Below, one piece after another: positions 1-64,000 of a stretch of DNA of 64,000 bases. The position numbers were made by a program, and so were the translations under genes. The DNA is from Antedon bifida (taxonomy: Eukaryota > Echinodermata > Crinoidea > Comatulida > Antedonidae): positions 11,873,395 to 11,937,394 of the forward strand of contig OY727100.1 in NCBI GenBank assembly GCA_963402885.1. The letters are read 5' to 3'. Under the pieces are notes generated by a model. The model did no database searches and had not been told where the DNA came from. It saw nothing but the letters and a program-made list of their open reading frames with translations. Position 1 is the first letter of the stretch. The number at the start of each line of letters is the position of its first letter.

Positions 1-2415
1 GTATTTTGGCCATTTTTCGGAAAAATCCCTTACTATAGTACAGGGATTTTTTCCAAAAATGGCCATATTTCGACCTTTTTATTTTCTGACATTAATGGTT
101 ACTATACGTCTATAAGATGCTTATAACGCAATATATGCACGTATATAGCAATATTATTGCATAATAACAGTATTTTAAAAAGTGCGTATTTTGGTCATTT
201 TTCGAAAAAAATCCTTACTAGGCCTATAGTACAGGGATTTTTTCCAAAAATGGCCATATTTCGACCTTTTTATTTTTTGACATAAATGGTTACTATACGT
301 CTATAAGATGCTTATAACGCAATAAATGCACATATATAGCAATATTATTGCATAATAAAAGTATTTTAAAAAGTGCTTATTTTGGCCATTTTTCGAAAAA
401 AATCCCTTACTATTGTACAGGGATTTTTTCAAAAAATTGCCATATTTCGACCTTTTTATTTTCAGACATTAATGGTTACGTCTATAAGATGCTTATAACG
501 CAATATATGCTCGTATATAGCAATATTATTGCATAATAACAGTTTTTAAAAAGTTCGTATATTGGCCATTTTTCGGAAAAATCCCTTACTATAGTACAGG
601 GATTTTTTCCAAAAATGGCCATATTTCGACCTTTTTATTTTCTGACATTAATGGTTACTATACGTCTATAAGATGCTTATAACGCAATATATGCACGTAT
701 ATAGCAATATTATTGCATAATAACAGTATTTTAAAAAGTGCTTATTTTGGCCATTTTTCGAAAAAAATCCCTTACTATTGTACAGGGATTTTTTTCAAAA
801 AATGGCCATATTTTGACCTTTTTATTTTTGACATAAATGGTTACTATATGTCTATAAGATGCTTATAACGCCATATATGCACATATATAGCAATATTATT
901 GCATAATAACAGTATCTTAAAAAGTGCGTATTTTGGCCATTTTTCGAAAAAAATCCCTTACTATAGTACAGGGATTTTTTCCAAAAATAGCCATATTTCG
1001 AACTTTTTATTTGTTGACATAAATGGTTACTCTACGTCTATAAGATGCTTATATCGCAATATATGCACATATATAGCAATATTATTGCATAATAACAGTA
1101 TTTTAAAAAGTGCGTATTTTGGTCATTTTTCGAAAAAATCCCTTACTATAGTACAGGGATTTTTTCCAAAAATGGCCATATTTCGACCTTTTTATTTTCT
1201 GACATTAATGGTTACTATACGTCTATAAGATGCTTATAACGCAATATATGCACGTATATAGCAATATTATTGCATAATAACAGTATTTAAAAAGTTCGTA
1301 TTTTGGCCATTTTTCGAAAAAATCCCTTACTATAGTACAGGGATTTTTTCCAAAAATGGCCATATTTCGACCTTTTTATTTGTTGACATAAATGGTTACT
1401 ATACGTATATAAGATGCTTATAACGCAATATATGCACATATATAGCAATATTATTGCATAATAACAGTATTTTAAAAAGTGTGTATTTTGGCCATTTTTC
1501 GAAAAAATCCCTTACTATAGTACAGGGATTTTTTCCAAAAATGGCCATATTTCGACCTTTTTATTTTTTGACATAAATGGTTACTATACGTCTATAAGAT
1601 ACTTATAACGCAATATATAGCAATAATATTGCATAACAGTATTTTAAAAAGTGCGTATTTTGGCCATTTTTAGAAAAAATCCCTGTACTATAGTACAGAG
1701 ATTTTATCGAAAAATGCCCAAATTTCAATCTTTTTTGATATAAATGTTTACTATACGTCTATAAGATGATAATAAAGCAATATATACGCATATATAGCAA
1801 TATTATTGCATAATAGCTTTTTGAAAAGTGCGTATTTTGGCCATTTTTCGAAAAAATCCATTACTATAGGGATTTTTTTCAAAAAATTGCCATATTTTGA
1901 CCTTTTTATTTTTTGACATAAATGGTTACCATACGTCTATAAGATCCTTATAACGCAATATATACACATATATAGCAATAATATTGCATAACAGTATTTT
2001 AAAAAGTGCGTATTTTGGTCATTTTTCGAAAAAATCCCTTACTATAGTATAGGGATTTTGTCCAAAAATGGCCATATTTCGACCTTTTTATTTTTTGACA
2101 TAAATGGTTACTATACGTCTATAAGATGCTTATATCGCAATATATGCACATATATAGCAATATTATTGCATAATAACAGTATTTTAAAAAGTGCATATTT
2201 TGGGCATTTTTCGAAAAAATCCCTGTACTATAGTACAGGGGTTTGTTCGAAAAATGCCCAAATTTCGACCATTTATTTTTTTATATAAATGGTTACTATA
2301 CGTCTATAAGATGACAATAAAGCAATATATGCTCATATATAGCAATATTATTGCATAATAATAGTATTTTGAAAAGTGCATATTTTGGCTATTTTTTGAA
2401 AAAATCCCTGTAAAA
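1..2415. repeat. Satellite array, ~183 bp unit, ~13 copies, palindromic units
   Basis: The landmark gcataataacag recurs near 170, 353, 531, 715, 900, 1086, 1272, 1455, 1632, 1808, 1988, 2168 and 2353, giving spacings of about 176-186 bp. Each unit contains a near-perfect inverted repeat of about 56 bp (for example 7-66) whose outer arms are ggccattttt and aaaaatggcc and whose centre is ccctgtactatagtacaggg in the most symmetric copies (near 1683 and 2223). The array begins before the window. Copies from about 1640 onward are more diverged than the first nine, as expected at an array edge. Open frames inside it are repeat artefacts. Confidence 0.93.
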
Positions 2416-2554
2416 ATATTCTGTATTATGTATATTACATCAAATAGAATAAAAAGCAACACTTTCGTTCAAATCATTTGTTGTTGGTGTCGTGTATGTT
2501 GTATTTATGTTCTCTGTTTTTTTCATCAACCTCAAACTCAATGAACATACTATA

Positions 2555-5500
2555 TTAATATTCTGCACCATGGACATACAATGCTAAAAACTTCCTAAAA
2601 ATGTCCATATTAAGCTCTTGACATCCGACCTCTGGGTCACGTTTGGTAATCATCTTTTTGATGTACCATTTTCGAGTCTTCTTGCGCTTGTTAGATTTCA
2701 CAATCTTAATATCTTGTGGATACTGATCATCGTAGAGAAGATTGTCTGCATCCAGCCATACCATATTCTTGATTCCATCATCGGATGCGAGTCGTAGTGT
2801 ATTAAGCTGTACTACCGCAAAGCTAAAACTCGCGCCGTCTGTAGCCACGCCTTGGCTGACAATTGGAGTCTCCAAATCAATATCAGTATCTACCTAAATG
2901 TTAAATATAATATAAATTTGTTAACAGATAATTTATATTTTCTATTAATTTTATTCTTAAGGAAGATGATGATGACACGTATTCAGCAATTTGAAGCTCC
3001 CATATGAAAGCTTGTCGGAACAAATTTCACAGGAGCTCAAGTAAAAAAGGCATCTATTTAATGAAAAAAAAGATTTTTTAAAAATTAACAAAGAGAACCA
3101 AAAACAATCCATTTGTAACTTACACCATACTGAAGTCGAGCACGAGAGAGGGCGTTTCCAAAGGCAAACATGATTGCTTTACTGTGGAGACCTTTTGAAA
3201 TGCGTTTCCTTGTCCACAAATGGTCATCAAATATATACAGCGTATGAGCATGTGGATGTGCACAGCCCTCAAAGAAACCTACGAAATAATTTTAGAAAAA
3301 TGTATTATAACAGTCAATTGTTTATCTTGAGTAAAAAAGGTACTATTGGATCAATTCTAGTCTACGCTTTGAGAATGGTGTAAGTTTAAAAAAAACCTTT
3401 GCCCTCTGTAAGAGGTCACCACCATGGAAACATTTCTCTGACCCATCGCCAATTACAGAAGATCATCTGTATTATAATTGATTGATGGAATAGCATGCAA
3501 AGACTAAATTACGTACCTGGAAAGTTATGACTTTCTTTATAGACATTATACCGAAGTAGATCAATCAATGGTGATATGGGGTGAAAGGTCGGTAGTTGAT
3601 GTGTTCTTGTTTCTTCAATCACTTCACTACTAACCAGTGGTGCGATGGGATATGCTGATGATAGCATAGTACCAGCATGCCCTCTTACCTGGATTGGGTC
3701 ATTACCTAGAAGTTAATTATGATTTATAAGAATCTGCTAAAATCCAAATATATTTTGACAATGCTATTTAACCAGTTATTTGATCCTATTTCTTTCCCCA
3801 TAATGAATGCAGGTATATTATTCACACACTAACCAGATATTTTGTTTGTTATTTATTTATTAAACTGGGCGACCTCTTCAGTCAAAGACTGGTTTCCCAG
3901 AGGGTCCAGTTGTGATCAGTGGCTGTGACGTTCTAGTACACCGGGGTAACCCCCTACTCATCTTGAACTATGTACTAGGTTCTGCACATGAGCTAGATAT
4001 GTACACCGGACCTACGGTTTATAGTCGTTATCCGAGAAGACTCGTTCTACAACCATGGAGCGAGTGAGCCTCGAACCATTGCCGATGTTTTTGCTATGTA
4101 ATTACGGTTCCACTGTCTTAATCACTCGGCCACTCACTCACTGAAGCAGAAAATGTAAACTTGTAATTACATATGATCATATGCTAGGATTGTTAGATTG
4201 CAATCTTAGCCACATTGAGATCTATTGTAACAATAATTTTCCAAGGCTTAATAATTGTCACTATTATTGAAAAATTGCCACAAACTCAACACCTTGGGTA
4301 CAATTTTACAAATCAGTCATGGACAGCCTTGACAAATAAATACCTCTTTTCCATGAAGCAGCAACGTAATGTTTGTCGGTTTCAGAACGTTGTAGTATTT
4401 TAGGATACTTATCAGCAACAGAGCTACACACCGTTATTAGTGACTGTACAACATTTCGACTGTGAAAATAAGGAAAATTAAAGCACTCAGAAACTGAGTG
4501 AAGTACTTAGCAAAATATATCAGGGAAAACTATATTTGCAGTGGAAGAAAATACTCTTTAAGGTAATAAAGAAACATAAAAAGCACTGTAAAAACTGCTA
4601 TCAAGTGGTAATTATATCTACTATTTATATTGGTTGTCCTTGTTTACACATTTTCGCCATTGGCGGCCCATTTTGTTTAAAACCCTATTTCCCCTTCCTG
4701 GATTTTTAGTATGTTCATATATGGACCTTATAGAAATGCATTGTGGTGAAAAAAATTCTGTTGCAATTTTTTCAACATTTTATTAAATCTGAGCATATCT
4801 TTCCTGTACTATACCTATTATCAACCAAACATTCAGGACGATAACTTAAAAATTGTCGATGCTATCATGCTAACAAATAAACAAAGCAAGTACTATAATT
4901 AGCAAAAAGGGAAAAAAAAAATAAGCACACCAACACGTAAGTAGGAAGGTAATATTTTGTTTATATGCAAATTGTTATTCATTCATTTATAGTATTACAC
5001 TGCACTTTGCTTTACTCATTCATACAAGTATGGCACAACAAACGAGAAAATTACTGAATGACCTGTAATAAAGCGTCAATGATATATCCATATCTATAAT
5101 GTTAGGCAAGTTCTTTGTAGTACAAAAGATCTTATGCCAAGAATGTTAGATTACAACAATAGCAAAATTAGAATCTTTATTGTACTTCTTGATGTTCCAA
5201 GACTTAATAATCATGACTATTATGGAGAAATTGTCACAAACTCAACGCCTTGGGTAATGCTGATACTATGCAAATTATTAGTAATGTTATTATTAGTGAG
5301 CTTTGAATTTTTGACAACCTAGGACTAAAGGCCCGTTTACACTATGATGATAACGATCAACAACAAATAGACAAATGTGCATTTTTCATACATAAAACAA
5401 AAGAAATTTAAAAACTTTTCATTCTAGAACTATAGAATAACCATCTATGCTTCCTTTGATGAAAATGATATTTTCACACGTCCAATCATATGATGTCATG

Positions 5501-7075
5501 ATTAGTAAGAGCAATAATATGACAATACAACGATTTAAACTGTTAAATTTATGCATTACTTCATTTTTTGCATTTGTCCCAATTCGTCATCCACTAAAAA
5601 GTACACCCAGACAGACTTTATCATTACTTTTTTGAAAGATACATGATTTAAGCTGTGGTGTGAGCTGTCCTTCTACCTAAATAGATTATGCTGTGTTTAC
5701 CCATATTCAAAGCCAATTACTTTTACTTTTGTTCTGCATAAAAAATGAATAAATTATGATTCCATAATATTTGGCCTAAAGGCCTGGCATATTTTTGTGA
5801 TTACATTATTGGATAAATATTATAAACATTGTGTACATAGTTTATTGCCCATTGATGTATGTGAACATAATATACTTATATCCTTATTTATATACTGTAC
5901 CTGTATCTAGGCATACGGATTACTTTCTCCATGGTATCATAGTGTCTACTTTTCTTAATTGCATGGTGTACTTGATCAGTCATGCCTTCTTTCTCAGCTT
6001 CTACTCCTAGCTTTTGAAGCCTCTCTGGCAGCTGATAAAGATTCAATCAATATGTATTCAATGAATAATGTATGGTTAGAAAAATGAAAAACAAAATCTG
6101 GTAGCAACATAAATTACTGTAAAATATATGTTGAGATTTGCATGGATGGATGTATTTAATTAAGAAATCTTCATATACTGTTCACACATTGATTTTACAC
6201 AAAGGAAAAATAGGGACTATTGACTGGCTAGCAAGGAATATAACAATTTGAAAATATATATAAATATGAATCATACACATCCTTGGTCCATCAGTTTACT
6301 ATTGGTTAACCATAATGCCTGGTTGACTCCTTCTTCTAGTACACATATTTGATTGAAGATGTTCACTTGAGTCTTCTTAAAATGAATGTTGCTATCATCA
6401 TGGGTCACTCTAAAAATATTTAGTTCAAAATAAATATAAAAATAATGAATGTTTCAGGGTTGAACAGGGAAGAATATTTCATGAGTTGAATATGTATTTA
6501 AAAAGCATACTGTATAATCAATCGTTGTGGTCAACTGTCCATCGTTAAAGAACCGACGGACTGTTGCGCTAACTAAAAAAACATCTCTCTAGGTAATGGT
6601 AAGTAAAGATGATGGTGAGTAAAAGTATAAAAAAATCATCCTGAAATTGAACCTACAAAACCACTCAATCTCTATTAACAATACTAAACCACTACGGTCA
6701 GTGTTAAACCATAGACTATAATATCTCTATTGATAAATTTTGTACACGACTACTGTGAAAATGTGCAGGCATGTACTATTTGTTACCCTCGCGGAACGAA
6801 AAAGCGAATAAAAATACCTACCGTACAGCATACTTTGGATGTACATTTAACTCTATCTTTTTTTCCATGTCGTACGCAAGTGGAACTGTTCTCTGTAAAT
6901 TCAACTTATCTTCAATGACACGTGACAATGTTCGTTTTCTCAATCGGTTGCGTTCTCGCATTACTTTAAGATACTCCTTCTTGTAGCCTCGTATTATAGT
7001 GACAATAGGAAGGTCACTTCTACAGAGGCTATGGTTTCCAGTCTGCACTTGTAGGCCTAAAATTCTGCTTGCCAT
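2555..7075 (-). CDS. MRPL37: Mitochondrial ribosomal protein L37 (mL37), complete, seven coding exons
   Basis: This encodes a component of the large subunit of the mitochondrial ribosome, acting in the matrix. Exons in transcript order are 7075-6822, 6409-6277, 6031-5901, 4459-4344, 3705-3517, 3278-3124 and 2893-2555. All junctions are GT-AG and the frame holds throughout, giving 438 residues, close to the ~423 of the human protein. Recognisable family segments are LEEGVNQALWLTNSKL (exon 2), AASWKRG followed by QVRG (exons 4-5), FHPISPLIDL (exon 5), FAFGNALSRARLQYG (exon 6), and QGVATDGASF with the terminal FRKFLALYVHGAEY (exon 7). The first exon is rich in Arg and Lys, as in a mitochondrial presequence. 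The ATG lies directly after a good splice acceptor (ctcctacag), so a 5' UTR exon upstream is likely. The gene is head-to-head with the Robo-like receptor. The related mS30 was considered, but the C-terminal block fits L37 best. Confidence 0.93.
3842..4142 (-). mobile_element. tRNA-derived SINE, copy 1
   Basis: Read on the minus strand, the element starts at 4142 with a type-II tRNA-like head: gtggccgagtgattaagac resembles a Ser/Leu tRNA A box region, and ggttcgaggct about 60 bp on resembles a B box. A ~200 bp body follows, and the element ends in an aataaataaat tail near 3850. A second copy with the same body lies at 21545-21760. It sits in intron 5 of MRPL37 and shares that gene's transcription direction. 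Confidence 0.75.
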
Positions 7076-8027
7076 CTGTAGGAGTAAATTTAATAAATTT
7101 TCATTTATTTATTTTAAACTTCATCTTTATATTGATATATTGGGACTGAATTAAACTATTAAATTAATACACCATGCCAACAATGAATGCATATGATAGG
7201 TTATTCTACTCTAGGCTACTAAATTAAAAATAAAATAAATAACATTCTAAAGTCTCTCTGAAAAGAAAGTTTTGGAAAAAGCCTTATTTATGCTTACAAA
7301 ATTCATATCAAAGTCGATATATGTAAGTGGGCCGAATCGTCTCAGGGTCCGAGCCGAATCGTCTCAGGGGCCAGACCGAATCGTCTCAGGGGCCAGACCG
7401 AACCGTCCTCGGCCGAATCGTCTCATCAGGACCGAATCTTCCCCGCTACCGGCCGCTAGCTAGCCTAGTAGGCCTAGGCTAGGCCTAACAGAAAAAGGAC
7501 TTTCTATTTAGGCTACTTAAGCAGGTCTATACCTGTCTTACCATTGTTATTGATGTGAATTCTTTAAAATTGTATAATAACAAAACAGGCCTAGATGAAA
7601 TACCGTTACAGTTTCCGCATTACTATTTAGATTTCATTTTTTAGTAGGCTAGGCCTAGGCGAACTTTCTTCCCCACACGCCACACGTTGTTTCCACATTA
7701 AAAAAAAAAATGTTACCGCCCTCTATAGGAAGAATAACTGATAACGGCGGAACGTCGTGTAATAAAAAAGGTTGTTTGGTTGAAGATAATTATTGTATGA
7801 CATTAACAAATAGGCTAGACCTTTAATTTATAATAATGCTACAATAAATTACACTTTAGTGGAAGAAAATAATCCATCTTTGATATATTACATGCATCAT
7901 ACACCTGTTTCAATTTCTACGCAACAATCGATTTATTTATTTTATTTGCGGAAGTTCGCGGAAACTATTTAGTATTACCAACATCCTAATAACAAACTGT
8001 AAGAGATATTCTAAGGTTGTCTTGCAA
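7076..8027. promoter_or_regulatory. Shared intergenic region between divergent MRPL37 and Robo-like genes
   Basis: The two start codons face away from each other across about 950 bp, so this stretch must hold both promoters unless a 5' UTR exon displaces one. It contains a GC-rich minisatellite (7329-7442) and a GC-richer segment at about 7660-7760. I see no clear TATA box. The last ~85 bp resembles the 5' flank of the Ig-superfamily gene at 19275. Confidence 0.5.
7329..7442. repeat. GC-rich minisatellite, ~20-22 bp unit
   Basis: Five to six imperfect copies of a unit containing ccgaatcgtctcaggg follow one another, separated by gccgag or gccagac. The block is much richer in G+C than its surroundings and lies between the divergent starts of MRPL37 and the Robo-like gene. 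The open frame across it is a by-product of the repeat. Confidence 0.8.
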
Positions 8028-11000
8028 ATGGGTGTGTTATACGTAACAGTCGTGTTTACTATTCTTATTCGTTTACACTCGACGCTCCCGCAGTGTAAGT
8101 ATTCTTAGAAAAATTTTTACCGTTAACATTATATGTCTTCGTAAAGAAAATTAAAATTAGTAGGCCTACTAATAATGTTTTGCTAATCCGCTAACAATTA
8201 AGCCTGTCTAATTAATGTTAGCTGTTGATACGAATACGAATTATATTGTAGGCCTAATTTAACCTCAAATTACGAAGCATCCACAATTAAAATTGTGCTG
8301 CTTTCTTATTTTTCAGTTGTTGACAATTTTCCACCTAAAATTACGGAGCATCCACATCCATTGGTTGTGGTGAGGGACAACCCAGCGTCATTTAGGTGTA
8401 GGGCTGATGCTCGACCAGTAGCCACTATACGTGTAAGTAATCTCATTCCCATGCAACCACTTTTAAGGCGTCAACTTTTTTACGAATTAGGCCTAATATG
8501 TCATGCTAACACTGATTGAGTAACGGTGAATTGTATTAGGCCTACTCTTTTAATTTGGCCATTATTATTATTAGTTAAAACAATTCATTCCCGTCTATTA
8601 TTAAATTATGTTTACTCATTATCAAACGTATTACATAAATATGTATATTTTGCTTTTAGATGAAGAAGACATCACTATTTATATTACAAATAATGATGCA
8701 CTAATACATTATGTACGTTATTCTGGGCCTATATATGTGAATAAATTCCCCGTGCAAAGGGGACAGAAACTGAAAGCCTGACAATATGTCATTGTTTATT
8801 TATTTCTATGTAACACTATACGTTAATTATGTATTGTCTCGCTGAATTCTTACAAACAGTTTTGTTAAATATGTCTTTTATTGTCACATAATAGTTATCT
8901 ATTTTGATAAAAAATTGGATCGAAAACTAATTTTTGTTCCAATTGTATCCATAAAGTCCAAACGGAATGTTTTGTGTTTCTTATTCGCGGAACCATACAA
9001 TAATTATGTTTTGTAAAAGCATTTGTTAATATGAATAAAATAATCATGTATTTTTATTTATTTTCTCTTCACAGTGGTACAAGGATGGGGAGCCTTATCA
9101 AGGTACCAATGTAGATGATGGCGATCTATTTTTTCTGAAGGTGACAAATAACCAGAATACAGGGGTGTATTACTGTGAGGCCACAAACTACCTTGGGTCT
9201 GCAAGAAGTAACAATGCCACATTAGAAGTAGCATGTGAGTTTGTTTTTGTTTTAAAGAAACATTTTATTATTAATTATTCCGGTTTCACTACAACTCATG
9301 CTCGAACCCGCAAACTATTTCTTTATGATATAAAGGCATTTTATATTTTATCTTTCCTACAGATTTAAAAAGTGAGTTCAAGAAGAATCCACAAGATGTA
9401 GAAGCGATTGCTGGTGGAACCTATGTTCTGGAATGTACACCACCACGGGCGTTTCCTGTACCAGATATCACGTGGGAGAAAAACGGAGACTCCATTGTTA
9501 GTGATGAAAGGGTAGAGATAGTGCAGGATGGCAATCTTATGATCAGACAGGTAAAGAACATATTAAAATGATTAGCATTTTTTTCTGTTTTCCATCAAAC
9601 AACTTCTTTCCAAGCATATTTCTTACCTAGCTGCCATCTAAAGAAGCCTTTACAATATTCGACTCTTCCTGTTTGTAGACTACGCCTCTGATTCATTTGT
9701 TTGTTTTTCTTGGCTGTCACTCATGTTCCCTCTTTATGAAGTGTATATAAAGTTTAGAATAATAAATGTATGTCTTTATTAAAGGTACGTGAAGAAGATG
9801 CTGGAAGCTATAGATGTATCGCTGAAAACATTGCAAATAAGAGAAGAAGTGACCCAGGTGTTTTGTCAGTGCTTAGTATGTATTTTCAAATTTAAATTGT
9901 TTTAATAAAATAAGTTTAACTTTGATGGTTCTCTAAGGTGATTTTCAAGAATTGTCATCGTGGCTAATATGCGAAAATCGAAGTGCATATTGTAGAAGAA
10001 TAGGCTTCAGTATGCATAATGTATCAATTTCAGATGACAAATCAAAAATCAATGGTATTCGTATTCTTTGTTTATATATGACAATTGGAAATAGTTAAAC
10101 AATGTTTAGTAGCTACCTTATCATCTCCTATTCCTTTGAATAAACTTCATTTTGTGTTTGATTTTCTTTCAGGTCTTCCAGAACAAGGATCAACCTTTAG
10201 TTGTTCACCAGTCAGCAAGATGGCACATATCGGAGACACAGTCACATTTTGCTGCCAAGTGGATCCTATTCCAGGTGCCACACAGCCTTCAATTTACTGG
10301 CGCAAAGCAAACCAAGCTGTAAGTATCAAAAGAAATTAACAGATATCAGTATTATCAGTCAGATCTCTGTGATTCCCTGCAAAGAGCTTTAAAATCTGAC
10401 CTTACTCGTTTTAATGATTTTTATATCATACTAGCCACTTTATCCTGGTGTTGAAAATGGAAGACGGAGCGTGTTGGAGGATGGTAGTCTACAAATCCGA
10501 GATGTGACAAAAGGCGATGAAGGACTATATCTGTGCACTGTGGATGGTAGACAAGCCATTTCAGCACAGGCAAATCTACGAGTTGTTGGTAAGCTATTTT
10601 AAATTTTATTTTCTTTAGATAGTTTACTATAATTTGTTAATAGGGTTAATATAACAACACTGTGGTAATTAATGTTGCTGCTAATAGATTATCCACTATA
10701 AACATCAACTTTATGGACAAGTTTACTGAAACCTTTAGGAGGCCACAAGGCATGAACAGTATAGATAGATATAAAGAAGATCATATATAATACAGTGTGA
10801 ACAGTTACGATAAAATAGTTTGATATTATTAGTTTTGTGGAATAAATAATAACTAATAGTATACCATTGATAGAAAAAATACAAATTGATATTTTAAAAG
10901 AACTACATTACTTTTATGCTATTTCTATAGAGAAGTTTTTAATGAAATGATGTATGCTTCATTTATTGATATCTTATTCTTTATTCATTAATTTTGCTTG

Positions 11001-14000
11001 ATATTTTTTACATTGTGTCAAATTTATTGAACATGCAAAACCATAAATCATTTTGTTCGTGTCAATACTGCTATCAAATTGACATGCATCCATTAAATCG
11101 CAGATATATTAACACACCTATCTAGAAGAAGTTAAATATTTATTTTTTCTAATTTAAGTTTTTCGCGCCCTCTTCAAATATCTAAATTTCAATTCAGGTA
11201 TTCCTCTTTTACCTGATGTAGTTCAAACAAAATTCAGGGAAGAACTTCTAAAATAACTTTTTCTATTCCTGTAATTTCAAAAGCAATAGTAATGTAGAAA
11301 TCAATACCTGAACTATTAGTTCACGAAAGTGGAAAAGTGGCCCATTCGATCTTTGAACATTAAGGGCGTTTCAATCAAATTCTCGTCAACGAAGCACGTT
11401 ACTAATGAACTGCCATTGGGTTGATAGTTTTACGAGGAACCACAGGCGTTCGGAACCTACTTGCTCAAATGCGAAATCCATAGTTTAATACATCACAACA
11501 CTAGATCTTTGATTCATGGTTTATTGTATGTATTATAATTATTAATATAGGTGATAGTATTAATATAATAATTAATATTATGGCATAGTGTTAGAGTAGA
11601 ACTCCTCATTTGGGACACCCCTATACAGGGCACACTTTGAAACAAACGAGGGGCAATTTATATTTTAACACTAATTCAGTTAACCCCTATTAAGGGGACA
11701 CTTTGCTGAGTCCCTTAATAATTACTGTATGTGAATTAATGTGGATTGGGATGTTCATGAATAATTGACCGCTGTACGCTTAATTTCTTTGCAGTAGGGG
11801 CTTTCATCCTCAACATTCAAAAAATCCATATTTAACAATACATAATATAATCACATTTGGGATGAAATGTTTACCTTATATTACGATCAGGCTGTTGATA
11901 TTACTTCAAATAAATACACTAGATTTAAGTTTAATAATCAATATCAATACGTTCTCTATCCATGCATGACATTGTGTATAAAATCATTTAAAATTTATAT
12001 ATCAAGGTTGGTCAAAATGAATATTCGTTTAAATGATACGGTATATGAATAGAATGTTTACTCATACTTATTGTCCGTGTATTGATGTTTGTATGATTGT
12101 GAGTTCCCTGAAACGGATTACAGGGCATAATCTATTTTAAACAAGTGGACAAAATCACTGAGATTATTGAACAAGTTATCATGAATGATATATGCTACCA
12201 GTGTTGTGCACCTTCCCTTTAAGTCATCGCCACAAGGTCAAAACTTGGATTAAAAGGGCTTGAAATTTACAATACCAGTTATATTGATCAGTAGTGTGAG
12301 GTGTAATTAATTACTGAATATTTCTACTGCGTTCTTCAGTCATGCATGCCTGACATTAAAGAAAAGAAAGTAAAGAGTCTGTTCACATCAAAATGTAGTG
12401 TTAAGCAGTCATACATAGAGCTTTACAAAGCATCTAAGCGCTTCACATTATTTGTGCAGTTGTGTTTTGAGCTTACCAGGTACCCATTTGTAAACCTGGG
12501 TAGAGAGAGGCAAACGTTAGTAAGTAAAGTGTCTTGCCTAAGGATACAAACGATATGTGATGAGCATGGATTTGAACTTATGATCTAACGATCAGTAATC
12601 CAACATCCAACACACTGTGCCACACGCAATAAAAACTGTTGCATTTACTGTACATAAAGCAAGCTTTTTTATAATCAGGACTTTGCCATAATCATTTTAT
12701 TTATTGCAAGCGCAAGTGGGATGCCCAATTGTGACGCGATGGATCATTCAAACTGTCAAAAAGTGGATTGATCACATGTGTTGTGTCTACATTGTTGCAT
12801 CCAAGTGGCAACCACCAAGCTTAACACTTTGTGCAGTAGAACCCAAAGTGAATGACAACAAAAACAATGATAACATTCCATTTCATTGCGTGGACGAAAG
12901 CGTATGTAGAGAATGTTTTAGAGCATTCAATCTATAGATAAATAGGTTTATCAATGATTAAGGAAATCTCCTTGAAACCAAAATCTGTCATTTTCCACAT
13001 TCATAACACGGTGATAATCTTGCTTATTTCTGAGGATTTTTAACTTTCACATCCTGCTAAACTCTTAAGACACTCTGCTTTAAACTTAGTACGCCACCGC
13101 ATGATAAAACATTATTATGTAAGGTCATTGACTTTGCAAAATTATATCTTGAGTGATCCCAACGCGCAGCTTGATTTGCCATGCTCACTGTAATTTCCAT
13201 GTAGATAATATAGAAATAATAATAAAATATTTAAAAAATATAAAATGGTGTTCTTTTGCTTGATTGACTTGATAGTAAAGGGTGTCTCACCCCTGTTCCG
13301 ACACGGGTCCGGTGCATGCAATTTGTTCGTTTTTACGCCACTCCATCTGGATATGCGCATAGCTCCGTGAAAACGAAATATTATGTTCGATTTGCCGGAA
13401 CAGGTGTGAAAGACCCTTTAGTCTTTTATAACATGTATAATTTTAATTTTATATATATATTTTTCTCTTCTTTTTAAGACTCAGTTGAACTTCCACCTAT
13501 CATTAAAGTATGTCCATATAATCAAACATTGTTTGTCGAAACAAACGCTTGGCTCAGATGTGAAGTGGAAGGCACTCCACAGCCAGAAGTTAGATGGTTA
13601 AAAGATGGACAACCAATCTCAAAAGTGATCAGGTATTTCTATGATTATATTATTTTTCTTTTTAATTGTATTTAATAATATCATTATTTAAATTTTGAAA
13701 CCGTGCAATATACAGTATTCTTTCATTTCATTTAATAAATGTCATCATTATTAACATTTTCATATTTATAATAATATTTATAAACCTTATATTTTTAGGA
13801 TAAACGCCCTTCCAGGGTCTTTGCAAATAACTGACTTACAATATGGTGATGCAGGCCGCTATACCTGTGTAGCCACCAGTGAACGTGGAGAGACTAGATG
13901 CTCTGCAGAGCTCTCTGTAACTGGTAAGTAAATTGAATATTTCTGTCTTTTAAATGACCATAAATCCTGTTCCAACATTCCACATTGAGAAACCAGAAGT

Positions 14001-17000
14001 ATACCATCATATGAGCCTAGAAAAAAGACAGAAGTTCCATTAGCCACTTCTAAATACAAAAACTACAGTAACATTTTATTACTAAAGCTTTGAACAGTTG
14101 TTGTACTGATGTTGTTACTTTGTATAATCAATTATTTTTTCAAATTTAGGTCGTGATGGTACCCAGCGTCGTAGGCCAGCAGATAGTGAGTTTCCTGGGA
14201 TCCCAGGAATCCCTACAGCACAGAATACTACAAATGGTAATGTTATCTTGTCGTGGTCTCCTCCTGAGTCAACATCAAGGTCAACTCCTTCATACAGAAT
14301 AGAAGCCTACAATCATGAAATTGATGCAAGTAAGTCCAAAATATGTTTTTTGATTCTTGACTTTTATACCAGTTTTATATGTAATGCAGTACAGCAATGT
14401 ACAATTAATTAAATTCAAATTTATATTCCTTTCTTCTTACAATAAATTTATAACAATAATGGTAAATGACATGAACACAGGAAGGATCTAGAAAAAAGTA
14501 AAATACTTATCGTGTCCAGCCCCTATAACATATAGTATTAATGTTTTATTAATAGGGCAAAAATACACAAGTATAACAAAATTGAATGGTTGAGTTATAC
14601 AGTATTAAAAAATATATTTCTCATTTCGTTTTACAGCTTGGGAGATTTTAGTCAATAACATCCGAGGAACCACTTACATACTACAGAACCTCCGTTCAAC
14701 AACCACCTATGTATTCTACGTTCGTGCCATTAACTCTGTCGGAGTTGGACAACCAAGCTCGGTTTCAAATTCATTCACAACTGGAGGTGAGAGGAGAAAA
14801 TAATAGATTTGTCAATGATTAAGAAATTGAAGTTGATTGAAATCAAGATCAATTGTCATTATATCTTTTGCAAAAGAAATACATTTTATTTTAATTTTGT
14901 TTACAGAAACCAATCCAATTCCTGGACTTGATAATTCTAATCGACGTGTCATTATTACTAGTGTAAAAGTTCTTAGTCCAACAGCTTTTAAAGTGGAGTG
15001 GGAGGTTAGTAAACTATATTTTCAAGACATGAAAATAAAGTGTGATTATAATGGTGAAAATAAGTAGACATAAATTACTTTTTAGATGACTGCAAAAATA
15101 TAACTTTATTATTAAATTGTTTTGTCATGTTTTTAACAGCCCAACTGTCCTCAACCTAGCTGTACGTACAATGTAAAATACAAAAAATCCAACGGCGAAG
15201 GTGACGTAATGCAAGTAACTGCTGAGAAACCTATCAAGCTTGTGACAGGACTCGAACCAGGAACATCATACACTATTACTCTACAGCCTGTATACAACTC
15301 AGTTCATGGGTTAGAAAGTGACGAAGTTACCAAAAGTACATTGGAGCAAGGTAAGCTTGGATAGTGTTAAAACATTTTAAATAGAAATATTATTGTTAAG
15401 GTATTAAATTAAAATTAAGGTATTAACTAAATTGTCAATGAATCAATTTATATTCTTTTTTCTGTTAAACAATAAAGTACCAAGCCTATGAATTTCGAAG
15501 GAGAATCATGTGTTTTTTTTATTCTACTTGACTTCAGTGTTATGGAACTTTTTCAATTCTCTAAATACCACTTAAGATGGTATTATTTCTTTAAAATCTG
15601 AGCCTTTGGCAAAAATATCCATATACCATATGTAACAACCATTAACCATTTTTATCTCTTTCAGGTCAAGATCTAGAAACTGAACAAATATCAAGAAACA
15701 ACATAAAAGACCTGCTTGACGATTGCAACATACAGATTAAAAGTTTGACACCAGCAAGCCCCACCACTGTCCAAGTTCAGTGGAAGGTCGGTGTTATTGA
15801 ATTTATTCAACAGAAATCAACAAGATTTGCGTTGATAGCTGCTTTAATACATAATACATTATCTAAATCTATAGGCTAAAGATAACTTTGAACTTGTATA
15901 CAGTTACTTGATCCATGTTCATTCCAATGAAATCTCTTAATCATCAATTCCAATCAAAACAATTTTTACTACAATCCATCCACAATGAAGTCAATTTACT
16001 TACAAAAATAGTTTTTATATAACTGCATGTGATTAATCAATAATATTCAATATATTAGCAGAGTAATCTGTGTTATCTTATGTTTAATATATTTAATCTA
16101 AAAATTGGAGTGCATGATGTTGCAGTTTATTTTGTAATTTACTTTACTGGCAATTGCAGATGTACAGTAGTGACAAAATGTATCAACACTAACATATTTA
16201 AAACAATGTTAAGTACAATATTGGCAAAAAAAAAAGTCTGCAGAAATGATCTGAAATAAAAATTCTAAACTATCTATTGATATTTCTATTCACACAGATT
16301 GGCAAAAACCTTCATTACGTCGATGGTGCTCATATTCGTTATTATTCCACTGATGAAAAGGAAAAATACATGATAGAAACAGCAACCAAATTACAAGAAA
16401 ACATCACACTTAAAAATTTGAAACCTTATACAGATTACTCAATTTCTCTGATACCATTTCATGGTAACACACTGGGTGAGGCAAGCAACGAAGAGCAAGT
16501 TAAAACTAAAGCTGGAGGTAAAGTTTTTATATACAAATTAAGAAACTACAATTGAAGATTTATAATGAAAATGATTAAAAACTCAAATTGTGTTGAGTAT
16601 AACTTTTACCTCTACTCAAATTCTGATGAGGTTTACTCTTATTGTACCTCTACATCAAGCAGATCCTCCAACACTACATGCTAAAATTTGTAAATTAAGT
16701 ACGCTTTACAATAATACGTTGGTCTCTGTATTTAGTTCCAGCAATTGCTCCACAAGATGTGTACGCTATGCATCAGAACGAAACTACGATTTTAGTAGGC
16801 TGGCAACAGATCAAATCCTGGGATGTTCCTGGATTGATAACCGAATACCTGGTGATGTGCGTTGCCGAAAATCCCAAGTACATTAGAAACATAACAGTTG
16901 GTGGTGAAAAAAGCTCTGTCCTAATAACTGGACTGCAACCAGGAGTCGAGTATCATGTTCAGGTGATGGCTTCTACAGAAACTGGCCCAGGACCAATCAG

Positions 17001-18302
17001 TTCTTCTGTTAGCATTAACGGTAAAGTATATATATATATATATACAAAATAGGTTAAGATCAGTTGTCATTATGCCTTTCCATAAGATATTATTTTCACT
17101 CTATGTTTAACCATAAACCATCATAATTTGATAGACCTGGTGATACAAATTCACGTGTTTTTAAGGTGATGGTTATAGATTATTTTTATAGAACCGAGAA
17201 CATATATTTGTGGGAAGAATGTGTTAAGTCCTGAGGACGAATCACGTCCATCCAAAATAATCCGTTGATTAAGAAGAGTTTCTTCACTTCATTAGTCAGA
17301 TAGGCAGAATCAATTGCAATCTGTAATCTTTTTTATGCAAAAAAACAAACATCATTTAATTATAACTCCAAATTGTATGTATGCTTCCTTATTTTGGTAC
17401 AATTCTATTTAATATGTCAATATATATAGGCCTTTTATATTCGTATCCATTTCCAACTTTAAAACTTTCAGATAATTATAGTAATGCAGAGAGTGGTAAT
17501 AGCGTGAGTACGGTCATCATCATCGGTGTGTGTATTCGTGGCGTGTTGGTTGGTGCCGTTGGTGTGGGTATTGGATTTGTTATCTACAAAAACATGAAAC
17601 AGGTTTTGTTGGGAAATGTAAGATGAGAAAACAAAAACAAATACGATACAATATTGAACAATAACAATAATAACAATAATAAGTACTGCTACATTACTGT
17701 TCAAAATGTCTATATAAAACACTAATTGTACCCAATCTTTACCAATTCACACAAATATTTTAACAGTAACTTGTTGTAGGACTATATGATAATGTAAAAA
17801 TAACAATAGAATTTCCTGCACACGCACTAAAATATTTATCTTCCCTTTTTAAAATGTTGTTTAGAAACGACGACCAGATAAGACGAATGTAGACAATCCT
17901 GAGGTAAGTTAATAATTAGTATTTTGACTAGATAAAATCATTGTCAGAATATCATTTTAATTCAATTCAATTCATTTATTTTCCATAAGACATATAATAC
18001 AATACAAAATACAAACACTAAAAAAAAACTGACACCAGTCTGGCGGATTGTAGAAAAGTGACGAAGTCACTATGTGAGTACTCTCCTTCTGGTGCAGACA
18101 AAAACAACAAGTTAACAGCAAATGACATTTAACAACTTGAACAATTAGGCCTACCTATACTGAAATGACCTACTCAAGTTTGAGTGAGCAATTGCACAAA
18201 TTCTTTGGTGCCTTTAGAATGTAAATTCAAACCATTGAAATATATTTTTTTTCTCAGGCAACGAAGAGGCACCAGGTTATGTTAATGCAAATATTGGAAT
18301 AA
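8028..18302 (+). CDS. Robo-like receptor: signal peptide, 4 Ig, 4 FN3, TM, short tail
   Basis: Nineteen exons were traced: 8028-8094 (signal peptide MGVLYVTVVFTILIRL), 8317-8432, 9075-9234, 9363-9550, 9785-9875, 10173-10318, 10435-10588, 13479-13632, 13799-13923, 14150-14329, 14637-14786, 14907-15004, 15140-15350, 15665-15786, 16298-16517, 16736-17020, 17472-17617 (TM), 17865-17903 and 18258-18302. Together they encode about 898 residues in one frame. Ig1 (NFPPKITEHP...WYKDGEPYQG) and Ig2 (FKKNPQDVEAIAGGTYVLEC) match Roundabout Ig1-Ig2. The next two resemble Robo Ig4 and Ig5 (PPIIKVCPYNQTLFV), so Ig3 appears absent. FN3-1 (WEILVNNIRGTTY, VRAINSVGVG) and the last FN3 fit Robo FN3-1 and FN3-3, with two FN3 units between. 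The TM segment contains an Arg. The cytoplasmic tail is only about 38 residues, with no Robo CC motifs seen. The family binds Slit at the cell surface. Slit binding here is inference. Confidence 0.85.
11597..11716 (-). repeat. Dispersed repeat, copy 1 (aggggaca family)
   Basis: The segment carries gggacacccctatacaggg and cccctattaaggggacac, and it shares these words in opposite orientation with 34322-34393. It lies inside the 2.9 kb intron 7 of the Robo-like gene (10589-13478). I cannot assign it to a transposon family. Confidence 0.55.
12410..12628 (-). mobile_element. tRNA-like SINE of a second family
   Basis: Read on the minus strand, the head has an A-box-like word (gtgtggcacagtgtg) and a B-box-like word (agttcaaatcc). 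The body includes tcctaggcaagacac-type and tacccaggtt-type words common in marine invertebrate SINEs. The tail side contains agcgctt and ctttgtaaagc. It lies in intron 7 of the Robo-like gene. The family assignment is inferred from box motifs only. Confidence 0.6.
17472..17617 (+). other. Transmembrane exon of the Robo-like receptor
   Basis: The exon encodes a short polar juxtamembrane stretch (DNYSNAESGNSVS), then about 25 mostly hydrophobic residues (VIIIGVCIRGVLVGAVGVGI, then GFVIY), followed by KNMK as a basic stop-transfer signal. The Arg inside the membrane segment is unusual for a single-pass receptor and could mediate pairing with an acidic TM partner. That role is inference. Two short exons (17865-17903 and 18258-18302) complete the tail. 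Confidence 0.8.
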
Positions 18303-19274
18303 GAACCAGAAGGAAAAAGTTTGACTACAAGATTGAATTAAATCAGTATTAATATAAAATTGTTTACATTAAGGCCTATACTTCTCTAAATTATAATGCG
18401 TAGAATGTTTTTAGAAAAAAGTTTTATAAACTGCTTTTAGTAGATAGTTAAAACATACAAATAATAATAATATGACGCTTTTAAAATTAAACTCGGGATG
18501 TAAAAGTAAAATAAAATGGCTTTAACTCTATTATTGTTTTCTATATTTGTATTTGTTATTGTATGTGTACGTGTTTGTCTGTGTTCCCTCCTGTAAGTGG
18601 TGAACCATGAGTTCACTGTTGGTTGGGAAATGAAATAAATTTTTTTAAAAATATAATTATATATATATAAATTAAATTGTTCTGGACTATGCTCTAAATG
18701 ACTATTAATAGAGTTATAGAACTAGCCAAAACTAACATCTGAATGAGAATTTTTAATCGTGATATTTAATACACTATTACACGTTGAGGTTTTTTAAATT
18801 TAGAATGTTGTGCCGCGCGATGCCATGTTCGAAAACCAACCTGCAGTACTACATTTATCCAAGATGGAAGCAGAGAATTAATTGAATAAAACTTTTAAAA
18901 AACACTTTGGGTAGGTGTGTATAGGCCTAATAATGAATGTTTATATTATCTGTTGAATGGACAGAATAATTCAATCGTCAAAAGATTGACTCGTCAACCT
19001 TTCAACTGATAATCATTATTTTGTATAATAAATTGCACATTAGTTCTGAATTTAATCACATCTTGATATACATGCCGCTGCATGTTTCGATTTCGAAACA
19101 CAATGAAAATGATATGACGTTTTTTTGCGGAAGTTGTTCGCGGAAACTAGTTAGTAGTGACATATTAAACAGATTAAGCCATTGGTATCCTTCTGGAGTA
19201 TGTGCGCACTGGCCTAACAAACTGCTAGGAAAGATTCTAAGGTGTTTTCGTCTCGGGAGACTCGTCCCATAAGA
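18303..19274. other. 3' UTR of Robo-like gene and intergenic spacer
   Basis: A canonical AATAAA lies at 18634-18639, about 330 bp past the Robo-like stop, and probably ends that transcript. The rest is AT-rich spacer up to the leader of the next gene. No coding signal was seen. Confidence 0.6.
19128..19274 (+). promoter_or_regulatory. 5' flank homologous to the Robo-like gene 5' flank
   Basis: Shared words in the same order are gcggaagtt, cgcggaaact, aacaaactg and gattctaaggt/tattctaaggt just before the ATG. The counterparts lie at about 7948-8027. The similarity runs into the first codons (ATGGGTGTGTTA in both genes), so 5' UTR and perhaps core promoter sequence were duplicated along with the leader exon. 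Confidence 0.65.
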
Positions 19275-22200
19275 ATGGGTGTGTTACACCTAAAATTCCT
19301 GTTTGCTCTATTTGTGTTTCATTCTGTGTTCGCAAATGGTAAGTAGGTTTTAGGTAGATTTGTTATTTTCCTAACAGTAATATTAGTGTCTTCATGGTTC
19401 AATTCAAGGACTTGTATAGGCTCACGTCCGTTAGGTTTACGTACAGTGCATACGTTAAGTATTAGCTTTCATGTGTCTCAATAATAGATACCTAAAGAAC
19501 GTGTTTTGTATTCATACAAAATACCGTGAAGTATGAAATGTTTCTTACTTGTTGAGTTGTGATTCATCTTTTGATTGGATCGGAGTATTGTTATAGTAGT
19601 CGATGTTAAACTGGGTAAATGCTGTTACTTTAAGACGGTTCATGAGGCATCATGTTAAAAGGTACACTCAACAAGTAGGCCTATAACAACATAAACATAC
19701 ACAAATCGTGTCAACTATTTGGAAACTGGCTTAGGCCTATCGTAGGCTAAATTAGATACGTATTATTAATTGACGGTATATAGGCTAATTTATTTAAAAT
19801 GTAGGCATACATGCCTGACAGGAATGTTATGTATGATTAAGTATATTGTAAATATATATATATGTATTACGGCTCGTCAATACGCTGTGTGTTAGGAGGG
19901 GGAATGGAGGTAGATGTGTATCTGCTACGTATAGTCAAACTCTACACTACATACGGGCTAGAGACTCAATAATGCTTGAAAAATAATGTGTTGTTGACGT
20001 TTTATATTTCTTTCTTTTTTAACTCGGGAACTTCTGATCTTCCCTCTCGAATTGCGTCCGTGCGTTTATATCTTGAGCCATAACATCTTTGGTTGGGCAA
20101 AATCCATGTTAAACGGAAATTATACATTTACGGTAAAATGCATTTGGAACATTCTGTACAAAAGTACAAACTACAAACACATTTAGTATTTTTTTAACAA
20201 TCGGGAGGAAATTGTAGATTGCGTACTTTCAAAGGATCATAAATAAAACACCAGAAGCAGGAAGTTTGTCTAACCATGGATGAATTGAAATAATTTCTCC
20301 ATGGTTCAACGTTCTTGGAAATGTTATTAATTTGTCAGTGGGCCTATCGGAAGTACAGAGTGGCTGTTATTGACAGTATGGTTCTTCTTTTGTATGCAGG
20401 TTATTCAATTTTTAATATTTATTCAAAACAATAACAATTTAACGATAACAAATCACGATTTAAAATCTTACATTCATGGCACTGATATTTTTTCAGTAAA
20501 TTGCCTTTGAATTTATAGTTAAACTTAAACTAAATTTTCCGTGTCATCCTATCTTTTATCGTATATTTTCCTTCCAAATTTTATCTTAAGTGCTTATCTT
20601 TTGCTGTCTTAACTTGCTTAATTACTTTTCACGAGATATTTTCTTACTCAAAATCAAAAAAAGTCTATTTTGGGGACAGCTTACTAGTTTGCACATATGA
20701 TAAACAATGGCTATTTAAATGATATTACACAGTGCTGAGGTCAATATATTAATATAGTATAGATAATATTTTGGTATTGTGTTAAAACAATCCATATGTC
20801 TAAACATGATAAATCAACCAAGTATCTGTTTTGCTGTATATGGTACAATATTGATTCAGAACAACTTGTCATTTTTTTGTTCACAGATGTAAACCTGTCA
20901 TTAAACCATGAAGGTGCTGTTCGGATTGGTGAAAACGTGACTTTCAATTGTAGAACAACTGACATTTCAAATGGGACAGTAATCCTTTATGAGATAGAGG
21001 ATAATGGGGATTTGGTGATGAGGGAAAATGACAGCGAAATTGGTACTGATAATCAGTTCAGTATACTAAATGTCAATACTGATGATGAAGGTTCCTACAT
21101 GTGTCAGATTATTCTAGATTCAAATTCAACCATGAATTCAACTTTAGTCAACTTAACAGTAGCATGTAAGTAGGCCTACAATATTGTATGGAATTAAATT
21201 AGATATCAAGAAAGCCAAACTATACACACGGTCAACCATGAGTGTCGCCAAGATGATTTAATAATATGATTGTAATCATTAAATCAAGGTTTAAGTACAG
21301 ATGGATGTGGACCACGGAAATGCCTAAAGTGCAACTCTAAAACCTCATTTTCTTTAACTCGCACATGCGCTATGACCATTTATAATACCAAACTAAAATC
21401 AGCCACTTGTAGGCCTATCGACCAATTGGCTTCCCGTGCACGATTTTCTTCAATTTTAAGGTATGATGCACTGAATACTTTTTACAAAAAACTGCTTTAG
21501 GCCTAGCTAATATCGATTGGATTGAATTGTAATATTGTATTTATACTGGGCGACCTCTTCGGTCAAAGACTGTTCTCCCAGAGGGTCTAATTATGATCAG
21601 TGGCTCCTACTCGTCTCGAAAGATGTACTAGTTCTTTAAAGTGCACATGAATTAGATGTGTACACTGGACCTACGGTTTATAGTCATTATCAGAAAAGAC
21701 TCGTTCTACCACCTGAACCATGAAGTGAGTGAGCCTCAAACCCTTGCCGATGTTATGGATTAAGATACTCTTATTTAATATCTAGGCCTATTGTAAAAAC
21801 AAGGGGACTTGCGATCACCGTTTCTCACAACCATTGCTAATAATATGTACGTAATATAGGTGATACTATTATAAAAAAAACTATTATAATTTTATTTCTG
21901 GTAAAGTTATTGAATGTGGTATACTGTAAAATGTTTGTCAAGGTCATTCATTCTCAATTTCCTTGTTATTGAAAATGGTAATCATGTGGTAACAGTACAC
22001 TTTAAAGGAAGTAACCAGTACCTCTGCTCAGCTTCTCCAATGTTTGACCTATTTCCTGTATGTTTTGTTCCTTATGAATATATGTATACAAACAAATGGC
22101 TAATCGCCGAAACTAATAACATTCCGGTAGGCCTAAGCTTGATTACAAAGCTCAACCTCAAATATGTTGAGAATAGAATAATGTATTTAGCCTATTCAAA

Positions 22201-25200
22201 TCAAATCAAATCATTTACTAATCTATTAACGATAGTTATATTGTAATTGTCAACAGCCAATATCAGTGAAACAATCAAATAACATTATTGTTTTAAAAGT
22301 ATACTAACACGGATACTTGAATTAATACTTGTTTCCGTAAACTAAGTTTCGGTTTATAGTCGTGTTATTAGTGTTATATGATAGTAACAGTGTATCAACT
22401 CATTACAAGATTGTTTTATGTTCTCTTTATTGTTTTTCATGTTAATAAAGTCGTAATACAGCAATTTTTAGAAAAATGTAGATTTTGCTAATTTGCTTTC
22501 ATTTGTTACTTAAAAGAGCATTAAAACAAATGCATCACAGTCGTTAAACTAATTCAACCATGGTCAGACTAAGATATTTTATATTGGTTTGTTTTTAATT
22601 AAAGATTACAACCATGGGAACCTGTGACTATATTTTAACCATTTCAATTTATATAAAAGCAAAAATAGAAAACATCTAAAAAGAGACAACACTTTACAGT
22701 TATATAAATAGGAATATTTCATATTAATTTGAACCCTTTGTGATTTGGCAATTATGTCTAAATGTTTTTAAAAAGCTTGAATTCACCAAAAAATAAATAT
22801 ATTAAGTTGCCGATACTACACAGACAACATAACTTTTAATCGAGTTTGTTAACTGCTCAGTTTGCAAGGTAATTTTTTTTTTAGTGTAGACAAACGAAGA
22901 GTATAGTATCTCGTCATCTCACCTGTTTTAGTATTGTTGCTTATCTGCGGTTTAGGCCTTCCAACCAACCACATTATTAATTCAATGTACATAATTGATT
23001 GCTGTTTCATATAGTGTAGCTTTTTGTATCTTTTGATGTGTTTTTTCATTATCGTGTTTTTAGTCGCGTGGACGCGACTCAATAGTTCACTATGTCGGTC
23101 GGTCTGTCGGTCTGTCTGTCGGTCCGGTATCACTATGCATTTTATCGCTTTTCTGTACTTTTTGAACTGTTTTGATGTACAGAAAAGTTTTAAAGTACAT
23201 TACTTTTTGAAAGTTCATTTTTGTCTGTGAGCACGCGACTTATGGCTGTTGGCCATGTTTTTAATGTTTTTAAAAATAATTTTATCTGTGTACAAACAAC
23301 ACATTTTAAATATTTTTATATATTTGATAATAAATGCTGTGCAAGCAGTGCATTCATTCATAGTGTTTTAATTTTACCAATTTCAGATCTGGAAGAACCG
23401 GAACTAATACCAAGCCGGCGTTACTGTTCAATTGGGGACACGATTGATCTGAAGTGCCACAAACCTGCAGGAAATCCGCCACCTATCAGCTATAGTTGGT
23501 TTAAGGATGGATCTCAGTTTCAATCCAATAATAGGACAGATGACGACATTATATCCACTACATTACGGATTGATAGTTCTATTGATTCTGGCACGTACAA
23601 ATGCAGAGCTGAGAGCAACATCTACGACGGAAATAATGGGATTTACAGTAATGCTGTTGACATTCATGTACTTGAAGGTTAGATATTCACGTATGTTTAT
23701 ACCGATGCATGAAACTTACTGCAAATTTGTCGACGAAAAACATATATTTTATTCAAATTTGATTTTAAAAGAGTTATATATCTATGTATGTATTCTATAC
23801 CTTGATTTGGTTTCATTTTAGCCTATTATATTCATTTATTTTGTGTTTTATTTATTATGTTATCTATATATCATCCTAAGAGAGGAAAGTTCACAGATTT
23901 GGAAGCAATATGCAATGTCATATATTACCTAACTAAGTATAGTCACTACTTTGAAACAATAATTCGAAAAATAAAATAAAATCAAGAAAATGATGTTTTA
24001 TGTGCAAATAATGAATAGTCTGTGGTGCCGCTTTCACTTGCATTGGGTAAATGATTCAAATGCATTTCGTTGTTATGTTACAAAACATGTGATGTGCCCA
24101 TATATGGACACGATGACGTCATATCACTACCATATTTGCGCACATCACACTTTTTTTGGCAAACAATTTTGGTAGTATAGACAGAGCTTTAGAGAAGGAA
24201 GCATCACCGATGTGAACGTTAATGAATCTCTGTTAAAATTACGTGTTTACTCTTAAATAAATCATCGTCACATCAATATTAAAGACATTTTCCTGACTGA
24301 TTTTTCTTACCTATTTTTTATTGTTCTATTATTTAGTTCTAACTCAAAATCAAACGGTAAAAGAAGGTGAAGACAATGTGACTTTGACGTGTAAAATAAA
24401 ACCGGATTCTATCGATAATTCAAATATTACAATTTGGTGGTGGACAAAACATTCCACTGCAGAAGGCAACATAGCACTACACCAGAACAAGAACGACTTA
24501 ACTCAAAGCTTTGACATGACTTTCAACAATGTGTATCGCAAGGATAGCGGTACATACCAATGTAATATTCTTGTAGATGGTTACAACTTTACAAAAGATG
24601 TTCAGCTTGATGTACACTGTAAGTTATTTTATCATCTTTTATAAAAGATATTTTATATCAAAATATAATGTATTAAGTTACATTCTAATTGACACTGACA
24701 AAAGTTTTTGGAGCACTATATTCTTCCATATTAATTTGTTGACGTCACAATTATGCAAATCGGAGAGTCTATTGCCGATGTCATTTACTGTTACTCTTTA
24801 TGTTAAATAGTATGTCTACCATATGAATAATTGGTCTCCATATACCGCATGAAAGTATAAAAAAGGGGTGTTTTTTTCAAAGTTTTGGACAAACCACAGA
24901 TAAAAGTATCACAAAACAAAGTTAATGCCGGAGAAGATGTGGAATTGACATGTATCCTACCAGAAGGCAATCCACCCCCAGACGAAGTCACATGGTATGA
25001 GAATGAGAACGAAATAAAGTCTACAAATATTACTGAAGACGAAATAAAGACAGGAGAAGTAAAGCAACATCATACAGTTGGTATAGCAACTGATTCCGGA
25101 ACTGATAGAAAGTATACCTGTGCTGTTCAAAGTTCAGCTTATCAACTGCTGGAAATTGACCAGACGAGTAACATAATGATAGTTAACATAACTCTTATAG

Positions 25201-27823
25201 GTAAGTAATTTTGGTTTTCAGCACAGTACAACGCAGTAATAAAACGTCACCATCATTCATAAAGTACAGTAGTGAAAATAAAATAATTCTCCGTATTAAT
25301 CTTCTTCTTACAAACCTGTACATATTAAACTACTATCTTTAATAATCATATCATCTTGAGTGTGGTCAAAATGTAAATAATATGGTTGTACGTACTGTAA
25401 CAGAGAATAGTGTATGGCTATGGTGCGTATTTCGTAACTACAGTAGGCCTACTATTAATGTTGGATTATAATGATTAGCAGCTTGGAAATATCTTAACAT
25501 TCTATATTTATATATTCGGGTATTCATACTTTTAATCAAATTACAAAACAGTTTCAATTAATTCGAAAGCAAAAGTTTGGAATTATTATTAATAATGAGA
25601 AATATATTCAACATCCAACGTATCTTTTTAAGCACTTTATTTATATTACTAATAATTAACTCAATTAATTACAGAGACAACTACAGTTAATGAAAATATT
25701 ACTACACTTAACCATAATAATACAACTCCTGTCCCTAATAGAAGTTCAACATCAGGTATATTTTATACAGGTACAGTAATGGTATCTGTATCTGTTATTT
25801 CAGCGATGATGTAGGCCTAAATATGGTTGTTAGTTATTGCTCACAACAACTTACAAGCTATAAATATTAATAGCATCTATCTTACATATCCTATAATCCA
25901 TAGTGGCACAACTCGGCGGTTGATACTTGCTTACCAATCTCAGGGCCATTGGTGAAAAAATCAGTTCCGTATGGAACGCCGTTTACGCAACTCATTAGTG
26001 ATGATGACAATTACATGGATAACATTTTCATCACCGATAAAAGTTTCATCCATGCAATTTTCATCATCAACAATGTTCATCTAAGCCTCATAAGACACTA
26101 AAAGACCATTCTGTTATGTATTTGCTATTATGTCGGATGGTATAAAAAAAACTCAATAAATAAATATAAAAATATTAAATAAAATATGATATCCAAAGAA
26201 CCATATATTAACAGTAAACGTTGTGTTGATATTTCTAACCATTTGCATTGAACTCACTTAATTACAGAGTCAACTATAACAGCAAATACTAGGCCTACTT
26301 TTAATGACAATGACCATACAACTATCGCTAGCAAGATCTCAGGTATCATTGCCATTCTGTTATCGATACAATTATTTAAACAAAACAAACTCACAAACAA
26401 GCATTACTTAAAGTTGTATTGATATTTCTAACCATTTGCATTGAACTCACTTAATTACAGAGCCAACTACAGCAGCAAATACTAGGCCTACTTTTAATGA
26501 CAATGACCCTACAACTATCGCAAACAAGATCTCAACATCAGGTATCATTGTCATTCTGCTATCGATACAATTATTTAAACAAAACAAAATCACAAACAAG
26601 CATTACTTTTTTCTTTCGTGGGAGCTCTTTCATTTCATTTGAAATTTCAGTTTACAGGTTTTAATTTAAAAATTGCTATAATATCATAGCAAATACCTAT
26701 AAAGTATAGTTTCTATAGGCCTTAAAAAACCCCCTTACACTTGAATTGTAAGAAATATACCTATTCAATACTTTTTATTTCACATTAGCAATTTCTTTTG
26801 AGACTTATTTACATATTTAAGCATTTTAGTTATACATTCTTTCTAATCGCAAAGAAAACAGCTTCTTTGAAACTAATTTTGAAAAAAATTGAAAATTACA
26901 GATGTTTGGCAGAAAATACTTAAATACAAAATTAGCACTTGGTGCTCATAAAATTAACCTAGTGCACGAGCTTGATGTATTAAAAAACAAAATGTATATT
27001 TGTTTAGATATAAAAGAAAGTATGGGGAATCTATATTTAAAGCTATCATAGAGTTAAAAAAATATTATCTTACAGTAGCTAACATTAAAATGTTTTATTT
27101 AATAGATTTCATTTTTTTGCAAGAAGCAAATATACTATAGATCTGCTTAACTATTGTAATAAAAATAATAATAATATGTGGGGCAAAAAAAATCGTTTTT
27201 CTGAAAAACTGCAACATTTTTCAAGCATAGTAGAGCCTACTGTAGTTCAATATATTTAATAAAATAATATTCTTTGAAATTGTACAGTGTGAAATAGAAT
27301 AAAATTTTGGAGATATGTATTGGGATGTGTAGGCCCTATATAATGTGTTAATAACGAAAAAGTGTTTTTAATATTTTAGAAACAGAAGGCATATGGAAAG
27401 ATGATAACTCACTGAATTTATATCTCATCATCGGAGTTGCTGCTGCTATAATTGGCTTACTACTATTCATCGTTCTAAGTGAGAACAGAACATTAATTAT
27501 ATTTTGGTGTTAACAATAGAGAGCTTTCTATTTGTGACGACCGACGACTTAGGAACAAGTTAAGGTCATGATAGGAGTTGGCACGAGGTCCTTCACTCTA
27601 TTTCTCGACAGTCATTTCTAGGCCCAGAAGACAACCGATGACACATCTATGAGTTAGGTCATGGGTCGCCGGTCATTTTAAACCTAAAGCTCCCTATTAC
27701 AAAAAAGACGTAAAGTATTCTCTTTGTGGTTCATTTCATAATATACATACATCTGTTACCAATGTACAGTAAATGTATGAGGTGGAAAACATAAGATCAG
27801 GGAAAGAAAGCAATTACTGGAAA

Positions 27824-27863
<40 letters not shown>

Positions 27864-30800
27864 TATTTATTCGGCAAAAGTTCCTAAAAGTACGTTTTAC
27901 AATTCATCTTAATGATGATTAAAAGCATCTAGCTTTGGGCAATGCTAGATATTATATGTCACTACGAACAAGGCCATATAGATGGCTGCAGTCGCGTGCT
28001 CAAGTTAGTGTTTACCGACCGACCGACCAACCGAGAGACCGACCAACCAAACCGACCGACATAGTGAGCTGTAGAGTCGCGTTGCACGCCACTAAAAATA
28101 ATGACATTTTAACAATTTGTTTGGCTTTCATTATTATTTAGTATATATCTGTTGTTTCAAATCGATACGCCTGATTGTACCAGGGCAACAGTTGACAGAT
28201 GCTAAGAAATCAGTAATTATCGAATGTAAATACAGACCTCGACTAGCCCGTGCTGATTATGTCCAGTGGATTACCCCTAATGGTGCATTGCCGTTAATGA
28301 AATTTCCGAGTTGCATCAGTAGTCTGACAGGTCAGTGGAGAAGAATCTTAAGAAGACAGTTACTAATTACTAATTGTACGATAAAAACATCCTTTACCGT
28401 GTGGCCTGTAGACTTTTCTAGATTAGAAAGTTGTTTTGAAATAAATTGATTCTGATTATGCACTGCATGTATTCAGCAATAGGCCTAAATACTATTTGTG
28501 AAGTAACTTAAAGGGTAGGTCCCGATTTATATAAAATATAAACTTTGATAATAACCTCAATTATTTTTTGCCAGGAAGTTGTGATTTATAATGTTATAAG
28601 ATAGAAAATACACACAATTAAAAAATCCTTTTTTTATTACAAATTTACCTGGTTAACGATTGTAGGTCATTAAAAATAATCATAATAATTCCTGAAATAA
28701 TGAATAAAAGAAAAGATAAAACCGTTGGTACCAATCATTTTGAGAAAATCGCGATTTCTCCATGCACTGTGCAAAGTACAATTTGATGTAATATGATTCA
28801 AATCTTATATTTTTACAGAACGAATCAGTTTAAAGGAAATGCCATCAACAGATGAGTAAGTTATATATAATTATATAGTTTTAACTACAATTAACTACTA
28901 AAATTAAATGTTGTCATAATTACATAAGATTTGTCGTCCTAACTTACCAGTCAAATTTTTCCTTGACGACTATTCGTATTTGGTTTGTTTGTTTGATCCT
29001 ACGCCTCAAAGCCAAGCATACCGTACATTATTATCAATTTGACAATTTTTTTATTTTCTAGAAATATCGATCTTCATAAAACAAATCAAGGTATTTACAT
29101 GACTTATATCTTTTGATTTAACACTTCATTTTGAGCTGATGAATAGGCCTACATTTTTTTTTTCAAAATAAATTACAAGTTTAAAAGCGAGTACCTTTAA
29201 TGGACAGCTTCGGTAGCATAGCATAACCGCACTACAAACATATCCTCTAACTTAGGCCTACAACAATTGAATAATTAAATGTTATCTTTTATTATCTATT
29301 TTAGATCGCATGAACGTAACATCCAATAGCAGAGGCAGAATTTGGCTTGAAATCAACAACATCACCGCATTCGATTCTGGCGAATACACATGTCTTGTGC
29401 GCAGGCGCAACGCCAAGAGGGCTTCATCGCACACTTCTCTGATTACGATACACAGTAAGTTTATACAATTGGCTAATCCAATATGTTTTTAAATAGAAAA
29501 CATAGGCCTAAATTAATCAATGTATACTGACCGCTCGCGTCATCTTTCATAAGCCTAACCATAACATAGCCGCCACGATATGTAAGACTGTATTGTCGCA
29601 TTTTCCTATGATCGTACTAGACATCCTACGTGTACAGTACAGAGAATCGGGCTAGGTTATTATTTATGCTTTCTTGCATGGTTGATTTCTCTTTTCACTC
29701 AATCAATACAAAACAAAACAATGTATTTTGTGTATCTAGAAATATATTTATTGCGGATGCCTTGTACATAATAACAGGGACTGGCTCAATAAATACTTAT
29801 TTTTAAAATAAATAATATACTTTTCATGGTAAAACTAATACTCAAATTATCGGGGAATCCCGCTTCTGTTAACAGTAAAACATATTTACCCAAAGAAATT
29901 TGACAATGGTTTATTTAAAAAAACAAAGTGTATTTGTCCACTTCTTCTCTTGACCAGGATACATAAAGTTTACAATGGGGTAATAATGTCAGCTGATCGT
30001 GTATTTTTACGTTTTCTACTATACAAACAAATTTCAATCACAAAGTAAATAATTGGTATCATAATAGCTTTCCAAGCAACTTTTGGTTTGTGCTTTCGCG
30101 ATAAAACTGCTTGTTCATTTTTAGAATGATAGAAACATGGGAAGGTTGTTCCTGTTTTCGTGTAGGTATTTCGGAAGTCAAAATAATCATTTTCTGTGGA
30201 TTCTTCCTTCATTCGAGTCTCACACCCTGAAAAAGAGCACTGGAATAAAATTGTAACAAGTAATGTCAAAATGTCAATATATCCATTCTTTTGATACCCG
30301 TATCATGTTAGATCAGATATTTATTGTTAAAGTGTTAAAATGCATAATAATTGATCTAGTTATCGTCCTAGTATAAATGGGTCTTAGTGGACTAATACTA
30401 TACATGGTTATACTTGATATTCAATTAGCTTCACGCGTTTTTCAAACAATATGCATTCTTGCTGTTATATCAGGAAGTGAATTCGTTTTCGCTCATGGAT
30501 TAACTGCGATATAGAAACAAAAAGATTGCCATTTCTTACCTCGTCATTTTTAGAAAGGTATTCTTCGCTAAAAAACAATGTTGCCATTCTGTCGTTCCAT
30601 TCACGATCTTTGAACGAGACAAAGATCTTTAGACATTTTTCTTCGCCTTTGCATGATTTCTTAACGTCACCGTTTTCCTGATAATCCGTTTTGTGATTAA
30701 CCACTGTGCATTCGCTTTCGATAAAATCAATCGTGTAAAACTCTTCTAAATATACAAAGAATATCACTACAACGAATAAAAATATCGTAATTGGAATACA

Positions 30801-33134
30801 GCGGTGGTACTCCATCGGATACCTGTACACGCCAGATCTCTCCAAATTATGACAAATGACTACTCTTATTAATATTATTACTAAATACTAAAAAATGGAA
30901 TATCCATAATGTCGATTTCAACAAAAGAGTAGCTATAAATAGCGAATTTGTATTGTCAACTTTAAACAACTGTATCGTTGTCATGATCAACGTTGTATCT
31001 TCGTTTGTATTCACGCACCATATCGGTACATTTTGAGCTGAACTTCCTAGTCATTTTTTTTTCTGATTTTATTGGTTACGGAAGTAAACACACTTTTGAT
31101 TAGTAGGTTTATAATAGGCTTGAATTGCATTAGTTATAGTAATTTAAATATTTTACATTGTTAAAACTTTACAATACGATTTTGTGTATTGGGTATATAA
31201 AACACCGTTGGGTGTTGGATTTTGTTTATAAAAGGGTAAAACATTTATGTTGTCATAATTCCTGACGTATTTATATACGTTTTGTTTCCAACCTATACCA
31301 ACTCGTCACGGTTCGTCATTTCCCCCAATGTAGGCCCTAATATAGGTAGCCCTATCTATTTTCCACCTAATGTTTAATATAGGATTTTGTAATCTAATTA
31401 TACATTTTGTTGTATAACAGGTACACTTCTTGTTGTTGCTGGTGATATCTTCTCTAACGCTGACTCGCTAATCTTCTCGTGTATGGCATTACCGTTGAAT
31501 GAGCAAGTAGATTCATTTATCTGGTTCCACGCTGATGAAACTGGTGAAGTCAAACAAGGTCACGGAAATGCATTGGCTTCATCTACAGATAATGCGGCTA
31601 GAGGGCGGTATAGCTGCGAACGTGATGGCAGTACTAGTTTTCTGAAAATAAGCCGACCGACTGACGAGGATGCCGGAAACTATCAATGCAAAGTTATCCG
31701 TAAATACGATAATATACCGTTTCAAGGTGTCATTGTCTTGGAAAAAGACGTAAGACAACATCTTTCAAATTCGTAAACAATTTTAACATTTTGTCTTACG
31801 TAATTGTATAAAGCTACGTTCACACCAGGGAGAGGTATACCTCTCACTGTCCACAATAAGCCCATGGGCCGTAGTACGTCGTAGTGTGGTCGTTTCACTA
31901 TTACCCATGCATTTTTTACATTTTTATCCGACCACCACCGGGCAGGATTGAAGACTTTAGTCAAAGTACGGTATACCTATTATTATACTGTAATAGTGTT
32001 TGGTGCCCTCTATGCAACGAATCATAAAACACCGTCTGTAAATTTTCAATATGTTTATATATTCATAAGATTATATAACATTTCTTTCAACAGGGACATA
32101 CTCTTGAATGGAAAATAAACCAGTTTCAACTCGAAGACTCTTCTCCAACGAAAGATAATCAGAAGGTAATTAGGATGGATTCTTTTATAGAAGACGAAAC
32201 AGCTGAGAGCTCACAAGAGAAAGTTACAACCAACGGTTGTGATATTTCCGTTGCTGTTATTTCTAATAATGATGATGACAATCTAGAAACTCAGTTTAGC
32301 AATGTTAATTCCAGCGATATTGATTTAAACGACAAAATTCTAAATATAAAAACAATCAACGACGTATTAGACTCTAAGAAAGACATTGGTAACAGTAACG
32401 TCAGCAAAGATTTAGAGGCAGATGGAGATATTTGCGAACAAACGAAAGAAGGTGGGCCTACAACCGGAGAGAATGGACATTCAAATAATGTGGAATTACA
32501 CGAGAAAACTGATATAGATGATGCTACGAATAATGCAGAAGATTCTAAGACGGATACAATTGGTAATTGTGACGTCAAACGTGATGTACAGACAAACGAA
32601 AATGAGTATGAACAAAAGAAAGAAACTAACATCGCTGATGAGAATGACAGTTTTGATATTGATTCGCATAAGAAAACTATTGATGATACGAAAAATGCAG
32701 AAGATAACGATAAAATTGGTAATTGTGACGTCAGCAGACATGTACAGGTAGACGCAGATAAGTGTGAACACAAGGAAGAAAGTAACACCGCTGAAGAGAA
32801 TGGACGTTCTGGTATTAACTCAGAAGAGAAAATGGTAAATATAAAAAGAACTGATATTGATAAAACAGAAGGTAAGAAGGATGTAATGAGAAGTATATCT
32901 AACAACTGTGACGTCAGCAAAGATGAACATGCTAACGGAGGTAAACTTGAACAAAGTGATACCGAAGTGAACAGATCGTTTGTTAATGACCATAGTGTGG
33001 TTCTAGAGACAAACGGCCCGCAGAACAAGACGACAGAAGCTGCAGAAGAACACAGTACACTTAATGGCGACCAAGACGACAATGAAGAATATCAAATTAA
33101 AGATATAGAAGAAGTTGATATTTCTATAGTATAA
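19275..33134 (+). CDS. Ig-superfamily membrane protein: 4 Ig, stalk, TM, 2 Ig-like, acidic repeat tail
   Basis: Fifteen exons keep one frame for about 1114 residues: 19275-19338 (signal peptide), 20887-21165, 23387-23677, 24337-24618, 24883-25200 (one Ig each), 25675-25755, 26268-26342, 26461-26541 (Thr/Asn-rich stalk), 27380-27478 (TM), 28142-28330, 28819-28855, 29062-29090, 29305-29454 (one Ig-like domain split over four exons), 31421-31749 (a further V-like Ig) and 32094-33134 (acidic tail and stop). The Ig hallmarks are visible (for example DEGSYMC, DSGTYKC, DSGTYQC, DSGEYTC, DAGNYQC). The TM segment LYLIIGVAAAIIGLLLFIVL continues as IYICCF into exon 28142 and ends at KSIR. I recognise no orthologue. 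Ig domains after the TM are odd, and the 3' part could be a separate gene or splice form. Poly(A) signals cluster at 33180-33194. Confidence 0.72.
21545..21760 (-). mobile_element. tRNA-derived SINE, copy 2 (5' truncated)
   Basis: The body matches the element at 3842-4142 (ctgggcgacctcttc, gaccctctggg on the reverse, ggacctacggtttatagtc). The tRNA-like head is degraded: only a remnant of the B box region near 21735 and gattaagat near 21758 remain. It lies in the 2.2 kb intron 2 of the Ig-superfamily gene. Confidence 0.7.
23058..23262 (-). mobile_element. Short TIR element with tcgg/ccga microsatellite, copy 1
   Basis: The element carries tagtcgcgtg at one side and gagcacgcgact at the other, with a (tcggtctg)n-like core at about 23094-23125. 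Compared with copies at 27962-28098 and 37451-37558 it is inverted and carries extra internal sequence. It lies in an intron of the Ig-superfamily gene. Confidence 0.6.
26219..26608 (+). repeat. Tandem duplication of a stalk exon with its introns (~195 bp x 2)
   Basis: Two neighbouring copies (about 26219-26409 and 26410-26608) are nearly identical, including the acceptor region, the exon and the downstream intron (ctatcgatacaattattt). The exons encode ESTITANTRPTFNDNDHT- and EPTTAANTRPTFNDNDPT-type peptides. The second exon retains six extra bases (STSG rather than SG), matching the end of the exon at 25675. Both are phase 1 at each end, so each copy simply lengthens the stalk. Confidence 0.92.
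27825..27860. repeat. (TAA)n microsatellite
   Basis: About twelve uninterrupted taa trinucleotides lie in the intron after the transmembrane exon. Confidence 0.95.
27962..28098 (+). mobile_element. Short TIR element with ccga microsatellite, copy 2
   Basis: It begins aaggccatatagatggctgc, has cagtcgcgtgctc near the left end, an array of accgaccgaccaaccg words, then gacatagtgagctgtagag and a degraded right terminus. It is collinear with 37451-37558. It ends about 45 bp before the exon at 28142. Confidence 0.65.
29970..30815 (-). CDS. BK-channel beta-subunit-like protein, nested gene, two exons
   Basis: Exons are 30815-30540 and 30239-29970 on the minus strand. The donor (gag|gtaaga) and acceptor (tattccag) are both phase 0, giving about 181 residues; vertebrate KCNMB1 has about 191. 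The layout matches the family: a short N-terminus, TM1 (CIPITIFLFVVVIFFVYL), a ~110-residue extracellular loop with several Cys (SECTVV, KSCKGEEKC, CSFSGC), the family-like FPCFYHSKNEQ, then TM2 (AIMIPIIYFVIEICLY) and a basic tail. Family members tune the calcium and voltage response of Slo1 potassium channels at the plasma membrane. The first ATG leaves only five residues before TM1, and the frame is open upstream, so an upstream exon is possible. An AATAAA lies on the minus strand at 29915-29910. The gene lies wholly within the intron between 29454 and 31421 of the opposite-strand Ig gene. Confidence 0.75.
32094..33134 (+). other. Acidic repeat tail of the Ig-superfamily protein
   Basis: This single 1041-base exon encodes about 346 residues rich in Asp, Glu, Asn, Lys and Ser, with no hydrophobic segment. 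A unit of about 50-60 residues recurs, marked by (I)GNCDVS or a variant near 32388, 32563, 32718 and 32900. Each is followed by CEQKKE-like, ENGxS and KTxIDDxxNAED segments. The composition suggests a disordered tail. A long antisense frame over it follows from the repeat and codon bias. Confidence 0.8.
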
Positions 33135-35023
33135 GACAATATTGAAAATACTGCGATTGTAAATTGGAAACAAATATATAATAAATAAAATAAAAGCCCG
33201 CGACGAAATATTGCGACTGGAAATTACATTCTATTTAAATGTTTAGAGTAAGTAAAGCGATGATGTCATGATAATCATTAGCAATAATGTGATGTGTAAA
33301 TAATTACTGCTATAGGAACGGCATCGGAAAATGTGTATAGAGCTACCCCATTGCTTCACTTGATGAATTGTGTCTTCTTTAAAACAACATTCATATAAGT
33401 TTACTTGACATTTTCTATTATTATTATAACTTACTTGTTCATAATCTAAGAACAAGCATTATTGGATTTCATACGAAATAAAAATCTCAATTGTTAGCAT
33501 ATTATATCGTTCCTTATTTTGTTTTGAATTGTATTTCTAATGAAGAAATTTGACTAAATTGTTGTTAAGCTTTAATGTTCGTACAGTTCAAAGAGCAACA
33601 GTGTCTACTGCATGAAAGTTGTTTTTGTCCGTTTCACTTTCAATTTATTTATTACGAAAATGATGATTTAACAGTCGTAATTACTCAAACTTGCTTTCTA
33701 ACAGCAACCCCTCCACTACCTTTTCAGTCTAAATTACTCATCAAGATTGCACAACACATGGTAATATATACAAGAGATGTGTCATCTCCGTGTAAAGTCT
33801 ACAGTAATTGAACCTCCACCTATTGGTTGAATAATATTAAAATATTTGAAAACATTGTTTTTTTCCCATTAAACTATTATGCAATTAAGCATCTTAGGTA
33901 AGTTTTCCTTTACATCGTTTAAAAGGTTTTCGGCCTCAGATTTATTTTTTTAGATTTGTTGACGATTTCAATATAAGTCAGTCTACTTAAAAACAAACAA
34001 AAAGTGCAATAGAATAGAAAAATGAAACTAAAACCTGCTGAATCTGTCCTTCACATATTAAGAATTTCAATCTTTTTTCTTTAAAATTGTTCAACCTGCT
34101 AATCAAGCTTTATCCTGTTCTTTAAACTCTAATTGTGTCACTACAATGCTTGAATTACAACTTGTAAAATGATTGTATTGTTTAAATTAACCTTGAAACG
34201 TAATTTTTCTATAGGAACGTGAAGTATTTGATTATTTACACCCACGGTTTAACTACAATAATCAGGATATTCATTGTATCTCAATTCTTGTTTTGTGCAT
34301 AGTTTAACAGTCGAACTGCTATTAAAGGGACACCTTTGGGACTCAACAACGTGTCTCCTTAATAGGGGTGTCCTGAATAGGGGTTGGTCGTAGAGTAAAA
34401 AATATATTTTTCCTCTTTAGTATGTAACCTGAAGAGGGTAGTGTCTCAAAGTATGGGTTTACTGGTAAACTACAGTATATATTTTTGAGAACAGAAAGGG
34501 AAATCTGAATTGTAGGTTTTCCTGATCAAGTAAAAAGTACAGTATATTGCGCTCATACCTATGAGATTTTCATTTTCAGCATTTTTGCTGTGAGGTTTGG
34601 ACATTCTGTTAAAAATTACTTTAATTGTCTCGGACGGGAGGTTACAGTATTTCGTGATCTGTGGCTTTTAATCGGGATTATGGACATTTAAAAATCAAAG
34701 ATCCATGACATTATGCAATAACGGATATCCCACTCATATCGTTAACAATTTGGTGACCCTTGTTTTTCCTTTATTTCGAATGAAGATATTCAATTAGGAA
34801 ATGACCTTGTGGGAGACCTGCGAACACAGTAAAACTGCACAGCAAGCTGGTTGTTTTGACAGTTCGCTCAGCGAGTCAAGCTCAGCCGTGTCTAATGCGA
34901 GCGCTCTTATGCACAATCTATACTAAATAAATTATAATAGGGAAAGGCTAGCAGAGATTGTATACCGAGTGCACACGCCCATCTATTCAGACAGGTTTGG
35001 TAGTATTTCAGGTAACTAGGAAG
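33135..35023. other. Intergenic region upstream of gene A
   Basis: The region is AT-rich and holds the 3' UTR of the Ig-superfamily gene (poly(A) signals 33180-33194), one dispersed repeat (34322-34393) and the presumed promoter of gene A. No supported coding exon was seen. Confidence 0.5.
34322..34393 (+). repeat. Dispersed repeat, copy 2 (aggggaca family)
   Basis: It contains aaagggacacctttgggact, ccttaataggggtgtcc and gaataggggtt, which match the reverse complement of parts of 11597-11716. Confidence 0.55.
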
Positions 35024-38000
35024 ATGTCGGAGACACCACCCGGTTCAGAAAAGCAGAAGGCTGAGGTAAGTTTACAATGTTAAAATTATCATAATATAAA
35101 TGTACATCTCATTAATTACTGTGATGGGAATATCCTACTTAAGATATACTATAGACACTGTACATATACGATGTCGGTAGGCATGTGGCGTATGAAGAAT
35201 TACTTTCCAAAATGTGTTTGAAACAATATGCGTGACCCTTTGATTGTCTATAGTGCAATAATTGTTATAATTGGAATGAGGATGGTCAAATCCTCATTTA
35301 TGTTTAGTAGGTCTACCGGACTATCTATATTTGTACCATCCTTCTCCACGTTCACATTTTATTTTTGTTATTTTCGAGGTCATACCCATTTAAAAAAATC
35401 TCATGTAGATCTTAAAATAATGATTTTAAGACATTTTAAGAACACGCGTAAATGGGGAAGGGATAAAAAGTCCCTTTTCGCTCCCATTATTTGATATAAA
35501 TCAGTAAGCAAGTGACGTATGATACTGTACACTTGATTGATTTCAATATCATTTCAATCAGCTGGGTGATTAATAAAACATTATTGTACGCATTCCTTCA
35601 ATAAACTGATTATATGCGATTACAGTAGAGGCACCAAATAGACCTACTACAAGAAAAGTGGAATTACCCAAGCTCCGTGAATTTTATGTTAAAAATTACA
35701 GGACTCAATGCCATTTCCATTAATGGATATGAATTTTATAGATTAGCAAGGAATCACCAACCCTTACTTTTGTCAAACATAATCTATAAATTTGTATTAT
35801 AAGCCTGCTGTAGCTGTAGGCGTATAGTACAGGCTAGGCTAGTATATACGTAAAAACAAATACTCGCACGTACGTTGTATTTAAAAAATAAATCAAAGGC
35901 CAATATTGTATATTCCAATAAATAACAGGCCTAATCGCATTATAATCAAAACAGTTTTATTAGCTAATAGTCATAGGCCTAACTACTATTCCCGGTGTTA
36001 TTAGGGACCAAACCTACTATGGAAAAAAGCCTGATATAGCTGCTGATTTTCCTCGTAATGTTATGCATTGCTTTGTTTAATGAATTTTATATTTTTATTA
36101 GTTGATGTTTGTGTCCAATTTTGCTGGATTCTATGTATGTATCGGGTTTTTTTTATTGTCATAGTTATATTACTATATTTAAAGATTGATGTTATTGGAC
36201 GCAATTCAGTTTTGTACTGCAATGTCTTTTTTAAAACCAGAATAATAAAGGATATATTGTTGGCCGCTGAACAATGTATTTGGGTCGTCCTGTTTGAAGT
36301 CTGTCCATGTACCAATGCGACACACTGTAGAAATAAAATAGTTTAGCAGGGAGCTTTGTATAATAATTTTACTAACCGAACTCCCTGATTTATAAGTGTA
36401 TAAAACCTCAGCAGGTGTAACGCCAAATTAAGTGAAATTCCAAATTAGGTTCGCGTGGTCTGTATCACGCAAGGCTAGGTCACCTAATTTTGCAGCACGT
36501 TTTGGCGAGCTAATCGTGTTATTAAATATTCATATTATTCACAATAATCTTTACTTATTGTATAAAATTAAATCATTGAAACTGAAGCATACGACAAAAT
36601 TTACGATTTTAGTGTAAAAACAACGAAGGTAGGCCTACTGAAGGTAAACTACTGAACCGTCGACGCATAAAATACATTCCAAGTTGCAATGCATTCCATT
36701 TCTGTCTTTCAATATACGTCACAGTTAAGGTCTACGTTTTTAAAAACATTCCTCAAATATTTTTTATAGCTTTAGTTGAATTTGTACTGTTCTATACCTA
36801 GGTAGGACTACTGTTTCCTAATTAGAGTATAGTAGGTCTATTGTATAACCTTCTGCGATACCTGTACGTGGTACATACCGGTACCAAACGTGATTTGCAG
36901 ATTTGTGTTTGCAGCATGCGGAATCACTTCCTTCCTCCAGTTCTTTAATGTAATAATGGAATAGAGGAGACACTTGTAATTCTTTCTTGGAGATGATTAC
37001 ATAATGTTACACCAACAACTTAAAATAGTAATTTCCTATTGTTTGGACATGCGTACAACAGCAGACCCGGAAAAATCATTTTTTTTAAAAAGGAAGAAAT
37101 AAGACTACACTATAAAAGAAAACATATATACATTTTGAGGCTTTAATGTTGATACGGCAAAATAAAGCAAAAAACAAAACAATCGATTGCATATAATCTG
37201 CTGTTGCAAATGCCATCCATATTATTGATTCACGTCAACATCTATAAAATGTTATGTAATGTAATATACTACTATGTAAAATTAAACAACTTTTATCAGT
37301 TTATTGGACTTTTACATTTTTAACCGCATTATTACCTCCGATCTCATTCCTTTTACCTTTATTACCTCCACTCTTATAAACATTATCAGTCATCGTAATT
37401 ATTTTCATAAAAACAATTTTTCCGATTTAAATCAAACGCATGAAAAAAACAAGGCCATATACATGGCTGCAGTCGCGTGCTCAAGTTAGTGCTTACCGAC
37501 CAACCGACCGACATAGTGAGCTGTAGAGTCGCGTTGCACGCACGCGACTAAAAACAGAGATCGATGTATCTCGTATTTTAGAGATCAACGTTTAATTACG
37601 TTTTAACTTGAATAACAGACGGTATAACACACTTTAGTCTGTTTACGACAAACTCAACCTTCATTGATTGATTGTATTTGACTAAGACATGTTTAAAAAA
37701 ACGAAGGTCTAAACGAGTAGTTCCGAATGTTAAATTTGATGAGTAATAATGTTAATGCATTAATGTTAAAAGTTTAAAGGTCAAGTGCGATTTACTGAAT
37801 CGTATCGCCTCTTAAAGTATATATACATGTACAGTACTGCTTGTTGTCTTAGATATACATGCATGTATTTTAAATATGGAATATTAACATTTCACAATTC
37901 TGTGAACTTTCATCTTAATATAATATGAAGTTCTAATGACAGAACTGTTTATATTTTGTCACTAACAATTACTATTGAGAAAAACCAAATGTAGTATTAC

Positions 38001-41000
38001 CAGGTACCTACATTTAATTTTTTTTTTACAGAATATAGAATCTGGCGCTAAAATTAACCATGGTCCAGCCGCATCAAGAAAGGTAGCCGCAGTGAGTGCC
38101 TTCAGAACGGCTGGTGTTACCTTCAACAGCAAACTAGCAGAAAAGTTAAAAGGCAACAACAGTAAGAACTAACTGTTTTGCCAGTCTTTTAACATAGAAA
38201 TAAATACTTTTCAATTTCCCGCAACATGGATACGAACATGCAACCTCCAATTTACTTCGTTTGTTTTATCATTACGATGGGCCTAGAAAACAGATACTAT
38301 CAGTCAGATAAACGTTATTAGGCAAAGAGCTTGTGGTTGTCTTTCTTCACAGCACATTTAGTACGTAAACATTGAATTAATCCTTATTTCAAATTGTCTA
38401 ATTTTCAGAACAACTAACCGACAACGAAGAAGAGGATTTCGATTTTCCGCCTATGCCTGATAGTAAGGCCATAGTTGGTAAGCTTACTTCATTATACAGA
38501 GAATTGTCATTTCATCTTTATTGTATGTAGTTTTTTCATAACAACTCTTTCAAATCATATTTCAGCTGAGAATTCCGCCATAGAAGCTCGGGCACATTCA
38601 TTTTATCCTGTTCAGTCATACAACAAGTTAAACTTCAGCGTAAATGCAGGACCAGGAGGAGGCGCAGCTCTGCTTTTAATCACCAGGTTTAGAAATGAAT
38701 ATACATCGGCCCATATTCAACTAGTACGTTGTGGTTCGAGTGGGAACAACTTCGAAACGGTGTCATTGGTCAAAACAGGAGCGCACACTGTTTACAACTA
38801 TGACGTCATATATACCAATAGTGCTGGTTTCCTCTGTCCAATGGCAATATATGGTGCTTCTAATACAAGTCTGTTGTCAAATCTTCCACAATATGGAAAT
38901 TGCGAATGCGGAGTTCTCTTACAGGGAAGCAAGGAAGGTGTATTTAAAACGAAAATTGAAGTTAGTGAAGTACTGGACTTTTTTTCGTTGCTAGCTCTAT
39001 GTAGTGGACCACCAATTGAAGGAAAAACACCATCAAATGCTTATTTAATTCAATCGGAGCCATTTTCATCTGCTGCGTTTCTACCAGACAAAAATGACCT
39101 TTGGAAGTTTACAAAAGACGATGATGGTTTTCTAAAAATCACAGGTCCACAAAGTAGTTCGGTACTTCTGTTCTTCAATTCATCAATAGATTTAAAGAGT
39201 AAAGTGGAGGTGACAGGAGAAAAGGCATTAGTAAACCACACGCAAAGCTTCGTCGGTTCTGAAGAGACATCTCTTCTGAGTGAATTGAAGAAATTGCCAA
39301 ATGGATGCATGTTCGTTCTTTGTTCTCATGGAGATGGAGAGGAAGACGATAAAACTACATCTGCACTTTATCTTGTCGGTATAAATGAAAGTAACATAGA
39401 TTGTACATTTATTCAGGGGATGAGTGGATCATTTACATCCGGGGATGCTTGGAAGATTTATAACAAAGATGATAGTCTCATTGTTGTTGGGCCAGCCGGC
39501 CCCTGTCGATATACCATAATATCAAACATTGCCTCATCTATTAAGATAGACGAAAGCCGATTGGCAACATGTCTGGTGACTGGTGAAGCTCAACCAATCA
39601 GAACTGGTTTTATAGTTGATGGAGATAAAATAATGGGTTGGATTACTAAAGCTTGTAAAATTAAGCTGTTGCTGAATGGGAAAGTTCTTGAAATTATACC
39701 AATGAAAAAGCTTCTAAAACAACCAGACGGACGTTTTGGATTTTGTCGAGTGTTATCAGAAGAAGATAAGAAACCAGGATTGAAGTTTATACAAGCTTTT
39801 GCATTTATGAAAGATATAAGTAAGTTAATATAGTATATGTAATACATATATTTGGAACATATATTTCTGAAACTTTAACAAAGTGAATATCATTGATTAA
39901 TTTTACTCTTTCCTGACATTTTTTATGGTATTTTGTACTATTTTTTAAATGTCATATTTTATTCTATGTACAGTAATACTAAAGGTCTTCTTCATACATT
40001 GTTTTTTTATTAGATGGTGTTGACAAATTGATGCAGTTCGAAGGATCACCGCATACCTTGACTATACAACCAAAGGGTGCACATGTGGCGATAAATCTTG
40101 GTGGACCAGCTTATGAATCACTCTCAGGAATCGTATTTGCTGACACACAAACACTTTTTAAGATGCATGACGAACACGGTAAGACAACCGGAATATTCCA
40201 CACAGTTGCATCAGCATTTTCATCTTTATTTGTCCTTTCTATTAATTTGACCAACCACAAGCAACAGTTCAGATAGTCCTTCGCTTGTTATTGGTAAAAT
40301 TGCCTGCGTATGTACGTCTTTGCGTTGCACCCTAATGCAAATCAACCGTTATTTAACTGTATCGTTATAAATTAAAATGTATACCTTGTGTATACAATAT
40401 AAATACTAAAGATATGTTGTAACTTTAAAAATTGCAATTTTGCTAGTAAATTATAAACTTTCTTGTGTAGGCTTACAAGGTGTCAGAAAGTTCGTTGACA
40501 TTGTACAAGAAGACGGCCTGACTGCCATCATTGGAAACACTCACGATGGATTCATTGGAGGAACAAGCAATAGCACACATCCAGAGTATCTTGATGAAAT
40601 GAAGTTTGAGGTGAGTAGACCATTGACAACCTTTTCACATGAAATCAAATTAATACATTTTGAATTAAACAATTTCAATTTTCCAAAGCTTTTTTTTAAT
40701 TTAGAAGAATTATCGCTCCACATTGGCATATGCTGTTTAGCATTGAATCTTTCTTACCAAGAGCACGGTCTTATGAACTGTGCTGAAACTGGACTAAAGA
40801 CAATTTGTTACTGTTTTAGAACACTGTAAAAATTACTAAAACACGTTCTACCTTTTATATTGTCATAGTTTGACTTACCAAATGGTCCATATAACGTGAG
40901 GTTGTATGGCGTCAGCAAGAACATAGCATTCATTGATGATCTGCTGATTCAGGATGAAAACGTTGCTGATAAGGTAATATTATCAACATTATTAGCTCTA

Positions 41001-44000
41001 CGTAATTATACTTTCCAACATTACATTACAAATTTATTTTTCTCTGCTATAGGTTACTGAAGCGACCGAAAAGATACAGGAAAAGGTACCTGGTCTGTCT
41101 TTGAAGTTTACCGATATTGAAACTAAAGTCGAAAACAACAAGTTAAAGCTATTTTTTGGAACAGGTAAATTTGAAAGTTTGATACTATTTACAGAGTACT
41201 TGTATGTTGATGGCCCAAGAGTGTATTTCAACTTCTTTCATTTTTTGCATTAAAGTTAGCAATGGTCCTGGTGCTAGGCCATCAGCACTGGTTGTTACAG
41301 ATAAAACATACGTTGAACCAAAACTTACAGAAATGGAACTAGCAGAAGAAGCTAAAAGTAAAGTAGAGGTAAATATAGGCACTTACTGTATCTATGGCTG
41401 ATATGAATAGACTGAATATTATTCAGAACACTGAAAAGACCCTAAAAGACCCTAACAGGGTTTCTAAATGTTCTTGTTCATTTGTTTCAGTTAGCAAATA
41501 ATCTCGTCCCTCTTAATCGGGCAATGTCTAAGAAAGAGATCAAAATAGCCGGATGGTCCTCAAATCTGTTAGAGAATGCATCGGGTGAGGTAAGTGGATT
41601 CAATGGTGATAACGTACACTACTGTAGACTTCTTTCAAAAGGCACAACTTTAACACATGCTTCTTTTTCTTTCCTTGTCAGACAGCTGATATGACTGGCT
41701 GGAATTATGCTGGTGACTGGGTCATTCATAGTGGAGGAGACAATACTGAAACAAGTAAGTAGGTCTAACGATAATATTATTATTTTGTTATCAAAACTCA
41801 AAGCTTAAAAACTATATCTTGATTTCTCTATTATGTTTACAGAGTTTGTTGCTTCCCACATGACTTGCGAAAAAAACCAAGAAATTAATCTCCTCTCTCA
41901 TTTTTCGGCTGAACATTTAGACTCTTGTCCAGAGATTCAGGTAAGTTAAAAATATTAGTATTACATTAAATAACATACATAATAATAAGAAATAGAAATA
42001 TAGAAATTTGGATCCACTGTAAATTTTATGATTCGTAAATGATTAGAATAATAACAGAAATAGAATGTTCTCATGTTCACTTATGTATTTTAAAATATCG
42101 AAATTACGTATTCACTGTTTTTCATTCAGGCATCAGAATCGTTCCGTGCCGGAACATGTGGTGGAGGCTTCTATTCATTAACCGTTACCCTAATGAACGC
42201 GGATGGTGATACAATTGCGAAAAAAACAACAGATGAACAGGGAAGTATAGAGCATTTAGAATGGATTCGTGAGTGTTTTACATTTAAGGATTATGGAAAA
42301 GGTCTTCGCCTCATTTCATTCCAAACTACAGGTTAGTCTATTTGCCAAATGTTTTGTTCATTTCACTCTATGTATTTATGAAATACAGTAGAAATAATGT
42401 GAAATAAGATACACATCACAAATACTGTAGCGCAATGTACTGTTTGTGTCATTAAAATTCTATTTAAACTTAAAGGTAGAGACGATAAAGGTTGGGCGGG
42501 GCATTTCGGCGTCCTGGTATCTACCGCCTGCTTGCGTGTCAAAAGTGAAACTACTGCTGCTGCTGGTGACGTGTACAAAGATGTCATAGAAGAAGAGAAT
42601 GACAAAAGTATTGACCAAATCGTCAGAGGGTTACTAGAGGAGAATAATGAAACTCTCACTGAGCTTCAACAAGATGAAGGTATTTTAAAGATTTTTAAAA
42701 GATTGTTTACTCACTTATTGACATTTCTATCGGGTAAAACCCAGCTTACATGTTGCGGGATGAACTTCACAAAACTCACCTAAAAATGTCGAAAAACCTT
42801 TTAAGCAGTTATTCCAAGGTCTAGTGTTGTAGAGTTCTTTCACGTCTTTGGTTTTACGTTTTTCTTTGTATTTGAAACTAAAAACTAACTACTAACTATT
42901 TTATCTAGGTGACCCCACACTGTTTTGTATCAGATTAAAGTACCATTATTGAATATCAGAACTTCTAACAAATGCATAAATTACGTTACTCACGCGTTTT
43001 CCTGTTTTTCCTTTCTCATACAGTGTTTTCAATGTTATTTTGTGATATATTCTTAGCTTCTTCTGTATTAACTTTTAATATTATTATTACAACATAGTCG
43101 TCCACATTTGTTCGTAGATTAATTGGCGCTAGTATATTGATATCAACAAACACTGTTTTACTAACAAAGAAATATTTGTTTCATGATTATCTAGAGGAAG
43201 AATCTGTTGTGGATTTCAATAAACCTCTTCTGAATAGAGCCAATGACTCGCTTCCCGTATCAAAGCCTGTCGCACGAAGAACGAAGAAAAAACGTCGCGA
43301 AGTCCGAGTGTTTGTGTCAAGCACGTTTAGAGATTTCCAGGAAGAACGCGAAGTTCTCATTAAGAAGGCTTTCCGAGAATTGAACCGTATGTGTACAGAG
43401 CGAGGAATCTGTTTCACGTACGTAGATCTTAGATGGGGAATCACGCAAGAACAGTCAAAAGATGGCCAAACCATTTCGATCTGCTTACGTGAGGTAAATT
43501 ATGAGCTAATCTGTATTTAATGTATTCATACAAAGTATATTTTTATGTGGACTCCTGGTTTAATCATACTGATAATGTACCCTAACTCCGTCGGAAATTT
43601 ATATTCACCTAGTATTTTCCATTTATATATATATATATATATTTCTTATTTTTTAGGACACCACTACTTGTAAAAGATTTTTTTGCTTTGTGGTTGTTCC
43701 TGATTCATTTTTCCTCAGTTTTACAGTGTTACAAATTTACTTGTCGTGCTTGAAATGAAATGAAATACATATCAATATCAATATCTACTACTTTCAAATA
43801 GTTTTGAGAATATAAGAATATATGGATGGATAAGATATTATATTATATTTTTCAGATTGACAAGTGCCGTCCATATTTTATCTGTTTACTTGGTGAGCGG
43901 TATGGATGGTGTCAGAGAGAAACCGTACCCGATACACTTCTTGACAAAACATACGATGTCGCCATAGATAATTACAGTCGCTTCGATTGGATTGATAAGT

Positions 44001-47000
44001 TTAGATTTAACACCAGTGTTACGAGAGTAAGTTCACTATTGTAATCAATAATCTAGCAGTAGCTGCTTTAATAGTAATAGTGTTCATAATAACTATGGTA
44101 GAACTCGTTTAAAAAACAATGAAGATTTATACTTCTGAATGTTTTCTTAGCTGGAAGCATTATATGGTGCTCTTAGATGTAAGGAGGCTGCAATGAACCG
44201 ATCTTTCTTCTACATAAGAGAACAACAGTTAGACGAGGAGGATATGACAATAATGAAGGAAATTGTAAGTAAGACCAGAAGGAGACAGTTTTATTGGTTA
44301 TAACACAAAGCAAAATCTTTCGATTTACAAAATGAATTTTAATCGTTACCGAAATTGTATATTTTGTTTAATAAAATAGCAAGAAGAAATGGAAGCAAAA
44401 GATAAGGCAGCTAAAGAAAAAATAGAAACAGAAAAACAAGAAAAGAGTGGCCAAAGAGAAGAGACAAAGTCAGCTGATGAACAACAAACGGAAGAAAAGA
44501 AGAAGCCAGAAGTTAAGAAAGCAATACCCGATAGCAAGAAAGGTGCCCTTGAATCTTTTTGGCATTACAATCAGCAACAGGAATTTAGAAAGGTAGTAGA
44601 AGATTCTGGTATGAACGTAAGAAGATATAGAGGGGCGGATGAAGCACACGCCAAGATTCTTGAGGTAAGAGCGATTATGATACAACTATTGCACACAGAC
44701 ATCTAGTACATAACATAGATAATCAATCACTCTTGGGTCAGGTAAAGTCTATAAAATTCATGTTAAATAATAAGTACACTTTGTGTTTTTTTTCTAAGGA
44801 TCTCACAAGATGTGTTGACGAAGATTTTCCACCTGGAACAGAACTTACAGGCCTCCAACGAGAAAAAGAGGCACACGTAGCATTTGCTGAAGTTCGCTGC
44901 CGGATTTATATCGGCAGAGAAGACTACTTCACGGCAATTGACGATCACGTTGCTAAAGATACGGATGTTCCATTTGTTGTACTAGGAAGGTCTGGTTCCG
45001 GCAAGTCGGCATTGATTGCCAACTGGTGCACAAGATACGAGGAAAAGCACCCAAATGATTTTGTCTTTATGCATTTCATTGGTAGCTCAGCGGAGAGTGC
45101 TTCGCATCTGAACCTTTTGAGAAGGTAAATAAAGCAAAGCTTGTCTGCGTTTTTATCATAATTCTCGGTAAAGTCTAACTATTATTATTTATGTAACATG
45201 CCATGCCATTTTTCTGGTTGTATTAGATCTAATAGCAAATAGAAAATTGCAAACAAACATTCTTTCAAGATATACAGTATTTCTTACTGAGCTTACTACC
45301 TATACATATACTGAGGTTTGATTTAACTAGCTTATCGTATAATGTGTCATAACAGATTGTATGAAGAAATGAAGCAGTTCTTTAACTTTCCACAAGCCGT
45401 TCCTTCGTCTGACCGTAACCTTGTTCTAGATCTTCCATCATGGCTCAAACAAGCGGGAAATATCGGCAATGTTATGATTGTACTTGATGCGTTGAACCAG
45501 TTAGATACCGGAGCCGGAGCTACAGGTAAGTTCTTCATGTACTTGGATGAAGTGGTTAAAGTAAATTAGATGTATCATCAAATTCACCGAGGAGGAATTG
45601 AAACCATTAACCATACCCCGTTGACTTAAAATGTTTATTTTTTTCAAGGTGATGAACAGGAACTAAAATGGCTTCCAAAAACACTTCCAAGTGGTGTTAA
45701 GATGGTACTATCAACACTTCCCGGAACGGTAGGTATTTCGAAAACCGTTTAAATAAAGTAAAAATTTACATTGCCATGTCAATTAACGTACGATTAGCCA
45801 ACATTTACTTGTTCGATGTGAAAGATATAATACTGCAATTAACTAACCTACACTGTTTTTATTGTAGGCCTATGATGCGGTGGTGGCAAACGAATGGCCA
45901 ACATTTGAGATTTTCCCATTACAATCGAGCGAGAAGAAGCAGATAATAACAGAGTATATGACTTTATACGCAAAGACACTCAGTGAGGAACAGATGAATA
46001 TGATACTCAATGCAAACCAGACCAGCAACCCATTGTACTTAAAGTCACTCATGGATGAGGTAAACTACACTTCAAGAAATGTTTTTCAACAAGCAAATAG
46101 CAATAATAAATGTCTTTGAAATGTAGGCTAATGTAACATAACATTGTCTGTCCACTCCTTAGATTCGCATGTACGGAGAGTTCTTTCAATTGACGAGTGC
46201 AATTAAATCCTACCTGAGTGCTGATAGTCCAGGAGAGCTCTTTGTTAAAATTCTAGAGCGTCTGGAAAATGATTTTGAGACTGGGTCGTTTGAAAGGTAA
46301 GGGAATTGCATGAATTGACAGAATTCTCAAATCAAACATCAAGTTTATTAAAACACATAATAATATTCATTGTGATAATTTTTGTTGGTGGCTTTTACAG
46401 ACCTGGACTTGTACGAGACACTACAACAGCAATATGGTGTTCCAACAAGGGAATGACAGAGGCTGAGTTAACAGAATATTTACAAGTAAGCTTTCTCAGA
46501 CATTCTAACTTTTTATCAAAATACCAATAACATCTTTATTCTAATTAACTAGACCTGTCATCCATACAATTGCACGCATAACATTAAGATAGTTAAGACG
46601 GAAAGGTAGTTTTAATTAATCTTATTTCTAATGTATTATTTAAGGTAACATCAAGAGTATGGTCACCATTTTATCTGTCACTCGAAGAGAACGTAATTAA
46701 TCGAAATGGAGTTCTTAACTTCTTCCACGACCATCTGAGACAAGCTGTTGAAAGGAAGTACCTGAACACACCCGAACTTAAGAGACAATGCTACATGGAC
46801 TTGGCGGATTTCTTTAATAGGAAGGACATCGATGATCGCTATGTAAGTCACGTCAATCCAAACGGCCTTCTACCCTAGTTGATGTTTTTTTTAATGCAAG
46901 TGTTAATATAGGCGAAACTAGTTTTCTTGTAGCACTGGCCATATACTATCAACTCAATGTAACAATCATATACCACCAACACTTAATGTGTAATAAAAAC

Positions 47001-49084
47001 TGTCACTTCCATTTTAGACAGAAGAAGTTCCGTTCTTATTCTCACAAGCTGGTGATCTGAGGCGTCTACGTGCCACTATTCTAAACATTGTAGTCTTTCA
47101 ACGAATGATGGCAACGGAAGAGGGCAAATTTGAACTCATCAAAGCTTGGCAACTGGTAAGAATAAAAGTTTATCTAATGACCGGAACTGTAATTGGTCAA
47201 TATCAATATTTGAACCATGTTTAATTGAAATTGTATAAAGAGGATTTTGAACAGATGTCTGCAATAATTTATATTTCTCATCTTTAGCTCGGAGGCTACG
47301 AACAAGTTGAAGAAGCGTATGTGGGAACTCTTGCGAAGGCTGAATCATGGGAAAGTACAAAAGACAAAGCCAGCCTAATTAGGTCTATGGCAGGATTCTT
47401 TATGCAGTTGGGTCTTCAAAAGGGTGCAAGGTAAAAGCAATTTGATGACAATTATAATTACTGAATTTACAAAACAAGGTTATAAATGACATTAATATTA
47501 ATAATTCCTTTAATATGATAAATTGTTTGTACTTGATTAGATCATTGTATGAGCGGCTACTGGAGGCTTTGGAAAACAAATACAAGGAAGAGTATTCGAC
47601 AATTGTATACCATCATAGACACTACACGTACAGACGACAATGTGTACATCTAGAGGTGCTAGAGGTAAGATAATTATGAATAATTCTGAAGACACTGGCA
47701 TAAGAAAAGCTTCCTGGTCGCTATACTGATTGGATTAGTTTCGTATGTCATCACCTATTCATAGTTATGATTCATTCAATTACAGGTTATAATACAGCTA
47801 GGCTTGGTTTGCCGAAGCCTCGGGGAACTCGATGACGCTAAGAAGTACTTGTATGACGTCATCAGTCGCATGAACAAGATTCGCACACCAGCGCAGAAAC
47901 TTCAGTTAGTGAAAGCTCTTATTGGATTGGGGTAAATATTCTATATAATTATATATAACTATTACTGTACTATAGTATTGCTATAATTAACGACTATCAA
48001 TATAAACATCAGAATCAATGTCATTCTGTAGCATTTTTAGTACCGTAGGTCTTGGCCTATATCGGTTTTCATTTTATTCTATATACTTACTTATATAAGT
48101 ACTTGTATAACTGTAGGTCTGTACTTCGACTTCAAGAGAAAGCGGAGCAAGCCAAGGGATATTTAAAACGAGCTCAGGAGATAGCAACAGATATTTTAGG
48201 AAAGAACCACCACTATGTTGCCGCAATAGTAGGACAGGTAAAATATTATATTCACCAATACGATGAATACATTACTATACAAAAACAACAAGCAACATAT
48301 ATTCAATGAGATAGAAATAACAATAGTACCAGCACAACAATGTTTGTTGAAACTTTAAGGAGGACAAATATTCTGAAAATTGGATGTCACAGGATGAAAT
48401 GTGTGAAGCAATCAATCTAATGACATTTACTATTTAATCCACAGATTGGAGAGCTTTCGTACGGACAAGGTCGTCTTGAAGACGGGTTGATCCATCATCT
48501 TTGGGATATGCAGCTAACCCAAAATGAAGTAGGATTGAGTCACCCACGTGTAGGAGCCATCTTAAACAACATCGCTCTTGTTTACGATGACAAGAATGAC
48601 AAACTAGCTGGTGATTTATTCAAAGGCGTCTTGAAGATATTGGTGCAGGCATTTGGACAGAACCATGTTGATGTCGCAATTGTCAGGTATGTATGTCAAT
48701 GGCATAATGCCAAATGTCTGTCCTGTGATTCTCTGGCCAAACTTGTGAGGCCGGCATGACCGGCTATTAATTGTCATAGTTGTTGTGGTGCTGTCATAAA
48801 ACCACCTCCAATAGTATAACAGTTTGGTTATTGTCAACTGTCCTTTGACTAATTAATTGTTTAGACTGTGTATACTGCTAGGCCTTCTTTTAAGATTCAA
48901 ATGTTTACATTGTATTTTCAGATTCAACTTAGGAGCGTTCCTATTTGCAAACAATCTGTATGAAAGAGCTCGCTATCAATTCGACGAAGCATTGCGAATA
49001 TTTCAACTCTTCCTTGGTGATAATCACCCGGAAACAAAATCCACTACAGAGGCATTGGAGAAGCTAAAGAATTTTTCAAAGTGA
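35024..49084 (+). CDS. Gene A: FBA-DUF4062-NACHT-TPR STAND NTPase, complete, 32 exons, ~1978 aa
   Basis: Exons: 35024-35065, 38032-38161, 38409-38477, 38566-39819, 40014-40178, 40471-40610, 40869-40973, 41053-41164, 41256-41368, 41491-41589, 41682-41754, 41843-41940, 42130-42331, 42476-42679, 43195-43493, 43856-44026, 44151-44264, 44380-44664, 44799-45124, 45356-45525, 45649-45728, 45868-46059, 46163-46296, 46401-46485, 46645-46842, 47018-47155, 47288-47430, 47541-47664, 47786-47931, 48117-48237, 48445-48686, 48922-49084. Domains: unrecognised N-terminus (~1-740), FBA-like (~745-890), DUF4062 (~972-1100), Lys/Glu coiled coil (~1131-1190), NACHT (~1260-1480), helical and TPR-like repeats (~1555-1978). 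No signal peptide or TM is visible, so the protein is probably cytosolic. The sugar-binding-type domain joined to a nucleotide-switch NTPase suggests a glycan or damage sensor (inference). DUF4062-NACHT-TPR resembles NPHP3/TEP1-type proteins, but I know of none with FBA. Gene B is a tandem paralogue. Confidence 0.88.
37451..37558 (+). mobile_element. Short TIR element with ccga microsatellite, copy 3
   Basis: This copy has the clearest termini: agtcgcgtgc near the left and gcacgcgact near the right are exact inverted repeats. The core is accgaccaaccgaccgacat, and aaggccatatacatggctgc flanks it as in copy 2. It lies in the 3 kb first intron of gene A. Confidence 0.7.
38566..41589 (+). other. 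Gene A N-terminal region, unrecognised modules
   Basis: A large exon (38566-39819) and six shorter ones encode about 660 residues of alternating hydrophobic and polar segments, typical of beta-rich domains. Internal echoes such as WKFTKDDDGFLKITGP and WKIYNKDDSLIVVGP suggest repeated modules. Segments such as SELKKLPNGCMFVLCSHGDG and GVRKFVDIVQEDGLTAIIG weakly resemble ILEI/FAM3-type domains. This is a guess. The region is strongly conserved in gene B, so it is under constraint. Confidence 0.6.
41682..42545 (+). other. Gene A F-box-associated (FBA) type domain
   Basis: Four exons spell the FBA landmarks in order: NYAGDWVIHSGGDNTET, KFVASHMTCEKNQEINLL, CGGGFYSLTVTLMNADGDTI, FTFKDYGKGLRLISFQ and WAGHFGVLVSTACLRV. 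In FBXO2, FBXO6 and FBXO27 this fold binds the chitobiose core of N-glycans. No F-box precedes it. At the site equivalent to the Tyr-Trp pair that contacts sugar in FBXO2, gene A reads Lys-Gly-Trp, so the Tyr is lost. Confidence 0.82.
43195..44264 (+). other. Gene A DUF4062 (TIR-like) domain
   Basis: Three exons (43195-43493, 43856-44026, 44151-44264) encode the diagnostic VRVFVSSTFRDFQEEREV, YVDLRWGITQEQS, SICLREIDKCRPYFICLLGERYGW (split by the intron) and SFFYIREQQL. DUF4062 is a Rossmann-like relative of TIR/SEFIR domains found next to NACHT and TPR in NPHP3- and TEP1-type proteins. A basic cluster, RRTKKKRR, lies immediately before it. Confidence 0.87.
44799..46059 (+). other. Gene A NACHT NTPase domain
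   Basis: The Walker A motif is GRSGSGKS (about residues 1288-1295) and the Walker B-like motif is MIVLDALNQLD (about 1375-1385). Both appear intact. Downstream KWLPKTLPSGVKMVLSTLPG and the FEIFPL segment fit the sensor-1 and arginine-finger region of NACHT/STAND proteins. The splice sites at 45124/45356 and 45525/45649 fall inside the domain in the same phase as in gene B. Confidence 0.88.
46645..49084 (+). other. Gene A C-terminal winged-helix-like and TPR-like region
   Basis: The part after NACHT includes NGVLNFFHDHLRQAVE, typical of the helical region after STAND NTPases. Paired amphipathic helices follow, with TPR signatures such as AKGYLKRAQEIATDILGKNH and NNLYERARYQFDEALRIF, and linkers of the type GxxHPxT(K/A). 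TPR arrays usually bind partners and hold STAND NTPases inactive. The stop is at 49082-49084, and AATAAA motifs lie at 49720 and 49805. Confidence 0.8.
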
Positions 49085-51189
49085 AATCCTCGTAGACTGT
49101 CAAGCACGAACAATGTCATTGCTTAGATAACTTCCGAATCTTTTATAAATGTAATAACTGTTGAAACAATCATAATTACACTTTCATGCGACAGAAACCA
49201 TACCAAATGCATATTACATGGATTTATACAATTTTAAATTTGATATGACAAAGATAACTTTAACGCAACCAATATATATTTAAACAAAAATATCGTTGAA
49301 AAATAATGCTTATATAAAATAACTGGATACCAACCAACAACATCGTACTATACAATTGAAGAGGTAGGCCTATAGGCAATAACAAGCAATTGATTACTCG
49401 TTTTAATGTTTAATTGTGTATGTGTAACAGATTATACATAAAGGAAGATAATAATATATATTGGAAATATACTAGTTGTATTGTAGAACAAATATTTAAC
49501 CAGTAATATTATCAATTATATTTGAATTAAATTTAGACAAACATAGTAGGCGATGTTTTTTAAATTGAATATACTTTGAATAATGGTAGAACAGCTAACA
49601 ATGAATATAGGTATGAAGTAAACATAACAAAAAGATAATACATCCTGAAATGGCAAGCAAACCATTCTTATCAATTATCATAGTTGCCTGATTGATAAGA
49701 ACAGCATTACATAATTAGAAATAAACTATTCAGGTTTGATTAATTGGACTTAATATCCATATATTTTACTTCAATATTCATGAAAATGTTATAGTTTGAG
49801 ATTTAATAAAGTCGCTTGAAATAAACTACTACAGTTCCGCTAACTTTAGATCTTCTACTAGTAACACATCATGCCTGCTATGGAAATTAACAAGAACAAT
49901 AACAACAATGTATAGTAAAATAAAATCTGCAGCACTTTACATTAATGAGTAACATTACTCGAAATCAAAAGTCTTCAGCCTTTTAAACTGGCTGACTAAC
50001 GTCAATATCAAACTTTGTAAAGAGAAAATAGAATTACAATTTGAATAAAAGTACTATAATATATCTAAATCGGTTAGTTATTTGTATGAAATGTCAATTA
50101 GTTCAGTTACCCCGTAGAATCGTAATATAAAAGAATGAAGAAATCAATGGAAATACTGCATTAATTACGGGTGAATATTGACAATACAGTCACGGTTCAA
50201 TGATTCCTAATACATTATACACAATAACGTGAGCTAAGTGTCAACACAAGAAGCTTCACAGTGCTTAGCAACATACGGTAATATGAAGGCAATGGAGCAG
50301 TATAGCTAGTAATATATTCTGTCTAAAAGGTAAGAATACACATATAATATGCATAATAGTTTGTCATTTTAGGTCTCACCTTAAACATTATGTATGATAG
50401 TGTCTAACAAGGATTCTCCCAAACGCATGTCCTGTTAATTTTAATGATCTCATATAAGCCTATATATAAATAATACATCGCTGTTATTTATACGTATATT
50501 AACCACGTGTAGGCCTACGTCAATATTTTTCTCTATGTTTTACCTATATATTTAGAATAGATAACATTTTCTAAAATGTTATCTTACTGAAAATTTGACA
50601 GTTTCAACTAGTTAACGACCTTAAATTTCGTTTGATTAATTTTGCATTCACTGAAATAAGTGTCATTCATTGAATTGAACAATAAAGTGTTAACAGAGAA
50701 GAGAGTAAAATAGAGTACAGTACAGGCCCTACTGTATATACAGCATACAGTAGAACTCCTTAAATAGTTACAGTATAACGATAATTAACATAAATTTAAT
50801 AAGCCTAATTCTAGCTTTCTAGCAACACTATTATCTAAAAATTAGCCTATCTATGAATGAATCTCTATGGATACAGATAGTCACACGCGACAATGACACT
50901 GTATTTACAGAATGAGTGACGAAAGAGTAGTATTAAATAACAGATTGACATAATAATCAATGAGACTGAACAATTATTGTTTGAGGTGAATTTAATGAAT
51001 ATGTCTTGTGTTACATACATACTTAAGGCCTACACATAAGACCTCTTATTCAAATGGTAATGCAAATCGTTGTCTTATCATGTAGGCCTAGAACTTATTA
51101 TGGAATAATAGGAATGCAGATTAAATCTAATCTCAATTAAACCAGTGGAGTAATAATTTCGTTTATGGTTTTTCAGACAATACCGAAAC
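49085..51189. other. Spacer between gene A and gene B
   Basis: The spacer is AT-rich, with poly(A) signals for gene A at 49720-49725 and 49805-49810. A splice-acceptor-like tttttcag about 15 bp before the gene B ATG suggests a 5' UTR exon for gene B somewhere in this stretch. No other coding or repeat structure was recognised. Confidence 0.5.
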
Positions 51190-54100
51190 ATGGGTACTAT
51201 TTTAACAAAGAAGAAGGAGGGACCAGTCGCAACGAGGAAGGTTGCTGCAGTGACTGCTTTCAGAACGGCTGGCGCTGCACTAAACAGCAAACGCATAGCA
51301 GACAAATTAAAACGTGACAATGGTAAAGTGTACTGTCGTGTTTCAATTCATGTCTATTGATAACAGTAAAGAACATAACATGGAACCATAACAACATGTA
51401 CAGATTTGTTGAATCTGCAGATAAATTTATAATTAGTAGGCCTACATCCTTTTATGATAATGTACGGGATTTTTTACCAATTTTTTTTTCATATATCACA
51501 GTACAGTAGTTCGTACGGTTATTTTTCATTTTCTTTGACTTTTTAGAACAACCAATCAGTTACGAAGAAGAGGATTTGAATTTTCCGCCTATGCCTGATC
51601 GTAAACCTATTATTGGTAAGTAATCTTGTTTCTAACTTTTCTATTGGACAGGGGGTTACCCCGGTGAACTGGTTCACAAAATAGCCCCTGTATCAGGGGG
51701 ATTACCACCTATCTGATAGGACAGTGATTAATTCACTATTGGTAATCCTTGGCCACATTGCCTAAAAGACATAAAATAAAAAATAAAAATAATTGGTTCA
51801 ATTAAAACACTGATAAATGGAATACATAAATGTGCCACGAGAACAATTAATCAACCAGTAATATGACTATATATAGTGGTATTTGTTTGACTGCTCTAAC
51901 TCTCATGAGTGAGTAACAAAGTTATTAAAGAAGAAAACAATAATTATTACTATTCGTATAGCTGTATATTAAACATAACTATCAACATTTTTTTTCAGGT
52001 AAAAATGCTGCCATAGAAGGACATGCACACTCATCTCATCCCGTTCAGTCTTATAACAAGTTAAATTTCAGTGTAAATGCAGGGCCAGGAGGAGGCGCAG
52101 CTCTTCTTCAAATTGCGCGAGTTACAGGAAACGGTACATCGGCGCAAGTTCAGCTAGTACGGTGTGGTTCAAGTGGCAACCACTTCGAAACGAAGTCATT
52201 GTTCAAGACCGGAGAACACTCAGTCTATCACTATGATGTCATCTATACCAATAGTGCTGGTGCTCTATGTCCGATGGCAATATATGGAACGTCACATACA
52301 AATCTTTTATCAAATCTTCCCCAGTATGGAAATTGTGAATGCGGAGCTCTGTTACAAGGTAGCAAGAAAGGAGTCTTCAATACCGAAATTAAAGTCAGTG
52401 ATCTGCCGAACTTTTTTTCAATTCTAGCGCTTTGTAGTGGCCCACCAATTAAAGGGAAAACCTCATGCAATGCTTACCTAATACAGTCAGATCCATTTTC
52501 ATCTGTTGTGTTTCTACCTGACAAAAACGATATTTGGAAATTTACAAAAGACGAAAATGATTTCTTGAAAATTAATGGTCCGCAAAACAGTTCGATACTT
52601 TTGTTCTTTAATTCACCAGAAGATTTAAAGAGTAAAGTACACGTGACAGGACAGAAATCGTTAATAAATCACACACAGAGTTTTGTCGGTTCTGAAGAGA
52701 CATCTCTTCTGAGTGATTTGAAGAAATTACCAAATGGAAGTATGTTTGTTCTATGTTCACATGGTATTGGGGAAGATGATGACACCACATCTGCTCTGTA
52801 CATTGTCAGCATAAATAAAAGTAATATCGATTGTACATTTGTCCAGGGTATGAGTGGACATTTGTCATCTGGAAATGCATGGACAATCTACACTAAAAAT
52901 GATAAACTTGTAGCTGTTGGACCAACCGGCCCCTGTCGCTATACAGTCTTATCAAACATCGCCTCACCCTTTCAAGTAGACGAGAGCCAATTGGCAAATT
53001 GTTTGCTGACGGGTGAGGCACAACCAATACGAACTGGTTTAGTAATTCATGGAGATAAGGTAATGGGCTGGATTACAAAAGCTTGTAAAATTAAACTGTT
53101 GCTGAATGGGAAACTTCTTGAAATTATACCAATGAGAAAGCTTCTAAAACAACCAGACGGTCGTTTTGGATTTTGTCGAGTGTTATCAGAAGAAGATAAG
53201 AAACCAGGACTGAAGTTTATACAAGCTTTTGCATTTGTGAAAGATATAAGTAAGGATAAACAATCTTAATAATGTCATGTATTATTCTTAATCTAGCAAA
53301 ATATATTTTCTTTGAAGAGGCTCAAATGTGTGATTAAATAATTAGATAGATTTTTTTTTCTCCAGCTATTTCTAATAAAAAATATGTGGCCATTTATAAT
53401 TTTTAAGTATGACGTGGTTTTTGGAAGAAAATTGATTATATTTCTTTTGTAAACAAAATGTAGATGATTTTGAAAAACTGAAAGAATTCCAAGGATCACC
53501 GCATACCATGACCATACAACCAAAGGGTGTACATGTGGCGATAAATCTTGGTGGACCAGCTTATGAATCACTCTCAGGAATCGTATTTGCCGACACACAA
53601 ACACTGTTTAAGATGCACGAAAAACATGGTAAGTATATTACATTACATGATGGTTGATATATAATTTTTATTCCATATTGCTGTTGTTGTTTTATCCGCC
53701 TAGACACCAGATACAATGTATGCGATTTACAGAAGAATAGTGTGTTTATATATATATATATATACATTCACTTAATACTGCACTAATATTGTTAATTATT
53801 CGATCTTATCTAATAGGTCTACAAGGTGTTAGGAAGTTTGTTGATATTGTACCAGGACACAGACTGACTGCTGTCATTGGAAACACTCATGATGGATTCA
53901 TCGGAGGTACTAGTAATGGCACACATCCTTCATTTCTTGATGAAATGGAATTTGAGGTTAGTAGTGAATGAGGGATGCAGTAGACAATCGGAAAACTCCG
54001 GCGTATCCCCTCAAATATGTTTAAATGTTACATAAACTATTTTACATGTTGTTACCGAATAATTAGATTATGACTACAATCCCATATCAAACACACCCAT

Positions 54101-57100
54101 ACCACTTTTTCTTGTTTATCATTTGTTCATCGGGTCTACCAAAACCTATAGGCTAGTCAATCTAGCATTTTGAGTGAAACAAATTGCAAACAGAGATTTT
54201 TTTTTTTTAAATGGTTACATATGATAAGGTGATTATTTTTTTAGCATCACACCTCTGACACTCATCCCGAAGGTATGCAAATTAGCTTAAATATGCAAAT
54301 TAAGGTGAAATTACAGGGTTACCATATCTTCAAAACTACTAATCGTAGAGAGTTCGTTTTTGCACAGTCTGGTTCAGAATATATATATTTATATTTGCTC
54401 TAATAAGACATTTTACAAAAAAATGACCGGAAGTACCAGATTTTGACCCTTGACCCCATTTCTCAATATTTACATAAATATGTGATTAAAATGTCTGTAG
54501 AGACTTTTTTTTGGACTCAATGACTTGGATATTGTTTTTCAATACCCACCATAGAACTGTATTATAATTCCCAAAATCACACCTTCGTCACGCACCTCGA
54601 AAGTATGCAAATTAGTAGTACAAGTAATATTAAATATGCAAATTAGGGAGTGAAATTACAGCGTTGCCATATCTCGAAAACCGCTAATGCTAGAGTGTTG
54701 ATTTTTTCACTAAAATATTTAAAATATGTATATTTATATTTGCTCCAATGAAACATTTTACAAAAAATTGACCGGAAGTATGACATTTGACCCTCGACCC
54801 CATTTCTCAATATTGCATATATAATGAAACTAAAATGTCTGTAGAGACTTTGTTTTGCCCTCAAATGACTCAGATACAGGTTTATAATAGCCAACATAGA
54901 ACTGTTTAGTAAATCTCAAAATCACACCTGTATCACTCACCTCCAAAGTATGCAAATTATTAGTAAAAGTTAAATAAAATATGCAAATTAGGGGGTGAAA
55001 TTACAGGTTCCTATATATCGAAAACTACTACGGCTAGAGAGTTGATTTTTTCAATAACTTGTTCAAAATGTACATATTTATAATCGCTCTAATAAAACAT
55101 TTTACGAAAAAATGACCGGAAATACAACAATTGACCCTTGACCCTATTTATCAATGTTTGCATACATAATGCGACTAAAATGTCTGTAGATAATTTTTTT
55201 TTACTCAAATGACTCGGATACAGTTTTCCTATCGTCAGCATAGGACCGCTTTATAATTCCCAAAATCAAAATTTTGTCACACACCTTGAAAGTATGCAAA
55301 TTATTAGTACAAGTTACATGAAATATGCAAATTCGGGGTGAAATTACAGTCTTCCCATATCTCGAAAACCATTAATGCTAGAGAGTTGATTCAGAATGTA
55401 CATATTTATATTCTCTCTAATGCGTGGTTCCCACTGGCGACGCAACACAAGGACGTAACGCAACGCAAGTGAATTGACCAATCACAAGCGATGGCTTATT
55501 CGCTTTTGATGGCTAACTGTCTATAAAACTTCGCTTGTCATTGGTTAAAACGCTTGCGTTGCGTTTACGTCCTTGCGTTACGTTCTAGTGGGAACCAAGC
55601 TTTATGAAACATTTTACGCAAAAATTGTCGGAATTATGACATTTGACCCTCAAATCTATTTCTCAATATTTTCATATAATGCAACTAAAATGTCTGTACA
55701 GACTTTGTTTTGGCCTCAAATGACCCAGATACAGGTTTTCTACAGCCAGCATAGAACTGTTTAGTAATTCTCAAAATCACACCTCTGTTACTTCGCTTGA
55801 AAGTATGCAAATTAGTAGTACAAGAAAGTTGCCATATCTCTATCGGTCATTAGCGTTTTCGACATACATAAGGCAATTCACTGTAATTTGCGTATTTCAT
55901 ATAGCTTGTACTACTAATTTGCATACTTTCGGGGTGCTTGACTTATACTGGCTATATAAAACCTGTATCTGAGTCATTTGAGGCCAAAACAAAGTCTGTA
56001 CATACATTTTAGTTGCATTATATGCAAATATTGAGAAATAATAATAATAATATTAATATCCTGGTTTTATATAGCGCCTAATGTTGTGAAACCTCTTAGC
56101 GCTGTATATAAACTAATACGAAAAAAGGGAATTCCAACCATGCCAAAAAAACCCAAACCGAAGTAAAGAGATACGCCTTCGTCGCTAACCAGGGATCGGT
56201 CTAATTGAACCCCGGTCAGCACCAGTTGTGTCGAGGGTCAAATGTCATACTTCCGGTCAATTTTTTGTAAAATGTTTTATGGAGCAAATAGAAATATGTA
56301 CAAATATGTACGGCTGTGAAAAAATCAACTCTCTAGCATTAATCGTTTTTGAGATATGGGAAGACTGTAATTTATTTATTTATTTATTCACCCCCTTATT
56401 TGCATATTTCATGTAATTTGTACTACTAATAATAATAATATAATTTTGAGGTGCATGACGAAGGCGTGATTTTGGGAATTACAAAGCGGTCCTATGCTGA
56501 CTATAGGAAACATGTATCAGAGTTATTTGAGTCCAAAACAAAGTCTCTACAGACATTTTAGTCGCATTATGTATGCAAACATTGATAAATGGGGTCGAGG
56601 GTCAATTGTTGTATTTCCGGTCATTTTTTCGTAAAATGTTTTATTAGAGCGAATATAAATATGGACATTTTGAACAAGTTATTGAAAAAATCAACTCTCT
56701 AGCCTTAGTAGTTTTCGATATATAGGAACCTGTAATTTCACCCCCTAATTTGCATATTTTATGTAACTTGTACTAATAATTTGCATACTTTGGAGGTGAG
56801 TGATACAGGTGTGATTTTGAGATTTACTAAACAGTTCTATGTTGGCTATTATAAACCTATATCTGAGTCATTTGAGGGCAAAACAAAGTCTCTACAGACA
56901 TTTTAGTTTCATTATATATGCAATATTGAGAAATGGGGTCGAGGGTCAAATGTCATACTTCCGGTCAATTTTTTGTAAAATGTTTCATTGGAGCAAATAG
57001 AAATATGTACATTCTGAATACGGCTGTGAAAAAATCAACTCTCTAGCATTAGTGGTTTTCGAGATATAGGACAACTGTAATTTTTTTCCCTTATTTGCAT

Positions 57101-60100
57101 ATTTTATTTAAATTCTGCTACTAATTTGCATACTTTCGAGGTGTGTGACAAAGGTGTAATTTTGGGAATTACAAAGTAGTCCTATGCTGGCTATTAGGAA
57201 CCTATGTCTGGGTCATTTGAGGGCAAAATAAAGTCTCTACAGACATTTTAGTCACATTGTATATGCAAACATTGAGAAATGGGGTCGAAGGTCAAATGTT
57301 GTACTTCCGGTCATTTTATCGTAAAATGTTGCATTAGAGTAAATATAAATATATACATTTTGAATAAATCAGTGAAAAAATCAACTCTCTCGGACTAGTA
57401 GTTTTTGAGATATGGTTACCCTGTAATTTCACTCTAATTTGCATATTTAAGCTAATTTGCATACCTTCGGGATGAGTGACAGAGGTGTGATGCTCAAATT
57501 TTCATCTCCTCATCATATATGACCATTTAAAAAAAAAAAATCTCTGTTTGCAATTTGTTTCACTTTGAGCTGTTTTTTTTGCTAGATTGACTAGCCTACT
57601 AGGTCACATCCACTGACTGTTCTCCTGATGAAACAATGTTCTAAATGAATCGATCAAAGAACAAACTATATTTATTTACTAACTTTTTGGATAATGTTTT
57701 TAAGATGTTTTGGGTTTTTTCTCCATAGTTTGACGTGCCAAATGGAACATATAACGTGAGGTTGTATGGCGTCAGTAAAAACTTAACATTCATCGATGAG
57801 CTGATTATTCAAAAAGAAAACGTAGCAGCTCAGGTGCGTATAATGCCACAATGGTAGGCCTATACCGTATTCCGATTAAAACTGTACCAACTATTGAAAA
57901 TGCACTCAGTTGAGTAATATCAACTGAAAATGAAAAAAACAAATCTGCCTAACAAGTTCTTCATTGATTACATTTTGTACAGGTAACGGAAACAACGGAG
58001 AAATTACGTGAAAAGGTACCAGGACTGTCACTAAAGTTTACAGATATTGATACAAAAGTCGACAACAAAAAGTTGAAAATGTTGTTTGGAGCGGGTAAGG
58101 CAGATACAGTTTAGCAAAACAAAGAAAAGTACACATTTAATAAACATAGTAAAAAGAATCCTCAATGAATAATGAATATTCATTAATTCATGGTTTGAAT
58201 TGATATAATAAGTTAAAATGAACACTAGTTTAAAAGTTACAAAAGATTTTATTAATGTATTTTTAATTTTATCAAGTTAACAATGGACCTGGTGCAAGAT
58301 TGTCGGCTCTGGTTGTTACAGATAAAACGTATGTAGAACCGAAACCTTCAGAAGATGAGTTAGCTGAAGAGGTCAAGAGCAAACTTGAGGTATGGGTTTT
58401 TACACATTTAATGTTACTAAAAACTATAAGCAAATGGTATACTCACTTGACAAAACTCTACTTTCAACATGCATTACTGGCAAAATACCATGGCATTTAA
58501 TTTATAAATTAACCTTTTCCAGAGTGTCATTATATAAACTATGCCGCTATTAAATTAACAGATAAAGTCTTAACTTAATTTCTTTCCATTTTAATGGCCG
58601 ATGCTTATAACAAACTATTCCTTTTGATTATTCTCAGTTAGCAGATAATTTGGTGCCTCTAAATCGTACACTGTCAAAGAAAGAGATAAAAATCGCCGGG
58701 TGGTCATCAAATCTATTGGAAAATGCATCTGGTGAGGTAAGTTTGTACTCTAGTATTGGTTATAACAATGATCATGCACCGTTTCCTATGCTTTAATAAA
58801 CGTTCCTCTTCATTTTATCCTGGACAGGCAGCCGATATGTCTAGCTGGAATTATGCTGGCGACTGGGTCATTCATAGTGGAGGCGACAATACCGAAACTA
58901 GTAAGTACTAGTCTCGAAGTTTGGTCTTCAAGTATGCGAATAAAACTACCACAATCTAAAAGTTGATTATTCATCAACATGCAATAGACTACAGGATGTG
59001 GTTGAACCAAGACAAGTTAACTGTAGCCTACATTTAGCCAAAACAAATAAATATACAAGACTACAGTATAGGCCTATGCCTACTAAAAATAGAAACAAAA
59101 ATGCCCGAATATGCCCTTTCTTTTACTATTGGGTCAATCTCTTTTTAATTGTTGTACAGTTTTAAAAAGTTGTTAATAACATACATAATTTAACTATATC
59201 AATTCTTCGTGTTATCTTGTAGAGTTCGTTTCTTCGCATATGAACTGCGTAAAAAATCAAGAAATCAATCTTCTGTCTCACTTTTCGGCAGAACATTTGG
59301 ACTCATGTCCGGAAATTCAGGTATGTTAGGCCTAATTATGTTGATTAACATTTCTAATGTACACTCAACGTTGTCTTGTTTTTTTTTAAATTTCAGAAAT
59401 TTCACAGTAAGGCAGACATCAATGTCAATGTGAACATACAGTACAACTAAAATGCTCACATTATTACTACTACTGTCATTCCACTTTTCGTTCCATTTAT
59501 ATGTTTACTTTTTTATCAATTTGTTTACTTTTCGATAGGCCTCAGAATCGTTTCGTGCCGGAACATGTGGCGGAGGCTACTATTCGCTAACCATTACACT
59601 TATGAATGCTGATGGTGATACTATTGCGAGCAAAACAACAAATGAACAGGGAAGCATAACGCATTCAGAATGGATTCGTGAGAGTTTTACCTTCAAAGAT
59701 TATGGAAAGGGTCTTCGGCTTATCTCCTTTCAAACTACTGGTATGTTTTGCATTTTGATTCTACGTACGTTTGTTTTTGTTTTTCACCTCAGACCTCATC
59801 TACATTCTTTTCGTGGCTTTTTTTTAGTCATCCTTTCATATTATGTACATATGTTTGTTATTGTTTATCTGAAAACGGAAACATATGGCCATAACATATT
59901 CTCTCCATCTCTCATGGTCTCTTGCCATTTCTCTTTCCCATCACATTGGATCTGCCTCTCTTTTTCACCCGATTGCCATTCAGTTCAGTCCTACTGTTGT
60001 CGTCCGCTAGTGTTGTTGAGTACAATTCCATCTCATCAAAATCATTTACTGTCATAGAAACAAATTTGCCTTTATAATTGGTGCCGTTATCAACTGATGA

Positions 60101-63100
60101 GGAATCATAAAGTCATCGCTAGCGTTTATGACTTAAAATGTTTCGATTCTTAAAGACACCGTAGGAGATTTAAGACTGCTAACTTATTTTGATTGATTTA
60201 TATTGAAATCATAGGTAGAGATGATAAATATTGGGCGGGACATTTTGGTGTTATGATATCAACCGCTTGTTTACGTGTTAAGAGCGAGACGACGGCTGCT
60301 GCCGGTGACGTTTACGAAGACATTATAGGTGGTGAGAATGACAAAAGTATTGACCAAGTTGTCAGAGGGTTACTAGAAGAACATGGCGAATCTTTGATGG
60401 AAATTCAACAGGATGAAGGTATGTACTACCTGTATTAATAGTATTATAGTATCATCGATGTATGGCATGACATGAGTTTCCAAAATTTCAAGTATCTTCC
60501 ACACAATCTCCCCACACCAACACAGCATTTCTCAAATGTGTAGCCTAACTTTCAATCTTTTTTTTCAAAGTAATACATGTCGATATGTATGGCCTTTGAC
60601 ATAATAAATATGTCAAATGTATGAATAATGTTTATTTATTATTACTATTATTTATTTATCTAGAGGAAGATGCTACAGTAGATTTCAACAAACCGATATC
60701 AAACAGAGCCAACGACTCGCTTCCCGTTACAAAGCCCATCGAACGTAGAACGAAGAAAAAAAGGCGCGAGGTTCGCGTGTTTGTGTCAAGTACGTTTAAG
60801 GATTTCCAGGAAGAACGAGAAGTTCTTATTAAGAAGGCTTTTCGAGAGTTAAATCGTACATGTACAGAGAGAGGGATATGTTTCACGTACGTAGATCTCA
60901 GATGGGGAATCACGCAAGAACAGTCAAAAGATGGTCAAACCATTTCTATCTGTTTACGCGAAGTAAGTTAACAATCGGTTGTACGATCGTACTCAAATTT
61001 TAAATTATGGATATACATATGACTAAAAACGCTTTTCCATTTTAAATAGGCCTAAGCATCGATCCTTTCAAACATTTATGTCATATCATTTCTCCTTATA
61101 TGTCGTTTATCCGACTGAGCATCAATACGTACTGCCCTGACCATCATTTCATTTCATTCAAGAAATTCTTCAATTTAGATACAAAAGAAAATGAAAAAAT
61201 AAGTATTTTCTTGTTTTTTATAGATTGATAAGTGCCGTCCATACTTTATCTGTCTACTTGGTGAGAGATACGGCTGGTCCCAGAGAGAAGCAATACCTGA
61301 TAAACTTCTTAACAAAACTTACAATGTCGCCATTGAAAGTTACAGTCGTTTCGACTGGATTGATAACTTTAGATTTGATACAAGTGTTACGAGAGTAAGT
61401 TTAATTACAAAAATTATATACTATACTGTATACCTGATTTTATTTTTTTATCTGAATTATTCCTTCAAAAGTTATTTTCTCCTTATACTTATATTGAACA
61501 TACTAAATACAACCTTTGTAGAGTTTGAATTTAGATCAATATATATTGTATAACATAAAACGCAGATAATGGTTCTAATTTCTCTCCTAGTTAGAAGCAC
61601 TATATGGCGCTCTTCGAAATAAAGAATCTTCAAAAAATCGGTCTTTCTTTTATATAAGAGAGCAACAGTTAGGCGAAGAAGATATGGAAGTAATGAAACA
61701 AATTGTAAGTACAGTATGGAATCTTAATATCAGCCAACATGTTTTTTTTTAGATTTTAAATTTCAAAGAAATACCAATACATATAAAGAATATATCGCAT
61801 TTGTTTTTAGCAAGATGAAATGGAAGCTAAAGCTAAAGAAGAAAAAGAAAAGGAGGAAAAGGAAAAACAAGAAAAAGAAAAGGAGGAAAAGGAAAAACAA
61901 GAAAAAGAAATGGTGGAGACTAAAAAGGAAGAACCAGATATCAAAAAAGAAAATAATGCTACTTCTAAAACAGATGTTAAAAAATCCGATAGCAAGAAAA
62001 ACGCACTAGAATCTTTGTGGCATTACAATCAACAAAGGGAATTTAGAAAAGTTGTAGAAGAGTCTGGAATGAACGTAAGAAAATATAAAGGAGCTGATGA
62101 AGCACACGCAAAGATCCTTGAGGTAATGTACAGTACGATGCAAATAATATCAGAAGTAGCTTTGGGCTTTTTGTAACTATAAATGAGTAAAATGATTTTA
62201 AATATATTTTGTATAAATTCGCATTCAAATAATCATACATTCCAAAACTACTGTACTTGCAATCTTTAAAAACGATGTTCATCAATTAATGCATTGATAT
62301 ATTCATCCCTTTAAAGGATCTCACAAAATGCGTAGATGAGGATTTTCCACCGGGTACAGAACTGACAGGCCTCCAACGGGAGAAAGAAGCACACGTGGCA
62401 TTTGCCGAAGTTCGCTGTCGAATCTATATTGGCAGAGAAGACTACTTCAAGGCAATTGACGATCACGTTGCTAAAGATACGGATGTTCCGTTTGTTGTAC
62501 TCGGGCGATCTGGTTCTGGCAAGTCGGCATTGATTGCTAACTGGTGCACAAGATACGAGGAAAAGAACCCTAGTCATTTCGTCTTCATGCATTTTATTGG
62601 TAGCTCAGCTGAGAGTGCTTCACACTTAAATCTTTTGCGAAGGTACGTATTGGATTGGAAATGTCTACCTTTTCCAAATAATAAAAAAATGAAAATAATA
62701 TTTTGCACTTTTGTACAAATCTAAACTGATTTTTGCTTACAACAGATTGTATGAAGAAATGAAGCAGTTCTTTAACTTCCCGCAAGCTGTACCTTCATCT
62801 GATCGTAACCTTGTCCTAGATCTGCCATCATGGCTCAAACAGGCAGGAAATAGCGGAAAAGTTACAATCGTACTTGATGCTTTGAATCAGCTAGACACAG
62901 GAGCTGGAGCTACGGGTAAGTTTTGTGAAGTATTGAGCAAGCTACAATAGTCAAAATGGCTAATCGGCATGAGGAAGAGAATACGCTGCTCCAACTGCTT
63001 GTTAGTGAAACTCTTACTTAAAACAGTAGTACCACCATACAACACGGTAACGTGTAACTTCCTTTTTTGTTTTAAAGGCGACGAACAAGAATTAAAATGG

Positions 63101-64000
63101 CTTCCAAAATCACTTCCAAGTGGTGTCAAAATGGTACTGTCAACACTTCCTGGAAAGGTATGTTTCAACCAAAGTTCGATATTATTTATCTGGTTTTTAG
63201 AAGGTTATAACTGCGGATCATCTGACATAATTAACTATTGCGATTATTTAGCCAAGGTTTGTTGAACTAGTTGATTGATCAAACTAAAATACAATTCTTT
63301 TCAGGCCTACGATGCGGTTGCAGCAAACAACTGGCCAACATTTGAGATTTTTCCATTACAACCAAATGAGAAGAAGCAGATAATAACAGAGTATATGACA
63401 TTATACGCGAAGACACTCAGTGAAGAACAGATGAATATGATACTAGATGCAGACCAGACCAGCAACCCATTGTACTTAAAGTCACTCATGGATGAGGTAA
63501 ATTACCGCATTTCCGTAGAATTGTTTTCCGTCTGGTGGTGGATTGGGCAGTACACCGAGAGACGAAGATCCCTACTTTTTTTCGTAGAGTGTACATTAAC
63601 TCTATTGAACACAATGGTTTATATTTTTAATCCGCTCTGGTTAAATGTTGTATTCACTGTCTATATAAATTATTAATAACTTCAATTTTCCGCTTTTTAG
63701 ATTCGCATGTACGGAAGTTTTTATCAACTAACAAATGCAATCAAAACTTATCTTCTCGCGGATAATCCAGGAGAACTCTTTGTTAAAATCCTTGAACGTT
63801 TGGAAAACGATTTCGAGGTTGGTTCATTTGAAAGGTACAGTATATTTTTGGCAATTCTAATAGCTTTACATTAAATTATTACATACTGTCAGTGTATCTT
63901 AGTACTGTGGTATCACTATTAGCATAGCACTATGTTACATTGTTGTGTGATAAATACATTGTTCTCAACATTAATAACAATGTCGTCCTATTTTCTTGGT
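51190..64000 (+). CDS. Gene B: tandem paralogue of gene A (FBA-DUF4062-NACHT), 3' end outside window
   Basis: Twenty-two exons were traced: 51190-51322, 51547-51615, 51999-53249, 53464-53628, 53817-53956, 57729-57833, 57983-58094, 58277-58389, 58638-58736, 58828-58900, 59223-59320, 59539-59740, 60215-60418, 60664-60962, 61224-61394, 61591-61704, 61811-62122, 62317-62642, 62746-62915, 63078-63157, 63305-63496 and 63701-63834, where the window cuts the gene. Except for the first exon, the 1251-base exon (one codon shorter) and the coiled-coil exon (312 against 285), every exon has the same length and phase as in gene A. The N-terminus differs: MGTILTKKK has Gly2 and Thr6 followed by Lys, fitting an N-myristoylation signal, where gene A starts MSETPPGSEK. 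The FBA domain keeps Tyr-Trp at the predicted sugar site. Walker A GRSGSGKS and Walker B IVLDALNQLD are intact. The frame is open throughout, so the copy looks functional. Confidence 0.88.
55421..55602. mobile_element. MITE-like element nested in the left arm
   Basis: The terminal inverted repeats are long, beginning gcgtggttcccact at the left and ending agtgggaaccaagc at the right, and continuing inward through aaggacgtaacgcaacgcaa and its complement. Other units of the arm read tctaatgaaac at this point without the insert, which gives an empty-site comparison. The target duplication is short and imperfect (atg or taatg/ttatg). It has no coding capacity. Confidence 0.8.
56041..56228. mobile_element. 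Insertion in the right arm, unclassified interspersed repeat
   Basis: A ~190 bp segment starting with (taa)n and tatatagcgcctaatgttgt and ending near gaaccccggtcagcaccagt interrupts the fourth unit of the right arm and has no counterpart in the left arm. The agcgcc...agcgct words are typical of SINE-like tails in marine invertebrates. The classification is tentative. Confidence 0.5.
58828..60284 (+). other. Gene B FBA-type domain with Tyr-Trp retained
   Basis: The domain is encoded by exons 58828-58900, 59223-59320, 59539-59740 and the start of 60215-60418. Landmarks are NYAGDWVIHSGGDNTET, KFVSSHMNCVKNQEINLL, CGGGYYSLTITLMNADGDTI, FTFKDYGKGLRLISFQ and DDKYWAGHFGV. The KYWAG segment aligns with the FBXO2 loop whose Tyr and Trp contact N-acetylglucosamine. 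Gene A has Gly in place of this Tyr. Confidence 0.82.
61811..62122 (+). other. Gene B Lys/Glu repeat coiled coil
   Basis: This exon is 27 bases longer than its gene A counterpart (44380-44664). Its first part is a short tandem repeat of codons giving EKEEKEKQEK-type peptides, which probably expanded by slippage. The second half (ALESLWHYNQQREFRKVV, GADEAHAKILE) is conserved between the copies. Confidence 0.85.

Follow-up and report, generated by a model that had tools for sequence, protein, structure and literature searches.

The DUF4062 domain adjoins a NACHT domain in human TEP1, a vault protein in which the pair is followed by WD40 repeats, and in NPHP3, in which the order is DUF4062, NACHT, TPR. 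NPHP3 contains, to our knowledge, no FBA domain. In the available part of a recent preprint (PMC13174449) DUF4062 is reported to be a TIR-like NADase, whose activity in TEP1 and in the bacterial anti-phage protein Swarozyc requires a catalytic Glu, and oligomerization of the NACHT domain is speculated to activate it. According to the same text, the Swarozyc protein KpSwz comprises DUF4062 plus one auxiliary domain, and human NPHP3, NWD1 and NWD2, which also carry DUF4062 and NACHT, showed no cleavage of NAD. The NACHT STAND core is also characteristic of the metazoan NLRs (NACHT-LRR), and in echinoderms a NACHT receptor has been described from a sea cucumber (available part of PMC13133943). 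The FBA domain, on the other hand, is common to FBXO2, FBXO6, FBXO27, FBXO44 and NCCRP1.

Here we analyze a locus of the crinoid Antedon bifida in which these domains appear to be combined in one protein. The window, i.e. the whole stretch of 64,000 nucleotides that was analyzed, contains two tandem paralogs, referred to as A and B, with the following features:

38032..38477, + strand, exons x1-x2 of gene A: basic, then acidic N-terminal segment (splice model)
38566..39819, + strand, 418-residue module in a single large exon (splice model)
40082..40907, + strand, malectin-like module, weak match to the first half of the domain only, over 3 exons
41563..42540, + strand, FBA domain (Pfam PF04300 3e-18; PDB FBXO2 8e-15)
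41491-41589, 41682-41754, 41843-41940, 42130-42331, 42476-42679, + strand, FBA exons
43305..44264, + strand, DUF4062, TIR-like domain (Pfam PF13271 4e-15; PDB TEP1 11gz_A 2e-16)
44154-44156, + strand, candidate catalytic Glu, residue 1077 of A (residue mapping to TEP1)
44380..44664, + strand, charged linker exon between DUF4062 and NACHT
44976..45960, + strand, NACHT NTPase domain (Pfam PF05729 4.9e-7)
46819..49033, + strand, C-terminal helical/TPR region (TPR_12, TPR_10, NPHP3-type TPR; Pfam)
49082..49084, + strand, stop codon of gene A
51177..63834, + strand, gene B, tandem paralog, 22 exons, from x1 to exon 63701-63834

Gene A was modelled at 38032-49084 on the + strand, with 31 exons, 1,961 codons and a single stop at the end; splicing joins FBA, DUF4062, NACHT and TPR, in this order, into one open frame, with the 418-residue and malectin-like modules upstream of FBA. 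All four Pfam matches (FBA 3e-18, DUF4062 4e-15, NACHT 5e-7, TPR 1e-18) lie above the curated cut-offs, which together with the splice model bears out the domain order of the original prediction, including the intact Walker A and an FBA domain without an F-box (the 19 families that Pfam lists for the complete model of A, with E values of up to 1, include no F-box family). The continuous frame that had been proposed at 41682-46059 is real and open once spliced, but in the DNA it is split into exons, and these limits mark only where the second FBA exon starts and a NACHT exon ends; the FBA match begins one exon earlier, at about 41563. All modelled introns are bounded by GT and AG; the borders were picked at these dinucleotides and those of copy B were set by homology with A, so the GT/AG count by itself is weak proof. 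The start codon of A was not located. The x1-x2 segment, 56% identical between the copies, has no match in Pfam. The matching exon of copy B has an ATG (MGTILTKKK...); we take this sequence to fit an N-myristoylation consensus, and B might, at a guess, be N-myristoylated; copy A lacks the Met of this start. A 19-residue Kyte-Doolittle scan found no strongly hydrophobic segment (best mean 1.47 in A and 1.08 in the part of B in the window), and the protein is therefore probably cytosolic.

The locus proved larger than first noted, as it includes the second copy at 51177-63834. Gene B repeats the first 22 exons of A in the same order and phase and is cut by the window end, the counterparts of the last 9 exons of A lying outside. 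Phase is kept in 22/22 exons and exact length in 19/22, with the linker exon measuring 285 and 312 in the two copies, and the shared part is 82% identical at the protein level. The dN/dS ratio between the copies is 0.12 across 1,505 codons (FBA 0.06, DUF4062 0.07, NACHT 0.06) and reaches 0.41 in the least constrained segment: every module is under purifying selection. The Pfam scores, the kept exon phases and lengths and the dN/dS ratio speak against chance. The FBA-DUF4062-NACHT-TPR fusion looks real and unusual.

The DUF4062 region matches the structure of the human TEP1 TIR-like domain (11gz_A) in a search of PDB sequences, and in both copies the Glu within SVTRLEALY aligns with TEP1 E1008, so that each combines the DUF4062 profile with a TEP1-type catalytic Glu. 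At the positions of the TEP1 active-site residues Arg908/Arg954/Arg976, A has Arg/Gln/Arg and B has Lys/Gln/Arg. KpSwz, a bacterial NADase that likewise has DUF4062, gave a weak match below significance (E 0.08). Since DUF4062 is now reported to be a TIR-like NADase, it supplies a likely effector that the original prediction had missed, with a predicted ability to cleave NAD. Genes A and B resemble TEP1 in having DUF4062 next to NACHT and the aligned Glu, and differ from it in carrying TPRs in place of WD40 and FBA and further modules in front; no other TEP1 domain is in the Pfam list of A.

The NACHT domain scores 30.2 bits against a cut-off of 26.7, and its translation contains GRSGSGKS (44985-45008) and VMIVLDALNQL (exon 45356-45525), which we take to be an intact Walker A and a Walker B-like motif. 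The idea of a STAND switch is supported by the profile and these motifs. The core is shared with metazoan NLRs, but the Pfam list of A has neither a C-terminal LRR nor a death-fold domain, and TPRs are found instead (TPR_12 1e-18, TPR_10 1e-10). The NACHT region had no better match than E 0.88 among PDB sequences, PADLOC run on the DUF4062-NACHT part gave mad8 (2e-5) and mad3 (0.005), both across the NACHT ATPase part, and an NCBIfam search returned two matches, both far under cut-off.

We consider it an even chance that the two tandem paralogs encode large, probably cytosolic ATPases in which a STAND switch fires a TIR-like NADase. At rest, the C-terminal TPRs, the N-terminal modules or both would keep the NACHT domain closed. 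Once a recognition module (FBA, the malectin-like part, the 418-residue module or the TPRs) had bound its ligand, NACHT would be able to bind ATP and oligomerize, and the switch would then fire DUF4062 to cleave NAD, possibly in an immune role. This reading is favored by the recovery of the same splice model in the second copy, the low dN/dS ratios, the Pfam matches, the TEP1 match at 2e-16, the Glu and the Arg at R976 in both copies, and the NADase activity reported for TEP1 and Swarozyc. Against it stand the Gln that replaces TEP1 R954 in both copies, the Lys that replaces R908 in B, the position of the TIR-like part in the middle of the chain rather than at the N-terminus, the insignificant KpSwz match, the missing start of A, and the resemblance of the TPR part to NPHP3, for which PMC13174449 reports no NAD cleavage.

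What the FBA domain might bind is a separate question. Its membership in the family is clear (PF04300 66.6 bits against a cut-off of 32.4, profile positions 9-175 of 175), but unlike in the known FBA proteins it is found without an F-box and inside a STAND protein of 1,961 residues, with the pocket mostly changed. At the positions of FBXO2 Phe177/Tyr279/Trp280 we find His/Gly/Trp in A and His/Tyr/Trp in B, i.e. the copies share the Trp, the Tyr persists in B but not in A, and His takes the place of Phe in either copy, so that neither has the full set of the glycan-binding Fbs group (FBXO2/6/27). The next residue, which is Lys281 in FBXO2 by alignment and presumably has a role there, is Ala in both copies, as in FBXO44. 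The available part of PMC4603797 calls the three FBXO2 residues essential for N-glycan binding and reports that FBXO44 has Tyr/Tyr/Trp and yet binds no sugar; as it blames loop conformation for this, the Ala is not decisive by itself. The FBA domain may be a protein or peptide reader as in FBXO44, the receptor then detecting a protein ligand or guarding a host protein, a view compatible with the NADase reading that we put a little below even. The FBA of FBXO44 binds an RGS2 peptide with a KD of about 2.1 uM (available part of PMC12554172), and the shared Ala and the low dN/dS of this domain point the same way, but the His at position 177 fits neither FBXO2 (Phe) nor FBXO44 (Tyr).

Somewhat less probable, and on balance rather unlikely, is a scaffold of the NPHP3 kind that lacks NADase action; FBA and the N-terminal modules would then serve only to target the protein. 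Besides the reported inactivity of NPHP3, it is favored by the TPR_NPHP3 match (64.3 bits, E 1.4e-17), but this score lies under the cut-off of 100 and that of the NPHP3 profile (14.8 bits, or 18.6 with a shorter query) under the cut-off of 33, which places A outside NPHP3 by these profiles, and both the catalytic Glu and Arg976 are kept in both copies.

The original prediction had seen in the FBA domain a sensor of glycans, which the poorly kept pocket does not support, although the domain might bind another sugar or act through other residues. That FBA, perhaps with the malectin-like part, binds N-glycans leaked from the ER, lysosome or a pathogen and switches NACHT on is unlikely in our estimate; this reading concerns the ligand and is compatible with the NADase one. 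The domain is a strong relative of FBXO2, two of the pocket residues persist in B and one in A, FBXO27/Fbs3 acts on glycoproteins that become exposed when lysosomes are damaged (available part of PMC6389600), and a second module resembles malectin, but the substitutions at Phe177 and, in A, Tyr279, as well as the FBXO44-like Ala, argue against it, and the malectin-like match is partial and under the Pfam cut-off. Pfam Malectin (PF11721) gave E 0.16 and 12.4 bits against a cut-off of 23 in copy B, with no match in copy A, and PDB sequences gave only unrelated proteins at E 0.33 or worse; hhalign against 8 malectin domains reached a score of 32.1 (probability 49.5%) over one half of the domain, the best of 100 column shuffles scoring 19.5. 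The module before FBA is thus weakly supported as malectin-like.

The 418-residue module, 78% identical between the copies, had no Pfam match as a whole exon (in pieces, only Imm26, with E 0.085, for a single piece of A) and only unrelated proteins among PDB sequences (best E 0.15, middle part 0.07), and an AlphaFold2 model from an alignment of two sequences was unusable (pLDDT 33). An ILEI/FAM3-like identity, suggested by eye from what we took to be a motif, was dropped, as Pfam gave no support. Scans of genome and viral contigs confirmed no relatives of this module or of DUF4062; these scans carry little weight, as each used a pair of short peptide patterns on collections that do not include animal genomes as such. 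That two lectin-like modules, the malectin-like part and FBA, together with the new 418-residue module survey the cytosol, detect glycans or glycoproteins that are out of place and directly activate the built-in TIR-like NADase, making one protein both damage sensor and executioner, strikes us as improbable.

It is hardly credible that two or three adjacent genes, or a pseudogene, were misread as a fusion, as could be suggested by the missing start codon of A and by the single in-frame Met of copy B between FBA and DUF4062 (residue 916, within the exon that also ends FBA), since A has zero in-frame Met in this stretch, the DUF4062 exon has none ahead of the domain in either copy, neither frame holds an internal stop, and phase and constraint are kept as described above. 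The open frame, the second copy, selection and the absence of Met therefore support the prediction that the FBA and NACHT exons are parts of the same gene.

The FBA-DUF4062-NACHT-TPR architecture is, provisionally, new in the open-access literature that was searched. Among the matches listed, no paper joins an FBA domain with NACHT or DUF4062, and the terms F-box associated and NACHT together returned only an oak transcriptome; no paper was found for malectin, NACHT and TPR, and the titles and abstract starts of the listed matches on echinoderm NACHT, TPR, DUF4062 and nephrocystin-3-like proteins describe no such architecture. Because the Glu is kept in both copies and one FBA pocket residue is Gly in A and Tyr in B, nature provides in these paralogs a pair in which the choice of ligand can be compared. 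If the NADase reading is true, a fold known from ubiquitin-ligase adaptors would be tied to a STAND switch that carries an effector consuming NAD, and the crinoid genes would allow the recent claim of TIR-like NADase activity for DUF4062 to be tested in an invertebrate.

The region for which the original prediction had proposed a glycan-sensing STAND receptor sits within intron-rich animal sequence. Joined at GT-AG borders, 31 exons at 38032-49084 on the plus strand make up a model of gene A, comprising 1,961 codons with a sole, terminal stop. Because the borders were placed at these dinucleotides by visual inspection, while consulting the second copy, the GT and AG counts follow from that choice; what supports the model independently is that the frame stays open, that a second copy exists and that selection has acted on the coding sequence. 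A tblastn search of the window with these exons detected the tandem paralog, gene B, which was modelled at 51177-63834, shortly before the window ends. Its 22 exons are counterparts of the first 22 exons of gene A, identical in order and phase, and in 19 cases in length; tblastn and the gene B model revealed no counterpart of A's last nine exons within the window. The exons of the two copies exhibit 73-91% DNA identity, versus 46-74% for the introns (20 of 21 aligned), whose lengths are often unequal. Copy B starts (51177-51322) with MGTILTKKK, which fits an N-myristoylation pattern, and the Met is absent from copy A at this place.

The 3.8-kb intron of gene B contains a large foldback repeat (54173-57564, period ~345 nt) with arms of 683 nt and 271 nt at 92% and 87% complementarity, which looks like a non-autonomous mobile element. 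The palindrome TAGGCCTA, which is common in echinoderm DNA and may hint at an echinoderm source, occurs 37 times in the whole window (e.g. at 7469-7487), compared to 0.49 expected in shuffles; among the literature matches listed for its letters, the titles seem unrelated to the palindrome. A satellite-like array with ~185 nt spacing occupies positions 1-2500. A scan of eight open frames upstream of gene A points to one or more probable cell-surface Ig genes on the plus strand (9039-31776).

Features upstream of gene A
2555-2893, minus strand: one exon, with a match to the mitochondrial ribosomal protein family PDCD9 of Pfam (1.4e-10)
20763-21173 and 23194-23682, plus strand: two of the eight frames, Ig, over the cut-off
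9039-9368 and 31393-31776, plus strand: two of the eight, Ig, slightly under the cut-off
16699-17052, plus strand: one of the eight, fn3, over the cut-off
32079-33134, plus strand: 351-residue stop-to-stop frame downstream of the Ig exons, by eye acidic and repetitive

Over 1,505 aligned codons, the A and B proteins are 82% identical, with dN 0.10, dS 0.81 and a ratio of 0.12.

dN/dS between copies A and B, by segment
N-terminus: 0.41
Large exon (418-residue module): 0.16
Malectin-like segment: 0.19
Linker after the malectin-like part: 0.06
FBA: 0.06
FBA-DUF4062 linker: 0.11
DUF4062: 0.07
Charged exon: 0.15
NACHT: 0.06

These values argue for a working gene across every module in both copies. 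In neither copy does the DUF4062 exon contain a Met ahead of the domain, so a separate mRNA beginning at this exon would have no start codon; between FBA and DUF4062 there is none in copy A and one in copy B (residue 916), within the last exon of FBA.

For the protein encoded by the joined exons of gene A, Pfam listed 19 families with an E value no higher than 1. These include all four predicted domains, TPR_12 (1e-18), FBA (3e-18), DUF4062 (4e-15) and NACHT (5e-7), as well as TPR_NPHP3 (1e-17, under its cut-off); F-box, LRR, WD40 and death-fold families were absent from the 19. The FBA segment matches solved chains of FBXO2 (8e-15 at best), FBXO44 (5e-9) and FBXO6 (2.5e-8). One study names Phe177, Tyr279 and Trp280 as residues that FBXO2 (Fbs1) requires to bind N-glycans; FBXO44, where Tyr, Tyr and Trp are followed by Ala, is reported there not to bind sugar, which is attributed to a differing loop conformation (PMC4603797). 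Another study describes a peptide bound by the FBA domain of FBXO44 (PMC12554172). At these three positions and the next, our alignment, with its numbering checked, places His, Gly, Trp, Ala in copy A and His, Tyr, Trp, Ala in copy B. The predicted FBA domain is firm, but its proposed sugar-binding character, judged by these pocket residues and the comparison with FBXO44, is not.

Upstream of FBA, the 418-residue large exon (38566-39819) has no significant relative in Pfam or PDB, and its structure model was unusable. For the following segment (40082-40907 in gene A), Pfam listed no family in copy A and only Malectin in copy B (E 0.16, not significant). A profile built from eight bacterial and archaeal malectin domains scored 32.1 against the A and B segment (P 1.7e-4, probability 49.5%), compared to at most 19.5 for 100 column shuffles, 16.6 for the reversed profile, 15.0 for an FBA profile and 12.6 and 13.0 for two other modules. 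The match spans segment residues 24-112, about half of the domain, and is taken as a sign of distant kinship, from which sugar binding does not follow.

NPHP3 combines DUF4062-NACHT with TPRs. DUF4062 adjoins NACHT in TEP1, NWD1, NWD2 and NPHP3 alike, according to a preprint (PMC13174449); FBA and the two upstream modules are the addition of the window protein, not found in the literature searched, although this architecture may be present, unnamed, in public proteomes. The same preprint reports that the DUF4062 domains of bacterial Swarozyc and human TEP1 are TIR-like NADases that need Glu97 and Glu1008, respectively, and that TEP1 is less active when R908 or R976 is changed. It describes human NPHP3, NWD1 and NWD2 as inactive, which counts against an NADase reading here. 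The DUF4062 domain in the window matches TEP1 (chain 11gz) at 2e-16, and Swarozyc KpSwz at a non-significant 0.08. With the TEP1 chain numbered from R908, all four named TEP1 residues fall on the right letters: E1008 aligns with A residue 1077 (codon 44154-44156) and its B counterpart, R976 with Arg in both copies, R908 with Arg in A and Lys in B, and R954 with Gln in both.

The nature of the ligand (glycan or protein) is a separate question from that of the effector (NADase or not), so the odds of these readings do not sum to one. The simplest reading, reached from sequence features by analogy with TEP1, Swarozyc and STAND proteins at every functional step, would be a STAND switch, in which the N-terminal modules or the TPRs would perform recognition, NACHT would oligomerise, and the TIR-like domains would cluster and cleave NAD+.
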